From contig NZ_CP127251.1 in the NCBI RefSeq assembly GCF_030285925.1, positions 1,736,001 to 1,800,000 of the forward strand: 64,000 nucleotides of DNA, written 5' to 3'. Positions within the stretch are counted from its first letter, which is position 1, and each line of letters opens with the position of its first letter. The notes below the pieces were generated by a model. That model saw only the letters and a list, made by a program, of their open reading frames with translations, did no database searches and had not been told where the DNA came from. The DNA comes from Devosia sp. YIM 151766 (GTDB lineage: Bacteria > Pseudomonadota > Alphaproteobacteria > Rhizobiales > Devosiaceae). The position numbers and the translations under genes were made by a program. This document shows, in pieces, positions 1-64,000 of the stretch.

Positions 1-377
1 ACTCGACAACGGGCAATTCCACGGGTTCGAGTTCGCCCACCATTCTCGCACACAGCGTTGCCGTTGAGGCGACGGCGGCGGTGCTGTCGGGCATGATCGC
101 CCAAGGGCCCGCCTCGATGAAGCCCCGGCGCTGGGTATTGCTCGAAATCGCCTTCAGCGCTTCGAGATTTTCCCGGGCATTTTCATCGGCCAGGAAATTC
201 TGAACGCAGATTGCAGCGGCCAGATCCGTCCGGCTTGCATCCGCTGCCGCTTGCGCACTCGCCTGGGCCGATCCGCCAGTGACCCACCCTCCCCATGCAA
301 AGCCTATGACTGCTACGACGATGCCGCCGGCTACCGCGCCGTAAGCTGCGGGCTTGATCCATTCAGGGATGTTCATG
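1..377 (-). CDS. Hypothetical membrane-anchored protein (3' end outside window)
   Basis: The minus strand reads without a stop from an ATG at 377 to the window edge, giving 125 residues of a longer protein. It begins MNIPEWIKPAAYGAV and has one hydrophobic segment at about residues 9-32, rich in Gly, Ala and Val. An Ala-rich polar region follows, with two cysteines (about residues 57 and 108) that could pair. This looks like a signal anchor with a soluble domain in the periplasm. The codon pattern is normal for this genome. I do not recognise the family. The C-terminus is cut by the window edge, so total length is unknown. Confidence 0.65.
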
Positions 378-534
378 AAGGTCCGATCAGTTCGGAGATG
401 GACGGCATCATCGCCGCCTGGCCCCAAGCTACCACGCCGTTCCGTCATTCCCTAATGAAGGCGCCGAGGTGCCGAAGAACTGGTGGCTTTTTGAAGCGAA
501 GGAGCGACCGATGTCTCCGACTTGGCGCGGAGAA

Positions 535-608
535 TGGAGCGGGTAGCGGGAATCGAACCCGCGTATTCAGCTTGGAAGGCTGCTGCTCTACCATTGAGCT
601 ATACCCGC
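535..608 (-). tRNA. tRNA-Gly (anticodon TCC)
   Basis: The minus strand folds into a complete cloverleaf. The acceptor stem GCGGGTA pairs with TACCCGC, the D arm contains AGCTCAATGGTAGAGC, the anticodon loop is CTTCCAA, and the T arm contains GGTTCGATTCC. The 3' CCA is encoded at 537-535. Anticodon TCC reads GGA and GGG glycine codons. Confidence 0.97.
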
Positions 609-805
609 CCGAGGGCGAAGCCACGGCCCTCGCTTAGCAAGATCGTCCACAAGCTGGCAAGACCATGCGGCCTTCACGCCCGATAAAATGGCCATGGCGA
701 CGAAATCTTAAGGGAGAGAGGCGCTAGGGTGTTGACACCTTTGCGACAGCCCACCATAAACCGGCCCGACGAGACGCATGCGCTTCGTCTCCTGCCCGAA
801 AATGT

Positions 806-890
806 GGAGGGGTGGGAGAGTGGTTAAATCCATCAGACTGTAAATCTGACGCCTCAGGCTACACTGGTTCGAATCCAGTCCCCTCCACCA
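806..890 (+). tRNA. tRNA-Tyr (anticodon GTA)
   Basis: This is a class II tRNA with a long variable arm. The acceptor stem GGAGGGG pairs with CCCCTCC, the anticodon loop is CTGTAAA with anticodon GTA, the T loop is GGTTCGAATCC, and CCA is encoded at 888-890. It is divergent from tRNA-Gly. Its 3' end borders the small accessory stretch that precedes rlmB. Confidence 0.97.
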
Positions 891-936
891 CCGGCCCAAA
901 CGGGTTTTGATTTCATTGCCCTTTCTACCGCTGATT

Positions 937-958
937 TGGCTAACCTTTCCATTAGCCA
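937..958. promoter_or_regulatory. Inverted repeat, possible operator
   Basis: TGGCTAA and TTAGCCA form a perfect 7-bp inverted repeat with an 8-bp spacer. It lies in the AT-richer gap between tRNA-Tyr and the hydrolase, about 155 bp before the hydrolase start. The arm and spacer geometry suits a dimeric repressor. No T-tract follows, so it is unlikely to be a terminator. The regulator is unknown. Confidence 0.3.
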
Positions 959-1111
959 TTCTTGCGTTCGCGCCATACCCTCGCGCCATGCCGTTCGCGA
1001 TTTTGTGTCAACGGCTTCCATTTGCCTTCATCCCTATCAATAACGACGCCGCTTGGTCATCACGTGTTATCCTTTGCTCGGCATCCTCCCTTCGGAAATG
1101 AGGGTTCGGGT

Positions 1112-2071
1112 ATGCCAAAGAGTGCAATTTGGGCGCTTGGCGCCGCGGTGATCTTAGGCGCCGGGTACATAGTTGTCGGTAGCTGGCAAGCGGCCAACTT
1201 GCTGGACGGCACACTTCGCGTTGGTGCGGCGACCGCACAGAACAGCGGATGGCCCGCACCCGAGAGCCCGGCTGACATCGGCTACGAGGGCGATCCTGAG
1301 AATGCCTATGGATACACCTTCCAGGATGTTGTCCTGGAAGGACAGCTCGGCAACCTCCCCGCATGGCTGATCCCCGCCAAAGAACCGAGCGCCAGCCAGC
1401 CCTGGGCGATCTTTGTGCATGGCATCGGTGGTCGACGCGAAAACGGCTACCGGTTCTTGCCCACACTTCATGAAGCCGGACTGCCGGTTCTCATGATCAG
1501 CTACCGAAATGACGGCGATGCCCCCTCTGATCCCAGCGGGCTATATGCCTTTGGCCTGACCGAATGGCAGGATCTCGAGACGGCCGTTCGATATGCGACA
1601 GATAACGGCGCTCCAACCATCATTGTGGTGGCGGAATCGATGGGCGGTGGGATCGTGGGGCAGTTCCTTCGCCAATCCGATGCGTCCAGCTCGATCTCGG
1701 CGATTATCCTCGATGCTCCGGCTATCGACTTTCGGGCCTTGATCACCGCTCAGATCGAGCGGATGAACCTCCCTCTCGCCCCGATTTTGGCACGTGGCGC
1801 ACTGTGGTTCAGTGAACGATCGGTGCCGGTACGTCTGGCGGACGCGGTGACCGTAGATGAGTTCGCAGAGTTTCAGGGGCCGTTGTTTCTCTCCCACGGC
1901 TTTGCCGACAGCATCGTCCCGATCCATAGCAGCGACGATCTGGTGGCGAGGCGTGCCTATGTCACTGAATATCTGCGCACAGAGGCGGACCACATACAGT
2001 CCTGGAAAGTCAGCCCTGCCCGATACGAGGCGAGCTTAAGCGACTTTCTGGCGACGCTGGGGACGCGTTAG
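1112..2071 (+). CDS. Alpha/beta hydrolase with N-terminal membrane anchor
   Basis: This 319-residue serine hydrolase is probably anchored in the inner membrane by a hydrophobic segment at about residues 6-23. The fold shows in the oxyanion motif FVHGIGG (102-107), the nucleophile elbow AESMGG with Ser176, the acid Asp266 (HGFADSIVP) and His294 (ADHIQSW). The substrate is unknown; relatives include esterases and BAAT/S9-type peptidases. The ATG at 1112 is preceded by GAGGG at a good distance. A longer in-frame start at 962 lacks a ribosome-binding site and would add an odd leader. Base composition is less GC-rich than neighbours, in keeping with an accessory gene. Confidence 0.8.
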   Translation: MPKSAIWALGAAVILGAGYIVVGSWQAANLLDGTLRVGAATAQNSGWPAPESPADIGYEGDPENAYGYTFQDVVLEGQLGNLPAWLIPAKEPSASQPWAIFVHGIGGRRENGYRFLPTLHEAGLPVLMISYRNDGDAPSDPSGLYAFGLTEWQDLETAVRYATDNGAPTIIVVAESMGGGIVGQFLRQSDASSSISAIILDAPAIDFRALITAQIERMNLPLAPILARGALWFSERSVPVRLADAVTVDEFAEFQGPLFLSHGFADSIVPIHSSDDLVARRAYVTEYLRTEADHIQSWKVSPARYEASLSDFLATLGTR

Positions 2072-2237
2072 TAAAGTCCTCTAACCGTCGTTGTGGTCAT
2101 CTCTGCCTGTCGATTGCCCACCAAACGCCCGAATGCGCCGGATGAGGCGTCCACCTGATCCTTGAACGTCCCGCTGGGAAATAGGCAAAGCTCATCAAGA
2201 TAAGCCTTATTCCAGGCTCCCTATACCAGCAGGAGAC

Positions 2238-2327
2238 ATGTTCGAAACCAGCTTGTCCGTAATGTCGGGCTTGTCCTGCTTGCAGATTCTGGTTTCTGCA
2301 GCCCTCGCCGGATGCTTACGGGACTAA
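2238..2327 (+). CDS. Possible small protein (29 aa)
   Basis: A short reading frame starts MFETSLSVMSGLSC and ends LAGCLRD. The middle is mostly hydrophobic (LSCLQILVSAALAG). AGGAGAC lies directly before the ATG at ideal spacing, and a strong intrinsic terminator follows about 70 bp later. Together these suggest a short transcribed unit: a small membrane peptide, or an sRNA with a fortuitous frame. There is no homology evidence. Confidence 0.3.
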   Translation: MFETSLSVMSGLSCLQILVSAALAGCLRD

Positions 2328-2399
2328 AGGCAAATACCGCGATGATCGGGAATCGCGCCCTATGGTGCTGGACGCCTCCCTGGGTTGTCTCCTGAACTT

Positions 2400-2425
2400 A
2401 GCCCCGCCATGGCGGGGCTTTTCTT
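2400..2425 (+). terminator. Rho-independent terminator
   Basis: AGCCCCGCC and GGCGGGGCT form a 9-bp perfect stem with a two-base loop, followed by TTTTCTTT on the plus strand. It would end a plus-strand transcript, either from the hydrolase gene or from the small unit at 2238. It also lies just beyond the stop of the minus-strand DUF2165 gene. The other annotated content of 2072-2440 is the small frame at 2238. Confidence 0.75.
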
Positions 2426-2440
2426 TGCTCGCAGACGTGG

Positions 2441-2941
2441 TTAGGCGTCAATTTCACCATCAGGTAGCGCAACGTAAATGAGCACTGCGATGATCGTGAT
2501 GAAAAATCGGAAGGCTGAATCGATGCCGTTCCAGGTGTCCGACATCCACATGCCGAACCACTCGCCCCCGATAGTCATGAACCCGACCTGCCAGACGAGG
2601 AAACCGATCGATAGGCCGGCTATCGCCCAGCTCTTGGCGCGGTTGAACGCGGCCGCTGTGTTGCGCGCGTTTGAAAGCATGAAGAAAGCGCCGATCCAGC
2701 AGAGAACCGCAGTCGCCGTCTCGGCTGCAATAATTAGAATATAGGCGGCGTGATGCAGCGCGGGATTGCTGATCGATCGATAAGCGATCGTCGCGTCGGG
2801 AAAGATCGTATCCATCAGCAAGACATGCTGGACGAACGCGAAGTTCGTCCCGTAATCCGTGATATTGCCGAAGGACACAAGTGTTGCGAACAGCGCGATG
2901 GCCGCGACGAATGAAACCTTGCTGAGGCGCATTGTCAGCAT
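2441..2941 (-). CDS. DUF2165 family small integral membrane protein
   Basis: This 166-residue protein has about four hydrophobic segments. Family hallmarks are the N-terminal SFGNITDYGTNFAFVQHV and the C-terminal GGEWFGMWMSDTWNG. DUF2165 proteins are inner-membrane proteins of unknown function. The ATG at 2941 has GGGGAGA upstream; a second ATG nine bases in is possible. It is a single gene in the accessory stretch between tRNA-Tyr and rlmB, with visibly lower GC than the core genes. Confidence 0.8.
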   Translation of the reverse strand: MLTMRLSKVSFVAAIALFATLVSFGNITDYGTNFAFVQHVLLMDTIFPDATIAYRSISNPALHHAAYILIIAAETATAVLCWIGAFFMLSNARNTAAAFNRAKSWAIAGLSIGFLVWQVGFMTIGGEWFGMWMSDTWNGIDSAFRFFITIIAVLIYVALPDGEIDA

Positions 2942-3025
2942 GTCAATCTCCCCTGCCGCTTAATCGCCGGCATATGCGCTCCGCCCTGATACACCCTTGT
3001 GCGGGTTTATACTCTGTCCTGATAT

Positions 3026-3056
3026 GACGCCTCCAGAGCCTTACCGGGCGTCTTTT
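3026..3056 (+). terminator. Weak hairpin with T-tract
   Basis: GACGCC (3026-3031) pairs with GGCGTC (3047-3052) and is followed by TTTT. The loop is 15 nt and the stem only 6 bp, so this is a marginal intrinsic terminator. No intact plus-strand gene lies just upstream. It may be a relic of the region that held the higBA pair. Confidence 0.25.
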
Positions 3057-3112
3057 CTATGCAAACCTGACCAATATCTGAACGTTATACCCGAACCAGG
3101 TTCAGTGAAAGC

Positions 3113-3166
3113 ATGCATTGTCACGGCGAGAACGCGATCGAGGTTGAGCTGGAGGATTATCACTGA
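3113..3166 (+). pseudogene. higB: Remnant of HigB-type toxin (C-terminal tail)
   Basis: Only the last residues of a RelE/HigB-like toxin frame are readable: GENAIEVELEDYH then stop. HigB toxins characteristically end in a segment like DVEIVDYH. The stop overlaps the start of the higA remnant (TGATG), which is the usual higBA arrangement. The catalytic body of the toxin is missing, so no active RNase can be made. Confidence 0.5.
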
Positions 3167-3352
3167 TGACGCCGATCAAGCGCAGCCTGCCGGCCATGCA
3201 TCCCGGGCACCGCTGCCATGGCCGTACGCCTGGGCAAGTTGTGCGGCAACGGCCCCGTTCTGTGGATCAACCTTCAGAAGCGCTATGACCTGGAACGGGC
3301 TGAGCGCGAGGTGGACGTTTCAACGATACCGACGCTTGAATTGGCGGAGTGA
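3166..3352 (+). pseudogene. higA: Remnant of HigA-type antitoxin (deletion and frameshift)
   Basis: The frame opens MTPIKRSLPAMHPG, the typical HigA start. At about 3205 it breaks and continues in another frame with AMAVRLGKLCGNGP, LWINLQKRYDLERAE and STIPTLELAE, stop at 3350-3352. Compared with a normal HigA of about 95-100 residues, roughly 40 codons holding the helix-turn-helix are gone. This is a decayed toxin-antitoxin locus in an accessory stretch, not a functional antitoxin. Confidence 0.7.
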
Positions 3353-3455
3353 GCATGGGGCGCGGGGCGGCGTCTCGTCCCTAAGGCGATGAGAGCCGAA
3401 GAATCTCAAATTGCGCCGCTTGCCGCGCCATTGCAAAACAGCTACCGCTCAGGCC

Positions 3456-4211
3456 ATGAGCCGCAACAAGTTTCCGCCCAAGCCGAAATACGATCCCGAT
3501 ACCGGGCCGGTCTATCTCTATGGCCTGCATACGGTGCGCGCCGCGCTGGACAATCCGCACCGCGTCAAGAAGGCGCTGCTGGCGACGCCCAATGGGCTGA
3601 ACCGGCTGAAGGACAGCGGCGAGATCGGCAAGGTGAAGGTCACCGAGACCAATCCCAAGGAACTCGATCGCCTGCTGGGCGGCGAGGCCGTGCATCAGGG
3701 GGTGGCGCTGGAGGTTGATCCGGTCAGCCGCTTCGGGCTCAACGATATTTCGCGGCTGAAACTGGTCGTGGTGCTGGACCAGTTGACCGACCCGCATAAT
3801 GTCGGCGCCATCCTGCGCACCGCCTGCGCCTTCGGGGCCGATGCGGTGATCACCACGGCCCGGCATTCGCCGCGCGAAACCGGAGTCATGGCCAAGGCCG
3901 CCTCCGGGGCGCTGGACCTGGTGCCGATGATCGAGGTGCGCAATCTGGCCGACACGCTGGAAAAGCTCAAGGAACGCGGCATGTTAGTGCTGGGCTTTGA
4001 TTCGGAAGCTGAAGCGCCGCTGCGTCCCCGCAATGACAGCGTCCCCCTTGCATTGGTGCTGGGCGCCGAGGGCAAGGGCCTGCGCCAGCGCACCCGCGAA
4101 CTCTGCGACGAGATGGTGCGGCTCGACATGCCCGGCCCGATCAAATCGCTCAATGTCTCCAACGCCGCTGCCATCGCGCTGTTCGCGGCCACCGCCGGAC
4201 GCGGCGCATGA
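3456..4211 (+). CDS. rlmB: 23S rRNA (guanosine-2'-O)-methyltransferase RlmB (TrmH/SpoU family)
   Basis: This 251-residue SPOUT enzyme methylates the ribose of a conserved guanosine (G2251 in E. coli numbering) in the peptidyl-transferase region of 23S rRNA. The N-terminal substrate-binding part has YLYGLHTVRAALDNP. The three SpoU motifs follow: DPHNVGAILRTA, LVLGAEGKGLRQRTR and MPGPIKSLNVSNAAAIALF. The ATG at 3456 fits the family start; an in-frame ATG at 3411 would add 15 non-conserved residues. It is followed by a gene overlapping its stop by 4 bp. Linkage to tRNA-Tyr and tRNA-Gly is common in this order; here extra genes separate them. Confidence 0.93.
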   Translation: MSRNKFPPKPKYDPDTGPVYLYGLHTVRAALDNPHRVKKALLATPNGLNRLKDSGEIGKVKVTETNPKELDRLLGGEAVHQGVALEVDPVSRFGLNDISRLKLVVVLDQLTDPHNVGAILRTACAFGADAVITTARHSPRETGVMAKAASGALDLVPMIEVRNLADTLEKLKERGMLVLGFDSEAEAPLRPRNDSVPLALVLGAEGKGLRQRTRELCDEMVRLDMPGPIKSLNVSNAAAIALFAATAGRGA

Positions 4212-4597
4212 GCCAGTTCGAGCCCTTCGCCATGGCCCTGCGGCTCTCCGGCGTCAGCGTGACGCAAAAAGAACTCGACGTGGCGCTCAAGCAATTGACG
4301 GTGCGCTACGAGCCGGAAGACGCCGAGAACAGCTTCTATGCCCAGGTGGATGTGCCGGTGGCCAATCCCGTCCGGGCCATTCTGGAACTGGCCGATCGTT
4401 CCGGCGCGGCCATCGCCGCCATGCTCGACGACCGCCGGATCGGCAAGGCCGTGCTCGATATCGCCTTCGATTACCCGGTGGCGGGCGAATCGATGTCGGC
4501 CCGCCTGCCCGCCCATGCGGCGGCCTCCATTGCTGCTCATGGCATCGATATCGAGATTTCCGTCTATCTCACCGATGTCGAGGACGACGAGGAATAG
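4208..4597 (+). CDS. Conserved hypothetical protein, possibly DUF4279-like
   Basis: This 129-residue soluble protein begins MSQFEPFAMALRLSG and ends in an acidic tail VEDDEE. The opening strand-like ALRLSG and the late HGIDIEISVYL resemble DUF4279 proteins, but I could not confirm this. There are no membrane segments or catalytic motifs. Its ATG overlaps the rlmB stop (ATGA), so the two are translationally coupled and probably share a role in the same transcript. Confidence 0.65.
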   Translation: MSQFEPFAMALRLSGVSVTQKELDVALKQLTVRYEPEDAENSFYAQVDVPVANPVRAILELADRSGAAIAAMLDDRRIGKAVLDIAFDYPVAGESMSARLPAHAAASIAAHGIDIEISVYLTDVEDDEE

Positions 4598-4689
4598 GCA
4601 GGCCCGCGGCGCGTAAACCATAGCGCCAGCCTTGTTTGGACGCGCGCCGCGCCCTGCGTTAAGACTTCGCTAACCATAGCGAGGCCGCC

Positions 4690-4875
4690 ATGCGCGTACC
4701 CATTACCGGACAACCGCTTTTCGAACGCCGCATCGTGCGCGAGGGAAAGCGCATCGCCGAACGGATGCTGGACGGCTATGCGGTGACGGGCAATGGCCGC
4801 TTCGTTCCGCATTCGCTGGCGCGAGATTGGGGGCGCGGCGATGGACGACCTCGTTCTTCGACAGGCTCAGGATGA
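4690..4875 (+). CDS. Doubtful small protein running into a repeat
   Basis: The 61-residue frame starts MRVPITGQPLFERRIVREG with GCGAGG upstream. Its first 47 residues show normal codon bias and a charged, helical look. The last part is encoded by the palindromic repeat at 4847-4940. If real, the native C-terminus was replaced when the repeat inserted; otherwise it is a chance frame. The rest of 4598-4971 holds only the repeat. Confidence 0.3.
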   Translation: MRVPITGQPLFERRIVREGKRIAERMLDGYAVTGNGRFVPHSLARDWGRGDGRPRSSTGSG

Positions 4876-4940
4876 GGTCTGGCGAGAGCTCTGTTCCTGT
4901 GGCCGCAGGACCTCATGGTGAGCTTGTCGAACCATGGGTC
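4847..4940. repeat. Composite palindromic intergenic repeat, copy A
   Basis: Two 32-33 bp imperfect palindromes, each bounded by GACCTC and its complement, sit 29 bp apart (4847-4879 and 4909-4940). Their cores read TTCGACAGGCTCAGGATGAG and GAGCTTGTCGAACCATG. The same two units recur in opposite arrangement at 44171-44254, and one unit at 46223-46255. This is a REP/BIME-like family, found only between genes. Confidence 0.85.
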
Positions 4941-4971
4941 ACGCATAGCGACATTGGACTCCAAAACCGCG

Positions 4972-5871
4972 CTACAGGCTTTCGGCCGCACCGGGAGCCT
5001 GGGCGGTGATGATGCTGCGGCTGAACACGCCGTCATTCTTCGCGGCGAGCCGCACGACGCTATAGCCGCGCGCCTTGAGCTCATCGAGGAAGGCCGGGAG
5101 CATGTCGACGGTGCGCTGGTGGATATCGTGGAACAGGATGATGCCGCTGCCGCGCGCATCGAGGCGTTCGAGGGTGCGGGCGGCGACGATAGCGGCCGAA
5201 TCCTTGTAATAATCCTTGCTGTCGATATCGACGTCGAGCACCACCATATCGCCTTGCAGCAGCGTGGTGCGCAGATAGCCGCTCTGCGACAGATAGGGAA
5301 AGCGGAAGAAGGGCGAGAGGCCCTGCCCCGAACCGGCCAGGGCGTCGGCCACCGCCGCTTCGCCCCGGGCAATCTCGTCCAAAGCCGCCTGCCGGCCGAG
5401 CGTACTGAGATCGACATGGTCATAGGTGTGGCTGCCGACGCTGTGGCCGCGCTGCGCCACCAGCCGGGCCAGCGCCGGATTGGCCCGGGCCGCCGAGCCC
5501 AGCATCAGGAAGGTGGCCTTCACCCCATGGCTGTCGAGAATATCGAGAATGGCCGGGGTCTTGCCGGCGCGCGGACCGTCATCGAAAGTCAGGATGACTT
5601 CGCCGGGCCGCAGCACGATATCGGCGGTGGCGGCGACGGCCAGGGTGCGGCCGGCCAGGGCGCCGGAGGCGAAAATCCTTTTGGGCATCGGCTGCTGCAC
5701 CCTTACGCTCGCCACCTGCTGGACGCTGCCGGTCACTACACGGTCCTGAACGGCCAGCGGCCCGGAAACGGCATGATCGTTATGGCTGACCGGCTTGGCA
5801 CAACCCATAAGCGCCGCCCCCAACAGACCGGCTAGAACAAAGGCACGCAGCACTTGCACGAGGACACCCAC
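4972..5871 (-). CDS. Polysaccharide deacetylase lipoprotein (NodB domain)
   Basis: This 299-residue carbohydrate esterase family 4 enzyme removes N- or O-acetyl groups from a polysaccharide such as peptidoglycan or exopolysaccharide. The lipobox LMGC puts the lipidated Cys at 24. The NodB domain starts near residue 90: TFDDGP (Asp97, Asp98), metal ligands in SHTYDH (His148, His152), RFPYL, DVDIDSKDYY in place of the usual DxxDW, and the C-terminal ILFHDIH. Start is GTG at 5871; GTG codons slightly downstream are alternatives. It stands alone between a repeat and the UPF0178 gene. Confidence 0.88.
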   Translation of the reverse strand: MGVLVQVLRAFVLAGLLGAALMGCAKPVSHNDHAVSGPLAVQDRVVTGSVQQVASVRVQQPMPKRIFASGALAGRTLAVAATADIVLRPGEVILTFDDGPRAGKTPAILDILDSHGVKATFLMLGSAARANPALARLVAQRGHSVGSHTYDHVDLSTLGRQAALDEIARGEAAVADALAGSGQGLSPFFRFPYLSQSGYLRTTLLQGDMVVLDVDIDSKDYYKDSAAIVAARTLERLDARGSGIILFHDIHQRTVDMLPAFLDELKARGYSVVRLAAKNDGVFSRSIITAQAPGAAESL

Positions 5872-5938
5872 GACACTGGATCAGCGGGCTCCACAATTTG
5901 CGATTATGGTTAATAAACCCCTCGCAAAAACTTAAGAA

Positions 5939-6403
5939 CTACTTACCGCGCAGTGATTTAGCCTTGCGGCCCAGAGTATCCAGCGCCGAGAGGAAGGCCG
6001 AGCGGTCGGCGGGACGGAAGCCGGGATTGTAGCCCTGGATCTCGCCGGTTTCACGCAGATGCTGTTTGAGATCGCGCATGGCCAGGGCCATGCCGATCGA
6101 GGCCGGCGTGAAGGGCCGGCCGGTAAAACCGAGCACGTGGCAGCCCTTGTCGATGGCGCGGCTGGCCAGGGGAATATCGGCCGTCAGCACGATATCGTTG
6201 GGCTGGGCCTGCTCGACGATCCAGTCATCGGCCGCGTCGGCACTGGCGGGCACGACAACCACCCGCACCATGGGATCGCGCGATGGCCGGATGCCGCCAT
6301 TGCTGACAAAGGTGACGACGAGGCCCAGCCGCTCGGCGACACGCCGGGCCTCGTCCTTGACCGGGCAGGCATCGGCGTCGACGAAAATGACGGGATCGGC
6401 CAT
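5939..6403 (-). CDS. YaiI/YqxD family protein (UPF0178, DUF188)
   Basis: This 154-residue protein shows the family signatures IFVDADACPVKDEA at the N-terminus, VVPASADAADDWI, NDIVLTADIPLASRA and RDLKQHLRETGE. The fold is PIN-like with conserved acidic residues, which suggests a nuclease, but the role is not established. It lies just downstream of frmA on the same strand (14 bp gap) and may be cotranscribed. Confidence 0.92.
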   Translation of the reverse strand: MADPVIFVDADACPVKDEARRVAERLGLVVTFVSNGGIRPSRDPMVRVVVVPASADAADDWIVEQAQPNDIVLTADIPLASRAIDKGCHVLGFTGRPFTPASIGMALAMRDLKQHLRETGEIQGYNPGFRPADRSAFLSALDTLGRKAKSLRGK

Positions 6404-6417
6404 GATCCGGGCGGCGC

Positions 6418-7545
6418 TTAATACACCACCACCGAGCGGATGCTTTCGCCCGAATGCATCATGTCGAAGCCTTTATTGATGTCTTCGAGGCGCAGCGTGT
6501 GGGTGATCATCGGATCGATCTCGATCTTGCCGTCGAGATACCAGTCGACGATCTTGGGCACGTCGGTGCGGCCGCGCGCGCCGCCAAAGGCGGTGCCCAT
6601 CCAGGTGCGGCCGGTGACCAGCTGGAACGGGCGAGTGGCGATTTCCTGCCCGGCTCCGGCCACGCCGATAACCACCGACTTGCCCCAGCCGCGATGGCTG
6701 GCTTCCAGCGCCTGGCGCATGACCGTGACATTGCCGGTACAATCGAAGGTGTAATCGGCGCCGCCGATCAGATCGCCGCGCCTTTTGGTCAGGTTGACGA
6801 GATAGGGAACGATATCCTCGCCGATCTCGGTGGGATTGACGAAATGGGTCATGCCGAAGCGCTCGCCCCATTCCTTCTTGCCATTGTTGAGATCGACGCC
6901 GACGATCATGTCGGCGCCGGCGAGGCGCAGGCCCTGGATGACGTTGAGGCCGATGCCGCCCAGCCCGAACACCACGGCCGTCGCGCCCACTTCCACCTTG
7001 GCGGTGTTGAGCACGGCGCCGACCCCGGTGGTGACCCCGCAGCCGACATAGCAGACCTTGTCGAAGGCAGCGGCTTCATCGATCCGGGCGACGGCGATTT
7101 CGGGCAGCACCGTGTAATTCGAGAAGGTCGAGCAGCCCATATAGTGGAAGATCGGCTTGCCCTCGAAGGAGAAGCGCGACGTGCCGTCCGGCATGAGCCC
7201 CTGCCCCTGGGTGGCGCGGATGGCGGTGCACAGATTGGTCTTGCCGGAGCGGCAGGAATAGCATTCGCGGCATTCGGGCGTGTAGAGCGGAATGACGTGA
7301 TCGCCCTTTTTGAGCGAGGTGACGCCCGGCCCGACATCGACGACAATGCCGGCGCCTTCATGGCCGAGAATGGCCGGGAAAATGCCCTCGGGATCTGCCC
7401 CCGACAGGGTGAAATCGTCGGTGTGGCAAATGCCCGTCGCCTTGATTTCGATAAGGACTTCGCCGGCCTTGGGGCCTTCCAGATCGACTTCGACGATTTC
7501 GAGCGGCTTTCCGGCTGCGAAAGCGACGGCGGCGCGGGTCTTCAT
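6418..7545 (-). CDS. frmA: S-(hydroxymethyl)glutathione dehydrogenase / class III alcohol dehydrogenase
   Basis: This 375-residue zinc enzyme oxidises the glutathione-formaldehyde adduct with NAD+ to S-formylglutathione, the first step of formaldehyde detoxification; it also acts as S-nitrosoglutathione reductase. Catalytic zinc ligands lie in GICHTDD, GHEGAG and VGCGVTTG. Structural zinc is bound by the four cysteines of [15 protein letters not shown]. The Rossmann motif is FGLGGIGLN. The ATG at 7545 has GGAG upstream. No frmR or frmB is adjacent. A UPF0178 gene follows closely. Confidence 0.95.
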
Positions 7546-7842
7546 GGCATGCACTCCAAAACTGATTCTGCGGGAACGTGACATGCCCACGGTGGGGGAG
7601 CAACCATCAGCTATTGTCCCCGGCGATCGGTCGCGCCTCTTCACCCCTCCCTTGGGGGAGAGGGAGCGCAGGAGCCGATAGGCCGGAATCCCCGGATCGT
7701 CACCCTCGCGCTTGACGCGAGGGCTCTTGCGGCAAAATCCATATACGAAGAACCCTCGCGTCAAGCGCGAGGGTGACGAGCGGTGGTTTGGGCCGAGAGG
7801 GGCACAGGAGCCGCTAGGCCGGGGGTTTCAAACCGCCCGGCT
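7546..7842. repeat. Intergenic repeat block with a large inverted repeat
   Basis: No gene is visible. The units at 7699-7728 and 7748-7777 are 30-bp inverted copies with one mismatch, separated by 19 bp. Each is itself a hairpin built on CCCTCGCG/CGCGAGGG. Outside them, CAGGAGCCGATAGGCCGG (about 7670-7687) and CAGGAGCCGCTAGGCCGG (about 7805-7822) form a near-perfect direct repeat, and CCCTCCCTTGGGGGAGAGGG gives a further hairpin. The cruciform could end both frmA-side and xyl transcripts, but no T-tract is present. Confidence 0.8.
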
Positions 7843-8625
7843 CTACCCCGCAATGGCGCCCGGCCCCGGCGTGGCGCCGGGGGGCACCTTGCCCATGATG
7901 ATCATGCCCAGCACTTCGTCCTTGGTGACGTCGCTGGTCCTGGCCTGGCCGACGACCTGGCCGTTCTTCATCACCACCACACGGTCGGCGAGGTCGAAGA
8001 CGTCATGGATGTCGTGGCTGATGAGGAAGATGCCGATGCCATCGGATTTGAGCTGTTTGATCAATTCGCCGACCTGCGCGGTTTCCTGCGGCCCCAGAGC
8101 GGCGGTCGGCTCGTCCATGATCAGGATGCGGGCATTGAACAGGATCGCCCGGGCAATGGCCACCGATTGCCGCTGGCCGCCCGACAGCGCCTTTACCGGC
8201 TCCTTGAAGCGGCGGAAATTGGGATTGAGCCGCCCCATCACTTCCCGCGCCTTGGATTCCATGGCCGCATCGTCGAGCGTGCCCAATGGGGTAATGATCT
8301 CGCGCCCGAGGAACAGATTGGCCGCGGCATCGACATTATCGGCAACGGCGAGCTGCTGATAGATGGTCTCGATACCATAGGCCTTGGCGTCGCGCGGATT
8401 GTTGATCGTCGCGGCCTCGCCATTGATGCGGATTTCGCCCGCATCGCGGCGATAGGCGCCGGAGAGAATCTTGATCAGCGTCGACTTGCCGGCGCCATTA
8501 TGGCCGAGCAGGCCCACGACCTCGCCGCCATGCAGGCTGATGGAGGCATGATCGACCGCGCGGATGCCGCCGAAGGAGATGGAGATATCGGTCATTTCGA
8601 CCATTGGCGTTCTTGTGTCCAACAT
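7843..8625 (-). CDS. xylG: Xylose/sugar ABC transporter, ATP-binding protein (single-domain XylG type)
   Basis: This 260-residue ABC ATPase drives sugar import through the adjacent permease. It has Walker [10 protein letters not shown], signature LSGGQRQS, Walker [12 protein letters not shown] and the switch His in ISHD. It carries one ABC domain, while the E. coli XylG/RbsA type fuses two in about 500 residues; this one presumably works as a homodimer. The ATG at 8625 has AGGAG eight bases upstream. It follows xylH by 11 bp in the operon xylF-xylH-xylG, probably controlled by the divergent ROK regulator. Confidence 0.88.
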
Positions 8626-8636
8626 GAGCGCGACTC

Positions 8637-9956
8637 CTAATTCTTGTTCCGGCGGTACAGCGTGTCCAGCCACACCGCGAAGACCAGAACGGCACCGACG
8701 ACAATCGACTGCAAGGGGCTGTCCATGCCCATCAGCACCATGCCCGATTGCAGCGATTGCATGACCAGCGCGCCCAGCAGCGCCCCGGCGACCGTGCCGA
8801 CGCCGCCGGCCAGCGAGGTGCCGCCGATGACCGCCGCCGCGATGACATAGAGCTCGTCCAGAGTCCCCAGCGCATTGGTCGCCGCATTGAGGCGGGCGGA
8901 GGCGATGGCGGCGGCGATGGCGCAGAGCGCGCCCATCAGCATGAAGATCTTGACCGTCACCCAGCGGGTATTGATGCCGGCCAGCTCGGCCGCTTCCGGA
9001 TTGCCGCCCATGGCATAGACATAGCGGCCGAAACGGGTGCGGGTGGTCAGGAAGGTCATGGCCGCGCCGACGCCCAGCGCGATCAGCACCGGAATGGCGA
9101 TGCCATGGGCGATGAACAGCCCGCCTTCGGGCACCGCGATGTCGTTCGCGGCGGCGAAATTCTCGGCGATGCGCACCGGCCAGGGATAGGCATTGACCAC
9201 GGCGACCGCGCCGATGGCGGCACCGCAGCCGATCACCGCCAGGGTGATTTCGGCCCAGACCGGACGCTGGGGGAAATTGAAACGGCGGCGCTGGCGGCGG
9301 CCGAGATAGAGCCCGATAATGATGGCGGCGCAGGCGATGACGGCCACGACCCAGCTCCACATAGCGCCGATGGCGCCGAACGGGCCGCCGCCCATGAGCT
9401 GGAACTTGGTGTCCATCGGGGCGACCGTGCGGCCGGCGGTGACCCACCAGGCGGCGCCGCGCCAGACCAGATAGCCGCCCAGGGTGACGATGAAGGCCGG
9501 CACCTTGAGATAGGCGATGATCGAGCCCTGCAACGCGCCGATCAGGACGCCGACGCCGATGCCGGTGGCGAGCGAGAGCACCCAGATCATCGGATGGCCA
9601 AGCCCCAGGCCGAACTGCACCGGCAGGATCTGCGTCTGCATGACGCCCATAACCATGCCGACCAGGCCCAGAATGGAGCCAACCGACAGGTCGATATTGC
9701 GGGTGACGATGACCAGCACCATGCCGGTGACCATGACCGCCACCGAGGCGGTCTGCACCGACAGGTTCCACAGGTTTCGCGGCGTGAGGAACAGGCCGCC
9801 GGAGAAAATATTGAACCCCACCCAGATAATGGCCAGCGCGCCGATCATGCCGAGGAGACGGGTATCGACCTCGGTGGCGCTCAGGAATCGCTGCAGGGGA
9901 TTTTGCGCAAAGCTGCTCGGATGCGCGGGGGTCGTCATGGCGTGCTGCTCTGCCAT
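8637..9956 (-). CDS. xylH: Xylose/sugar ABC transporter permease (XylH type)
   Basis: This 439-residue inner-membrane permease has about ten or more hydrophobic segments. Branched-chain-transporter-superfamily signatures include [29 protein letters not shown] (the cytoplasmic loop that contacts the ATPase) and [12 protein letters not shown]. The length and long central region match XylH rather than the shorter RbsC. ATG at 9956 with GGGAG upstream. It lies between xylF and xylG; a strong stem-loop sits in the 206-bp gap to xylF. Confidence 0.9.
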
Positions 9957-10014
9957 CGAAATCTCCCGAAAAAAACGACGCGCCGCAGAAACAGAGCGCG
10001 GTCCGATTCAGAAA

Positions 10015-10038
10015 TGCCGCGGCGCGAACGCCGCGGCA
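10015..10038 (-). promoter_or_regulatory. Intercistronic stem-loop with UUCG tetraloop
   Basis: On the minus-strand mRNA, TGCCGCGGCG and CGCCGCGGCA form a perfect 10-bp stem closed by a TTCG loop. It lies between the xylF stop and the xylH start and has no T-tract. Such hairpins after the binding-protein gene of an ABC operon commonly protect the upstream message from 3' decay and allow high binding-protein levels (as known for malE). That function is inferred here. Confidence 0.7.
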
Positions 10039-10162
10039 CCTCAAACCAGTCTATATGGTTTCAGTCCGAAGCGGCATAGGGTCCGAAGACTGCCAATGCC
10101 GCCCCGCCATTTACTTTCGCCTCGCTTGCGGAAAGCCGTTTCCGGCCTTGCCGCGCGCTGGA

Positions 10163-11197
10163 TTAGTCACACGCGGCGACCGAGCCGGCAGCAACGCCCT
10201 GGCAAACCACGTCCTTGGACACCCAGCCGGCGTCGATGACGACGTTGAGATTGTCCTGGGTGACGGCGACAGGGGCGATGAAGAAGGCGTTCATCTCCAC
10301 GCCCTTCGGGCCGCCGGCGAAGGGCACCACGCCGGTGACTTCGTCGAGCGCCTTGCCGCCAGCCAGTTCGAGGGCCACTTCAGCGGCCTTCTTGCCCAGT
10401 TCGCGAGCGTCCTTCCACACCGACACGGTCTGCGTGCCGAGCGCGATGCGGTTGAGGGCGGCGTGGTCGCCGTCCTGGCCCGAGACCGGCACGGAACCGG
10501 CCAGGCCCTGCGCCGCCAGCGCCGCGATGGCGCCGCCGGCAGTGCCGTCATTGGAGGCGACGACAGCGTCGACTTCGTTGTTGTTGGCGGTCAGGAACTG
10601 CTCCATGTTGCTCTGTGCAACTTCCGGATTCCAGTTCTCGGTATAGGCTTCGCCGACATTCTTGATGGTGCCGGCATCGATGCCGGCCTGGAGCACTTCC
10701 ATCTGGCCTTCGAACAGGAAGTCGGCGTTCGGATCGGCCGAATTGCCCTTGATGAAGACGAAATTGCCTTCCGAAACCACGGCGGCAACGCCAGCGGCCT
10801 GCAGACGCCCGACTTCCTTGTTGTCGAAGGTCAGGTAGAAGACATCGGGATTTTCGATCAGGCGGTCATAGCCGACCACCGGAATACCCTCGGCAACGGC
10901 GGCGGCCACGGCCGGACCGACGGCGTCGCTGTCCTGCGACAGGACGATGATGGCATCGGCGCCCTGGCTGATCAGGCTTTCGATGTCGGTGAGCTGCTTG
11001 GACGCGGACGACTGCGCGTCAGCGGAGATATATTGTGCGCCGGCGGCATCGAGCACAGCCTTGATGGCGCCTTCGTCGGTCTTCCAGCGCTCTTCCTGGA
11101 AATTGTTCCAGGAGACGCCGACAACCACCTGATCCTGCGCGATCGCCGACCCGAACAGCACGGTCGAGGCAAGCAGCACAGCTGCGAACTTGTTCAT
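10163..11197 (-). CDS. xylF: D-xylose-type periplasmic substrate-binding protein
   Basis: This 344-residue periplasmic protein has a signal peptide ending [11 protein letters not shown] (cut near residue 20). The mature part is a type I periplasmic-binding fold: [60 protein letters not shown] and VSGQDGD. These match XylF, so D-xylose is the likely ligand, though other pentoses or glucose are possible. ATG at 11197 has GGAGGA six bases upstream. It is the first gene of xylFHG, divergent from the ROK regulator. Confidence 0.92.
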
Positions 11198-11223
11198 AAA
11201 TCTGTCCTCCCATGGGGCAGTAC

Positions 11224-11310
11224 ATTGCCCGAAAAGCAAGCTGGACGGCCGCCTTGCAGGCTGCCTCCCCCTTGCGCCCTGAGCTTTATTTTATTGCTCG
11301 AAAAAAGCTC
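11224..11310. promoter_or_regulatory. Candidate operators in the xylF/xylR divergent region
   Basis: ATTGCCCGAAAA (11224-11235) and ATTGCTCGAAAA (11293-11304) are direct repeats with a 69-bp offset, about seven helical turns. The second sits inside a longer inverted repeat, GAGCTTT (11281-11287) with AAAGCTC (11304-11310). The segment TTTATTTTATTGCTCGAAAA resembles operators of ROK repressors such as Mlc/NagC. The position between the divergent genes fits binding by the ROK protein encoded next door. Confidence 0.5.
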
Positions 11311-11423
11311 TCGCATAGCGCTTGCGGACATGTCAACATCAATTTCGGAATCCAAATTCTGGCGGCTGCAGCTTGCCGGGCAGTGATGTTCAGATGGATG
11401 GCCGGGGTTCAGGGAGTAGGCGG

Positions 11424-12662
11424 TTGACCCGATCCGTCAGCGATAGCGACAGCGTCCGGCGGCAGAACCGGGGCTTGATCCTGGGAGCGCTGCGCGCCAG
11501 CGGGCCGCAATCGCGCACGGCGCTGGCCAGCCTGACCGGACTCAGCCATGCCAGCGTCACCGCCATCATGCAGGACCTGCTGGCCCAGGGGCTGGTGCAG
11601 GAGCTGAGCGCCGTCGAGCGAAGCGACGCCCGCAGCCGTGGGCGGCCGGCGACGCTGGTGGGTTTCCAGCGTTGCGCCGCCTATGTCGCCTTGTTCGAGA
11701 TCGACGTGAACCGGGCGCGGCTATCGCTGGTGGATTATGCCGGCATCTTGGTCGACCGGATGGAAAGCGCCATCACCCCGACCACCTTCCGGGGCGCGCG
11801 GCCCGAGGATTTCCTCGCCGAGAAGCTGGCGGAAATGTCGGCGCGCACGCCCCAGGCATCGGGGACGCTGCGCCGCATCGCCATTTCGGTGCAGGGCATT
11901 CTGGATCGCGATGGCGGAGGCGTCAAATGGTCGCCGATCCCGGGCCTGGCCGGCGCCCCCTTCGCGGCCATTCTCGAAAGCCGCATCGGATTGCCGGTCA
12001 GCCTGCACAAGCGCGGACGCCTGCTGGCCGAGGGCGCCCGCTGGCTCGAAGCAAGCCTGCTGGACGCCAGCGTCGCCACGGTTTTCGTGGGCTCGACCGT
12101 CGCCATGGGCCTCAGCCTGCATGGCCAGATCATGGGACGCGGCGACGACGGCGCTACCGAATTCGGCCATATGAACCACATCCCCAACGGCGCGCTCTGC
12201 CGCTGCGGCATGCGTGGCTGCATCGAGGCCTATGCCGCCGATTACGGCGTGCTGCGCACCGCCTATTCGGTTCCCGAAACCGCCTCCCCTGCCCTCGCGG
12301 TTCCGGCGCAGCAATATGAATCGCTGGTGCAGCGCGCCGAAATGGGCGAGCGCACCGCTACCCATGGCTTCAACCTGGCGGGCCGCGCCATCGGCTATGG
12401 CCTCGCCCGCATGCTGGCCATGTTCGATCCCTCCCATATCCTGATCGTCGGACCGGGGGCGCGGGCGCTCGGCCTGATGCGGCCGGAAATCGAAAGCGCC
12501 CTGAACGCCTCGCTGGTGTGCAAGATCAACGGCATGCCCAGCATCATGGCGCATCTGGACGAGAAAGAACCGATTTTCCGCGGCCTGATGATGAAGACGC
12601 TGAGCAATATCGACCAGGTCGAATTCGCCGCCCTGACCGCCGCCGAGCGCGCCCGCGGTTAG
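11424..12662 (+). CDS. xylR: ROK-family transcriptional repressor (XylR type)
   Basis: This 412-residue regulator has an N-terminal winged helix (about residues 12-70: QNRGLILGALRASGPQSRTA, LTGLSHASVTAIMQDLL). A sugar-kinase-like ROK domain follows, with the zinc motif CRCGMRGCIEAY and the preceding TEFGHM. Sugar binding would release it from the operators ahead of xylF. Start is taken as TTG at 11424, which has GGGAG upstream; ATG at 11394 is an alternative lacking a ribosome-binding site. It is divergent from xylFHG and convergent with cysNC. Confidence 0.85.
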   Translation: MTRSVSDSDSVRRQNRGLILGALRASGPQSRTALASLTGLSHASVTAIMQDLLAQGLVQELSAVERSDARSRGRPATLVGFQRCAAYVALFEIDVNRARLSLVDYAGILVDRMESAITPTTFRGARPEDFLAEKLAEMSARTPQASGTLRRIAISVQGILDRDGGGVKWSPIPGLAGAPFAAILESRIGLPVSLHKRGRLLAEGARWLEASLLDASVATVFVGSTVAMGLSLHGQIMGRGDDGATEFGHMNHIPNGALCRCGMRGCIEAYAADYGVLRTAYSVPETASPALAVPAQQYESLVQRAEMGERTATHGFNLAGRAIGYGLARMLAMFDPSHILIVGPGARALGLMRPEIESALNASLVCKINGMPSIMAHLDEKEPIFRGLMMKTLSNIDQVEFAALTAAERARG

Positions 12663-12680
12663 TGCAATATACCTGCCGTC

Positions 12681-14567
12681 CTAGAATTTCAGCCAGTCGT
12701 GCAATTGGTCGGCCAGGGCCGCCGGTTCCCATTCGGCGCCATGCAGCACGAATTCGGGATTGCCGGGCACTTCGAAGGGCGAATCGATGCCGGTGAAATT
12801 CCTGATCTCGCCGGCCCGCGCCTTTTTGTAGAGGCCCTTGGGATCGCGCGCCTCGCACACCTCGAGCGGCGTATCGACATAGATTTCGCTGAAGTCGATA
12901 TCGCCGGCGATCTCGCGGGCCAGCCGCCGCTCCTTCTCGAAGGGCGAGATGAACGAGACGAGCACCACCAGGCCGGCATCGGCCATCAGCCGCGCGACCT
13001 CCGCCACGCGGCGGATATTTTCGACCCGCGCCGCCTCGGTGAAGCCCAGATCCTTGTTGAGCCCGTGGCGCACATTGTCGCCATCGAGAATATAGGCGTG
13101 GCGCCCTTCGGCGGTCAGCCGCTTTTCCAGCAGATTGGCGATGGAGGACTTGCCCGAGCCCGACAGGCCGGTGAACCAGACGATGCGCGGCGTCTGGCCT
13201 TTCGAGCGGGCCCGGACCTCGCGGTTCACGTCGAAATTCTGATAGGTCAGATTCTGGGCGCGGCGCAGGCCGAATTCGATGGTCCCGGCCCCCAGCGTGG
13301 CATTGGACAGCCGGTCGATGAGAATGAAGCCGCCGGTCAGCGCATTGGCCGCATAGGCATCGAAGGCAATCGGCTTGTCGGTGGCAATGGTCACCGTGGC
13401 GACCTCGTTGAGATCGAGCTTGGTCGCCGCACTCTGTTCCAGGCTATTGATATTGGTGCGGAACTTGAGGTCGGTGATCGTCGCCGGCACGATCTGCGAG
13501 CCGAGCTTGAGCAGGTAGGACCGGCCCGGAAACGCCGCCTCCTCGTTCATCCAGATCAGCCGCGCCTGCACCTGGTTGGAATATTCCGGCGTCTCGCCGG
13601 GCCGCGCCAGCACATCGCCGCGCGACACATCCACCTCGCGGTCCAGCACCAGGGTCACCGCCTGCCCGGCAATGGCGTGCCCGAGATCGCCGTCCATGGT
13701 GACGATCTTCTTCACTACGGCCGGCTGGCGCGAGGAGGCGATCAGCACTTCGTCGCCGACCGTTATGCTGCCGGCGGCGACGGTGCCGGAAAAGCCGCGA
13801 AAATCGAGATTGGGGCGGTTCACCCGTTGCACCGGAAAGCGGAATTTCCGCGCCGTGCGATCCTCGGCGACGTCGATGGCTTCGAGATAGGGCATCAGGG
13901 CCGGGCCCTTGTGCCATTGCGTATCGGGACTGGGGGCGAGGATATTGTCGCCGCGCAGGGCCGAGACCGGCACCGCCGCCAGCGTCTTGAAACCCAGCGG
14001 CTCGGCAAAGGCGCGATATTCGGCCTCGATCCGCTCGAACACCGCATGATCGTAATCGACCAGGTCGATCTTGTTGACCACCAGCACCACATGTTTCACC
14101 CCGATCAGCGACAGGATGAAGGAATGCCGCCGCGTCTGCGTGAGAACGCCCTTGCGCGCGTCGACCAGCACCAGGGCCAGATCGGCATTGGAGGCGCCAG
14201 TGGCCATGTTGCGGGTATATTGCTCGTGGCCCGGCGTATCGGCGACGATGAATTTGCGCCTCTCGGTCGAGAAGAACCGATAGGCGACGTCGATGGTGAT
14301 CCCCTGCTCCCGCTCGGCGACGAGGCCATCGACCAGCAAGGAGAAATCCACACCCTCATCGCCCACCGGACGATTATGGCTCTCGCGCCTCAGGCTGGCC
14401 AATTGGTCGTCGAGAATGAGCTGGCTGTCATAGAGCAGCCGGCCGATCAGGGTGGATTTGCCGTCATCGACGGAGCCGCAGGTAAGAAACCGCAGCAGCG
14501 ATTTGCCGGTCTGACCGGCGAGCCAGAAATCGAGGTCATTATCCGCAATGGCGCTGGCGAGGGTCAT
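12681..14567 (-). CDS. cysNC: Bifunctional sulfate adenylyltransferase subunit 1 / adenylylsulfate kinase
   Basis: This 628-residue fusion activates sulfate. Residues 1 to about 440 form the GTPase subunit of ATP sulfurylase: P-loop GSVDDGKST, DTPGHEQYTRN, NKIDLVD. From about 455 the APS kinase domain starts, with GLSGSGKSS, DGDNVRHGLNKDLGF and FISPFEKERRLA, making PAPS from APS. CysN-CysC fusion is usual in rhizobia-like Alphaproteobacteria. ATG at 14567 lies two bases after the cysD stop, so both are cotranscribed. cysD itself is frameshifted here. Confidence 0.95.
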   Translation of the reverse strand: MTLASAIADNDLDFWLAGQTGKSLLRFLTCGSVDDGKSTLIGRLLYDSQLILDDQLASLRRESHNRPVGDEGVDFSLLVDGLVAEREQGITIDVAYRFFSTERRKFIVADTPGHEQYTRNMATGASNADLALVLVDARKGVLTQTRRHSFILSLIGVKHVVLVVNKIDLVDYDHAVFERIEAEYRAFAEPLGFKTLAAVPVSALRGDNILAPSPDTQWHKGPALMPYLEAIDVAEDRTARKFRFPVQRVNRPNLDFRGFSGTVAAGSITVGDEVLIASSRQPAVVKKIVTMDGDLGHAIAGQAVTLVLDREVDVSRGDVLARPGETPEYSNQVQARLIWMNEEAAFPGRSYLLKLGSQIVPATITDLKFRTNINSLEQSAATKLDLNEVATVTIATDKPIAFDAYAANALTGGFILIDRLSNATLGAGTIEFGLRRAQNLTYQNFDVNREVRARSKGQTPRIVWFTGLSGSGKSSIANLLEKRLTAEGRHAYILDGDNVRHGLNKDLGFTEAARVENIRRVAEVARLMADAGLVVLVSFISPFEKERRLAREIAGDIDFSEIYVDTPLEVCEARDPKGLYKKARAGEIRNFTGIDSPFEVPGNPEFVLHGAEWEPAALADQLHDWLKF

Positions 14568-14569
14568 GG

Positions 14570-15479
14570 TCAGAAATACCCTTCCTGCTTTTTCTTTTCC
14601 ATCGAGCCGGCAGAATCGCTGTCGATCAGCCGCCCTTCCCGCTCGGAAGCGCGACTGGCCTGCATTTCCATGATGATCGCGGGCAGGTCGGTGGCGGGTG
14701 AGCGGATGGCCCCGGTCAGCGGATAGCAGCCCAGCGTGCGGAACCGCACCACTTCCTCGCCCGGGTTCTCGCCCGGCGCCAGCGGCAGCCTGTCGTCATC
14801 CACCATGATCAGCGTGCCGCCCCGCTCGACCACCGGACGCGGCCGGGCGAAATAAAGCGGCACGATAGGAATGTTTTCCGAATAGATATAGGTCCACACA
14901 TCCAGCTCGGTCCAGTTCGAGATCGGGAACACCCGCATGCTCTCGCCCGGATTGAGCCTGGTATTGAAGGTGCGCCACAGCTCCGGCCGCTGGTTCTTGG
15001 GGTCCCAGGCATGGCGGGCATTGCGATGGGAAAACACCCGCTCCTTGGCGCGCGACTTTTCCTCGTCCCGCCGCGCCCCGCCGATGGCCGCATCATATTG
15101 CCCGGCATTGAGCGCCTGCCGCAGGGGCCGCGGTCTTCATGATGTCGGTATAGCGCGACGACCCGTGATCGAACGGATTGATCCCGTCCCGCACCCCATC
15201 CTGGTTGGTATGGGTGATGAGTTCGAACCCGTATTCGGCAGCGATCTTGTCGCGAAAGGCGATCATTTCGCGGAATTTGAAAGTGGTGTCCACATGCAGC
15301 AGCGGGAACGGGATGCGGCTGGGAAAGAACGCCTTGCGCGCCAGATGCAGCAGGACGCTCGAATCCTTGCCGATCGAATACATCATCACCGGCCGCTCGA
15401 AGCTCGCCGCAACCTCGCGGAGGATTTCTATGCTTTCGGCTTCCAGCGCCTGCAAATGCGTCAATCGGTTCTGCGTCAC
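14570..15479 (-). pseudogene. cysD: Sulfate adenylyltransferase subunit 2 with a one-base frameshift
   Basis: CysD catalyses adenylation of sulfate together with CysN. The first part, from GTG at 15479 ([15 protein letters not shown]), shows [33 protein letters not shown] and NPFDHG. It ends in a wrong tail after DIMKTAA. The other frame then continues at once with [37 protein letters not shown] and SNWTELDVW to the stop at 14570. One extra base in the GGGG run at 15124-15127 explains the break; removing it restores about 302 residues, the normal length. Either a sequencing error or a recent mutation. Confidence 0.9.
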
Positions 15480-15770
15480 GGTTCTCGCCCCGGTCGGGCC
15501 ACGCCGCCGGCATGGCATTCAGGCGTCGTAAATACCGCCTCGCCGCCTCCCGATTCAAGCCTGAAAGCGCTGGAAATGCTGGGGTTACAATGGCTTGGAG
15601 CAAATTAGTGCGGCATTGCATCCGCAGATGTGAAAGGCCTCCAAACCACGATACGCAAGGTGATTGCCGGATGCGCCGATGGCCGCCTGGAGAGAATAAA
15701 AGTTCCGCGCCCCCATCGCCACGGATCGACTTGCCGGTCAAGGCAAGTCGATGCTAAAGGCCATGGCGAG
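15480..15770. other. Intergenic region upstream of cysD with hairpin
   Basis: No gene is supported. It must hold the cysD promoter, which I could not place. ATCGACTTGCC (15725-15735) and GGCAAGTCGAT (15742-15752) form a perfect 11-bp stem with a 6-base loop, ending 18 bp before tRNA-Thr. There is no T-tract on either strand, so an operator or structural role is as likely as termination. Confidence 0.5.
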
Positions 15771-15846
<76 letters not shown>

Positions 15847-15864
15847 GAAAATCCCGTGAAATTT

Positions 15865-16776
15865 TCAGGCGCGTTTTCTCGTAGGCGGCCGCTTGGCGCG
15901 GTTTTCGCGGATGAAGATGATAAAGCCCGAGGCGATGATGATGGTCGCGCCGATAAGGGTCATCGGGCGGGGAAGATCGCCGAAGAACAGATAGCCAAGC
16001 ACGATCGCCCAGGGCAGCAAGGTATATTGCAGCGGCGCGACGATGGCCGCATCGGCCAGTTTGACGGCGCGATTGACGCAGATATGGGCCAGCATGGCAA
16101 CGACGCCCAGCGTTCCGAGAAGAACGAAATCGCCGGCCGTGGGCGTGACCCAGCCAAAGGGGGTCAGAATCAGTCCGGCGACCAATGCGCCCCCGATCTG
16201 GAAGAACACCAGCACCGTGTCGGGCGTGCCGCGCAGGGTGCGGCCGGTGATGACCATCAGCGCGAAGGCCAGCGTACCGACCACCGAAACCAGGATGGCG
16301 AGCGGATTGACTTCGCCCGAGGGCGCCAGGGCGATCAATACGCCGATAAAGCCGATGGCTATGGCGGCCCAGCGGATGGCGCCGACTTTTTCCCGCAAGA
16401 GGAAGGGCGAGAGCGCCGCGACATAGATGGGCGCGGCCAGCCAATAAGTCATGACATCGGCCAGCGGCAGGTAATAGACCGCCCAGTAGAAGCAGAAGAC
16501 CTCGGCGGTGGAAAACACCACGCGGGCGAATTGCAGCCATGGACGCTCGGCGGAAAAGATCGGGCCGATGCCGGATTTCACCAGGAAAGGCAGCAGGATG
16601 ACCAGCGCCACGGCAGAGCGCAGCAGCAGGACCTGGCCGACCGAATAGGAGGCGACCAGATATTTGCCCACCGCGTCATTGACCGCGAACAGGAACATGC
16701 CGGCCAGCATGACCAGCACTCCCAGCCGGGCGGGCGACATGGCGGAAAGGCCGGAGCCGGTATTGACGCTGGACAT
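15865..16776 (-). CDS. EamA/DMT-superfamily inner-membrane transporter
   Basis: This 303-residue protein has about ten hydrophobic segments arranged as two EamA repeats (roughly residues 10-140 and 155-290). Motifs include FAVNDAVGKYLVA in the first repeat and APLQYTLLPWAIVLGYLFFGD in the second. DMT proteins export or exchange small metabolites; the substrate cannot be read from sequence. ATG at 16776 has GGAG upstream. That start overlaps the stop of a 34-residue reading frame (TGATG), suggesting translational coupling. Confidence 0.88.
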   Translation of the reverse strand: MSSVNTGSGLSAMSPARLGVLVMLAGMFLFAVNDAVGKYLVASYSVGQVLLLRSAVALVILLPFLVKSGIGPIFSAERPWLQFARVVFSTAEVFCFYWAVYYLPLADVMTYWLAAPIYVAALSPFLLREKVGAIRWAAIAIGFIGVLIALAPSGEVNPLAILVSVVGTLAFALMVITGRTLRGTPDTVLVFFQIGGALVAGLILTPFGWVTPTAGDFVLLGTLGVVAMLAHICVNRAVKLADAAIVAPLQYTLLPWAIVLGYLFFGDLPRPMTLIGATIIIASGFIIFIRENRAKRPPTRKRA

Positions 16777-16880
16777 CAGATTTCTCCGCCGGCATTCGGC
16801 GCGCCGCACCAGGCAGTCTCATCCCCGCCGACGATGGAGATGGCATCGGTCGCCACCATCGGCCCCAGGCCCAGCAACAT
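16776..16880 (-). CDS. Possible 34-aa leader peptide overlapping the EamA start
   Basis: A short frame begins MLLGLGPMVATDAISIVG and ends APNAGGEI. AGGAGAG lies at good spacing before its ATG, and its TGA shares one base with the EamA ATG. The strong ribosome-binding site and the overlap suggest it is translated and couples translation of the transporter. No known family is recognised. It could be a regulatory leader or the rump of an upstream gene. Confidence 0.4.
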   Translation of the reverse strand: MLLGLGPMVATDAISIVGGDETAWCGAPNAGGEI

Positions 16881-17241
16881 GATCAGGTCTCTCCTTCATG
16901 GGCGCGATCGACAAGCTGAACACGCCAAATATTTCAGGGTTTTCAGGCGCATATTGCGGCGCCGCAAGTGAGTTTTCTGGACAATCGCTTAAATGATGGC
17001 TTATGTCCAACCAGGTTTCCGCCGACATTCTGCGAGGGGTCTAAGACGCCGTGGAAGGCACTCCCTTTCCAATCCTGCCTGGCCATGCGCGCTATGCGGC
17101 CCGCCCGGAAGACCCGTGCTCAAAGTGGCGGCGCTCCGGCACAGGCCCGCTCCGGCCAGCGTCAATATCGCCTATGCACTCATGGCCCGCGAACGTCCCG
17201 GCCCCCGCGCCAATAGGGCGAATCCGAAAGGCTGATTGTTG
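16881..17241. other. Divergent intergenic region
   Basis: No convincing gene lies in these 361 bp; short frames here lack ribosome-binding sites. A perfect 14-bp palindrome, TTGCGGCGCCGCAA, sits at 16954-16967 between the divergent EamA and denD-like genes and could be an operator. No clear -35/-10 pair was identified. Confidence 0.4.
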
Positions 17242-18231
17242 ATGAAAGTGCTGATCACGGGCGCCGCCGGCATGGTGGGCCGCAAGCTGACCGCCGCCCT
17301 TCTCGCCAATGGAGCGTTGAGCGGAAAACCCATCGAAGCGATCGAACTGGTCGATGTCATCGCTCCCGAAACGCCGCAGGAACAGGACATCGCCGTCACC
17401 GCCCGCGCCGTCGATATCGCCGACCCGGCAGCGGCGTCCGGCCTGATCGCGAATCGTCCCGACGTCATTTTCCATCTGGCGGCCATCGTTTCGGGTGAGG
17501 CCGAACTCGATTTCGAGAAGGGCTATGCCATCAATCTCGATGGCACGCGGTTCCTCTATGAGGCGATCCGGCTGGCCGGCAGGCAGGAAGCCTATTGCCC
17601 GCGTTTCGTCTTCACCTCCTCGATTGCTGTGTTCGGCGCGCCGTTTCCTGAAAAGATCGGCGATGAATTCTTCTCGACGCCGCGCACCAGCTATGGAACG
17701 CAAAAGGCGATCGGGGAATTGCTGCTCTCGGATTATTCGCGGCGCGGCTTCCTGGATGGAATCGGCATTCGCCTGCCCACGATCTGCATCCGTCCGGGCA
17801 AGCCCAACAAGGCGGCGTCGGGGTTCTTTTCCTCGATCCTGCGCGAACCGCTCATCGGGCTCGAAGCGGTGCTGCCGGTCGATGAGAATGTGCGCCATTG
17901 GCATGCCAGCCCGCGCGCGGCGGCGGGATTCCTGCTGCATGCGGCGCAAATGGACACGGCGAGCCTCGGCGTCCGGCGCAACCTCAACATGCCGGGACTA
18001 TCCGCCACGGCCGGAGAGCAGATCGAGGCGTTGCGGCGGGTCGCGGGCGACAAGGCCGTATCGCTGATCCGGCGCGAGCCGGACGCCATGACGATTGAAA
18101 TGGTCGCTGGCTGGGCCGGGGATTTCGACGCCTCGCGCGCCAGGGCGCTGGGCTTTGCGGCGGAAAGCTCGTTTGACGAGATTATCCGGATTCATATCGA
18201 AGACGAGCTTGGTGGGGAGTTGCCTGAATGA
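17242..18231 (+). CDS. denD: NAD-dependent epimerase/dehydratase family, D-erythronate dehydrogenase-like
   Basis: This 329-residue extended SDR starts at ATG 17242 ([16 protein letters not shown]). It carries the NAD-binding GAAGMVG, then [12 protein letters not shown] and the catalytic YGTQK. Segments [29 protein letters not shown] and REPLIG follow the DenD group, which oxidises D-erythronate to 2-oxotetronate in tetronate catabolism. The kinase and isomerase genes expected for that pathway are not adjacent, so the exact substrate is uncertain. It overlaps the next SDR gene by 4 bp. Confidence 0.8.
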
Positions 18232-18980
18232 GCGGCAAGATTGCAATCGTAACGGGCGCGGGATCGGGCATTGGCAAATCCATCGCCAGGGCGCTGCACG
18301 GCGAAGGCTATAAAGTGGCCCTGTTCGGGCGGCGGAAGCCGGTGCTCGACGAGCTGGCGCAGACGCTCGATGCCAGCGGCAATACCGCCATCGCGCTGCC
18401 GGTCGATATCGGCGACCGCGTGGGGGTCGAGGCGGCCTTCGCCGCGGTGACGGCCCGATGGGGGCGGCTGGACCTTCTGGTCAACAATGCCGGCATTGCC
18501 GGGCCGTCGGCCTCCCTTGAGGAGGTGACGGGCGAACAATGGTCGGAAGTGGTGGCGACCAATCTTTCGGGCGCGTTCTATTGCACCCAGTTCGCCTTCG
18601 CCCAGATGAAGCGGCAGACGCCGCAGGGCGGGCGCATCATCAATAACGGCTCGGTCTCGGCCACCACCCCGCGGCCGCGCTCGGCCCCCTATGTGGCGAC
18701 CAAGCATGCGATCACCGGGTTGACCAAGGCGACCTCGCTCGACGGGCGGGCCTATAATATCGCCGCCGGCCAGATCGATATCGGCAATGCTTCCACCGAC
18801 ATGACGCAGACCATTTCAAGCGGCGTGCTGCAAGCCGATGGCCGGATCGCCGCCGAGCCGACCATGAATGTCGAGGACGTGGCCAGGGCGGTTCTCTATA
18901 TGGCCGGCCTGCCGCTTCAGGCCAATGTGCTGAACATGACGGTGATGGCGACGGCCATGCCGTTCGTAGGCCGGGGATAG
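18228..18980 (+). CDS. SDR family oxidoreductase
   Basis: This 250-residue classical short-chain dehydrogenase has the cofactor motif [12 protein letters not shown], the catalytic Ser in NNGSVSATT and the YVATK active-site pair, followed by [15 protein letters not shown]. It overlaps the denD-like gene (ATGA), so both enzymes likely act on the same sugar acid or related hydroxy acid. The substrate is not readable from sequence. Confidence 0.87.
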
Positions 18981-19119
18981 CGCCCGCCGGCAGACGGCGA
19001 GAAAATTGCCAGGCGCTTCTCGAAGGTTCAGGATGAACCCGCCGCTACCGACAAGATCGCCGAATTCGAAGCTCGAATCCGGTAAATTCCAACGCTGAAC
19101 GCCGCCATTGCCGGAGATC

Positions 19120-20805
19120 ATGCAACCGCTCCTTTCCCAGTTCCACACGATCGTCGGCCCCCGCCATGTCCTGGTGGGCGACCGGCGGACGCGCCATTTC
19201 CGCAAAGGCTATCGTTTCGGCGAGGGCAAGGTCCTGGCCGTGGTGCGGCCGGGCACGCTGCTGGAACAATGGCGCGTGCTCGAGGCCTGCATCCAGGCCG
19301 ACGTCATCGTCATCTGCCAGGCGGCCAATACCGGGCTCACCGGCGGCTCGACGCCCGATGGCGACGGCTATGACCGCCCCATCGTCATCATCAGCACGCT
19401 GCGCCTCGACCGTGTCGACCTCATCGATGAGGGCAAACAGGTGCTTTGCCTGCCCGGCGCGACGCTCGACAAGCTGGAAAAACGGCTCCGCCCGCTGGGC
19501 CGGGAGCCGCATTCGGTCATCGGCTCATCCTGCATCGGCGCGTCGGTGATCGGCGGCGTCTGCAACAATTCCGGCGGCTCGCTGATCCGGCGCGGGCCCG
19601 CTTATACGCAATTGGCCCTCTTTGCCCAGGTCGATGAAGCGGGGCGGCTGCACCTGGTCAATCACCTGGGCGTCGAACTCGGCGCCGATCCGGAAACCAT
19701 CCTGGCCCGTCTCGACCGCGGCGATTACAGTGCTGCCGATATTCGCGACGACGGCAATCAATGGGCCTCGGATCGCGGCTATCACGACCATGTCCGCGAC
19801 GTGGATGCGCCGACGCCCGCGCGCTTCAATGCCGATCCGCGCCGCCATTACGAAGCCTCCGGCTCGGCCGGCAAAGTGGCGGTTTTCGCATTGCGCCTCG
19901 ATACGTTCGAGGCGGACAAGGACGTTGCGGTCTTCTATATCGGCAGCAATGATCCCGCCGACCTGGCCATGGTGCGGCGCGATATCCTGTCCGGTTTCGC
20001 CAATATGCCGATAGCCGGCGAATATATGCATCGCGGCGCTTACGACCTGTCCCAGCGCTACGGCAAAGACCTGTTTCTGTTCGTCAAGCATCTGGGCACC
20101 GACCATGTTCCGAAGGCCTATGCGATCAAGAGCTGGTTCGACGGCTTGACCGAGAAATTCGGCCTGGGCGGCCACGTCACCGACAGAGTGCTGCAAGCCG
20201 TGGTGAGGCTGCTGCCCGAGCATCTGCCGGATCGGCTCAACGATTATCGTGACCGCTATGCGCACCATCTCATGCTGAGAATGGGCGGCGAAGGCGTCGC
20301 CGAAGCCCGCGCCTATCTCGAAAAGCATTTCCCCACCGCCACCGGCGCTTTCTTCGAATGCACGGAGGAGGAGGGCAAATGCGCCTATCTCAACCGCTTC
20401 GCCGTGGGCGGCTCCGTGGTCCGCTATCGCGATGTCCATCTGGACGAAGTGGAAGACATCGTGGCGCTCGATATCGCCTTGCCGCGCAATACCGTCGATT
20501 GGTTCGAGACCCTGCCGGCCGAGATCGAGCGGCATTTCGTGCGCAAGATGTATTGCGGACATTTCTTCTGCCACGTCCTGCATCAGGAATATCTGGTCCG
20601 GCGCGGCAGCGACCTGCACGCCGTGGAAGCCGAAATGCTGGCGCTTCTCGATGCGCGCGGCGCCGAATATCCGGCCGAGCACAATGTGGGACATCTCTAC
20701 CGCGCCAAGCCGGCGCTGGAGCAATTCTACCGCCAGCTCGACCCCACCAACACGTTCAATCCCGGCATCGGCAAGACGGCCCGCAAAAAGCATTGGATGG
20801 CCTGA
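19120..20805 (+). CDS. dld: Quinone-dependent D-lactate dehydrogenase
   Basis: This 561-residue FAD flavoenzyme resembles E. coli Dld (571 residues), a peripheral inner-membrane enzyme that oxidises D-lactate to pyruvate and reduces quinone. FAD-domain signatures are ANTGLTGGSTPDG, SSCIGASVIGGVCNNSGG and RRGPAYTQLA. C-terminal motifs include EHNVGHLY and LDPTNTFNPGIGK. The ATG at 19120 has GGAG only three bases upstream; TTG at 19108 is an alternative. It lies downstream of the SDR pair, with a 139-bp gap. Confidence 0.92.
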   Translation: MQPLLSQFHTIVGPRHVLVGDRRTRHFRKGYRFGEGKVLAVVRPGTLLEQWRVLEACIQADVIVICQAANTGLTGGSTPDGDGYDRPIVIISTLRLDRVDLIDEGKQVLCLPGATLDKLEKRLRPLGREPHSVIGSSCIGASVIGGVCNNSGGSLIRRGPAYTQLALFAQVDEAGRLHLVNHLGVELGADPETILARLDRGDYSAADIRDDGNQWASDRGYHDHVRDVDAPTPARFNADPRRHYEASGSAGKVAVFALRLDTFEADKDVAVFYIGSNDPADLAMVRRDILSGFANMPIAGEYMHRGAYDLSQRYGKDLFLFVKHLGTDHVPKAYAIKSWFDGLTEKFGLGGHVTDRVLQAVVRLLPEHLPDRLNDYRDRYAHHLMLRMGGEGVAEARAYLEKHFPTATGAFFECTEEEGKCAYLNRFAVGGSVVRYRDVHLDEVEDIVALDIALPRNTVDWFETLPAEIERHFVRKMYCGHFFCHVLHQEYLVRRGSDLHAVEAEMLALLDARGAEYPAEHNVGHLYRAKPALEQFYRQLDPTNTFNPGIGKTARKKHWMA

Positions 20806-20920
20806 CGGGGGTACAGGAAATTCCCGGCCCGCTGGCCGGCGCCGCCGGTCGTCTATCGTAGGATGGACGCCCGCGAGAGCGGCATGCTAGTCAGACGACG
20901 GTTCTCAGGAGGCCGCCCGG

Positions 20921-21688
20921 TTGGCAGATTCCCGAATTTGCTTTGTGACGAATGATACCCCGGCGGCCGACGAAGCGGCGGACCGCCTGCGCGCCCGCTA
21001 TGGCACCTGCGCCATTGAAGATGCCGATATCGTCGTCGCCCTTGGCGGTGACGGGCTCATGTTGCAGACCCTGCACCAGGTCATGGACAGCAACATCCCC
21101 ACCTATGGCATGAATTTCGGCTCTGTCGGCTTCATGATGAACGATTTCAGCGAGGATGCGCTGGATGAACGCCTCGCGGCGGCCCAACGGACGCATATCT
21201 ATCCGCTATCGATGACCGTCCTCGACGCTAGCGGGGAAACGCGCGCGGCGCTGGCCATCAATGAGGTCTCGCTGTTCCGCTCCACCTACCAAGCGGCCAA
21301 GCTGCAGATTATCGTCGATGGCGAAGTGCGGCTGGAGGAATTGATCTGCGACGGCGCGCTCCTGTCGACCCCGGCCGGCTCCACCGCCTACAATCTGTCC
21401 GCGCATGGGCCGATCCTGCCGATCGAAGCGCCGCTGCTGGCGCTCACGCCGATCTCCCCGTTCCGGCCCCGGCGCTGGCGCGGCGCCATCCTGTCCAATC
21501 GCGCCGTGGTGAAATTCGTCGTCCGTGAGATCGAGAAACGCCCGGTCAGCGCCGTCGCCGACAATGTGGAATTCCAGAATATCCAGGAGGTCACGGTCAA
21601 GGAGGACCGCAGCCACCGTGCCATCCTGCTGTTCGATCCGGGCACCAGCCTGGAAGAACGGGTATTGATCGAGCAATTCCGCTTCTAG
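20921..21688 (+). CDS. nadK: NAD kinase
   Basis: This 255-residue enzyme phosphorylates NAD to NADP. It has the diacylglycerol-kinase-type fold with [15 protein letters not shown] (GGDG), [20 protein letters not shown] and the conserved [21 protein letters not shown]. Start is TTG at 20921 with AGGAGG upstream; no ATG fits the N-terminus. Its last 4 bp overlap the stop of the convergent DUF2336 gene. Confidence 0.94.
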
Positions 21689-22851
21689 GCCGCCGGCAAT
21701 TGCAGCATGCCGTCGCGCGAATCGGCGAAGGCGCGCAGCACCCCGCGCGCCGCCTGGCGGGCCAGCGCCACGTTCTGCTCGCTGAGATAGGTGAACGCCT
21801 CTTCGAGCTCGATGGGGATCTCGTCGGCGAATTCGGCCAGCAATTCCTCGGTCAGCGCCGTTACCACATAATGGCGGGCGGCAAGATCGTCGGACAGGTC
21901 GGCGGTGCGCGCATGCATGACCATGCGGACGAACAGGCGGGCGATGGCGGCATCGAGCCCGCAGCGAGCGAAGAGCGCATTGAGCGCCGCCCGGCTGCCG
22001 TTTTCGAGCAGCACGAAAACCTTCTCGCGGCTCACCTGTCCGAGCGAGGCGAGGCAGGCCGAAAAGAACATGACATGACCGGTGACCATCGCATGCAGCA
22101 GCAGGCGGGTATTGAGCTGGTCGGCGCCGACCAGGCGATCGACGAATTCCGGATCGGCGCTCGCCGTCTCGCCGATTTCCGACAAAGCCATATCGGTGCC
22201 GTCGCGCAATAGTCGCTCCAGCCGCTCCGGCGCCAGCGCGCCCTTGACGATGCGGCATTGGCGCAGGCTTTCCGCGGCGCGGTGAACCAGGACCAGCCGC
22301 GCCGGCGGCGGCAGATCGCGCCGGGCCAGCATGGCGCCGCGAAGCCGGGCATCCCCGCCCTGGGCCACGGCCAGCGATTGCAGCATGTCGGCGCCGAACG
22401 GGACATCCGGCCGACGCAGCAGCCGCAAGGTCAGGCCGGGATCGTCGCGCGCCACCAATCCGGCGGCGATCCGGCGGCTGACATTGACGCGCTGGGCGAT
22501 CGCCAGCAGCGCCGATGCGTCGCCGGAGCGCACGATGGGCATGAGGTCGGCATCCACCAGCAGCGGCGAATATTGCAGCACGGCGCGGGAAATGATCGGG
22601 CTGTCGCGCAGCAAGGCCAGGATGATCGGCCGTGGCGCCTCGGCGGAATGCAGCAATCCATAGGCCAGCGCCGCCCGGACCTTGACCGACGGATCATCGA
22701 GAAAGCCGATCAGGGCCGCATAGAGAGCGGCATGCTCTTCAGCCGCGCCGCGATGTTCGAGATAGGCCAGGGCGGCGAGGTGGGCGGCGTGGCCGCGCTC
22801 ATTGCTGTCGCTGGACTGTGAAAGGTCCGCAAAAGCCTGGTACCCGATCAT
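21685..22851 (-). CDS. DUF2336 domain-containing protein
   Basis: This 388-residue soluble, helix-rich protein resembles HEAT-repeat-like DUF2336 proteins of Alphaproteobacteria. Repeating stretches such as [21 protein letters not shown] and [17 protein letters not shown] are typical. The function is not established; the helical repeats suggest a scaffolding role. It converges on nadK with overlapping stops and is divergent from manC, sharing a 138-bp promoter region. Confidence 0.8.
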
Positions 22852-22989
22852 AACGCTACTCCGCCTACGCCAGCCGACAATAAAGCGCAGAGTTTAAGGA
22901 ACGGTTCACCATAAGCCCGTGCAGGCGACACTAGGGGAAAGCTCGTATATACCGGTCATATCGGTGCGGTTTGCTGGAGTGATTGACTC

Positions 22990-24414
22990 ATGAGCGCTGT
23001 CGTCGTCCCCCTCATTCTCGCCGGCGGCCAGGGAACGCGCTTGTGGCCGATGTCACGGACGGCGCGGCCCAAGCAATTCCTGCCGCTGACCGGCCCCGTC
23101 AGCCCGTTCCAGCATACGCTTGAACGGGTGGCCGATGCCCGTTACGCGCCGGCGCTGGTCATCACCAATTCCGAATACCGCTTCATCGTCGGCGAGCAGG
23201 CGGCCGAGCTCGGCATCGGCCTGTCCGGCATCTTACTCGAACCCGTGGCGCGCAACACCGCCATGGCCATCGCCGTCGCTGCCGCCTATATCGCCCGGCA
23301 TTTCGGCCCGGAAACCTTGATGCACGTCCTGCCCTCCGATCAGGACGTGACCGTCGATCAGGGCTATTGGCTGGCCGTGGACCAGGCTGTCGAAGCCGCT
23401 TCCTCCGGCCGGTTCGTGACCTTCGGCATCAGGCCGCTTCGGGTGGAAACCGGCTTCGGCCATATCAAATGCGACGCCGTCATCGGCGGGCTGGCCCGCC
23501 CGGTCGAGCATTTCGTGGAAAAGCCGGATAAGGCACGGGCCGCGCAAATGCTGGAGGAAGGCGGATATTTCTGGAATTCCGGCATGTTCATGCTGCATGC
23601 GGCACATTTCCTCGCCGAGACCGAGCGGCTGGCCCCCGATACGCACCGGGCGGCGCTGGCCTCGGCGCAGGCCGCCCGCGAGGATCTCGACTTCATTCGC
23701 CTTGAGGAAACCGCCTTCGCCACGGCGCCCGACATTTCCGTCGACTACGCCATTTTCGAGAAAACCGCTCGCGCCGCCATGGTGGCCGTGGACTTTTCCT
23801 GGACCGATCTCGGCAATTGGAACGCCGTATGGAAAAGCGGCGAGCGCGACGCTCTCGGCAACGTCACCCGGGGCCGGACCACGCTGCTCGATGTGTCCAA
23901 TTCGCTGATCGTCAGCGACCACGCCCATATTGCCGTCGACGGGCTGGACGATGTGGCGGTGATCGCCACCAATGACGCCGTTTTTGTCGGTCGCCTGTCG
24001 CAGGCCCAGAGGGTGGGCGACATGGTCAAACGCCTGCGCACCGACACGGATGCGGCGACGCTGACGGAAATCCACCCGACCGCCCATCGGCCCTGGGGCG
24101 GTTATTCCTCGATCCTCAATGGCGACCGCTTCCAGGTGAAGCGGCTCTTCGTCAAGCCTGGCAAGAAGCTGAGCCTGCAAAAGCACCATCATCGAGCCGA
24201 GCACTGGATCGTGGTGCGCGGCACGGCGGAAGTTACGGTGGATGGCGCCATCACCGCCCTGACGGAAAACCAGTCCATCTACCTGCCGCTCGGCTGCGCC
24301 CATCGGCTGAGCAATCCGGGCAAGATCGATCTGGAGCTGATTGAAGTGCAGACCGGCTCCTATCTCGGCGAGGATGACATTGTCCGCATCGAAGATGAAT
24401 TCGGCCGCGCCTGA
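22990..24414 (+). CDS. manC: Mannose-1-phosphate guanylyltransferase / mannose-6-phosphate isomerase
   Basis: This 474-residue bifunctional enzyme supplies GDP-mannose. The N-terminal nucleotidyltransferase has LAGGQGTRLWPMSRTARPKQF, MHVLPSDQDV, GHIKCD and FVEKPDKA. The C-terminal cupin isomerase domain (from about residue 350) has HRPWGGYSS, KPGKKLSLQKHHHRAEHW and PLGCAHRL. It feeds gmd and fcl, located 12 kb away in the same locus, for GDP-L-fucose. ATG at 22990 has GGAG ten bases upstream. Spike-like genes follow on the same strand. Confidence 0.95.
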   Translation: MSAVVVPLILAGGQGTRLWPMSRTARPKQFLPLTGPVSPFQHTLERVADARYAPALVITNSEYRFIVGEQAAELGIGLSGILLEPVARNTAMAIAVAAAYIARHFGPETLMHVLPSDQDVTVDQGYWLAVDQAVEAASSGRFVTFGIRPLRVETGFGHIKCDAVIGGLARPVEHFVEKPDKARAAQMLEEGGYFWNSGMFMLHAAHFLAETERLAPDTHRAALASAQAAREDLDFIRLEETAFATAPDISVDYAIFEKTARAAMVAVDFSWTDLGNWNAVWKSGERDALGNVTRGRTTLLDVSNSLIVSDHAHIAVDGLDDVAVIATNDAVFVGRLSQAQRVGDMVKRLRTDTDAATLTEIHPTAHRPWGGYSSILNGDRFQVKRLFVKPGKKLSLQKHHHRAEHWIVVRGTAEVTVDGAITALTENQSIYLPLGCAHRLSNPGKIDLELIEVQTGSYLGEDDIVRIEDEFGRA

Positions 24415-24488
24415 CACACGGCGCCGGCTTATCCCCGCCCGCCCCCGGCGGACGTACCCTCGTGGCTTCGATGACCAAGAGGGCAGCC

Positions 24489-24749
24489 ATGAGCGATTAT
24501 TTCGAAAATACACATAGCGGACTGACATCTCCCGCCTCCCGGGCGATTGCCATCGCGCCTGACGACAATGCCGATCTGAGCCTCACCACCAGGGCCATCT
24601 ATATCGGCGGTGGCGGCGATCTGACGGTCACGATGCGCGATGGCGGGCAAGCGACGTTCACCGGCCTCGCAGCAGGAACGCTGCTGCCGATCCGCGTCCG
24701 CCGCGTCCTCGAAGCAAGCACCGCGACCCAGTTGGTGGGATTGGCCTGA
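24489..24749 (+). CDS. ghsA: Spike base protein, RCAP_Rcc01079 family (gene-transfer-agent head spike)
   Basis: This 86-residue protein begins MSDYFENTHSGLTSPASRA, followed by the acidic AIAPDDNADL and TTRAIYIGGGGDLTVTM. That pattern matches the small spike-base family named after rcc01079 of Rhodobacter capsulatus, part of the head spikes of its gene transfer agent. Start is ATG at 24489; longer frames lack conservation. Its stop overlaps the next ATG by one base. It follows manC by 75 bp. No other phage or GTA structural gene is in the window. Confidence 0.75.
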   Translation: MSDYFENTHSGLTSPASRAIAIAPDDNADLSLTTRAIYIGGGGDLTVTMRDGGQATFTGLAAGTLLPIRVRRVLEASTATQLVGLA

Positions 24750-26485
24750 TGATCGAAATTGGCCTGGGCATCGGCGCCGCTCTGACACCCATCGCGGGCG
24801 GCGATGACCCCTTCAACTTCCGCAAGGCGCTGGCCGGGCGCTATCGCATCGGCCTGTTCGGCACCTCGCTGGCGCAATTGAACATCAGCACCATGCAGAA
24901 ATTCAAGGAGGACGTGCGCGCCAAATGGGGCGATGCCGGCGCGCAATCGCAGCTCTATGGCGGCATCGGCGGCAGCTATGACAATGTGTATCAGGGCTGG
25001 CATCGCCAATATTTCGGCGGCGCGGGCACCATCCGGCTGCGCGGCCGGAGCACGTCGACGCCGATCCGGGAAATCGTCTATGGCGACCAGATCGACCTGT
25101 TCTGGTCCCGCGAAATCGACGCCGAAGGCTTCACCGTCACCATTGACGGGATAAGCCATCCGGTCGGTGAGGGCGGCGCCCAGGCCTATGGCATGCTGGC
25201 GCGCTTTGCGGTCGATCCGGGACCGCACGAATTGATCATCACGCCCCCGGCCAGCGGCTATTGCTATATCGAGCGCCGCCTGTCCCGTCGCGTTGCGGCG
25301 CTGGGCGTCGAAGTCGAGGATTTCACCCTCGGCGGCTCGACGCTGCGCGATGCGGTGACGCTGCGCAGCAAGACCGGCAATCTGGTCGATGGCATTGCCA
25401 TTGCCGGCGACAACGGCATCGACGCGCTGCATGGCATTCCCGAGCTCGATCTGGCCGTCATCACCTATACGGTCAACGATGCCGGCACGCAGGCTTCCGC
25501 TGACGGCTGGGTGCGCCGCGGCGGTTTCGCCACGGCCCTGGCCAAGCTGCTCGACGGTTTTCGCGCCGCCGGCATCCCGGTGATCTATGCCATCGAAATG
25601 GCCGGCCACCACATCATGCCCAACGATGCCGGCAATGCCAATTTCCACACGGCCTATAATCGGCTGAAAGCCGATATTCTGGCGCAGGCCGGCGATGGCG
25701 TCTTCGTGCTGGACTGGGATGGCGCCAACCGCCAGGACGCGGACATTGCCGCCTATGCCGCCGCCTACTATCCGGGCGCCAGCAATCTGAATATCGCGGC
25801 CGGCACCTATTCCGGCGACTTCATCCATCCCAATGCTGCCGGCTACAGGGCATTGGACGATCTACTATCCGCCCAGGCCGGCATGCCGATCCCCCATGAC
25901 AGCAATATCAGCCGGCGGGCGGCGGCGCGCTATCGCTCCTTCCCGCGGGAATTGCGGGGCGACCACACGGTGACCGTCGATGCCGTCGCCAAGAACTTGA
26001 CCGCCATGGCGTCGAGCGCGCAACCGCTGGTCCCAACGCTGATCGAGGGCTCCCGCCTCGCCCCGGTCTTCATCGACGACACGGCGAGCACCATTGTCGG
26101 GGCGACGGCCATTCGCAGCGATATCGCCGCATCGCCCAATGCGGATGCCTTCGGCAAATATGTGGACCTGTCATCCTTTGGCGTCTGGGGCTTCGCCACC
26201 GGGCAAAACTACTGGCTGACCTTCAAGATGAATGGCAATGGCAATATCCGCGCCAATGGCTTCGGCATCAGGATCTGTCTGGATGGCCGGCCCATGCCGT
26301 TCACCGACCCGGCCAATGGCCGAACCAGCATATCCTGGCAGGCCGGCACTGCCGGCATCGATGAGCCGATCCTGGTGGCGGTGCAATTGCAGACCAGTGC
26401 CGAGGGCCAGACGCTAAATCTGAGCGGCAGGGCCTATGACCTCGCCATCACCCGTTCCGACTTCCCGCTCCTGCTGGCCGCCTGA
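24749..26485 (+). CDS. Spike/fibre-like protein with SGNH hydrolase domain
   Basis: This 578-residue protein is coupled to the spike-base gene, as rcc01080 (ghsB) follows rcc01079. Residues about 30-375 look like an SGNH esterase: nucleophile Ser40 in GLFGTSL, Asn243 in TYTVND, and Asp357/His360 in GDFIHPN. A beta-rich insertion lies at about 80-180. The C-terminal part (about 400-578) is rich in short beta segments and could be a receptor- or glycan-binding domain. No signal peptide. It may cleave ester groups on polysaccharide during particle binding, or be a cellular carbohydrate esterase of the EPS locus. Confidence 0.7.
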   Translation: MIEIGLGIGAALTPIAGGDDPFNFRKALAGRYRIGLFGTSLAQLNISTMQKFKEDVRAKWGDAGAQSQLYGGIGGSYDNVYQGWHRQYFGGAGTIRLRGRSTSTPIREIVYGDQIDLFWSREIDAEGFTVTIDGISHPVGEGGAQAYGMLARFAVDPGPHELIITPPASGYCYIERRLSRRVAALGVEVEDFTLGGSTLRDAVTLRSKTGNLVDGIAIAGDNGIDALHGIPELDLAVITYTVNDAGTQASADGWVRRGGFATALAKLLDGFRAAGIPVIYAIEMAGHHIMPNDAGNANFHTAYNRLKADILAQAGDGVFVLDWDGANRQDADIAAYAAAYYPGASNLNIAAGTYSGDFIHPNAAGYRALDDLLSAQAGMPIPHDSNISRRAAARYRSFPRELRGDHTVTVDAVAKNLTAMASSAQPLVPTLIEGSRLAPVFIDDTASTIVGATAIRSDIAASPNADAFGKYVDLSSFGVWGFATGQNYWLTFKMNGNGNIRANGFGIRICLDGRPMPFTDPANGRTSISWQAGTAGIDEPILVAVQLQTSAEGQTLNLSGRAYDLAITRSDFPLLLAA

Positions 26486-26497
26486 ACGCCATCTTCC

Positions 26498-26528
26498 CCG
26501 CATTGCCCGGCCCGACCGGGCAATGCGG
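26498..26528. terminator. Bidirectional hairpin between convergent genes
   Basis: CCGCATTGCCCGG and CCGGGCAATGCGG form a perfect 13-bp stem with loop CCCGA. It lies exactly between the stop of the SGNH spike gene and the stop of the last gene in the minus-strand EPS operon. There is no T-tract, but position and strength suggest that it ends or stabilises both transcripts. Confidence 0.6.
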
Positions 26529-26532
26529 CCGG

Positions 26533-27444
26533 CTACAGCTTCAATCCCGAAAGCGCCCGCAAGCGGCTGAGCTTTTCCTCGGCATTATCGCAAGCGGCCA
26601 GGGCTCGCTCGAACTCCATGACCTTGGCGCCGACCAGGAAACGGTACCAATAGCCCTGCAGAAAATGATAGACGAGGCCTTCGCGGCCATCGAGAAATCC
26701 AAGCTGGATGAAATAGCGATGAAGGAAGTATCCCAGCGCCGAAACCGGGAATGGCAGGGGATTATAGACCGCCTCCTTCATCCGGCGCCGGAAGGCCGTC
26801 TGGCGGGACGCATTGCTCTCGGTGATGTCCCTGTCGCGGGCGAATAGTCCATATTTCTGGTTGAGAACGTCGACGGCCTCGCGCGTCGCATATTTATTGT
26901 GCTTGTCGATGAAGAAGCTCAAATCATGCAGGTTGTGATCGGCAAAGCCGCCGGCGAAATGCACCACGCGCCCGTTCTCGACCAGGATATGCTCGTCCAT
27001 CCAGCGCTGCTCGATGCGGCCATGGCCGCGCCTGAACAGCCGCAGCAGGCGCAATGGATGGCGGCCGCCATGCCTGATCCAGCGGCCCATGAAAATATGC
27101 TTGCGGTCGATAGTGACGCCCGCCACATCGGCGGGCAGAAAGGGTAATTCGCTCCCAATACGCGCCGCCAGATCGGCCTCGACGATCTCGTCGGCGTCCA
27201 GCCGTAAAATCCATTCGGCGGTGATCGGCGCATTGTCCATGCCCCATTGGAATTGCCTGGCATAATTGATCCAGGGATTGGTCAGGACCTGCGCTCCCGC
27301 CGCTTGCGCCAGTTCCACCGTGCGGTCCGTCGAGCCGGAATCGATGACGAATACCTCCGTCGCGAACCCCGCTGCCGAGGCGATTGCCCGGGCGATGTGA
27401 CGCTCCTCGTCCTGGGCGAGGATGAGCACCGCCAGGCCGGTCAT
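26533..27444 (-). CDS. Family 2 glycosyltransferase (WaaE/KdtX-like)
   Basis: This 303-residue inverting GT-A transferase has VLILAQDEERHIARAI, FVIDSGSTDRT and the metal-binding RLDADEI (DAD at 83-85). RHGGRHPLRLLRLFRRG and YNPLPFPVSALGYFLHRY match the LPS-core WaaE-like branch. It probably adds a hexose to the lipid-linked repeat unit on the cytoplasmic face. It is the last gene of the ten-gene operon; its ATG overlaps the acetyltransferase stop by 4 bp. Confidence 0.88.
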   Translation of the reverse strand: MTGLAVLILAQDEERHIARAIASAAGFATEVFVIDSGSTDRTVELAQAAGAQVLTNPWINYARQFQWGMDNAPITAEWILRLDADEIVEADLAARIGSELPFLPADVAGVTIDRKHIFMGRWIRHGGRHPLRLLRLFRRGHGRIEQRWMDEHILVENGRVVHFAGGFADHNLHDLSFFIDKHNKYATREAVDVLNQKYGLFARDRDITESNASRQTAFRRRMKEAVYNPLPFPVSALGYFLHRYFIQLGFLDGREGLVYHFLQGYWYRFLVGAKVMEFERALAACDNAEEKLSRLRALSGLKL

Positions 27445-28025
27445 GCCCCCGCCCCGGCCAGGCGGCGAGGCCGCAGGGGCCTGGCCGGATTGCCGGCATA
27501 GATCATCCCCGGCTCCAGATTTGTAAACGCCACCCCGCGCGCGCCCAGCACCGCGCCATTGCCGATTTCCACGCCCGGCCCCACAAAGGCCTCCGCCGCC
27601 ACCCAGGCGCCCTCTCCGATCACGATGGGCTTGGCGACCAGCTGGAAATGCGCGTCGTCCACATCGTGGCTGCCGCAGCAGAGATGCGCGCCCTGCGAAA
27701 CCAAAGCCCGCTCGCCGACGACGATTGCCGCCATATTGTAGCAGTTGACCCGCGGTCCCAGCGTCGCATGGGCGTGCATCGTCAGATTGGGCGGATACCA
27801 GATGCGGGCGCTGCCATAGACATTGGCGGTCGCGTGAACGCGGGCCCCGCAGGCGCGCAGCACCATGATCCGCCATGTCCGCATCGGCGCGGGCGTCCAG
27901 CGCGCCAGCACCAGCCAGGCGGTCGCCCAGGCGAGCCGCTTGAGCCGGTGCGCCAGGGTAAAGCTGGCTCCACCGAACACGGCGCCATGCCGCCCGGCCT
28001 GCAGAATATCGCGGTCGCCATTCAT
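27441..28025 (-). CDS. Putative colanic-acid-type acetyltransferase (WcaF-like)
   Basis: This 194-residue left-handed beta-helix acyltransferase resembles WcaF. Signatures are SARIWYPPNLTMHAHATLGP, CCGSHDVDD (catalytic His region), PIVIGEGAWVAAEAFVGPGV and YAGNPARPL. It would O-acetylate a sugar of the repeat unit using acetyl-CoA. The SGNH protein encoded just past the operon end could act in the opposite sense. Both ends overlap neighbouring operon genes by 4 bp. Confidence 0.85.
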   Translation of the reverse strand: MNGDRDILQAGRHGAVFGGASFTLAHRLKRLAWATAWLVLARWTPAPMRTWRIMVLRACGARVHATANVYGSARIWYPPNLTMHAHATLGPRVNCYNMAAIVVGERALVSQGAHLCCGSHDVDDAHFQLVAKPIVIGEGAWVAAEAFVGPGVEIGNGAVLGARGVAFTNLEPGMIYAGNPARPLRPRRLAGAGA

Positions 28026-29176
28026 CGCGCTGCTTCCTCCAAATGCATCAGCAGGTCAGCGGCCGCGCGCTCCGCCGAGAAATGGGTCTCGAATGCGGTC
28101 CTGGCGGCCAGGCGCATTCCCGCGCGCTGCGCTTCAGGCAGATCGAGATATGCGGCGAGCAACGCCCGCACGCCCGCCAGACTATCGGCCCGCACCAGCC
28201 CCGCTCCGGCCCGTTCCACTATGCGCCAGATATTGACTTTATCGGTGATCAATACCGGGCAGGAACAGGACAGGGCCTCCGCCACCGCAATTGCGAAATT
28301 TTCCTGGTGGGACGGCAGGATAAAGACTTCGGCGCCGCGAAACGCCCCCCATTTGGCCGCGCCGGTCAACATGCCGGGCCAATGCACCCGCGGCGCAATA
28401 CCGGCCCGTTCCGCCAGTCCCGCCAGCCTGGCCTTCAACCCGGCCTGATCGGGGCCGGCGATCACCAGATCGAGATGCGGATGCGTTCGGGCTGTTCCGG
28501 CAAACGCCTCAATCAGCAGATCGCACCCCTTTTTGGGGTGAAGCCTGCCGAGAAACAGGAGATATCGCCTCCCTGCCAGCGCCGGCAGGACGGCGCCAAA
28601 CGCCGCCCGCTGCTCGGCGTCCCCAGCCGGCGGCTGGCCTGACCCGAAAGCAACGGTTTCTTCCCGATAGCCGTGCCCGACAAAGCTATGACGCGCGCGC
28701 CGCATCTCCGTTTCCGTGGTGAACAGCACCGCCCGCGCCTCGCGCAGCACCCTGCCCTGCCACAATGTCCAGAATGCCTGCTTGGCCAGATGCTTCAGCG
28801 GATAGGTCTGCCGGAACCACGGGTCCATCATGCCATGGGCAAAGACCAGATAGGGCAGGCCCGACCGGCGCAGTCCCTGCCCGCCGCCGACCGAGGCATG
28901 GTTCCACAAGCCATGCACCACGGCGACATCGAAGCGGGCGGCATGGCGCGCCACCCATTTGGCCAATGCCGGCGTATAGCCATATCGCTTCACCCACCGC
29001 CCCACCCCATGGACCTGATGCGGCCAATGGCGCAGGAACGCCGCCTCCGGCGCATCGAGCGTCACGATCTCGGTCCCATGTCCCCATTCGGCCATGAGAT
29101 CGGCGGCGAGCCGCAGCCCTTCTATAGGGCCTCCGGTGCGCGGGTCTGCCGACGCGATGATGTGCAGGATCCTCAT
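28022..29176 (-). CDS. Family 4 glycosyltransferase
   Basis: This 384-residue retaining GT-B transferase has N-terminal HIIASADPRTGGPIEGLRLA and VVHGLWNHASVGG, and C-terminal LFLGRLHPKKGCDLLIEAF and LPSHQENFAIAVAEALSC with the EX7E-type acidic pair. It likely transfers one sugar of the exopolysaccharide repeat. It overlaps the acetyltransferase and the next GT by 4 bp each. Confidence 0.88.
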   Translation of the reverse strand: MRILHIIASADPRTGGPIEGLRLAADLMAEWGHGTEIVTLDAPEAAFLRHWPHQVHGVGRWVKRYGYTPALAKWVARHAARFDVAVVHGLWNHASVGGGQGLRRSGLPYLVFAHGMMDPWFRQTYPLKHLAKQAFWTLWQGRVLREARAVLFTTETEMRRARHSFVGHGYREETVAFGSGQPPAGDAEQRAAFGAVLPALAGRRYLLFLGRLHPKKGCDLLIEAFAGTARTHPHLDLVIAGPDQAGLKARLAGLAERAGIAPRVHWPGMLTGAAKWGAFRGAEVFILPSHQENFAIAVAEALSCSCPVLITDKVNIWRIVERAGAGLVRADSLAGVRALLAAYLDLPEAQRAGMRLAARTAFETHFSAERAAADLLMHLEEAAR

Positions 29177-30330
29177 TGCAGCAGCCCGCTATAGAGCTGG
29201 AACATCCGCTCGCCATATTGATCCCAGCCGCCAAGCGCGCCGACCCGCGCCCGCGCCCGATACCCCATGGCCGCGCGCTCCGCGGGATTGTCCGCCATCC
29301 AGGCGATTGCCGCCGCGATGGCCTCGGGGCTGCGGATCGGAACCACCAGCCCCTCGGCGCCATGTGCGACATGCTCGCGCGCGCCGGTATTTTCGGACAG
29401 GATGACCGGGCAGCCACAGGCCATGGCTTCGGCCACCACCAGCCCGAACCCATCCTCGATGCTGGGCAGGACCAGAACATGGGACCGGGACATGACATGG
29501 CGCAGCCTGTCATGATCCACCCGCCCCATGACCCGGACATTACCAGCCCGCAGCCGGCGGCCCAGCCGCTGCCGCACCGCCGGCTCCATGCTGCCGATCA
29601 GCGTCAGCGTCACGGCGCGGGACGCGAGCAGGTCGAGCGCGTCGAACAGATCGAAGGCCCCCTTGCGCACCGAAAGATCGCCGACGAACAAGAGATCGAA
29701 CGTCCCGGAGCCGGGCCGGCCTTCCATCCTGAACCGCGTGAGATCGACCCCATAAGGCACCACCGCCACCCGTCCCGCATCCACACCCGCTTCGACGAAA
29801 CTCCGTTTCGCCAATCCCGAGGGCACTACGATCAGGTCGGCCAGCTCATATTCAGTCAGTTCGCGCTCATGGGTCGTTGGCGCATAATAGCTATTTTCCA
29901 GGCCGACGCGCTCATATTCTTCCCGGAGCAGGCGATGCTGCCAGCCGATATGCGTACAGCCGCGATCCAGCACATATCTGGCCCCGTGCCGCTGTGCCGC
30001 CGGCCCGCTCCACAGACCAAGCCCCTCTTGCGCCACGAAAATATCCGTGTCCGGCAAGCGCCGGGAGACCAAGGCATCCTGCAAGAGCGCCGAAGCGCGA
30101 TGCATATGCTGCATATCGCGCGGGCCGGGCTGTATCGCAGCGGGATATCGCAGCATCATCAGCGGCCGCAGCACGGGCAAGGTCGTCACCCGGTCGCGCG
30201 GCACATTCTCTCGCTTCAGGCTGCCCCAATTGAAGCCGGAATAGATGCGGCCAAGGCTGTTCCTTTTCAGCATCTGCCGCGCCAAAGCGAACATATGGGC
30301 GCGGCCATGGGCCGATATCGTAACCTTCAC
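29173..30330 (-). CDS. Family 4 glycosyltransferase
   Basis: This 385-residue GT-B protein shows LLFVGDLSVRKGAFDLFDAL, RVMGRVDHDRL and LPSIEDGFGLVVAEAMACG in the C-terminal donor-binding half. The N-terminal half (KVTISAHGRAHMFALARQM, FVAQEGLGLWSG, VLDRGCTHIGWQ) resembles GTs acting in surface-polysaccharide operons. Start is GTG at 30330, in a GTGA overlap with the upstream stop. Donor and acceptor cannot be assigned. Confidence 0.87.
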   Translation of the reverse strand: MKVTISAHGRAHMFALARQMLKRNSLGRIYSGFNWGSLKRENVPRDRVTTLPVLRPLMMLRYPAAIQPGPRDMQHMHRASALLQDALVSRRLPDTDIFVAQEGLGLWSGPAAQRHGARYVLDRGCTHIGWQHRLLREEYERVGLENSYYAPTTHERELTEYELADLIVVPSGLAKRSFVEAGVDAGRVAVVPYGVDLTRFRMEGRPGSGTFDLLFVGDLSVRKGAFDLFDALDLLASRAVTLTLIGSMEPAVRQRLGRRLRAGNVRVMGRVDHDRLRHVMSRSHVLVLPSIEDGFGLVVAEAMACGCPVILSENTGAREHVAHGAEGLVVPIRSPEAIAAAIAWMADNPAERAAMGYRARARVGALGGWDQYGERMFQLYSGLLQ

Positions 30331-31319
30331 GTTACGCCTCCATCGAGGCCGGCAAGCCGCGCCAATTGCCGATAGGCCGCTGCAAAGGTGCAATCCGCCA
30401 CATGCGCCTCCGCCAGCAGCCGCAAATGTTCCGCCGGCTCCAGCGCCTTCGCCATGGCATGGGCCAATGAGCCCACCTCCCCCGCCCTGAACAGCAGCGC
30501 CGCCGGGCCGCCGGCCTCCTTCAAGCCTCCCCTGTCGGAGACCACCACCCGGCACCCCGCCGCCAGTCCCTCCACCGCGACCTTGCCGAACGGCTCCTCA
30601 TAGCGCGACGGCACCACCAGCACTTTGTGCCGATTCAGCAGAGCATTGCATTCCGCCTGCGATTTGGCGCCGGCAAAGCTGATCCGCGCCTGCAATCCCA
30701 GCTTGCCGGCCAGGCACTCGTATCCCGCCTGGCCCGAGCCGCGCCCCACAATGGTCAGCCGGGAATGCGGGAAGCGCTGCATGGCCTCGATCAGCGTCTG
30801 GATGCCTTTCTCTGGCTCCAGCCGGCCGACAAAGATGAAATCCGCCGCCCTGCTGCTCCATGCGATCTCCCGCCGAAACACCTGTTCGTCATAGCCGGGA
30901 AAGATCACCGCCGCGCAGCCCGGTATCTTGCCGCGGACGAATTCGCTATTGGCGATCCTGAATCCTGCCGCCTCGATCCGCCGCAACAGCCAGCCGGACA
31001 ATATTCCGCCACCGCCCCGGACATGGCTGGCATACCAGATCGTGAACGGCTTTCTCGTCACCAGGACCGGCCAGTTGAGACGCACCGATGGATGCCGGGC
31101 GATGACCCGGTCCGCCCAGCGGAACAGCGATAGCAGGCGCAACGGATTTGGGCCTCGCACCATCGCCACGCCGTCGTTGCGCTCCACCGCGCTCGCCGTC
31201 TGGGTGATCACGATCACCTCGTGCCCATCGGCGGCGGCGCGCCGCGCAATGTTCTCGGCCGTCACCTCCAATCCGCCGATGGCGGGCCAATAGGCATGGC
31301 TGGAGATCAGCACTTTCAT
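30327..31319 (-). CDS. Family 4 glycosyltransferase
   Basis: This 330-residue GT-B transferase begins MKVLISSHAYWPAIGGLEVTA with the glycine-rich acceptor loop. It has FIFVGRLEPEKGIQTLIEAM, LTIVGRGSG and VVPSRYEEPFGKVAVEGLAAG. It likely adds a sugar to the lipid-linked intermediate. The ATG overlaps the flippase stop by 4 bp. Confidence 0.88.
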   Translation of the reverse strand: MKVLISSHAYWPAIGGLEVTAENIARRAAADGHEVIVITQTASAVERNDGVAMVRGPNPLRLLSLFRWADRVIARHPSVRLNWPVLVTRKPFTIWYASHVRGGGGILSGWLLRRIEAAGFRIANSEFVRGKIPGCAAVIFPGYDEQVFRREIAWSSRAADFIFVGRLEPEKGIQTLIEAMQRFPHSRLTIVGRGSGQAGYECLAGKLGLQARISFAGAKSQAECNALLNRHKVLVVPSRYEEPFGKVAVEGLAAGCRVVVSDRGGLKEAGGPAALLFRAGEVGSLAHAMAKALEPAEHLRLLAEAHVADCTFAAAYRQLARLAGLDGGVT

Positions 31320-32614
31320 GGCCAGCCTCCGGCCGCCCGGGGCATCAGGGCGCCGCGCCGATGAGCGGCGATCAGTTCGGCGCCGGCGGCGGCCAGCCGC
31401 CCCAGGGTCAGCGACAAAGTCAGGGTCAGCGCCCCGGCAATGGTGCCGATATCGACGACGAGGGCAATCAGCACGCAAGTACCCAGCCCCACCGGGATTT
31501 GCAGCCAGCTATAGCCGGTCCAGCCTCGATGAGCGACCAGGCGCCACGCCGTCAGCGAACCGCGATTGGCCAGCGCCACCGCCGCCGCCACCAGAATTTC
31601 GAAGTCCAGGCCGGCATAATTCGGCCCGACCAGCGCCAGCAAAATCCATGGCGCCAGATAGGCCACGCCCAGCAGCAGCAATGCCGGCGCCATGGTGAGC
31701 ATGACCAGGGCCCAGTATTTTCTCAGCAGGTTCCGGGTCGCCTGCGCGAAAATCGGTACGCAAAAGGCATAGGTGAAAGCATCGACGGGCAACAGCAATT
31801 GCTGGATACGGCCGATCGCCCCCAACCCGGCCACATCGCTGACGCCGGCGAACAGCGACAGCGCGACGATAACGATCTGCGCCTGGAACACATGATAGAG
31901 ATCGACGGGCAATTGCTGGCGAACCGCAAGCCGGACCTCGCGCCGATCCTCCTCGCGCCATCCCCGCTCCCGCCCGATGATCTGGCGCGACCAATTGACC
32001 ATTGGCCCCACCTTGAGCAGCGCCACCAGCACGCTGAGGCCCACTGCCCAGTAAATGTCCAGCATTCCCAAGGCGTGGAGCGCCAATACCGCCAGAATTC
32101 TCAGCGCCGCCAAGCCGATTTCGACCGCTTGGACCCGGCTCGTCCGCCGGGCAAAATAGAGCACTTGTTCAGCAAGGCGGCCATGCAGGTCGGCCCACCA
32201 GAACATCAGCAGGAAAACGCAGAGGCAAATGGCCGTCTCCAGCGCCGCGCCATTATGCAGGAGCAGCGCGAACGCCGCGCCGAGCACCGGGGGCAGCATG
32301 ATCGGTGCCAGCCGGCGGCGCATGCGCATGACCGCTTCCTGCGCCTCGGCGGCGCGATCCATAGCGGGCCAGGTCCGGCCCAATATGGCGGTAAAGCTCA
32401 ACTGCGCGCCGCCACTGGTCAGGATAATGATCGCGCCCATGAGCGTGGTGACGATCGTGTAGAGCCCGTAATCGGCAATCGAGGTCCAATGGGCGATCAT
32501 CAGCCCCGCCAGGGCGGTGAGGCCCTGGGCAATGGTGCTGGCGACGAGAAAGGTGCTGGCCCGCCGGATCGGCAATCGCTGAAGATAGCGCAGCGGGGCC
32601 AGGTCGCGGGTCAT
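31316..32614 (-). CDS. Wzx-like polysaccharide flippase
   Basis: This 432-residue integral membrane protein has about twelve hydrophobic segments. It starts RRASTFLVASTIAQGLTALAG and includes DYGLYTIVTTLMGA, typical of the MATE/MOP polysaccharide exporter superfamily. It would flip the undecaprenyl-linked repeat unit to the periplasm for the adjacent Wzy-like polymerase. The ATG is in a 4-bp overlap with the polymerase stop. Confidence 0.8.
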   Translation of the reverse strand: MTRDLAPLRYLQRLPIRRASTFLVASTIAQGLTALAGLMIAHWTSIADYGLYTIVTTLMGAIIILTSGGAQLSFTAILGRTWPAMDRAAEAQEAVMRMRRRLAPIMLPPVLGAAFALLLHNGAALETAICLCVFLLMFWWADLHGRLAEQVLYFARRTSRVQAVEIGLAALRILAVLALHALGMLDIYWAVGLSVLVALLKVGPMVNWSRQIIGRERGWREEDRREVRLAVRQQLPVDLYHVFQAQIVIVALSLFAGVSDVAGLGAIGRIQQLLLPVDAFTYAFCVPIFAQATRNLLRKYWALVMLTMAPALLLLGVAYLAPWILLALVGPNYAGLDFEILVAAAVALANRGSLTAWRLVAHRGWTGYSWLQIPVGLGTCVLIALVVDIGTIAGALTLTLSLTLGRLAAAGAELIAAHRRGALMPRAAGGWP

Positions 32615-33999
32615 GGCGATCCCGCCCTGCCCATGCGCGGCCCGGTTGGCCGGGAAAATGCAGCCGGCGCCTCCCGCGCCATGTCCGGCAAGCTTTGCCG
32701 CGCCAGCGCCAGAGTGAGGCCGCCGGCCAGCCAGGGCAAGGTCGCCATGCCATTATTGCCGGTCACTTGCGCGATCAGGATGAGGGGAGCGGCAAAGCCC
32801 GCCATGACCATGGCCGCGCTGTTCCCCGCCAGCGCCCCATTGGCCGCTTTCAGCAATATTGCCGCGACGATCAGCATGCGCAGGCCGATAAAGGTCACCC
32901 CGAAGACCGGGCCCAGTTCGAGCACCATGCGCGGCCATTCCCCTTCCGCCAGGAGGAACATCCGCTCGCCTGCCGCCAGGAACGAGCCGGCATTGGAGCC
33001 GGTGCCGATGCCGAGACCCCACATATCGGCCCGCTCGAATTGCGCCGTCACCCCCGTCAGGATGGTCCAGATCCGCTCGAAGACGGAGCCTTCGCTGCTG
33101 CCGGCCATGGTCTGGCGCTGCGCCATGGTTTCATAGGCATCGGGAAACACCGCGACGAAGACCACGAAGAAGGCGGCGATCAGTCCGAACAGCGCTATTA
33201 TCCCGCCGAAGCGCCCGGTTCTCTGCCCCACGATGAGCGAGCCGATCATGGCGAAAACCACGATGATGGCGGCCGATACGAAATATGACCGGGCGCCGCT
33301 CAGCGCCCCCATGACCAGCACCGCCATCCCGCCCGCCACAAGTAATATCCGGGGCGCCTGGATGAAATTGCGCCCCAGCGCCGTCAGCAGCAGCGTGGCC
33401 AGCGCAAAGCTCGCGAAAGTGGCCTGCGCCTGCGCGAAGGTGAATGGGCCATAGGGGCGCACGACGCCGGAAACCACCGTGAAGCGGCCCTCAAGATCGT
33501 CGCCCAGCCCCTTGTTGATCGGCGCATCCACCGGCGAATGAAACTGCACCATGACCAGAATGCCCACCGGCACCGCCAGCCAGAGGCAAAGCCGCAGCAG
33601 CCGCGCGATGTCTTCCGGGTTGAAGGTTTCCGGAATGATGAACAGCAGCGGCACGAATAACAGGTAGAAGCGCATCCCGATCAAGCTGACCAGCACATTC
33701 ACGCCCGTGCTCAATTGCAACAATGCCAGGAGCAGCAAGGCCAGCGCGGCGATGCAATACCAGAATGACAGCACCGAGAATTTCACCCCCCGATAGCCGA
33801 CATAATGGATGATCGCGGCGATCATCAGCGGATCGCGCAGGAACAGCAGCGGCTGCTCGAACGAGCCGAAGGCCCATTTGCGCAAGACGCCCTCCAGCAG
33901 CACGAGAACGAATATCCACTGCACCAGCCTGACGATGATCCGGCGCGCCCGCTCGTCCGGCGGCGGGGCGATGGCGGTGTCGGCGCTATTTTGCTCCAT
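32611..33999 (-). CDS. Wzy-like polymerase / O-antigen ligase family membrane protein
   Basis: This 462-residue protein has about ten to twelve hydrophobic segments and a large periplasmic loop (about residues 290-380) containing MAGSSEGSVFERIW and ADMWGLGIGTGSNAG. The topology and VRPYGPFTFAQAQATFASF fit Wzy/WaaL-type enzymes. Placed beside Wzx, polymerisation of flipped repeat units is the likely job. Start is taken as ATG 33999, 14 bp inside the upstream GT gene; an earlier ATG at 34071 is less likely. Confidence 0.78.
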   Translation of the reverse strand: MEQNSADTAIAPPPDERARRIIVRLVQWIFVLVLLEGVLRKWAFGSFEQPLLFLRDPLMIAAIIHYVGYRGVKFSVLSFWYCIAALALLLLALLQLSTGVNVLVSLIGMRFYLLFVPLLFIIPETFNPEDIARLLRLCLWLAVPVGILVMVQFHSPVDAPINKGLGDDLEGRFTVVSGVVRPYGPFTFAQAQATFASFALATLLLTALGRNFIQAPRILLVAGGMAVLVMGALSGARSYFVSAAIIVVFAMIGSLIVGQRTGRFGGIIALFGLIAAFFVVFVAVFPDAYETMAQRQTMAGSSEGSVFERIWTILTGVTAQFERADMWGLGIGTGSNAGSFLAAGERMFLLAEGEWPRMVLELGPVFGVTFIGLRMLIVAAILLKAANGALAGNSAAMVMAGFAAPLILIAQVTGNNGMATLPWLAGGLTLALARQSLPDMAREAPAAFSRPTGPRMGRAGSP

Positions 34000-35257
34000 A
34001 GCTGCCAATTCCGCCTCCGGCCGATTGCCGCCGATCTTCACAAAGCAGTCCAAGCTGCCGCTCGAAGCCATTCAGAATGGCTGCTTTTCCCCAGCGCTCC
34101 TGTGCCCTGTTTCGCGCCGCCGCTCCCAGTTTCTCGCAGAGTTCCGCATCGTCCAGCAGGCGGCTGATACCGGCAACAAAACCGTCAATGTCGCCCGGCA
34201 TGGTGCAAAGACCGCAATGCTCCATTTCGGTGGCGAGCCCCGTTCCCGGCGCCGCCGTCGCGATGACCGGCCGTCCCGATGCCAGCATATTGGCCAGCTT
34301 GGACGGCAGCATCAGGTCCGCCGCGCCGGCGATTTGCGGCAAGAGATGGATGCTCGCCAATCCGAGAAGGGCGCCCAATCGCTCTTTGGGCTGCAGATCG
34401 CGGAACTGGATATTGGTCAGGCCCGCCGCCCGCGCTTCGAGATTGGCCCGGTTCGGTCCCTCCCCGCAAACCACGAAAGTCAGGTCCGTCCGCTCTCTCA
34501 ACCGGCGGGCCACCTCCACGATGATCTCGGTACCCTGCTTATTGGCGATATTGCCCGAATAAAGCGCGACATGGGGCGTGGTGATGCCCCATTCCGCCCG
34601 ATAGTCCGACCCGTCCGGTCCCGGCTGCACCGCGTCGAGATCGGCCCAATTGCGGAACTCGACGATCCGGTCCGCGCATACGCCTTTTTCCGCCAGCCTG
34701 CGGCCCATGAAGGGAGAAATCGTGCTGACGATATCGAACCTGTTCAGCACCGCCCGCTCGAAAAACCGCGCCAGCCGCGCGCCCGGCCCGCCATCCCTGA
34801 GCAGACCAGTGGCGAAGGCGGCTTCGGTTTCGAAATCCTGAATATGGAGCCAGCTTTTCGCGCCGCACGGGCCAGCGGCCAGGCGCGCGACCGGCGCGGC
34901 GATCAGCGAGGGTGCCACGCTCATGACCACATCCGGCCGCCAGAACCAGGCCCGCATCAGCATGGGGAACAAGGCCGCCAGCCCGAAACTGCAATGATGC
35001 AGCAGCCGCCTGCCCCCGGATGGCCCGGCCGGGATGTAATGAGGCACGCGGGTGACATCGACGCCGTTCTCGGAACCGCGCGCATAGGTGAAGGCACTAT
35101 GGCCCGCCATGATCTTCCAGCCCGGATAATAGGGACACGCCGCCACCACCTGCACCTCATGGCCATTGCCGGCCAGCGCCTCGGCCATGCCGGTGGTATA
35201 GACGGCGATGCCGATCGGTTCGGGCGCGTAATTGAGGCCCAGGATCAGCAGCTTCAC
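33986..35257 (-). CDS. WcaI-like family 4 glycosyltransferase
   Basis: This 423-residue GT-B protein begins [20 protein letters not shown], the hallmark of WcaI (colanic acid fucosyltransferase-like) proteins. Other WcaI features are ACPYYPGWKI, SWLHIQDFETEAAF and QIAGAADLMLPSKLANMLAS. With gmd and fcl directly upstream, a fucosyltransferase role is plausible but inferred. Start is GTG at 35257 in a GTGA overlap with fcl. Confidence 0.87.
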   Translation of the reverse strand: MKLLILGLNYAPEPIGIAVYTTGMAEALAGNGHEVQVVAACPYYPGWKIMAGHSAFTYARGSENGVDVTRVPHYIPAGPSGGRRLLHHCSFGLAALFPMLMRAWFWRPDVVMSVAPSLIAAPVARLAAGPCGAKSWLHIQDFETEAAFATGLLRDGGPGARLARFFERAVLNRFDIVSTISPFMGRRLAEKGVCADRIVEFRNWADLDAVQPGPDGSDYRAEWGITTPHVALYSGNIANKQGTEIIVEVARRLRERTDLTFVVCGEGPNRANLEARAAGLTNIQFRDLQPKERLGALLGLASIHLLPQIAGAADLMLPSKLANMLASGRPVIATAAPGTGLATEMEHCGLCTMPGDIDGFVAGISRLLDDAELCEKLGAAARNRAQERWGKAAILNGFERQLGLLCEDRRQSAGGGIGSYGAK

Positions 35258-36201
35258 GCCGCTCTGTCCTGCGCAACATGCTGCACGAACCAGGCATAGA
35301 CATCGCGAATGCCCTCCTCCAATCCGATGCGCGGCCTCCAGCCCATGCCCCTGAGCGTGTCGGCGCTCATCAGTTTGCCCGGCGCGCCGTCCGGCTTGCT
35401 CAGGTCGTGCACGATGTCGCCGCCGAACCCGACCACGTCGCCGACCAGCCGCGCCAGATCGAGGATCGGGATGTCCCGGCCCGACCCCACATTGACCGGC
35501 TCCGCGCCCGAATAGGTCTTGAGCAGGAACACCAGCGCGTCGGCGCAATCGTCGGCATGCAGGAATTCACGGCGCGGGGTGCCGGTCCCCCATATGGTCA
35601 GGCTGGATTCCCCGTTCATCCTGGCCTCATGGGCCTTGCGGATCAGCGCCGGCAGCACATGGCTCGACGCCAGATCGAAATTGTCACCCCGCCCATAGAG
35701 ATTGGCCGGCATGGCGGAAATATAGTCCCGCCCATGCTGCCGGCGATATGCCTCGGCCAGCTTGATGCCGGCGATCTTGGCCAGGGCGTACCATTCATTG
35801 GTCGGCTCCAGCGGCCCGGTCAGCAGCGCGGTTTCGTCAATCGGCTGCGATGCGGATTTTGGATAGATGCAGCTCGAGCCCAGGAACAGCAGCCGCTCCA
35901 CGTCATGGCGATGCGCCGCCTCGATGACATTGGCCTCGATGATCAGATTGTCATAGAGAAAATCCGCCGGGTATCTCTCATTGGCCCATATCCCGCCGAC
36001 CCGGGCCGCCGCCATGATGATGGCGTCGGGCCTGGCATGATCCACGAAAGCCTCGACCTCCGCCTGCCGCTTCAGGTCGACCACCTCGCGGCCGGCGCTG
36101 ATGATCGCGCAATCCTCCGAGGCCAGCCGGCGCACCAATGCGCTGCCGACCATGCCGCGATGGCCGGCGACCCAGACGCGCTTGCCCGCTAGATCGTACA
36201 T
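35254..36201 (-). CDS. fcl: GDP-L-fucose synthase
   Basis: This 315-residue SDR epimerase/reductase converts GDP-4-keto-6-deoxymannose to GDP-L-fucose with NADPH. It has [33 protein letters not shown], the catalytic YALAK and [10 protein letters not shown]. It overlaps gmd by 13 bp and the WcaI-like gene by 4 bp. Confidence 0.95.
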
Positions 36202-37253
36202 TCCGCCTCCTCCACCATGCTGTCATTCGCCATGATGCGCAGGTCCTCGCGCACCATTTCGGCGGCCAGTTCGCGAACACCGGTCTTGTGGCTCCAGCCC
36301 AGTTTCTGCCGCGCCTTGCTCGGGTCGCCCAGCAGCATATCCACCTCGGTCGGCCGGAAATAGCGCGGGTCCACCGCGACCAGGCAGCGTCCCGTCGCCG
36401 CGTCGTGGCCCTGCTCCTCCAGGCCGCTGCCACGCCATTCAATGGCCATGCCGATATCGGCGAAGGCCCATTGCACGAAGTCGCGCACCGCGCTCGTCAC
36501 GCCGGTGGCCAGCACGTAATCGCCGGGCTCGTCCTGTTGCAGCATGCGCCACATGCCCTCGACATATTCGCGCGCATGGCCCCAGTCGCGCCTGGCGTCG
36601 AGATTGCCCAGATAGAGCTTGTCCTGCCGGCCCAGATGGATCGCCGCCACCGCCCGGGTGATCTTGCGGGTAACGAAAGTTTCGCCGCGCACCGGGCTTT
36701 CATGGTTGAACAGGATGGCGTTGGAGCCGTGCATGCCATGGGCTTCGCGGTAATTCACCACGATCCAATAGGCGTATAGCTTGGCTACCCCATAAGGCGA
36801 GCGCGGATAGAACGGCGTGGTCTCGCTTTGCGGCACTTCCTGCGCCAGCCCGAAAAGCTCCGAGGTCGAGGCCTGGCAGAACCGCACCCGCTCGGTCATG
36901 CCGAGAATGCGGATGGCCTCCAGCAGGCGCAAGGTGCCGATGCCATCGGCATTGGCGGTATATTCGGGCGTCTCGAAGCTGACCCGCACATGGCTTTGCG
37001 CCGCCAGGTTATAGATTTCGTCCGGCTGGGTTTCCTGCATGATGCGGACCAGATTGGTCGCGTCGGTAAGGTCGCCATAATGCAGGATGAGCCGCGGATT
37101 TTGCCGGAGATGCTCGATACGGCCGGTATTGACCGATGACGACCGCCGCTTGATGCCGTGGACGACATATCCCTTGTCCAGCAAAAGCTGCGCCAGATAG
37201 GCGCCATCCTGCCCGGTAATACCGGTGATAAGGGCGGTCCTTGGCCTATTCAT
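36189..37253 (-). CDS. gmd: GDP-mannose 4,6-dehydratase
   Basis: This 354-residue NADP-dependent SDR makes GDP-4-keto-6-deoxymannose from GDP-mannose. Motifs: [38 protein letters not shown], catalytic [21 protein letters not shown] and [14 protein letters not shown]. It is the first gene of the ten-gene minus-strand EPS operon; GGAG precedes the ATG at 37253. Its promoter must lie in the 258-bp gap shared with the divergent BY-kinase gene. Confidence 0.96.
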
Positions 37254-37335
37254 GCCTGCTCCAAGCCATATGACGGGCAATGACAAGAGTAATGGAGAGC
37301 GAACACTATTTTTGGCCGGCCCGGCAATAGATAAA

Positions 37336-37484
37336 TTCCGCCTCTGCCGCCCGGGGGCGCCGAAGACTGTCAAAACCCGCACCTGGTGGCGAGAAAAACC
37401 TGCCGTCTCTTGCATCCGCCTCGGAAACCGGCAAGTCTGGAGCGGATCGAGCGATAAAAACTTTCCGCCCCGGCGGAAATTTTT
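37336..37484 (+). promoter_or_regulatory. Possible transcription attenuator in the BY-kinase leader
   Basis: TTTCCGCC (37462-37469) and GGCGGAAA (37472-37479) form a compact hairpin followed by TTTTT, a good intrinsic terminator. It lies only 27 bp before the ATG at 37512. No plus-strand gene lies upstream for it to end, since gmd is divergent. An earlier TTCCGCC at 37336-37342 duplicates the left arm and could pair with the right arm instead, a possible antiterminator. The role is inferred. Confidence 0.5.
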
Positions 37485-37511
37485 CAGGCCGCTGTCATTT
37501 TAAGGTCCGAC

Positions 37512-39182
37512 ATGGATGCCGAGATCGACCTTCGGGCGGTTTTCAGTTTTCTCCGGCGCCAGTTCTGGCTGGTGCTGGCGATCTTTCTGGCAATTATCGG
37601 CCTGGCTGGCCTATACCTGCTCACCCTGACTCCGATCTACACCGCCACCACCCTGGTCATGGTCGATCCCAGCAGCAGGAACCTGCTTCTCGACCAGCCG
37701 CAGACCGGCGCCAGTTCGGCTATCGACGCCCGTGTCGAAGGCGAGGTGCTGCTGGCCAAGTCGGACAATGTATTGCTGGCGGTCATCGATCGCGAAAATC
37801 TCGGCGCCAACAGCGAGTTTCAGGCTGGCCCGGGCTTTGCCGACCGCCTGCTGTCATTCCTTGGTTTGCGCGCGCCGCTATCCTCGACCCCCGACGATGC
37901 CCTGCGGCAAATCCTGGCCAAGCTGGATTCCAGAATCAGCGTACAGCGGCATCGCGCCACCTTCCTCATCTCGATTTCCGCGAGTTCGGAGGACCCCGAC
38001 CTGGCGGCCAGATTGGCCAATGCCATGGCCAGCGCCTATATCGGCAGTCAATTGAGCGCCAAGGTGCAGGGCGCATTGGCGGCCCGCGACGTGGTGATAC
38101 GGCAATTGGATGCGGCGCGCCAAAGCCTGATGGAGAATGACGGCTTTTCCCAGCGCCCGGTCGAGGAGGCACCCGAAACGCCGACCGAACTCTACGACAT
38201 GCGGCAGCGCGGCGATCTGGCGCGTCGGCAATATGAACAATTGCTGGCCCTGTCCCAGCAATTGCAGGCGGAAGCCAGTCTTCAACTGGCCGATAGCCGG
38301 GTGGTTTCGGCGGCGCTGCGTCCCGATCTGCCGAGCTTCCCCAATGCCCGCAACATGCTGGCCCTGGCCGCCCTGATCGGCCTCGTGCTCGGCATTTTCC
38401 TGGCCTTCCTTTACGAGCATTTCATCGGCGGCGTCACCTCGGACGATCAATTGGCCGCCATTGCCAGGACCCGGTCGGCCCTGGTCGTGCCGCGCGTCAA
38501 GCTCCTGCCCGATCAGCACAGCGTCGCCGAAGCGCTTATTGCCGCGCCCTTATCCGCCTATGCCGAGGCAGTGCGGCGGGTTCGGACCAGCATCGACCAC
38601 AGCCTGGCCATGGCCTCGAAATCCGAACCGGACCGGGCCCCGATCATCATGGTGACCTCGGCGGCGTTCGCGGAGGGCAGAACCACCCTGGCGCTGTCCA
38701 TTGCCCGCTCCTATGCGCTGGCCGGGCGCGCGGCCCTGCTGATCGATTGCGATTTCCGGCGTCCCTCCATCCATCGTCAACTCGGCGTCGGCGCCTCCGA
38801 CGGTCTGTTCAATGCGCTCAGATCCGGCGAAATGCTGGACAATTTCCGCACCGCCGCCACCGAGGACAAGCAGACCGGCCTGCTGACGCTGATCGGCTCG
38901 CAGTCCAGCGACGTCGCCACCGACCAATTGGTCACCAGCCGCAATTTCGAGCGGCTGCTGGCCGCCGCCGCCTCGGCCTTCGAGATCGTCGTCCTCGATA
39001 CCCCGCCGCTGGGCCACGTGGTCGATGGCAGCTATATCGCGCGCCAGGCCGATGCGGTGGTCATGGTGGTGCAATGGGCCACTACCCCGCAACAGGACGT
39101 GCGCAAGGCCCTGTTGTCGCTGGAGCCCGCATTGCGCGGCAGCGTGCCGCTCATCCCGGTTCTCAACCAGCAAAAGCTGTGA
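37512..39182 (+). CDS. Wzz/Wzc-like polysaccharide co-polymerase with degenerate BY-kinase domain
   Basis: This 556-residue inner-membrane protein has a Wzz chain-length domain between two membrane segments (about 18-38 and 282-302), then a cytoplasmic BY-kinase-like domain. The Walker A loop reads AEGRTT, with Arg390 where the nucleotide-binding Lys is expected. Walker A' LIDCDFRRPS and Walker B IVVLDTPP are intact. The protein ends PVLNQQKL with no tyrosine-rich tail. It is shorter than Wzc/ExoP (about 720-790). It probably controls EPS chain length and export without normal autophosphorylation. Confidence 0.87.
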   Translation: MDAEIDLRAVFSFLRRQFWLVLAIFLAIIGLAGLYLLTLTPIYTATTLVMVDPSSRNLLLDQPQTGASSAIDARVEGEVLLAKSDNVLLAVIDRENLGANSEFQAGPGFADRLLSFLGLRAPLSSTPDDALRQILAKLDSRISVQRHRATFLISISASSEDPDLAARLANAMASAYIGSQLSAKVQGALAARDVVIRQLDAARQSLMENDGFSQRPVEEAPETPTELYDMRQRGDLARRQYEQLLALSQQLQAEASLQLADSRVVSAALRPDLPSFPNARNMLALAALIGLVLGIFLAFLYEHFIGGVTSDDQLAAIARTRSALVVPRVKLLPDQHSVAEALIAAPLSAYAEAVRRVRTSIDHSLAMASKSEPDRAPIIMVTSAAFAEGRTTLALSIARSYALAGRAALLIDCDFRRPSIHRQLGVGASDGLFNALRSGEMLDNFRTAATEDKQTGLLTLIGSQSSDVATDQLVTSRNFERLLAAAASAFEIVVLDTPPLGHVVDGSYIARQADAVVMVVQWATTPQQDVRKALLSLEPALRGSVPLIPVLNQQKL

Positions 39183-39209
39183 CGGCCCCGCGACCTGCCG
39201 CCTTGCCGC

Positions 39210-39962
39210 TCAACTGCCGGTGCCGGTGGAAAGCTCCCGCCACAGGGTCAGCGCCAGGATTCTGCAATCCAGACATAGGCTCCAGTTCTGGATATAGGCC
39301 AGATCGTGATGGATCCGCGCCAGCGCCAGCTGCGGCTCGGTCGTCGGGCCGCGCAGGCCGTTGACCTGTGCCCAGCCGGTGAGCCCCGGCCTGACCCGGT
39401 GCCGATCATCGTAATAGGGCGCCAAATCCCTATAGGGCATGCCCGCCGCCAGCATACCGGGCACATGGGGGCGCGGCCCGATCAGCGACATGTCCCCGAA
39501 CAGCACATTGATCAATTGCGGCATCTCATCCAGGCTGGTCCGGCGCATGAACCGCCCGAGCCGGGTGATGCGCGGATCGCCGCCGACCGCCTGCCGGAGC
39601 CCGGACTGGTCGCCCAGCTCGGTCCGCATCGAGCGGAATTTATAGACGCCGAACAGCTTGCCATCGAGGCCCTCCCGCTGCTGGCGGAAGAATACCGGCC
39701 CCGGACTGGTGCGCTTGATCAGGATCGCCAGAACGAGAAAAAGCGGCGAAAGCAGTATTAGGCCGGCCAGCGCCAGCACGACATCGATCGTCCTCTTGGA
39801 AATGGAATTCCTGCGCCAGCGGACGCCCGGCGCCGCCATGTCCGACAATCGGAGCGGCAGCCCGCTCTGGCTTAGATGAAGCTCGTGCTGCTGGCGGCCG
39901 GCAAAAACAGATGGGTCACGCGCCGCAGCCGTGACAGGCCATGCTTGGTCGTACAGTGTCAT
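39210..39962 (-). CDS. Initiating sugar transferase (WcaJ/ExoY-type polyprenyl-phosphate phosphotransferase)
   Basis: This 250-residue bacterial sugar transferase places the first hexose-1-phosphate on undecaprenyl phosphate. It has a single hydrophobic segment (VVLALAGLILLSPLFLVLAI) and catalytic motifs KFRSMRTE, RRTSLDEMPQL, GDMSLIGPRPHVPGM and RPGLTGWAQVNGLRG. It is a short ExoY-like form without the extra N-terminal membrane helices of WcaJ. The gene converges with the BY-kinase gene. Confidence 0.92.
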   Translation of the reverse strand: MTLYDQAWPVTAAARDPSVFAGRQQHELHLSQSGLPLRLSDMAAPGVRWRRNSISKRTIDVVLALAGLILLSPLFLVLAILIKRTSPGPVFFRQQREGLDGKLFGVYKFRSMRTELGDQSGLRQAVGGDPRITRLGRFMRRTSLDEMPQLINVLFGDMSLIGPRPHVPGMLAAGMPYRDLAPYYDDRHRVRPGLTGWAQVNGLRGPTTEPQLALARIHHDLAYIQNWSLCLDCRILALTLWRELSTGTGS

Positions 39963-40075
39963 CGTTCCTGCCCATCGGAATTATAACTGCAGATCGATCC
40001 CAGCGCTTGCGGCAATGGCGGCCGCATCATGGTTAACTACGGGTTAATACATACAACCGCCCGGAACGGTCTTTG

Positions 40076-41497
40076 TCAAAGCTCCCGCCCCTCCTCGTCA
40101 TCCAGCCCCAGCTCCCTTGCCGCGATATTCATGCCCCAGCGCAGCAGGTCGCGCGCGATATCCATGGAACTGCCCTCCACATAACAGCGCAGTTCGGGGG
40201 CATTCCCCGAGGCCCGGAAATGCACCATGTCCCCCGCTCCGGTGCGGAATTGCAGCCCGTCGATCTGCACCAGCTCCGCAATGCCATGCGGCTCGAACAG
40301 GGCTGCCGCATAGTCGGGATCGTCCGCCAGCCGGCCGAGAAACCGCCGGCTGCGCGCCTCCGGCACGTTTCGCAGGCGATCGGCCAGCGCCGCCTGCAAT
40401 GGCAATTGCGCCACCACGTCCTCGATCCGCCGTCCCGGGCCGGTGGCGCCCAGCATGCACAATATAGGGAGCACGGCATCGCGGGTGGCCAGTTCGGGCA
40501 GGTGCCTGCCGGCTACACTGACATGCCTGCCCACGAAAGTGCCGCCATTGGCCTCGAACCCGATCACCGCGCCCGGCGCCTCCGCCATCGCCGCCATCAC
40601 ATAGGGCGATCCCACCCTGGTCCGCACCACGCGGGCAAAGGCCCCGATCCGCTCGATGCCGGAATTGGCGGTCACCGGCGTCACCACGCTCTCGGCTCCC
40701 AGATATCGCGCCGTGACCAGGCCGAGAACGTCGCCGCGCACGAATTGTCCCCTGCCGTCCATCAGCAGCGGCCTGTCGCCATCCGCATCCGCCGAGACGA
40801 TGGCGTCGAGTCCATATTGCTCCAGCCAGCCCGGCAGCGGCGCAAACACCTCGTCGCCCAACGCCTCGCTATCCACCGCCACGAAATTATCGGCCCGCCC
40901 CAGCCCGATCGTCTCCGCCCCGAATTGCCTCAGCACCTGCCCCAGCACGTCCCGGACCACACTGGAATGCTCGAATATCCCGATCCGCCACCCCTTCAGC
41001 TGCCTGGCCGGCAGCAGGTCCGCAAAGCGCGCGATATAGCGCTGCTGGGCGAGCGCCCCTTCCTGGGCCATCGACACGGTCAGGTCCGGCACCGGCTCAG
41101 GGCCGAGCGCTGCCAGGATTCCCGCCTCATCCGCCTTGCCGACTTCCCCGCCGGGCAGGTAGAATTTGAGCCCGTTCCGTTCCGCCGGGACATGGCTGCC
41201 GGTGACCATCACCGCGGCGCTGCCGGCAGCCATGGCGTGCAGCGCCAGCGCCGGCACCGCCAGCATTCCGCAATCCACCGGCTCCAGCCCCGCCGCCGCT
41301 ATGGCCATGGCGCAATCGGCGGCAATGGCGGGGCTCGACGGCCTGAAATCCCGGCCGATGAATATCCTGCCGCTGCCGGCCATGCCCTGTCGGCACAGAT
41401 GCGTGATAAAGGCCCGCATATAGCGCCGCGCCGCCTGTCCCTCCAGCTCCGCCGCCAGCCCGCGCAGGCCGCTGGTGCCGAATTTCAGGCTGCTCAC
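40076..41497 (-). CDS. Phosphomannomutase/phosphoglucomutase family protein (divergent active-site loops)
   Basis: This 473-residue alpha-D-phosphohexomutase interconverts hexose 6- and 1-phosphates, here probably mannose for manC. N-terminus FGTSGLRGL, phosphoserine loop TGSHVPAERNGLKFY, metal loop DADGDRPLL, sugar loop GFEANGG and phosphate loop RASGNAPELR. Common forms are TASHNP, DGDGDR, GEMSGH and RxSGTEP, so each loop departs from the usual type. Start is GTG 41497 (SSLKFGTSG). A longer ATG start at 41557 would overlap the next gene. Confidence 0.87.
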   Translation of the reverse strand: MSSLKFGTSGLRGLAAELEGQAARRYMRAFITHLCRQGMAGSGRIFIGRDFRPSSPAIAADCAMAIAAAGLEPVDCGMLAVPALALHAMAAGSAAVMVTGSHVPAERNGLKFYLPGGEVGKADEAGILAALGPEPVPDLTVSMAQEGALAQQRYIARFADLLPARQLKGWRIGIFEHSSVVRDVLGQVLRQFGAETIGLGRADNFVAVDSEALGDEVFAPLPGWLEQYGLDAIVSADADGDRPLLMDGRGQFVRGDVLGLVTARYLGAESVVTPVTANSGIERIGAFARVVRTRVGSPYVMAAMAEAPGAVIGFEANGGTFVGRHVSVAGRHLPELATRDAVLPILCMLGATGPGRRIEDVVAQLPLQAALADRLRNVPEARSRRFLGRLADDPDYAAALFEPHGIAELVQIDGLQFRTGAGDMVHFRASGNAPELRCYVEGSSMDIARDLLRWGMNIAARELGLDDEEGREL

Positions 41498-41504
41498 GTC
41501 TCGC

Positions 41505-42326
41505 CTATTGACTATAGAGCTGCGTGAAGAAGGCCGCGCCGCCCTCCGCCTCGGCATCGTCTTCGCCCGGTATTTTCGGATCGGTCAGGAACAGGCCGGT
41601 AAACGACATGTCGTCGCGCGAAAACCGCGATGGGATCGGCGGCGGTGCCGGCTCCCTGCTGGCGCTACCCGCCCCCTGCCCGGCCATCTGCTGCACCGAG
41701 AACCCGGCGGCGGGGCCGCCTTCATGCTTGGCCGTCAACACCTGATAGACCTGCTTGATGGTGCGGGCCGTACCGCCGGCATCGTAGAATATCGCTCTAT
41801 TGGCCTGGGCCTGGCGCGGAAACAGGTTGACCGCGACCTGGTCGGGATTTTGCAGCCCGGCGCGAAACATCTTTTCCGCGCCCTGGGCGCCAAGAAAGTG
41901 GGCGATATACAATTCCCCCGGACTCGGCATGCGCCCGAAGGCCGAAAACAGATATTCGCCATTGGACCGCGTGAACGCCGCCGCCAGGTCGGCGGCGATC
42001 TGCGGGTCTTCCCGCAGCTTGAGGATGGCGGCGCGCCGCGCCGGGTCGCGCACCACGTAATCGCCGCCCGCATTCACCTCGATCTGGTCGGCATGGGCCT
42101 TGTAGCCGAGGCGCGGCCCATCCTGCTTCATCACCTGCAACCAGGTGCCCTCCAGAAACTGGAACAGCCCCACCGCCGAGGAGGTGCCCGCCCGCGCCTG
42201 CGGATCGAGGCTGCTTTCCCGCATGGCGGTTTGCAGCAGATAGCCGAAATCCACCCCGCTGCGCGTGCCCGCCGCCGTCAGCGCGCTTGCGAGATTTTGC
42301 GGGATTTTAATCGGCTGCACACCCAT
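41505..42326 (-). CDS. Lytic transglycosylase (SLT domain) family protein
   Basis: This 273-residue protein has a transglycosylase domain at about residues 20-170: catalytic Glu in AMRESSLDPQARA, then SSAVGLFQFLEGTWL and YIAHFLGAQGA. Such enzymes cleave peptidoglycan between MurNAc and GlcNAc. No signal peptide is visible at the ATG at 42326, so secretion, if any, uses another route. The C-terminal third is Pro/Ala-rich and acidic. Being 7 bp upstream of the phosphomutase gene, it is probably cotranscribed; opening the wall for an exporter is one possible role. Confidence 0.85.
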   Translation of the reverse strand: MGVQPIKIPQNLASALTAAGTRSGVDFGYLLQTAMRESSLDPQARAGTSSAVGLFQFLEGTWLQVMKQDGPRLGYKAHADQIEVNAGGDYVVRDPARRAAILKLREDPQIAADLAAAFTRSNGEYLFSAFGRMPSPGELYIAHFLGAQGAEKMFRAGLQNPDQVAVNLFPRQAQANRAIFYDAGGTARTIKQVYQVLTAKHEGGPAAGFSVQQMAGQGAGSASREPAPPPIPSRFSRDDMSFTGLFLTDPKIPGEDDAEAEGGAAFFTQLYSQ

Positions 42327-42410
42327 GGGCGGGCTTTCACGAGGGAATCGGGAACCGGTACAATATCACGCCGGGACGCTAACAATGCGTTAACCAAGCT
42401 TAAGGCCTGG

Positions 42411-42992
42411 TTACCCGGCGCTCCAGCGCGTCGCCACCTCGGCAAGCGCGGGCCGTGGCCGGTCCTCCACGCTGGCGCTGGGCGTGCCGATATGCACGAA
42501 GCCCACGAATTGCTCCCCTTCGCCGGCGCCCAGCATCCGCGCCGCCTCGGCGTCGAAAGTGAACCAGCGCGTCACCCAGGAGGCGGCATAGCCCAGCGCA
42601 TAGGCGGCATGGACGAGGTTGAATGCCACATTGCCGGCCGACAGCACCTGCTCCAGCTCCGGCACTTTCGGATGTTCCCTGGGCGCGGAGATCACCCCGA
42701 TGGTCACCGGAGCCGGCAGGAAACGCCGGCGTTCCATCTCCAGCCCGGCCTCATCCAGCCCCGGATTGCGCGCCGCGGCGATGGCCGCCAGCTTCTCGCC
42801 CGCCTCAGCCCGGGCCGCGCCGTCGATGATCACCAGCCGCCAGGGCGTGAGCTTGCCATGGTCGGGCACCCGCGTGCCGATCGCCAGGATGGTTTCCAGC
42901 TCGGCCTCGGACGGACCCGGCTCCTGCAAGAAGGCCAGTCCCACCGAGCGGCGGGTCAATAGATAATCGCGCAGAACCGGATTGGCGGGCAT
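42411..42992 (-). CDS. Nitroreductase family protein (YdjA-like)
   Basis: This 193-residue FMN-dependent oxidoreductase shows LLTRRSVGLAFLQ at the N-terminus (FMN phosphate contacts), RVPDHGKLTPWRLVII, LSAGNVAFNLVHAAYALGY and the late GFVHIGTP. The short length and PDHGK motif fit the YdjA group. The physiological substrate is unknown. ATG at 42992 has AGGAG six bases upstream; nearby longer starts have no such site. Confidence 0.9.
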   Translation of the reverse strand: MPANPVLRDYLLTRRSVGLAFLQEPGPSEAELETILAIGTRVPDHGKLTPWRLVIIDGAARAEAGEKLAAIAAARNPGLDEAGLEMERRRFLPAPVTIGVISAPREHPKVPELEQVLSAGNVAFNLVHAAYALGYAASWVTRWFTFDAEAARMLGAGEGEQFVGFVHIGTPSASVEDRPRPALAEVATRWSAG

Positions 42993-43185
42993 GAAAATCT
43001 CCTTGTTTGTCCGATAGATATCCGTTCGCGCCAGCTTGGGCAAAGTGCATGCCGCGAAAAAGGCGGCATCTTGCCACTGCGCTGTTTAAAAGCCACGGTG
43101 AATGTGACACAGCTTTTCCCAAATCTCGGCCTATCCGTTCCGGAAGGATTCGCCGATCAATCCATGCGGCCGCCCGGGAGTCTTC

Positions 43186-44142
43186 ATGCGTTTTGCAGTT
43201 TTATTGGCGATCTTGATCGGATTGACGACCCTGATCGCGCCGCCGCTCACCCCGCCGCTGGCGCAGGAAAACGCCGAGATGCCGCCACTGCCACGGCCCC
43301 GGCCCGACCGGGAAGCGGGCGAGATCGTCCCGCCGCCCCCCGCCGATACGGCGGCCGAAGCCATTGCGGCGCTGACCAATGTTCCCCAGCCGGTGACGCT
43401 GACGGCGCGCATCACCGAGGACGGCGCCGCCATTGCCGATGGCCTGATCTGGCGGATTTTCGAGAGCGCCATGGACGAGAACGGCGAAATGGCGCTGGTG
43501 GCCAAGGCCGAAGCCGGCAGCGCCGATCTTGAGCTTCCCCCCGGCGAATATGTCATCCATCTCGCCTATGGCCGGGCCCAGTTCAGCGAGCCGCTGGTGG
43601 TGGTTCCCGGCAACAATCAGGTGGATCTGGTTCTCGATGTCGGGGCCATCAGGCTCAATTCCGCCGTCACCGGCGATATCGCCATCTCCCCTTCCCTGCT
43701 GCATTTCGACATCCTGACCGCAGGCAATGGCGCGGAACGCGTGCCGGTGGCCGAAAACCTGGCGGCCAACGAGATCGTCACCCTCAATGCCGGAACCTAT
43801 CAGGTCGTTTCCCGGTTCGGCGACATCAACGCTGTGGTGCGGGCCGATTTGCGGGTGGAGCCGGGCCAGCTCACCGACGCCACGCTTTATCATCATGCTG
43901 CCGAAGTGTCGTTCAAGCTCGTCTCTGAGGAAGGCGGCGAGGCGATCGCCGATGTCGAATGGACCCTCCAGACCAGCGATGGCGCCACCCTCTTCACCGA
44001 GCGCGGCGCCTTCCCCTCCACCGTGCTGGCCGAAGGCGAATATCTCGTCCTCGCCAAGCTGGGCGACCAGGTCTACAATCGGGAATTGCAGGTCCAGGCC
44101 GGCGGCCAGCGGGAATTCGAGGTCCTGTCCTCGATCTATTAG
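43186..44142 (+). CDS. Exported beta-rich protein of unknown function
   Basis: This 318-residue protein has a signal peptide (RFAVLLAILIGLTTLIAPPL, cut near residues 26-28, PLAQEN). A Pro-rich linker (PPLPRPRPDRE, PPPPAD) is followed by three beta-rich modules of about 80 residues. Their strands end in PGEYVIHLAYG, AGTYQVVSRFGD and EGEYLVLAKLGD, a repeat typical of prealbumin/Ig-like domains. No enzyme motif. Likely periplasmic or surface located. A palindromic repeat separates it from the next exported protein gene. Confidence 0.75.
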   Translation: MRFAVLLAILIGLTTLIAPPLTPPLAQENAEMPPLPRPRPDREAGEIVPPPPADTAAEAIAALTNVPQPVTLTARITEDGAAIADGLIWRIFESAMDENGEMALVAKAEAGSADLELPPGEYVIHLAYGRAQFSEPLVVVPGNNQVDLVLDVGAIRLNSAVTGDIAISPSLLHFDILTAGNGAERVPVAENLAANEIVTLNAGTYQVVSRFGDINAVVRADLRVEPGQLTDATLYHHAAEVSFKLVSEEGGEAIADVEWTLQTSDGATLFTERGAFPSTVLAEGEYLVLAKLGDQVYNRELQVQAGGQREFEVLSSIY

Positions 44143-44170
44143 GGCTATAGGCCTCACCCAGCCTATCGCA

Positions 44171-44254
44171 GACCTCATCCTGAGCCTGTCGAAGGACGAG
44201 GTCGGGTAACTCCACGCCCGCGACCCCATGGTTCGACAAGCTCACCATGAGGTC
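44171..44254. repeat. Composite palindromic intergenic repeat, copy B
   Basis: Two 33-bp palindromic units (44171-44203 and 44222-44254) flank an 18-bp spacer. Compared with copy A at 4847, the same two unit types appear, each in reverse orientation. Unit cores are TGAGCCTGTCGAAGGA and GGTTCGACAAGCTCACC. It lies between two same-strand genes for exported proteins. Confidence 0.85.
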
Positions 44255-44378
44255 TCTCCATCTCCCGCCCGCCACGCTGGCGCCCTATTTGCGTATCGCT
44301 ATCGGCAATGACAGCGCGCATCGTTGAACGGCGGCTCTTTCGTCGTCAGATATGCCGCATGGAAACGGGAGAGAACCC

Positions 44379-46172
44379 ATGACTTTCAACGCATTCGCTT
44401 CGCGCCGTCTGCCGACGCTGGCCGCCGCCTGCCTGATCGGCGTGGTCCTGCCCGCCACCCCGGCCCTGTCCCAGGACAAGTCCAAGATCAAGACCAAGGC
44501 GCCGGCCCCCGCCGCGCTTGAGATCGCCCATTCGGTTTCCATCCCGCATATCGACACCGTGGATTCGAACCTGTCCGAAGACGTACTCTCCGCCATTCTG
44601 TCGGGCGCCATTGCCGAACATGCCGACGCATTGGCCGGGCTCGACGCCACCAGCATCACGGTGCCGGAAATCGTCTTCACCCTGTCCTCGCAACGCGGCA
44701 AGAGCCGCGATGACGCTTTGGTGACCTTCAGCGATCTCGTGCTCACCGACGTTACCGACGGCGTCGCCGGCAGCGTCACCCTGGGCGGCATCGCCGTCGA
44801 GACCGACAAGACCAGTGCCGATTTCGGGACCATGTCGGCCGCCAATTTCAATATTGGCGGCATGCTCGGCCTTTATGGGCTGGTCGACGCGGCCGGACGA
44901 ACCGAATTCCAGACCATCTACACCGATTTTACGGCCGCAGGCGGCAATCTGGAGACCGACGAGACCAGTTGCGCCATCGGCGCCGCCGCCGGTGCCTGGT
45001 TCAAGGCCCGGCCCCTCCAGACCTCCTTCATCGAGATCATGGCGCTGACCCAGGCGCTGGAGGACGATCCCGACGACCTCGATCCGGCGCTCCTGTCCAG
45101 CATGGTGCGCATCTATGCCGATATCCTCACCGCCTTCGAAACCTCCGAGATGAGCTTTGACGGCCTGTCCTGCTCCGGCGTCGACGATGAAGACCGGCCG
45201 CTGACTTTCGACATTGCCGGCTTGGTGATGGATGGCATGTCCCCCGGCATCTATCCCGCCATCTCCATGGACGGCTTCAGCGTGGTGGTGGAGGGCGACG
45301 GCGCCGTCACGCTCGACAATCTGACGATCAAGCAAGCCGATCTCGGCGGCGTCATCGCCACCTTGGAAACTGTCCCCGACAATGTCGACGAGACCTGGTT
45401 CGAAGAGCATGGCCGCGCCCTGATCCCCTCCATGGAGGGCCTGTCCTTTGCCGGCCTGTCGATCGACATTCCCGATCCCGACAATGCCGACGAACGCATC
45501 CAGGCCAGCGTCGGCGCCTTCGACCTGACCCTGGGCGAATATCTCAACGGCATCCCCACCGATCTCGACATCTCCGCCACCAATATCCAGGCCGTGCTGC
45601 CCGAAAACGGCGACGACACCTTGGAGCAGCTCCGGGCGCTGGGCATCACCGACATCGATTTCGGCTTTCGACTGGCCGGCGCCTGGAACGAGGCCGATAG
45701 CATTATCGACATCGAGGAAGTCTCGTTCACCGGCGTCGACCTGGTCACGCTCAATCTGGCCGGCATCATCGCCAATGCGACCGCCGACCTCTTCGCGCTG
45801 GACGAGAACGCCATGATCGAGGCCGGCAGGGAGCTGGCGCTGAAGGCGATCCGGGTCAATGTGGCCGATGCCGGTCTCGCCGATCTCGTGCTGGCCATCG
45901 CCGCCGCCGAACAGGGCGGCGATCCGGCGAGGCTTCGCCCGATCTATGCCGATCTGGCCAAGGGCACGGTGATCAGCCTGCTGGCCGGTGTCGCCGATGC
46001 GGCCAAACTGGGCGACGCCGTCGCTGCCTTCGTTTCCGGCAGCGCCAAAACCCTCGAAATCGGCATCACCGCCAAGGACGAACCCGGCCTCGACATGGCC
46101 GATTTCCTCGCCGCCGAGAAGGACCCCGCCTCGCTCCTGGGCAAGGTGAACATCTCCGCCACGGCGAAATAA
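44379..46172 (+). CDS. Large exported acidic protein of unknown function
   Basis: This 597-residue protein starts at ATG 44379 (GGGAGAG upstream) and has a signal peptide (RRLPTLAAACLIGVVLPATPALS/QDKSK). The mature part is acidic and repetitive, with hydrophobic strand-like blocks alternating with Asp-rich turns, for example MSFDGLSCSGVDDED, MDGFSVVVEGDGAVTLDNLT and GLSFAGLSIDIPDPDNADE. It contains few cysteines and no recognisable catalytic motif. It looks like a periplasmic or outer-membrane-associated beta-solenoid-like protein. I do not recognise the family. Confidence 0.72.
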   Translation: MTFNAFASRRLPTLAAACLIGVVLPATPALSQDKSKIKTKAPAPAALEIAHSVSIPHIDTVDSNLSEDVLSAILSGAIAEHADALAGLDATSITVPEIVFTLSSQRGKSRDDALVTFSDLVLTDVTDGVAGSVTLGGIAVETDKTSADFGTMSAANFNIGGMLGLYGLVDAAGRTEFQTIYTDFTAAGGNLETDETSCAIGAAAGAWFKARPLQTSFIEIMALTQALEDDPDDLDPALLSSMVRIYADILTAFETSEMSFDGLSCSGVDDEDRPLTFDIAGLVMDGMSPGIYPAISMDGFSVVVEGDGAVTLDNLTIKQADLGGVIATLETVPDNVDETWFEEHGRALIPSMEGLSFAGLSIDIPDPDNADERIQASVGAFDLTLGEYLNGIPTDLDISATNIQAVLPENGDDTLEQLRALGITDIDFGFRLAGAWNEADSIIDIEEVSFTGVDLVTLNLAGIIANATADLFALDENAMIEAGRELALKAIRVNVADAGLADLVLAIAAAEQGGDPARLRPIYADLAKGTVISLLAGVADAAKLGDAVAAFVSGSAKTLEIGITAKDEPGLDMADFLAAEKDPASLLGKVNISATAK

Positions 46173-46181
46173 CAACGCGAT

Positions 46182-46210
46182 CAACCACCCCGCGCCACCA
46201 GCGCGGGTTG
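46182..46210. terminator. Hairpin downstream of the large exported protein gene
   Basis: CCCGCGC (46189-46195) and GCGCGGG (46201-46207) pair around CACCA, ten bp after the stop. No T-tract follows. Together with repeat copy C it separates two convergent genes, so it may end the plus-strand transcript. Confidence 0.4.
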
Positions 46211-46222
46211 CCCCGCCCCATA

Positions 46223-46255
46223 GACCTCATGGTGAGCCTGTCGAACCATGAGGTC
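46223..46255. repeat. Palindromic intergenic repeat, copy C (single unit)
   Basis: One near-perfect 33-bp palindrome. GACCTCATGG and CCATGAGGTC flank a core TGAGCCTGTCGAA. It is the same unit as the second palindromes of copies A (4909) and B (44222). It sits between convergent genes. Confidence 0.85.
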
Positions 46256-46292
46256 GCGGCCACAGCTTTTCCGGCCGCCCGCGCTTCCTGAT

Positions 46293-46727
46293 TCACGTAT
46301 CTCCCTCGATATCCGTCCGCCGCAGGCGCTTGGTCATCGAGCGGTGCGCCTTGCCCGCCAGCCGGCGCTTCTTGGACGCCAGGGTCGGCCGGGTGGCGAT
46401 GCGCGGCTTGGGCGGATAGGCGCCTTCGCGCAGCAAGGCAATCAGCCGCGCCAGCGCTTCGGCCCGGTTCAGCGGCTGGTCGCGATGTGAATTGGAGCTG
46501 ATGACAAGGACGCCGTCCTTGGTCAGCCGGCTGCCCGCCAACGCGCTCACCCGCCGCTTCACCGGCTCCGGCAGGCTGGGGGAATTGATGAGGTCGAAGC
46601 GCAATTGCACCGCGCTCGCCACCTTGTTGACATTCTGCCCGCCCGGCCCCGATCCGCGTATGAACGTTTCCTCGATTTCGGCGGGATCGATGGAGAGGCT
46701 GCGGGTGATCATGATCGGCTCGGCCAT
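46293..46727 (-). CDS. arfB: Alternative ribosome-rescue factor / peptidyl-tRNA hydrolase ArfB
   Basis: This 144-residue release-factor-like protein frees stalled ribosomes by hydrolysing peptidyl-tRNA. It has the catalytic GGQ in FIRGSGPGGQNVNKV, the following SAVQLRFDL, and the basic C-terminal tail (KKRRLAGKAHRSMTKR) that enters the empty mRNA channel. Length and organisation match YaeJ/ArfB rather than RF1/RF2. It is downstream of the thrS group on the same strand. Confidence 0.94.
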   Translation of the reverse strand: MAEPIMITRSLSIDPAEIEETFIRGSGPGGQNVNKVASAVQLRFDLINSPSLPEPVKRRVSALAGSRLTKDGVLVISSNSHRDQPLNRAEALARLIALLREGAYPPKPRIATRPTLASKKRRLAGKAHRSMTKRLRRTDIEGDT

Positions 46728-46748
46728 GTCGCACCTTTCCCCTGACGG

Positions 46749-46973
46749 TCAGCGCTTCCAGCGGCCGGTGAAATACACTTCCTCGTCGTGGATGATCCGG
46801 CCTTTCTCGGTCGTCCGGAACTTGCCCGGAGTGACCTCTTCCACCCATTGCTTCTTCAGCATGCCGGCAAAGGTCTTTTCGCCGATATCCTTGAAATCGC
46901 CCGGGCCGAGGACCTTGTCCTCGCCCAGGTGATAAAGCGCCTTCATCTCGCGGTTCGACGGACGTTGCGGCAT
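46749..46973 (-). CDS. Small conserved hypothetical protein
   Basis: This 74-residue basic protein begins [17 protein letters not shown] and ends VYFTGRWKR. It is soluble, with alternating charged and hydrophobic residues suggestive of a small winged-helix-like or beta fold. Its ATG overlaps the thrS stop by one base (TGATG), so it is translated from the thrS message. No family is recognised. Confidence 0.75.
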   Translation of the reverse strand: MPQRPSNREMKALYHLGEDKVLGPGDFKDIGEKTFAGMLKKQWVEEVTPGKFRTTEKGRIIHDEEVYFTGRWKR

Positions 46974-48964
46974 CAGGCGGCCTTTTCGGCCCGTTCCCTG
47001 AGGTCGGGCGGAGTCGCCTCTGCCATCAGGTCCACCAGCGCCTCCATGAATGGGCGCACCTGCTGCCCCTCGGTGCCCAGGCGGCGGACGGACACATTGC
47101 CCTCCTCGGCCTCGCGCCGCCCGACCACGAACATCAGCGGCACTTTCTGCACCGAGTGCTCGCGCACCTTGTAATTGATCTTCTCGTTGCGAATGTCGAT
47201 CTCGGCGCGAATGCCGGCATCGCGGAGCTGGCGCACCAGCTTTTCCGCATATTCATCCGCTTCCGAAACGATGGTCGCCACCACCACCTGGGTCGGCGCC
47301 AGCCACATCGGCATCTTGCCGGCATAGTTCTCGATCAGGATGCCGATGAACCGCTCCAGCGATCCCAGGATGGCCCGGTGCAGCATCACCGCATATTTGC
47401 GGCTGCCATCCTCGGCCACATAGGTTGCGTCGAGCCGTTCGGGCAGCACATAGTCGAGTTGCAGCGTCCCCACCTGCCAGGAACGGCCGATGGCGTCCTT
47501 GAGATGGAATTCCAGCTTGGGGGCATAGAAGGCGCCCTCGCCCTCGGCGATCTCGAAATCGTAGCCGGTGGCGCGCAGCGCATCGCCCAGCGCCTGTTCC
47601 GCCGCGTCCCAGCGCTCGATGGTACCGCCGAAATTCTCCGGCCGCGTCGCCAGCTTGATGACCACGTTCTCGAAGCCCAGATGCCCATAGACCGAATAGA
47701 GCAGATGCACGAAATGCTCGGTCTCGGACTGGATCTGGTCCTCGCGGCAGAAAATATGCGCATCGTCCTGCGTCATCTGCCGCACCCGCATCAGGCCATG
47801 CAGCGCCCCATGCGCCTCATTGCGATGGCAGCAACCGAATTCTGCCATGCGCAGAGGCAGATCGCGGTAAGACTTGATGCCCTGGTTGAAGATCTGCACA
47901 TGCGCCGGGCAATTCATCGGCTTGAGCGCCAACAGGTCGCCGACCTCTTCGAAGACCGGCCTGTCGTCTTCCGTATTCGGCACCTGGTCGGGCACCACGA
48001 ACATGTTTTCGCGATATTTGCCCCAATGGCCCGACTGCTCCCAGAACTTGGCATTCATCAGCTGCGGCGTCTTGACCTCGACATAACCGGCCTTGTTCAG
48101 CCGCCGGCGGATATATTCTTCCATCTGGTTGTAGATAACGAAACCGCGCGGATGCCAGAATACCGAGCCCTGCGCCTCTTCCTGCAAATGGAACAGGTCG
48201 AGGTCGCGGCCTATTCTGCGGTGATCGCGCTTTTCCGCCTCCTCCATCATGTGGAGATAGGCGTCCAGCTCTTCTTTCGTGGCGAATGCCGTGCCGTAGA
48301 TGCGCGACAGCATTTCGCGATTGCTGTCGCCCCGCCAATAGGCGCCGGCCACCTTGGTGAGCTTGAACGCCTGGCCGACATCCTTCACGCTGCGCATATG
48401 CGGCCCGCGGCACAGGTCCTTCCACTGGCCCTGGGCATACATCTTGATCGACTGGTCGGCCGGAATGGCATCCACCAGCTCGACCTTGAACGCCTCGCCC
48501 TTGGCGGCGAACCAGTCCTTGGCCTGGTCGCGGCTCCACACTTCCTTGGTGAAGGCGGCGCCGCGCTCGACGATTTCGCCCATCTTTTTCTCGATGACGC
48601 GCAACTCGTCCTCGGTGAACGGCCCGGTCGGACGGAAGAAGTCGTAATAGAAGCCGTTCTCGATCACCGGGCCGATCGTCACCTGCGTATCGGGCCACAG
48701 CTCCTGCACCGCCTCGGCCAGCACGTGGGCGGCATCGTGCCGGATCAGCTCCAGCACGTCCTTGGAGCCGCTGTCGCGCGTCACGAACTCGATCCGGCCG
48801 TCATCTTCCAGCGCATCGGAAAGATCGGACAACACGCCGTTCCAGCGCATGGCGACCGTTTTCTTGGCCAGCGACCTGGAGATGCCCTCGACGATCGCGG
48901 TGCCGGTAGTGCCGCGCGGAAAATCGCGAGCAGCACCATCGGGGAACGTCACCTTGATCGACAT
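46973..48964 (-). CDS. thrS: Threonine--tRNA ligase
   Basis: This 663-residue class II synthetase charges tRNA-Thr. The N-terminal TGS domain (from [10 protein letters not shown]) is followed by the editing domain with [11 protein letters not shown]. The catalytic core contains [51 protein letters not shown] and QDDAHIFC. The C-terminal anticodon-binding domain starts near [12 protein letters not shown] at 48964 has GGAG upstream. It is the full family length. Confidence 0.97.
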
Positions 48965-49089
48965 TGGAAGTCTCCAGCAATTGGGGTTGATCGCAGCATG
49001 CATCGCTGCGAGGCGGCCTGAATAGCATGATTGGCGGACATTTCCAGCCGAGCCAGCCAAAAACTCGAATGTCAGGGGCCTTCGAAAGC

Positions 49090-49401
49090 CTACCGCCACC
49101 GCCCATAGCGCCACGGCAGATACCACCGGCCCGCCTCCGGCAGGCTTTCCGGCACCGGATCGTAGCCATGCGTGCCGCCGGGCCGACAGCGCCAGAACCG
49201 CGCCAGGCCCATCCAGCCGCCCGGCCAGAAGCCGAATTGCCAGATGGCGTCGCGTGTATATTCCGAGCAGGTCGGCAGGTGCCGGCAGGTGCGGCCCATA
49301 AAGGCCGACAGCGTATAGCGATAGAGCGTGATCAGGAAAATCGCCGCCAGCTTGAACGGAAAGTCCAGCACCCGCCAGAACAGCGCCATGAATCTGTTCA
49401 T
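49090..49401 (-). CDS. yidD: Membrane protein insertion efficiency factor YidD
   Basis: This 103-residue membrane-associated protein has an amphipathic or hydrophobic start ([19 protein letters not shown]), then [15 protein letters not shown] and [20 protein letters not shown] with the conserved cysteines of YidD. It assists YidC-dependent membrane insertion. ATG at 49401 overlaps the upstream scaffold gene stop by one base. Confidence 0.93.
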
Positions 49402-49853
49402 CAGCCTTGCGACGCAACCTGTTGTGGCGATTCGAGTTTTTCCAGCGCCGCCGCCACCGCATCGAATACCAGCAGCGTCGACACATGGCGCGCCGGATAG
49501 GCGCGCACCGGCTCGAGATATTTGAGGTCGTCCCACTTGCCGCCCGGTGGCGGCCCCTCGGCCTTGAGCATGTCATGCATGGCCTGCCGCACGCCGAGGA
49601 ATTCGCTGACCGGCGTGCCGATCACTTCCCGCGCCACTACCGCCGCCGAGGTCTGCCCCAGCGCGCAGGCGGAAATCTCGTGGCCATAGCCGGTAATGAT
49701 CCCGTCGCGCACCTGCAGATCGACCTCGATCACCGAGCCGCAAATGCGGCTCACCTTGCGGGCGCTGGCATCGGCATCGGCCAATCGTCCCGGCTGCCGG
49801 GCATTTCCCGCCAGGTCGAGGATTTTTTCGGAATAGAGATCGCTCAGTTCCAT
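49401..49853 (-). CDS. IscU/NifU-like iron-sulfur cluster assembly scaffold protein
   Basis: This 150-residue protein has [29 protein letters not shown] in the form [10 protein letters not shown], and [14 protein letters not shown] with two scaffold cysteines of the IscU/SufU fold. The third cysteine, normally near the C-terminus, is absent. It would bind or transfer Fe-S clusters. Its stop overlaps the yidD start (TGATG), and the pair is probably one transcript. Confidence 0.85.
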
Positions 49854-50002
49854 GATCTGGACAATTCTGTTTCTTGTTCCGGTCCCGCTCCGCTTCTATA
49901 TAGGGGCTCTCCATCGGCCTGTCAGGAGAATCTGCTCCTGTCATGATTTGACGCTGCCGTGCGGCGTTCTATCGGGCGGTGGCCATGCAAGGAGCCGGAT
50001 AC

Positions 50003-50626
50003 ATGGATGCCCAGATAAAGCCCCTCTCGCCGGTGCCCGTTGCCGATACGCCCCGCTCCCGCCCCAGCCGGCAAGAGGCGGAGGAGGCCGTGCGGACGCT
50101 GATCGCCTGGGCCGGCGACGATCCGTCCCGCGAGGGCTTGCTGGAAACTCCTGCCCGCGTCGTCAAGGCCTATGGCGAGCTCTTCGCCGGTTATGGCCAG
50201 GACGCCCGCGAAGTCCTGTCCAAGACCTTCAAGGAGGTCGGCGGCTATGACGACCTCGTTCTGGTCAAGGACATCCCATTCTATGCCCATTGCGAACACC
50301 ACATGGTGCCGTTCCACGGCAAGGCCCATATCGCCTATCTGCCTCATGACGGCGTCGTCGGCCTGTCCAAGCTGGCCCGGCTCGTCGACGTCTTCGCCCG
50401 GCGTCTGCAAACCCAGGAAACCATGACGGCGCAGATCATCGACGCCATCAACGAAAATCTCGGCCCCCGCGGCGCCGCCGTGCTGCTCGAAGCCGAGCAT
50501 ATGTGCATGACCATGCGCGGCGTGAAGGCGCATGACGTCAAGACCGTCACCCACCGCTTCACCGGCGTCTTCGCCGAGGACCGCGCCGAGCAGGACCGGT
50601 TCTTCGCCATGGTGGCGCATCGCTAG
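50003..50626 (+). CDS. folE: GTP cyclohydrolase I
   Basis: This 207-residue enzyme converts GTP to dihydroneopterin triphosphate, the first step of folate synthesis. Signatures: [19 protein letters not shown], zinc-site [37 protein letters not shown] and [13 protein letters not shown] with the second zinc Cys. ATG at 50003 has AAGGAG eight bases upstream. hisI starts one base after its stop. Confidence 0.96.
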
Positions 50627-50627
50627 C

Positions 50628-51077
50628 ATGGGCCCCTTCACCGACCCCCGATCCCTCGACCGCGCCGCCCTCGAAGAAGGCACGACTTTCGCCCCCCGCT
50701 TCGACGCCAATGGCCTCATCACCGTGGTCACCCTGGACGCCGCGACCAATGCGGTGCTGATGGTCGCCCACATGAACGCCGAAACGCTGGCGCTGACGCT
50801 GGAAACCGGCACCGCCCATTACTGGTCCCGCTCCCGCCGCGCGATCTGGAAAAAGGGCGAAACCTCCGGCGAATTGCAGCAAGTGGTCGAGCTGCGCACC
50901 GATTGCGACCAGGATTGTCTGGTGATGGTCGTGCGCCAGACCGGCCGCGGCGCCGCCTGCCATACCGGCCGTCAAAGCTGCTTCTACCGCCGGGTGATTC
51001 TCAAGGACGGCACCGCGCAATTGCAAGATACCGGCCTGCCCAGACTATTCGACCCCAAGACCGTCTACGGCGCCTGA
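50628..51077 (+). CDS. hisI: Phosphoribosyl-AMP cyclohydrolase
   Basis: This 149-residue zinc enzyme opens the adenine ring of PR-AMP in histidine synthesis. It shows [47 protein letters not shown] and [13 protein letters not shown] with metal-binding Asp/Cys residues. It is the stand-alone HisI form, without a HisE domain. It directly follows folE and is probably cotranscribed. Confidence 0.95.
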
Positions 51078-51499
51078 TTCCCACGCGCCCCGGTGGACCG
51101 GCTGAGCCCAGAACCCATTCTTCTCCCCCTCGGGGAGAAGGTGGCCCGCAGGGCCGGATGAGGGGGGGGCAGACGCGGGCGCTGCGTCACCTCTCCCTCG
51201 GGGGAGAGGTCGGCCGCAGGGCCGGATGGGGGGCCTTCCCTCAAAACTCGACGCCGGTAAAGGATCGGCGGTTCCTGCGCCTCCCTCCCCCTTGAGGGGA
51301 GGGATTGAGGGTGGGGGTGTCGGAGCAAGGGCGAGGCTCCCAGATGTGTAGGAACCGCAGCACCCCTTCCCGGCCCTCCCCTCAAGGGGGAGGGGGCGAA
51401 AGGCCTCACGTCCCGAGACAACTTGGCTCGAAGTGCCCGATGTAAACACCCCCCCTCTCCCCAGAGGGAGCAAAAAGCCGCAATTCCGGGGTAAAAATC
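51078..51499. repeat. Intergenic repeat block with no gene
   Basis: Two direct copies of a hairpin unit occur at about 51119-51168 and 51188-51235. Each has a C/T-rich stem around TCGGGGGAGA-type sequence followed by GCAGGGCCGGATG. Two further arms, CTCCCCCTTGAGGGGAGGG near 51285-51303 and CCCTCCCCTCAAGGGGGAGG near 51373-51392, are inverted copies about 70 bp apart. This fills the gap between convergent hisI and the rhomboid gene. No frame is credible. Confidence 0.75.
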
Positions 51500-52234
51500 C
51501 TAAACCTTGCGCTCGAACAGCCCCACCAGCAGGAACCCCGCCACGAAGCCGCCCAGATGCGCCTGCCAGGCGACGGCCAGCGATTGCCCGGTGATCACCG
51601 GCACCAGGGGCACGGCGGCATTGAGCACCAGCCAGATCAGGGTGAAATAGCGCGACGAGGGATTGGCGAACACCTCCCTTAGGCTGGCCAGCCGCCGCCC
51701 GATCATGACCGGCTCGCCGGTTTCGGGGTGCCGCGCCATCAGCACTGGCTGGAAGATGAAGCGGATGGCGGCGCCGGTCAGGCCGGCCACGCCGCCCGAG
51801 GCGCCGATCAGATAGATGCCTTCATAAAGCGTCGTCGCCGCGAAGAATGCCGCCCCCATTGCCGCCGATACCAGAAACAGCGCCAGCATGGCCCCTGCCC
51901 CATAGCGCCGGGCGACGGGCGTGGCGAAAATCACCAGCCAGGCGGTGTTGAACACCAGATGGTCCCATCCCGCATGCAGCAGCGCATGGGTGAACGGCGA
52001 CCAGAGCAGCGGAATGCCGAAACTGGGATCCTCGGCCATCAGCACGATTCGATAGGGCTGGAAAGCGAACCAGAACAGCAATTGGTTCAGCCCGTCCTGG
52101 TTAAGAACCAGGGTTGACGCCAGGTGAACGACAATCAGCGCGCCGGCCAGCAGGGTGACTGGCGTGGGCAGCAGGAAGACCGGCTCTTTGGCCGGGATGC
52201 CCGGCGGCGCCGGGACTTGATCTTGTTCACGCAT
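51500..52234 (-). CDS. Rhomboid family intramembrane serine protease
   Basis: This 244-residue protein has about six hydrophobic segments. Rhomboid hallmarks are HALLHAGWDHLVFNTAWL, the catalytic serine in IGASGGVAGL and the histidine in QAHLGGFVAG. A long cytoplasmic loop with HPETGEPVMIGRR is inserted after the serine helix. It cleaves membrane-protein substrates, unidentified here. ATG at 52234 has AGGA upstream; an earlier ATG at 52285 would extend the polar N-terminus. Confidence 0.88.
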   Translation of the reverse strand: MREQDQVPAPPGIPAKEPVFLLPTPVTLLAGALIVVHLASTLVLNQDGLNQLLFWFAFQPYRIVLMAEDPSFGIPLLWSPFTHALLHAGWDHLVFNTAWLVIFATPVARRYGAGAMLALFLVSAAMGAAFFAATTLYEGIYLIGASGGVAGLTGAAIRFIFQPVLMARHPETGEPVMIGRRLASLREVFANPSSRYFTLIWLVLNAAVPLVPVITGQSLAVAWQAHLGGFVAGFLLVGLFERKV

Positions 52235-52414
52235 GGGAAAGTCCTGAAACTCCGGCGCCGCGCGGTCTCGCGTTAACTTTTCCACATTCGGCCACCGGCG
52301 TTAACCTTAACTCTTCTTTAAGCGGGCATTCACAGCCGCGTTTTGCGATTGTCGGAATGTTGCGGACGGCCTCCTGTTGGGCCTTCCGAGGCCTTCCAGA
52401 CCGGGTTCCTGACC

Positions 52415-53065
52415 ATGCAGATGCCGAGCACCACGTCGCTCTATACCTATTGGAACACGATTCGCGGCTCGCGCAGCGCTCCCGATCGCCGCGACATCGA
52501 CCCGACCCGCATCCGCGACGCCCTGGCCAATACCTTCATTCTGGAACTGGACGAGCACGACAAGTTCTCCTTCCGCCTGGCCGGCTCGCATCTGTGCACC
52601 AGCTATTGCCGCGAGCTCAAGGGGCGCTCCTTCTCCGCGCTCTGGCACGACCGCGACAGCGACGCCATGGAAACCCTGATCCGCGCCGTCACCGAGGACC
52701 ACGCCGTGGCTCTGGTCACCTTCCAGGGCTCGACCGCCTTGCAGACCCGGGTGAATTTCGAAACCATCCTCATGCCATTGCGCCACAATGGCTCCACCCA
52801 TACCCGCATCCTCGGCGCCATGACGGCACTGGAAGAGCCCTATTGGCTCGGCGTGCAGCCGGTGCTCGAACAGCGCATTACCGGCCTGCGGCTGATCTGG
52901 CCCGACGAGATTTCGGCCGGCGACACGGTGCGGGAGGTCATGTCCAGCGTCGTCAATGACGTGCACTATGCCCATAGCGCTCCCGCCGCCTTGCCGACGA
53001 CGATCTATGGCCGTACCGCCCGCCGCTACGCTCATCTCGCGGTGATCGATGGCGGCCGCAACTGA
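52415..53065 (+). CDS. PAS domain-containing protein (PAS_5 family)
   Basis: This 216-residue soluble protein shows TSLYTYWNTIRGSRSAPDR, FILELDEHDKFSFRLAGSHLC and SFSALWHDRD, typical of the alphaproteobacterial PAS_5 (formerly DUF1457) family. No output domain is attached, so it may be a stand-alone sensor partner. The neighbouring downstream gene encodes a PilZ protein, suggesting a shared surface or motility signalling context. Start at ATG 52415 is favoured over 52343 by family alignment. Confidence 0.82.
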   Translation: MQMPSTTSLYTYWNTIRGSRSAPDRRDIDPTRIRDALANTFILELDEHDKFSFRLAGSHLCTSYCRELKGRSFSALWHDRDSDAMETLIRAVTEDHAVALVTFQGSTALQTRVNFETILMPLRHNGSTHTRILGAMTALEEPYWLGVQPVLEQRITGLRLIWPDEISAGDTVREVMSSVVNDVHYAHSAPAALPTTIYGRTARRYAHLAVIDGGRN

Positions 53066-53172
53066 GCCCTGTCCGGCCTTTGCCGCTAATCGGCGGCGAT
53101 AGTCTCACCAAGCGTTAACCAAGACCGGCTAACCTCGCACTGGTTTCCCCCAATGCGTGGGCAGGTTGACAT

Positions 53173-53805
53173 ATGCTCAGTGATGATATTTTCGCGCCGC
53201 AATCCGCCCCCGGCCGCGGCGACGGTGCTCCCGAGCATCGTTTTCAGCGCGTCAAAGTGTCGATCCTGGGCCGCTACATGCTGGCCGACCGTCGCGAGTT
53301 TCCCTGCCAGGTTTTGTCGATGTCGCCGGGTGATGCCGTGGTGATCGCGCCGGTGGCGGGCATAGTGGGCGAACGCATCATCGCCTATCTCGATCATATC
53401 GGCCGCATCGAGGGCACGATCCTGTTCCAGGTCGATGGCGGCTTCGTCATGGACATCGCCGCCTCCCCCCGCAAGCGCGACAAGATGGCGGCCCAGCTCA
53501 CCTGGCTCGCCAACAAGGAATTGCTCAACCTGCCCGAGGACCGCCGCCACGAGCGCGTCGTTCCCGACATCCGCCACTCCACCGTCGTCCTCGACGATGG
53601 CCGGCGCTATAATTGCAAGATCATCGACATCTCGCTTTCCGGCGCCGCCATCGAACTCGACGTCCGCCCGGCCATGGGCACGCCGATCACCCTGGGCCGC
53701 ATGCGCGCCCGCGTCATCCGCCACTTCCAGAATGGCGTCGCCGTCGAATTCGCCTCCGCCCAGGAAATGCTCAACGTCGTGCAGCAGAATCTGCGCGTGA
53801 ACTGA
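53173..53805 (+). CDS. Tandem PilZ domain protein
   Basis: This 210-residue protein has two PilZ-like domains. The C-terminal one (about 122-205) has the c-di-GMP motifs RRHERV and DISLSGAAIE. The N-terminal one (about 22-110) has HRFQRVKV but SMSPGDAVV in place of the DxSxxG loop, so it may bind nucleotide poorly. It is a likely c-di-GMP receptor. The same tandem arrangement occurs in other Alphaproteobacteria. Confidence 0.88.
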   Translation: MLSDDIFAPQSAPGRGDGAPEHRFQRVKVSILGRYMLADRREFPCQVLSMSPGDAVVIAPVAGIVGERIIAYLDHIGRIEGTILFQVDGGFVMDIAASPRKRDKMAAQLTWLANKELLNLPEDRRHERVVPDIRHSTVVLDDGRRYNCKIIDISLSGAAIELDVRPAMGTPITLGRMRARVIRHFQNGVAVEFASAQEMLNVVQQNLRVN

Positions 53806-53960
53806 GCTCGACGCTAACAATCTGTTAGCGGATTCCCCCAAATGCCATGGTTAAGACAAGCCTGCCGGCTTCGATAAAACACGCATAAAAACTGCTCGGC
53901 AATTTTCGGATCGACCTAAACCGCGCCGCCTAACGTGGTCTCTATCAGGGAGACTACAAA

Positions 53961-54581
53961 ATGGCTTTCAACAATAAAGGACTGCTGGTCGGGCTGCTTA
54001 TGGCCTTGATCGCAATGGCAAATCCCGCTGCGGCGCTGGACCTCTCCAATGTCGCCTTCATCCAGACCGCCGCCGGCAATACCTCCATTCCGGTGGGGCA
54101 CCTCGAATTTTGCCAATCCCGCCCGTCCGAATGCCGCGCCCATGACCAGGTCGTGCCCGCCGCCACGCTGACCGATGCCAGCTGGCAGCAGCTTGTTTCG
54201 GTAAATTCCTATTATAATCAAACGATTGTGCCGGTCACCGACCAGGAGCTCTATCAGGTCGCCGAGTTCTGGACCTATCCCAACGGCTATGGCGATTGCG
54301 AAGATTTCGCCCTGATCAAACGCCGCGATCTCATCGCCGCCGGCTGGCATCCGTCGACGCTGATGATCGCCGTGGTCAAGGAAGCCAATGGCAATGGCCA
54401 CGCCGTGCTGATCGCCCGCACCGATCGCGGCGACCTCGTTCTCGACAATCAGGATGGCGCCATCCGCCTGTGGAGCGACACCCCCTACACCTACATCAAG
54501 CGCCAGTCCCAGGCCCATGCCGGCCAGTGGGTGGACATGATCGATGACCGCGTCACCGTGGTCGCCGCCAACATGAAATGA
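53961..54581 (+). CDS. Transglutaminase-like cysteine peptidase (BTLCP family)
   Basis: This 206-residue exported protein has a signal peptide (GLLVGLLMALIAMANPAAA, cut near residue 25). The catalytic Cys lies in GYGDCEDFALIKR, His in GHAVLIAR and Asp in LVLDNQ. The related LapG protease cuts surface adhesins under c-di-GMP control, and a PilZ gene sits just upstream; no LapD-like receptor is seen, so that link is inference. AGGGAG precedes the ATG. Confidence 0.92.
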   Translation: MAFNNKGLLVGLLMALIAMANPAAALDLSNVAFIQTAAGNTSIPVGHLEFCQSRPSECRAHDQVVPAATLTDASWQQLVSVNSYYNQTIVPVTDQELYQVAEFWTYPNGYGDCEDFALIKRRDLIAAGWHPSTLMIAVVKEANGNGHAVLIARTDRGDLVLDNQDGAIRLWSDTPYTYIKRQSQAHAGQWVDMIDDRVTVVAANMK

Positions 54582-54620
54582 GTTTCCGGACCCCGCCCCT
54601 GATAGGGGTCTGAAGAGCAA

Positions 54621-54648
54621 GGCCGGCCTCGCTATTGCGGAGCCGGCC
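54621..54648. terminator. Hairpin between convergent genes
   Basis: GGCCGGC (54621-54627) pairs with GCCGGCC (54642-54648), extended inside by CGC/GCG around TATT. It lies between the BTLCP gene and the convergent small membrane protein gene. A short GTTTC follows on the plus strand. Confidence 0.5.
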
Positions 54649-54664
54649 TCGCTGTTTCAATGAC

Positions 54665-54985
54665 TTAGAAGCGCAGGGCGATATAGACGCTCATGAAGAG
54701 CAGCCCGGTAATGAAGGCCCAGCCGAAGGCGACGAGGGCGGCGACCAGCATCGAGGTCATCGAGATCGTGCCCCCTTCCTCATGCCGCCAGCCATATTGC
54801 AGCATGATGTAAGGTCCGCAGACAAAGCTCATGAACAGATTGCCCAGCGCCGCCAGATAGGTCCTGCCATCCATGCGCAACATGGCCGGCTGGCGGGTGC
54901 GCCATTGGTAGAGATGCGTCGCCATCCCCGAGACACAGAGCCCCACGCCCATGATGAACGCTGCGAGCAGGAGTTCTCTCGTCAT
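54665..54985 (-). CDS. Small membrane protein (conserved, unknown function)
   Basis: This 106-residue protein has three hydrophobic segments, at about residues 5-25, 44-62 and 78-100. The loop RTRQPAMLRMDGRTY carries conserved-looking charges, followed by MSFVCGPYIMLQYGWRHEEGG. It resembles an uncharacterised alphaproteobacterial family (possibly DUF6949), but this could not be verified. Likely inner membrane. No operon partners. Confidence 0.75.
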   Translation of the reverse strand: MTRELLLAAFIMGVGLCVSGMATHLYQWRTRQPAMLRMDGRTYLAALGNLFMSFVCGPYIMLQYGWRHEEGGTISMTSMLVAALVAFGWAFITGLLFMSVYIALRF

Positions 54986-55071
54986 GGCTGCACCCTGACA
55001 CCATTATTTACCTTTTGTTAAGCATATTGATTGCCCTATTGCCTGTCACCCTCAGGCGGAAAAATTGGTTA

Positions 55072-55749
55072 ATGCTGGCCCCGATATCCACAAATGGCCG
55101 GGCGGAGACGCGCAGCGCCTTGATCTACAATCTCGCCGGCATAGCGGCGCTGGTCCTGTTGATGGCCGTGAGCCTGGCCTATCTCATTGATCGGACAGGT
55201 CAAACCGAGACGTCGCCTCTGCCGGCGCTTGGGGACCAGGACAGCGTGCAACAGACCATTGCCGGCCGGGATCTGGACATCCCCGCCGCCTGGTTCCGCT
55301 ATGGCGAACAGATGACGGGCGGCTTCGCCAGCCAGGTGGATTTACGGTTCCTGCTGGACCTGGAACCCGGCGCCGCGCCGGTCGCGATCGACGTGACCCT
55401 GCTGCCGCGCAGTCGCGCCCGCGCCAGCAGTGCCCTGCTCGATGCCGTCTATCTGCACCAATTCGAGGACGGGACTATCGGCGGCATTCCCGGTCTGGTG
55501 GGAAAATCCATGGCGGCGCGAGAAGGTTATGCGGGGGAGACAGTCTGGTACGACCCGCTGTCACCGGTGCCCTTCGTGGCCAAATGCGCAACGGCGGTGG
55601 ACGGAGCCAGGCCGGATCGGTGCCTGCGCACCATTCATCTGCAAAGCGGGCTGGCGGCCGTATTGAGCTTCGAAGCCGGCGCGCTGCCGGCTTGGCGGCA
55701 ATTCGACCAGGAACTGGCCCTGTGGCTGGGCCAGATCGGAGCGCTTTAG
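55072..55749 (+). CDS. Membrane-anchored hypothetical protein
   Basis: This 225-residue protein has one hydrophobic segment at about residues 17-40 (IYNLAGIAALVLLMAVSLAYLI). A soluble domain, presumably periplasmic, follows, with LDIPAAWFRYGEQM and two cysteines (KCATAV, RCLRTI). No known domain is recognised. The start at ATG 55072 is a choice: no strong ribosome-binding site is near it, and an upstream TTG at 55015 is possible. Confidence 0.65.
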   Translation: MLAPISTNGRAETRSALIYNLAGIAALVLLMAVSLAYLIDRTGQTETSPLPALGDQDSVQQTIAGRDLDIPAAWFRYGEQMTGGFASQVDLRFLLDLEPGAAPVAIDVTLLPRSRARASSALLDAVYLHQFEDGTIGGIPGLVGKSMAAREGYAGETVWYDPLSPVPFVAKCATAVDGARPDRCLRTIHLQSGLAAVLSFEAGALPAWRQFDQELALWLGQIGAL

Positions 55750-55755
55750 CGAACT

Positions 55756-55774
55756 GACCGCGCCGGGCGCGGTC
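55756..55774. terminator. Hairpin between convergent genes
   Basis: GACCGCGC and GCGCGGTC pair perfectly around CGG, seven bp after the preceding stop and 12 bp before the end of the DUF3126 gene. No T-tract is present on either side. Confidence 0.5.
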
Positions 55775-55786
55775 CCATTCGATCAG

Positions 55787-56002
55787 TCAAAGGTCTTCAA
55801 GATCGATGTCGAGGATCGACATGGAGAACATGAAGGACTTGTCGCCGTCCTCGTCATCGACATGGATCAGGCCGATCGATTCTTCGCCGATAAACACTTC
55901 CACTGAATCGTTCAGCTTGGCCCGTGGGCGGACATCGATATTGCGGTTGTTGAACGTCTGTTGCAGGAATTTTTGCAGCTTGATGATCTCGGGATGGTTC
56001 AC
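55787..56002 (-). CDS. DUF3126 family protein
   Basis: This 71-residue acidic protein begins NHPEIIKLQKFLQQTFNN, then DSVEVFIGEESIGLIHVDDEDGDKS. This matches DUF3126, a small family restricted to Alphaproteobacteria with unknown function. It lies downstream of cysE on the same strand (115-bp gap). Confidence 0.88.
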   Translation of the reverse strand: MNHPEIIKLQKFLQQTFNNRNIDVRPRAKLNDSVEVFIGEESIGLIHVDDEDGDKSFMFSMSILDIDLEDL

Positions 56003-56117
56003 GGGCCTATGTCCTACTGGTTTCGTGGAGCCGGCAATCTAGTGTTTGTCCCGCCGCAGACAAGGCCCGGGCCGGGTCATTTTCAGGTAAAACGCCGAGG
56101 CGGGACTTGCGTTCAGA

Positions 56118-56942
56118 TCAATTGGCGTCGTGCACCAGAACCATCTGGTCCATCACCAGGGCCGGCTGCGCGCAACCGGCCTCGCCGATGACCTTGGCCG
56201 GTACACCGGCGACGGTAACGCGCGGCGGCACCTCCTTGAGCACCACCGACCCAGCGCCGATACGGGAGCAATCGCCGATCTTGATATTGCCCAGAACCTT
56301 GGCCCCGGCCCCAATCAATACGCCATTGCCGATCTTGGGATGGCGGTCCTGGTCGGATTTGCCGGTGCCGCCCAGGGTAACGTTCTGCAACATGGAGACA
56401 TTGTCGCCGATCACCGCCGTCTCGCCGATGACGAGCCCGGTGCCATGATCGAGCATGATCCCCTTGCCCATGGCGACGGCGGGATTGATATCGACCTGGA
56501 AAACCTGGCTGGAACGGCTCTGAAGATAGAGAGCGAGGTCGCGTCGTCCGGCCTTGTGCATTGCATAGGCGAAACGATGGGTCTGGATCGCCTGATAGCC
56601 CTTGAAATAGAGCAATGGCTCCACGGCCCGATTACAGGCCGGATCGCGCTCCAGGGTGGCGGCGAGATCGACCCGCGCCGCCTCGCCGATTTCAGGATTA
56701 TCCTTGAGCGTCTCGGTCAGGGCCTGACGGATCAGGTCCGCCGAAACTTCCTCGTGATCGAGACGCGCCGCCAGGCGGTGCGCCAAGGCCGCCTCGAAAC
56801 TATCGTGGTTGAGAACATTCGACAGAACCAGATTGGCCAGCGACGGCTCGCTGTCCAGAATCTGCTGCGCACCGGCGCGCACCGCATCCCAGACAGGATC
56901 AATAGCTTGAATATAGGCAGATTTCCGGGCCGTGCCGCTCAT
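56118..56942 (-). CDS. cysE: Serine O-acetyltransferase
   Basis: This 274-residue enzyme makes O-acetylserine from serine and acetyl-CoA for cysteine synthesis. The N-terminal helical domain (DPVWDAVRAGAQQILDSEP) is followed by KGYQAIQTHRFAYAMH and a hexapeptide beta-helix: DINPAVAMGKGIMLDHGTG, MLQNVTLGGTG and GNIKIGDCSRIGAGSVVL. ATG at 56942 has GGAGAG upstream; an in-frame start at 57002 is less likely. It complements the cysD/cysNC sulfate activation genes in the window. Confidence 0.94.
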   Translation of the reverse strand: MSGTARKSAYIQAIDPVWDAVRAGAQQILDSEPSLANLVLSNVLNHDSFEAALAHRLAARLDHEEVSADLIRQALTETLKDNPEIGEAARVDLAATLERDPACNRAVEPLLYFKGYQAIQTHRFAYAMHKAGRRDLALYLQSRSSQVFQVDINPAVAMGKGIMLDHGTGLVIGETAVIGDNVSMLQNVTLGGTGKSDQDRHPKIGNGVLIGAGAKVLGNIKIGDCSRIGAGSVVLKEVPPRVTVAGVPAKVIGEAGCAQPALVMDQMVLVHDAN

Positions 56943-57023
56943 GGCATCGCTCTCCGCTTCATCGACAAAGCACGATATAGGACAGATCGTTCCATAAAAC
57001 AAAGCCTCAGCGAACCAATTGGT

Positions 57024-57794
57024 TCACGAATGGGTAGTTGCGGGAAATGTCCTGCCCAGAAATTCCAGCGTGGCTTCCTTGAACACCCGGTCGCCGGTTG
57101 CGCGCATGTGGTCGCGCCTGGGAATGACCACGGCCTCGCCCTGCGGCAGGAGTTCGGCCAGCGTCTCGGGGCGGCCAGCCATCTCGTCGGCCTCACCGAC
57201 CGCCACCAATACCGGCACGTCGATGCGTCGGACATCGGCGCGCGCCATGGGCTGGCGAGAGGTTTCCATGCAGGCGGCCAAGGCTTCGCGGTCCGAGCCG
57301 GTATGGTCGGCGAAAATGCGGAATTGCCGGGCGGTGGGATGGGTGAGATCCGATAGCGCCGGGGCCCGCAGGCCGGCAATGATGTCGTTGCCATCGGTCA
57401 GACCATTGACGAGATTCATGCCCATGCCCCCGAAAATGGCGGCAGCGACGCGCTCGGGATGGGAGAAGGCCATGAAGGCGGCGATCCGTGCGCCCATGGA
57501 ATAGCCCAATACCGCGGCGCGCTCGATGCCGAGATGATCGAGCAGCGCAATGGCGTCCTCGGCCATCTGGATGGGATAATAGAGTTCAGGATCGTGCGGC
57601 TTGTCCGACCGGCCGTGACCGCGATTGTCGAGCGTGATGGCCTGATAGCCCGCGCCGTTCAGTGTCTCGATCCAACCGGTATCGATCCAATTGACCTTGC
57701 CACTCGAGGCGAAGCCGTGAACGCATAGGACCGGCGCGCCGGCGCCGTGAACGTCATAGGCGAGCGACAGACCGGAAGTGGAGAAAGTGGGCAT
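57024..57794 (-). CDS. Alpha/beta hydrolase
   Basis: This 256-residue soluble hydrolase has LCVHGFASS (oxyanion loop), LDNRGHGRSDKP, the nucleophile serine in VLGYSMGARIA, an acid in VGEADEMAG and His in RRDHMRATGD. Relatives include esterases, 3-oxoadipate enol-lactonase-like enzymes and haloperoxidases; the substrate cannot be chosen. ATG at 57794 has AGGA upstream. It lies 81 bp downstream of the cysE start region on the same strand. Confidence 0.88.
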   Translation of the reverse strand: MPTFSTSGLSLAYDVHGAGAPVLCVHGFASSGKVNWIDTGWIETLNGAGYQAITLDNRGHGRSDKPHDPELYYPIQMAEDAIALLDHLGIERAAVLGYSMGARIAAFMAFSHPERVAAAIFGGMGMNLVNGLTDGNDIIAGLRAPALSDLTHPTARQFRIFADHTGSDREALAACMETSRQPMARADVRRIDVPVLVAVGEADEMAGRPETLAELLPQGEAVVIPRRDHMRATGDRVFKEATLEFLGRTFPATTHS

Positions 57795-57934
57795 AAGCGA
57801 TCCTGCTGGTGACGGGTTTGGGTTTTGCGGCTTCAATCGGCAAAATCAAGGACAATCGGCCGCTGCCTTTGCCCTTTTCTTGCCCGGGTGGTTTGGCTAT
57901 GGTCGCGCCGATTTCAACAATCCAGGTTCCGATC

Positions 57935-58180
57935 ATGGCCCACGGTTCGATCCCGCATTTTCACAACACCGAAGGCCTGCGTTCCATCGAGGTCGGGTCC
58001 AAGGAATTCATGTGCATCGGCGCCCTGCCCCCCTTCGATCATCCCCATATCTTCATCGACATGGGCAAAGACAATGAGGTCGTCTGCTCTTATTGCTCGA
58101 CGCTTTACGTCTATAAGGCAGAACTCGGCGCCGGTCATGCCAACCCGGCCTCCGCCATTTTCCGGGCCTATGCCGCCTGA
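57935..58180 (+). CDS. Zinc-finger domain protein (zf-CHCC, NDUFS6-like)
   Basis: This 81-residue protein contains FMCIGALPPFDHPHIFIDMG and VVCSYCSTLYVYKA, the CHCC zinc-binding pattern shared with the mitochondrial complex I subunit NDUFS6. In Alphaproteobacteria such proteins are associated with complex I assembly. The ATG at 57935 is chosen over ATG 57899 because family members start near MAHGSIPHF. It is eight bases before the monooxygenase gene, so cotranscription is likely. Confidence 0.85.
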   Translation: MAHGSIPHFHNTEGLRSIEVGSKEFMCIGALPPFDHPHIFIDMGKDNEVVCSYCSTLYVYKAELGAGHANPASAIFRAYAA

Positions 58181-58188
58181 GTGATGCC

Positions 58189-59361
58189 ATGCCCGCCACG
58201 GGCCGCAATTATATCATCGCCGGAGCCGGCATTGCCGGCATGACGCTGGCCCTCGCCCTGGCGAAATTCGGCGCCAATATCCTGGTGCTCGAGCGCAGCC
58301 CCCATATGCACGAATTCGGCGCGGGACTGCAAATCAGCCCCAATGCCCGTCATTGTCTCGACCGATTGGGGCTGAGCGCGGCGCTGGACGCGGTGAGTCT
58401 GGAACCCGAGGCGCTCGATCTCTACCCGCAAGGCAGCCAGAGCACTCCCATGAGCATGGAGCTGGGCGCCATCATGCGCGAGCGGTTCGGCGCGCCCTAT
58501 GCGGTGATGCACCGGGCGGACCTGGCCGACTTGCTCTACAAGGCCTGCCGGCGCTTCGCCAATATCGATATTCTGTTCGGCGTGCGGCACTGGGACGTGG
58601 TTTCCCACGCCCGCGGCGTCACCGTGGCCATCGACGAGGCCGATGGGCAAAGCCGCACCAGCCGCGCCCACGCATTCATTGGCGCCGATGGCGTTCATTC
58701 GCCGACCCGGCGGGGCATGCTGGCAGGGCCGGAGGCGCATTTCGGCAATCGAATCGCCTGGCGCGCGCTGGTTCCCCTCGATCTCGTCTCCGGACAGATC
58801 GCGCCGGACCGGGTCTCCGTGTTTTTCGGCGCCGGTTTTCATCTGGTCTGCTATCCCCTGCCATCCCGGCGACAAGCCAATCTGGCGCTCTTCATGCCCG
58901 CCGCGACGCAGGAGCCGCAAGGCCAGCCTCGTCCTTCCGGCACCGGAGCCAGGGCAGGCGCAATTCTGACCGCGGCCGGGAGCGGCTGGACGCCATGGCC
59001 GTTATTCACGGTCGAGACTTCCATCTGGCATCGGTCCAATATCGGCCTGATCGGCGATGCCGCCCACGCCATGGTGCCGTTCCAGGCGCAGGGCGCCGCC
59101 ATGGGAATCGAGGACGCGACCATCCTCGCGCCACTTTTGGTGGAGACGAAAGGCGCTGAAGACGCGTTTGCCCGTTATGCGGCGCTTCGGCAAGCCAGGG
59201 TGAAACGGGTCGCCGCCTTGTCTGCGCAGAATGGCCGGATTTTCCACCTGCCATGGCCACTGAGCCTGGCGCGAGACGCCACGATCTCGGCGCAGGGACC
59301 ACGGGCGCATCTGCGGCGGCTGAATTGGATTTACGACTACAAGGCCGACGCAATCTCTTAG
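58189..59361 (+). CDS. FAD-dependent monooxygenase (salicylate hydroxylase/UbiH-like)
   Basis: This 390-residue class A flavoprotein has the Rossmann motif IIAGAGIAGMTLALALA, the DG motif FIGADGVHSPTRR and the FAD-ribityl motif LIGDAAHAMVPFQAQGAAMGIEDA. It hydroxylates an aromatic or similar ring with NAD(P)H and O2. Salicylate-type and ubiquinone-type enzymes look alike at this level, so the substrate is open. Confidence 0.88.
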   Translation: MPATGRNYIIAGAGIAGMTLALALAKFGANILVLERSPHMHEFGAGLQISPNARHCLDRLGLSAALDAVSLEPEALDLYPQGSQSTPMSMELGAIMRERFGAPYAVMHRADLADLLYKACRRFANIDILFGVRHWDVVSHARGVTVAIDEADGQSRTSRAHAFIGADGVHSPTRRGMLAGPEAHFGNRIAWRALVPLDLVSGQIAPDRVSVFFGAGFHLVCYPLPSRRQANLALFMPAATQEPQGQPRPSGTGARAGAILTAAGSGWTPWPLFTVETSIWHRSNIGLIGDAAHAMVPFQAQGAAMGIEDATILAPLLVETKGAEDAFARYAALRQARVKRVAALSAQNGRIFHLPWPLSLARDATISAQGPRAHLRRLNWIYDYKADAIS

Positions 59362-59442
59362 CCGGCCTTGCTTTGCCGGGCTGGGGCGTGTCAATTGCAG
59401 CGAGCCCCCGGAGCGGGACAAGAAAAAGGTTCGAACCACCGC

Positions 59443-60777
59443 ATGCAAGCTGCGATCCGCTCCAAACTGACCCTGGCCTGTATCCTCACCACCATCCTGC
59501 TCGACATGATCGGCGTGGGCATCATCGTGCCCGTTTTGCCCGAATTGCTGGAGGATCTGACCGGTGGCAGCGTGGCGGAAGCGGCGGTTATCGGCGGCTA
59601 TCTGGTCTTCGCCTATGCCTTCATGCAATTCGTGTTTTCGCCGGTCCTGGGCAATCTGTCCGACCGCTTCGGGCGGCGGCCGGTATTACTGCTGTCGCTG
59701 CTCGGCCTGACCTTCGATTACCTGATGATGTCGATCGCGCCCTTCGTCTGGTATCTCTTCATCGGCCGCATCATCGCCGGCATTGCCGGGGCGGCTTTGG
59801 CGACGGCGACCGCCTATATGGCCGACATCACCCCGCCCCATAAACGTACGCATCGCTTCGGCCTGATCGGCGCGGCCTTCGGGCTGGGCTTCATCATCGG
59901 TCCGGTGATCGGCGGCGAGCTCGGTGAGATCGGCCCCCGCGTGCCGTTCTTTGCCGCCGCCGGCCTCGCCTTCGCCAATTTCCTCTTCGGCCTGCTGGTG
60001 CTGCCGGAAAGCCTGCCCAAAACCTCGCGCCGCAAATTCGATATCCGCCGGGCCAATCCGCTTGGCGCGGTCTTGGCGCTGAAGAAATACCCCTCGGTGT
60101 TGTGGCTGCTGGGCGTATTGTTCTTCTTCCAGCTCTCGGCCCAGGCGCTGCCGACGGTGTTCAGCTACTTCACCGTCGAAATGTTCAATTTCACCTCATC
60201 GACCATCGGCCGCACCCTTGGCGCGTTCGGATTGGGCTTCGCCATCAGCCAGGCCGTGCTGGCCGGCCCGCTGTCCCGCGGCATCGGCGAACCGGCCGTG
60301 GCCATGATCGGGCTGCTGGCCGCCATGGCGGCCTTTGCCGGCGTCGCCTTCTCCAGCGATGTGTACCAGCTTTATCTGTTCATCATGGTGGGCACGGTCA
60401 GCGGCCTGGCGCCGCCGGCGATCAACGGGGTGCTGTCGCGGCAGGTGCCGGACAACAGCCAGGGCGAATTGCAGGGGGCGGTGAACGCCGCCAGCTCGCT
60501 GGCGACCATTATCGGACCGCTGGCGGCCACGCAGATCTTTTCCTATTACACTACCTCGCCCGGCGCGCATGGCTACTTTCCCGGCGCTCCCTTCATTGCC
60601 GCCAGCGCCAGCGTGACCATGGCCCTGCTGCTCTTCGCCTTCACCGCCTGGCGGTTCGAGCTGAGCCGTCGCCCCAGCATTGCCGACCACCCGCAGGCGC
60701 CCGAAATGCCGCCGCCGGGCCAGGTACGCATCGCCCCGATAGAAGATGACCGCGATAACGATCCGCGCCGCCGCTGA
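59443..60777 (+). CDS. MFS transporter, TetA-like drug exporter
   Basis: This 444-residue inner-membrane protein has about twelve hydrophobic segments. It contains MFS motif A in GNLSDRFGRRPVLLLSL, an acidic residue in helix 1 (LLDMIGVGIIVPVLP) and GPVIGG in helix 5. The arrangement is that of TetA-type 12-helix exporters. The substrate is unknown; resistance cannot be predicted from sequence alone. A GNAT gene overlaps its 3' end by 32 bp. Confidence 0.87.
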   Translation: MQAAIRSKLTLACILTTILLDMIGVGIIVPVLPELLEDLTGGSVAEAAVIGGYLVFAYAFMQFVFSPVLGNLSDRFGRRPVLLLSLLGLTFDYLMMSIAPFVWYLFIGRIIAGIAGAALATATAYMADITPPHKRTHRFGLIGAAFGLGFIIGPVIGGELGEIGPRVPFFAAAGLAFANFLFGLLVLPESLPKTSRRKFDIRRANPLGAVLALKKYPSVLWLLGVLFFFQLSAQALPTVFSYFTVEMFNFTSSTIGRTLGAFGLGFAISQAVLAGPLSRGIGEPAVAMIGLLAAMAAFAGVAFSSDVYQLYLFIMVGTVSGLAPPAINGVLSRQVPDNSQGELQGAVNAASSLATIIGPLAATQIFSYYTTSPGAHGYFPGAPFIAASASVTMALLLFAFTAWRFELSRRPSIADHPQAPEMPPPGQVRIAPIEDDRDNDPRRR

Positions 60778-61237
60778 CGCCGACTGGCCCGCCATCCTCG
60801 CCATCGTCAAGCCGGTCCTGGCGGCGGGCGAGACCTATGCGATCGACCGCGATCTGGATGACGAGGGCGTCCGCGCCTATTGGCTGATGCCCGCGCATGA
60901 AGTGTTTGTGGCGGAGCTGGATGGACGCGTCATCGGCACCTATTACCTGATGCCCAATCAACGTGGCGGCGGTGTGCATGTGGCCAATTGCGGCTACATG
61001 ACCGCGCCGGAAGCCCGCGGCAAGGGTGTGGCCCGCGCCATGGGTCTGCATTCGCTACAGCGCGCCCGGGATCGCGGTTTTCGGGCCATGCAGTTCAACC
61101 ACGTGGTGTCAAGCAATGCAGGCGCGGTGGCGCTGTGGAAGAAGCTCGGTTTCGAGATCGTCGGCACCCTACCCCATGCCTTCAATCACCCCGTCCACGG
61201 ATATGTGGACGCCTATGTGATGTTCCGCGAGCTATAG
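60746..61237 (+). CDS. GNAT family N-acetyltransferase
   Basis: This 163-residue acetyl-CoA-dependent enzyme has IRAAADADWPAILAIVKPV, the acetyl-CoA loop YMTAPEARGKGVARAMG and SSNAGAVALWKKLGFEIVG. GNAT proteins acetylate amines on small molecules or proteins; the substrate is not readable. The start overlaps the transporter gene by 32 bp, so the two are cotranscribed. A drug export and acetylation pairing is possible but unproven. Confidence 0.87.
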   Translation: MTAITIRAAADADWPAILAIVKPVLAAGETYAIDRDLDDEGVRAYWLMPAHEVFVAELDGRVIGTYYLMPNQRGGGVHVANCGYMTAPEARGKGVARAMGLHSLQRARDRGFRAMQFNHVVSSNAGAVALWKKLGFEIVGTLPHAFNHPVHGYVDAYVMFREL

Positions 61238-61242
61238 CAACG

Positions 61243-61269
61243 AAAAGCCCCGCCGAAGCGGGGCTTTTT
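61243..61269. terminator. Bidirectional Rho-independent terminator
   Basis: AAAAGCCCCG (61243-61252) pairs with CGGGGCTTTT (61259-61268) around CCGAAG. A-rich and T-rich flanks give U-tracts on both strands. It lies exactly between the GNAT gene and the convergent gnd gene. Confidence 0.9.
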
Positions 61270-61278
61270 AATTGGAAC

Positions 61279-62697
61279 TTACTTGCCCAGCGTCGACGGC
61301 CAGGTGCCGTGCAGGCCCGTCCCGCGTCCTTCGATTTCGAAGCCATGGGCGCCGAAGAAGTCGCGCTGGCCCTGGATCAGGTTGGCGGTGCCCTGGGCCT
61401 GGCGGTAGCTGTCGAAATAGCTCAGCGCGGCCGAGAGGCAGATCATCGGGAATTCGCCGATGGCGGCGGCGGCAACCACCTTGCGCAGGCTCGGGTGCGC
61501 GTCCTTCATGATGGTGACGAAATCCGGCACCACCAGCAGATTGACGGCCTCGCCCTTGGCATAGGCCGACGCCATCTGGTCGAGGAAGCGCGAGCGGATG
61601 ATGCAACCGGCGCGCCAGATCTTGGCGATGGTGGCCAGCGGCAGCGCCCAGCCGTTTTCTTCCGAGGCCCTGGCGATCACCGCGAAGCCCTGGGCATAGG
61701 ACACGATCTTGCCGGCCAGCAGCGCCTTTTCGAGATCTTCCAGCGTCACATCCGTCCGGGCGCGGTTCGGCTTGCCATAAATGGCTTCGGCCGCGACGCG
61801 CTCATCCTTGCGCGAGGAGATGGAGCGGGCCGCCACGGCGCCCTCAATGGCGGTGGCGGGCACGCCCATCTGCTGGGCGACGATGGCGGACCAGACGCCG
61901 GTGCCCTTCTGGCCGGCCTTGTCGAGGATCAGGTCGACCAGCGGTTTGCCGGTTTCGCCATCGACGGCGTCCAGAACATGGCCGGTGATTTCGATGAGAT
62001 AGGAATTGAGCGGCCCCTTGTTCCATTCCTTGAAGACTTCGGCGCAAGCCTTTGGTGACATGCCCAGACCATCGCGCATCACGCCATAAACTTCGGCGAT
62101 CATCTGCATGTCGCCATATTCGATGCCATTGTGGATGGTCTTGACGAAGTGGCCGGCGCCGCCTTCGCCGAGATAGGCGCAGCAGCTTTCGCCATTGAAC
62201 TGGGCGGCGATGGCGGTCAGCACCGCCTCGGCATTGTGCCATTGTTCCTTGGAGCCGCCGACCATGATCGAGGGACCATGGCGGGCCCCCTCCTCGCCGC
62301 CGGACACGCCGACGCCGAGATAGCCGATATTCTTGGGCTTGAGATAATCGAAACGCCGCTGGGTATCGGTGAACAGCGAATTGCCGCATTCGATGATGGC
62401 ATCGCCCGGTTGCAGATGCGGCAAGAGCTGTTCGATCATGTCGTCGACCGGCTTGCCGGCCTTGACCATGATGATGATCGAGCGCGGCGCCTTCACACTC
62501 TGGACGAAATCGGCCAGGTCGTATTTCGGGATGGTCCGCTCCGACAGCCCCTGCGCCTTGGCTTCTGCGACGAATTCATCGATGCGGCCCGAGGAGCGGT
62601 TGTGAACGGCGATCGTGTAGCCTTTCTCCGCAATGTTGAGCGCAAGATTGGAACCCATCACCGCCAGGCCGATCAGGCCGATATCCGCAGTCGACAT
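61279..62697 (-). CDS. gnd: 6-phosphogluconate dehydrogenase (decarboxylating)
   Basis: This 472-residue enzyme converts 6-phosphogluconate to ribulose 5-phosphate with NADP in the oxidative pentose phosphate pathway. It shows IGLAVMGSNLALNIAEKGY, GVSGGEEGARHGPSIMVGG, catalytic Lys in GHFVKTIHNGIEYGDMQ, and C-terminal RAGCIIRSRFL. ATG at 62697 has AGAAGGA upstream. It is divergent from the gluconate 5-dehydrogenase/gntK pair. Confidence 0.96.
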   Translation of the reverse strand: MSTADIGLIGLAVMGSNLALNIAEKGYTIAVHNRSSGRIDEFVAEAKAQGLSERTIPKYDLADFVQSVKAPRSIIIMVKAGKPVDDMIEQLLPHLQPGDAIIECGNSLFTDTQRRFDYLKPKNIGYLGVGVSGGEEGARHGPSIMVGGSKEQWHNAEAVLTAIAAQFNGESCCAYLGEGGAGHFVKTIHNGIEYGDMQMIAEVYGVMRDGLGMSPKACAEVFKEWNKGPLNSYLIEITGHVLDAVDGETGKPLVDLILDKAGQKGTGVWSAIVAQQMGVPATAIEGAVAARSISSRKDERVAAEAIYGKPNRARTDVTLEDLEKALLAGKIVSYAQGFAVIARASEENGWALPLATIAKIWRAGCIIRSRFLDQMASAYAKGEAVNLLVVPDFVTIMKDAHPSLRKVVAAAAIGEFPMICLSAALSYFDSYRQAQGTANLIQGQRDFFGAHGFEIEGRGTGLHGTWPSTLGK

Positions 62698-62908
62698 CCG
62701 CAAAGTCCTTCTGAAATCGTCGTATCCTGCCCGCCGATACAGCGCGCATGGCGGCAGAATGACCACAATCTCCCCGGCAAAGGAAGGGCGAATTGCGCAA
62801 ATGCCGACCGATTTGCACCGCTTGTATGGAAGTTCGCCGACAAGCCTTGCCTCGGAATCGCTGCTGAACTAACAAGCGGGGACGGCAGTTTCAGGATTAT
62901 GGGACGAC

Positions 62909-63679
62909 ATGAGCAAGCCATCTCCCTTCGACCTGACTGGACGCCTCGCGCTGGTCACCGGATCCAGCCGAGGCCTTGGCTTCGCCATGGCCAGGGCATT
63001 GGGCCAGGCCGGCGCGAAGCTGATCCTCAACGGACGCGATAATTCCGCCTTGGGCAATGCTGCCGCGGACTTGGCCGAACAGGGCTTCGAGGTCAGCGCC
63101 ATGGCCTTCGACGTCACCAGCCGCGACAGCATCGATGCGGCCATTGCTCATGTCGAGGACGAGATCGGGCCGATCGATATTCTGGTCAACAATGCCGGCA
63201 TGCAGTTCCGCAGCGCCTTGGAGGCATTTCCGCCGGACAAGTTCGACCAGGTGGTCAACACCAATCTCACCTCGGTGTTCAACGTTTCCCAGCCGGTGGC
63301 GCGGCACATGATTTCGCGCGGACGCGGCAAGATCATCAATATCTGTTCGCTGCTGGCCGAGCTTTCCCGCCCCTCCATCGCCCCCTATGCGGCGACCAAG
63401 GGCGCGGTGGCCAACCTCACGCGCGGCATGGCGGTCGACTGGGCCAAGCACGGTCTCAACGTCAATGGCATTGCCCCGGGCTATTTTGCCACCGAGATGA
63501 ACGAGGCGCTGCTCAACGATGAGAAATTCAATTCTTGGATAGAAAGCCGCACGCCCATGGGCCGCTGGGGGCAGCCTGAAGAACTGGGCGGGGCCGCCGT
63601 GTTCCTCGCCTCCGATGCATCCCGTTTTGTTAATGGACACATTCTCTATGTCGACGGCGCCTTCACAGCCACAGTCTGA
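62909..63679 (+). CDS. Gluconate 5-dehydrogenase-like SDR
   Basis: This 256-residue classical SDR has TGSSRGLGFAMARALGQAG, NNAGMQFRSALE, catalytic Ser in INICSLLAEL and Tyr/Lys in YAATKGAVANLTRGMAVDWA, then GYFATEMNE. It closely follows the pattern of gluconate 5-dehydrogenases (IdnO/Gno), which interconvert gluconate and 5-ketogluconate. The gluconokinase gene overlaps its 3' end, which supports the assignment. Confidence 0.88.
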   Translation: MSKPSPFDLTGRLALVTGSSRGLGFAMARALGQAGAKLILNGRDNSALGNAAADLAEQGFEVSAMAFDVTSRDSIDAAIAHVEDEIGPIDILVNNAGMQFRSALEAFPPDKFDQVVNTNLTSVFNVSQPVARHMISRGRGKIINICSLLAELSRPSIAPYAATKGAVANLTRGMAVDWAKHGLNVNGIAPGYFATEMNEALLNDEKFNSWIESRTPMGRWGQPEELGGAAVFLASDASRFVNGHILYVDGAFTATV

Positions 63680-64000
63680 ACCTGCCCGTATCATCATCGT
63701 GATGGGCGTATCCTCTTCCGGCAAATCCACGATCGGCGCGGCCCTGAGCCGGGCGCTGCATGCGCCGTTTCTGGATGGGGACCAATATCACCCGGAAGCC
63801 AATGTCGAGAAAATGCGGGCCGGCACACCGCTGACCGATGCCGACCGCTGGCCCTGGCTGGAGGTGCACGCTGCGGCGCTGAAACAGGCCTCGCAGAAAA
63901 AAGGCGTGGCCGTTGGCGCCAGTTCGGCCCTGAAAAAGGCCTATCGGGATTTCATCACCGAACAGGCCGGCGAGCCGGTGCTGTTCGTCTATCTCGACGG
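63648..64000 (+). CDS. gntK: Gluconokinase (3' end outside window)
   Basis: About 117 residues are present, starting MSTAPSQPQSEPARII. The P-loop IVMGVSSSGKSTIGAALS and the gluconokinase-type FLDGDQYHPEANVEKMRAG, TPLTDADRWPWLE follow. The enzyme phosphorylates gluconate to 6-phosphogluconate, the substrate of gnd. The start overlaps the upstream dehydrogenase by 32 bp in another frame. The C-terminal third lies beyond the window. Confidence 0.93.
   Translation, partial: MSTAPSQPQSEPARIIIVMGVSSSGKSTIGAALSRALHAPFLDGDQYHPEANVEKMRAGTPLTDADRWPWLEVHAAALKQASQKKGVAVGASSALKKAYRDFITEQAGEPVLFVYLD

Follow-up and report, generated by a model that had tools for sequence, protein, structure and literature searches.

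A candidate gene-transfer-agent head-spike pair within an exopolysaccharide locus of Devosia sp. YIM 151766

Two overlapping genes of Devosia sp. YIM 151766, lying within an exopolysaccharide (EPS) locus, quite probably encode the head spike of the bacterium's own RcGTA-type gene transfer agent (GTA), with a GTA-type promoter of their own and a fibre that would bind and deacetylate the cell coat. The window, by which we mean the whole 64,000-nucleotide stretch analysed, covers positions 1,736,001-1,800,000 of a genome of 3.29 Mb in a single contig. The features are as follows, in window coordinates.

22990..24414, + strand: manC, mannose-1-phosphate guanylyltransferase / mannose-6-phosphate isomerase (TIGR01479, E 7.1e-180; Pfam)
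24429..24460, + strand: candidate GTA-type promoter element TTATCCCCG (24429-24437) with a -10-like TACCCT (24455-24460)
24489..24749, + strand: ghsA-like head-spike base, 86 aa (NF048002, phrog_12296, PDB 6tb9_E3)
24749-26485, + strand: fibre gene, 578 aa (ORF)
24749..24802, + strand: docking-like peptide of the fibre, residues 1-18 (MIEIGLGIGAALTPIAGG)
24803..26485, + strand: putative SGNH-esterase body of the fibre, residues 19-578 (Ser40, Asn243, Asp357, His360)
26533..37415, - strand: ten-ORF polysaccharide operon (family matches)
27441..28025, - strand: WcaF-like EPS O-acetyltransferase (NF007797, E 1.7e-47)
37512..41557: Wzz/Wzc-like (+), WcaJ-type sugar transferase (-) and phosphomannomutase-like (-) genes

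The gene pair and its polysaccharide neighbourhood

The 86-aa frame had been likened by an earlier note to the RCAP_Rcc01079 spike-base family, and three matches bear this out. NCBIfam NF048002, whose cut-off is 28 bits, covers the frame at full length (residues 3-86, profile positions 1-85 of 85) with 101.5 bits and E 2.3e-29. PHROG 12296, "tail fiber protein", matches with E 9e-23, and Rcc01079 of the solved RcGTA structure (PDB 6tb9_E3) with E 1.3e-8. The match to GhsA, by NF048002 and by PDB Rcc01079, is direct, and the spike base above the NF048002 cut-off is present in a single copy in this genome. A start/stop overlap, TGATG, joins the 86-aa and 578-aa ORFs at 24489-26485, as first described. 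For GhsB the correspondence holds in part: the position of the second gene, its docking-like N-terminus and the fibres of relatives, which match Rcc01080, argue for it, and the 578-aa body has no PDB match; the protein gave no PDB, NCBIfam or PHROG match at E 1. The fibre may work in the manner of GhsB with a body that has no sequence homology to Rcc01080.

The N-terminus of the fibre reads IEIGLGIGA as compared to IALGLGLGL in residues 2-10 of Rcc01080, an alternation of Ile/Leu with Gly. Residues 1-18 have pLDDT <50 in the predicted structure, homology with a prophage tail spike starts at residue 19, and docking-like N-termini were found in 35 of 48 family fibres vs. 23 of 511 control ORFs. 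Pfam PF13472 matches residues 173-368 above its cut-off (E 2.3e-9). Across 11 aligned sequences Asn243 and Asp357 never vary, and Ser40 and His360 hardly do, His360 being absent from the row P0002. The SGNH residues named earlier (Ser40, Asn243, Asp357, His360) are upheld by this match and this conservation, and the 578-aa fibre would have both the predicted SGNH fold and the Ser/Asn/Asp/His residues of a carbohydrate esterase.

The pair lies between manC, directly upstream, and ten overlapping ORFs on the minus strand (26533-37415), just where the earlier note had put it. Members of this operon with family matches are a GT2, the WcaF-like acetyltransferase, GT4s, a WcaI-type GT, an fcl-like gene and gmd. 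The flippase- and polymerase-like frames (31316, 32611), which had no Pfam or NCBIfam match, are named from size and context alone. The WcaF-like ORF scores 161 bits against NF007797, under the model cut-off of 192; it may be the enzyme that makes the fibre's substrate. A search with 22 GTA/prophage queries (E 1e-5) detected neither GTA nor phage structural genes up to 10 kb from the pair, in agreement with the first reading that no phage gene is nearby.

A purely cellular, particle-free pair of polysaccharide esterases that tailors or turns over EPS was the alternative offered at the outset. The EPS locus, the adjoining acetyltransferase and the predicted SGNH fold of the body, which is nearest to cellular O-acetylesterases, would all suit such a role. 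Against it stand the spike-base partner, the docking-like N-terminus, the GTA-type promoter element and the occurrence of the same body on a prophage tail spike; residues 1-18 show by eye no charge pattern of a signal peptide, and in many relatives the same slot is taken by a GhsB-type body without SGNH motifs. We consider this alternative very improbable.

Spike bases beside EPS genes in relatives

We surveyed a genome group referred to here as the family, which we take, from its named contigs, to be Devosiaceae. Of its 136 genomes, 76 have the spike base, as do 47 of 297 genomes of an order sample, 12 of the 47 being family members. Sixty loci (61 with our own) were fetched from the 76 spike-positive genomes, chosen for their distance from contig ends; each spans 20 kb, or less where a contig ends sooner. 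Of 35 genomes from other families that carry a spike base, 19 supplied 20 places. Gene calls were ORF-based and annotation-free. The 511 control ORFs and 485 control upstream regions were drawn from 38 of the family's 61 loci, operon-internal genes among them.

With 14 window proteins as queries (E 1e-6), a search that misses unlike loci, at least one EPS-type gene was found in 55 of 60 family loci and at least two kinds in 50 of 60. EPS-type genes were found in 1 of 20 control stretches, taken at arbitrary places in the same genomes, and in 2 of 20 other-family loci. Among named Devosia and Pelagibacterium contigs, mostly the same genomes as in the family set, 14 of 16 have EPS-type genes. 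The linkage of spike genes with polysaccharide genes is firm, and the co-occurrence that the earlier note had proposed to survey is borne out.

The 22 GTA/phage queries gave matches near the spike base in none of the 60 family loci and in 11 of 20 other-family loci, one of these (L139) by a tail-fibre N-terminus alone. Five of the 20 other-family loci, which belong to two families, have the spike base at the end of a GTA cluster, behind the tail genes to g15 and a DUF2793 tail fibre; in the family surveyed here the gene instead sits separately, in the EPS locus.

Other arrangements were observed farther afield. In three of four Robiginitomaculum contigs a DUF2793 fibre, a spike base and a fibre adjoin, and two of those three have EPS-type genes at most 10 kb away. 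Twenty Rhizobium/Neorhizobium contigs with a spike base (L231-L237, L240, L244, L246, L247, L251, L253, L256, L263, L264, L270, L275, L276, L278) gave an EPS match in 3, a GTA/phage match in 0 and an adjacent fibre in 3. In a contig of the Firmicute Paenibacillus algorifonticola (L291), a fibre-like ORF of 196 aa lies next to a relative of the spike base.

The GTA cluster and the shared promoter element

A GTA cluster lies at 770-787 kb of the same genome (locus 770-789 kb), with terS-terL-portal-protease-MCP-g6..g15 in what we take to be the RcGTA gene order, used for naming, and with RcGTA sizes. PHROG matches support the three genes tested, TerL, MCP and g15; the other genes are named from order and size. 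The MCP matches PDB Rcc01687 with E 1e-84, and a 343-aa DUF2793 tail fibre is encoded apart from the cluster, at 3.23 Mb. Judged by order and size, the genome that has the pair also appears to have a complete GTA cluster.

In relatives the two do not always go together. GTA MCP at ≥64% identity is absent from 14 of 76 spike-positive family genomes, 12 of which have terL or a piece of it, and the spike base is absent from 37 of 99 MCP-positive genomes, a class that includes genomes with the gene matched in pieces. The association of spike base and MCP is weak (Fisher p 0.012, phylogeny ignored). In seven MCP-negative relatives that were fetched the GTA cluster is cut by large deletions, and five of the seven keep an intact-looking fibre; in one further genome, which has an 87% MCP, the spike base is interrupted by a stop. 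The pair kept in genomes with a deleted cluster reflects either recent losses or an additional use by phages.

The deletions themselves have a recurrent form. In the clusters L201-L205, terS and a TerL cut short at ~145 residues are joined directly to the C-terminal portion of g15, the TerL match ending at residue 145-146 in four and at 136 in L204. L202 retains most of g15 and L204 a portal piece. The open frames are 706-1325 aa in four and 189 aa in L204.

Relatives that retain the pair after GTA deletion, and the one with a broken base, would fit a relic, that is, a former GTA spike now out of use. The cluster of our genome, complete in order and size, and the conserved promoter element argue against this reading, as does a dN/dS of about 0.19 between two copies of the fibre body, a value that bears on one copy at least and not necessarily on both. 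It is the explanation to which we give least credence.

The element TTATCCCCG sits in the 74-bp gap between manC and the spike base and is also found upstream of GTA terS, and the tail fibre is preceded by TTATCCCCA, so that in this genome TTATCCCC stands before terS, the tail fibre and the spike pair. In the family, 41 of 61 loci have TTRTCCCC no more than 150 bp from the spike base, at a median distance of 61 bp (quartiles 60-63), and one has it on the opposite strand, as compared to 1 of 485 control upstream regions; the element precedes the spike base in 7 of 20 other-family loci. Among the seven relatives with a deleted cluster the element precedes terS in three and was unseen in four. 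These data suggest a promoter element common to the GTA cluster and the spike pair, though not exclusive to the GTA. Exclusive use was ruled out by 24 same-genus genomes, in which TTATCCCC(A/G)-N12-20-TANNNT occurs at 227 places vs. 62 for the backwards control (0-20 per genome).

The own-genome composite TTATCCCCR-N12-20-TANNNT is not enriched in the 3.29 Mb, with five places vs. four for the backwards control. The five include one before terS and one before the spike pair; the tail-fibre site is missed. Another site, at 638,701 (-), is upstream of a gene for a hypothetical protein of ~150 aa whose start resembles that of a secreted protein. The 227 vs. 62 places hint at a regulon wider than the GTA.

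CtrA half-sites have been reported before the spike genes of R. capsulatus. Here TTAA-N7-TTAA was found before the spike genes in 0 of 61 family loci, and TTAAC/GTTAA in 4 of 61 vs. 44 of 485 control upstream regions; control of the pair by CtrA was ruled out for want of half-site enrichment. TTATCCCC is presumably DnaA-box-like, and because the motif of GafA, the RcGTA activator, is DnaA-like, a GafA-like activator may by analogy act at the element. The DnaA-like DNA-binding motif of GafA, and its action together with CtrA on head-spike and tail-fibre genes, have been reported (PMC9638019).

Fibre bodies, proposed mechanism and comparison with known systems

A fibre was accepted when an ATG lay within 40 nt of the spike base and the frame had at least 150 aa; 48 of 60 family loci have one by this rule, with a start/stop overlap in 42, and the 12 that failed are out of all fibre counts. 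The 57 fibres (48 family, 8 other-family and our own) fall into 12 sequence groups of 25, 15, 7 and 2 members and eight singletons, one of which is our 578-aa fibre. A profile of 12 fibres from the largest group matches Rcc01080 with E 9e-15, and by this measure the largest group are GhsB homologues within an EPS locus. Of ten fibres scanned, two have a GDSL domain of their own. The body of our fibre was found in no other of the 136 family genomes searched (E 1e-6) and had no relatives in phage records (E 1e-3); ten relatives were found among the best 7998 candidates of a large protein set.

One of these ten is in the same genome. A second copy of the body, 73% identical over residues 19-578, terminates a DUF2793 tail spike of 901 aa encoded at 2.746 Mb, the last gene of a phage structural module that includes g12-g15-like genes. 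The two copies differ with dN 0.17 and dS 0.89 (dN/dS ~0.19), an estimate that shows selection on at least one of them. The spike genes are ~1 Mb from this prophage (L009) and were ruled out as part of it.

The tail spike lies in a ~50-kb integrated element (2,708,688-2,759,215; L294, L199, L009, L012) flanked by a 43-bp perfect repeat, the right copy of which is inside tRNA-Met(cat). Its order is a 418-aa ORF with the look, by eye, of a tyrosine integrase, then a polysaccharide cluster (two UDP-sugar dehydrogenases, an epimerase, a flippase and three GT4), then the phage module ending in the body-sharing tail spike. The element seems to be a prophage that carries coat genes and a coat-directed spike.

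Such sharing raises the question of whether the pair decorates the capsids of a resident or past prophage, with the EPS locus a parking place for receptor-binding genes. Spike bases occur in 82 phage records, 72 of them Flavobacterium phages, and beside phage head and packaging genes in other families; the SGNH body is also on the tail spike of the resident prophage, and the pair persists where GTA clusters are deleted. Yet the GTA-type promoter element stands at a nearly fixed distance from the spike base, the spike base ends GTA clusters in two families, its commonest partners are GhsB homologues, and the 22 GTA/phage queries had zero matches near the 60 family loci. We regard a phage-capsid role as unlikely, and prefer a spike on the GTA.

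The earlier note had proposed that the spike and its receptor evolve together, and this part of the proposal fared less evenly than the linkage. A WcaF-like acetyltransferase is present in 14 of 15 loci with an SGNH body vs. 3 of 34 others (Fisher 1.4e-8, relatedness ignored); the SGNH label is a motif reading, by which L098 and L109, members of an SGNH group without the block-I motif and both with the acetyltransferase, were counted as non-SGNH. The SGNH trait changed 8 times on an MCP tree of 43 rows, a quick tree in which 12 of the 40 internal branches had good support, long branches drew warnings and one row was 41% filled. Among five independent pairs on supported branches, SGNH body and acetyltransferase went the same way in 2.9, the opposite way in 0 and without difference in 2.1, which falls short of significance because the pairs are too few. 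In the 38 loci with both fibre and MCP, similarity of fibre and EPS genes with MCP distance removed gave a partial Mantel r of 0.092, reached by 85 of 2000 permutations, and strong coevolution was dropped as an explanation. On these results we hold the linkage as firm, a functional matching of fibre body and EPS as likely, and their coevolution as suggestive.

On the preferred reading, a pentamer of the spike base on the capsid vertices would grip the fibre by its first ~10 residues, and the SGNH body (19-578) outside the particle would bind EPS made by the surrounding genes. It would strip O-acetyl groups, for example those added by the neighbouring WcaF-like enzyme, and the particle would thereby attach to, or pass, the coat of its kin. 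The pair would be fired from its own GTA-type promoter. Base and docking peptide would stay constant in the family while bodies are exchanged, and in our genome the usual GhsB-type body would have been replaced by one shared with a prophage tail spike. The spike base, a GTA cluster complete in order and size, the promoter element and the EPS linkage together support the original idea that the spike module is kept beside the genes that build its receptor.

More tentatively, the locus could be a portable lock-and-key island under a GTA-type promoter, in which receptor genes and the matching enzyme are inherited or replaced as a linked unit and new keys come from prophage tail spikes, which meet the same coat. 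This is a speculation to which we give rather less than even weight. RcGTA is reported to carry fragments of ~4.5 kb (PMC9690577). The distance from spike base to acetyltransferase is 3.5 kb (24489-28025), and because this is shorter than such a fragment, one GTA particle could hand a recipient the key and part of the lock.

These findings touch two open questions, the reason for the scatter of RcGTA genes and the way in which GTAs pick their recipients. If the spike is kept with receptor genes and its bodies are swapped, transfer by the GTA would favour recipients that share the coat, and particle targeting and coat may change together. The locus further yields a head spike that may act as an enzyme, and the family a possible promoter element of its GTA; within one cell, a GTA and a prophage would use a common receptor-binding body. 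We found no report of a spike pair in the EPS locus of Devosia in the open-licence literature, and as far as that literature goes the family-wide EPS seat, the promoter element, the exchange of bodies including an esterase, and the sharing of a body with a prophage are new.

The closest known system is GhsA/GhsB of RcGTA (Rcc01079/Rcc01080), whose genes in Rhodobacter capsulatus adjoin the capsule genes rcc01081-01086 (PMC10218006) and match Rhodobacter phages (PMC8601537). The Devosia pair shares with it the base family, the two-gene order, the docking-like N-terminus of the fibre and a place beside polysaccharide genes apart from the GTA cluster. It differs in belonging to another bacterial order and in its fibre, which has 578 aa as compared to 325 in Rcc01080 and an SGNH body that lacks a sequence match to Rcc01080 and is shared with a prophage tail spike. 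Neither the capsule genes beside the Rhodobacter spike nor the sharing of the body with a prophage figured in the earlier note. The SGNH protein gp63.1 of phage G7C (PDB 4qnl) is a tail fibre on the baseplate, whereas the Devosia fibre is predicted to sit on a capsid spike base through a short peptide. The peptidoglycan O-acetylesterase Ape1 (8gkd, 8gld, 4k3u) is cellular and 10-14% identical to the fibre, which has an extra C-terminal part outside the Ape1 matches. TspA, the RcGTA tailspike, is similar in being a GTA-borne enzyme against matrix polysaccharide encoded apart from the cluster, and is reported to be missing outside Rhodobacterales in megatron-bearing species (PMC13420450). TspA is a tailspike, whereas the Devosia fibre would occupy the head-spike slot.
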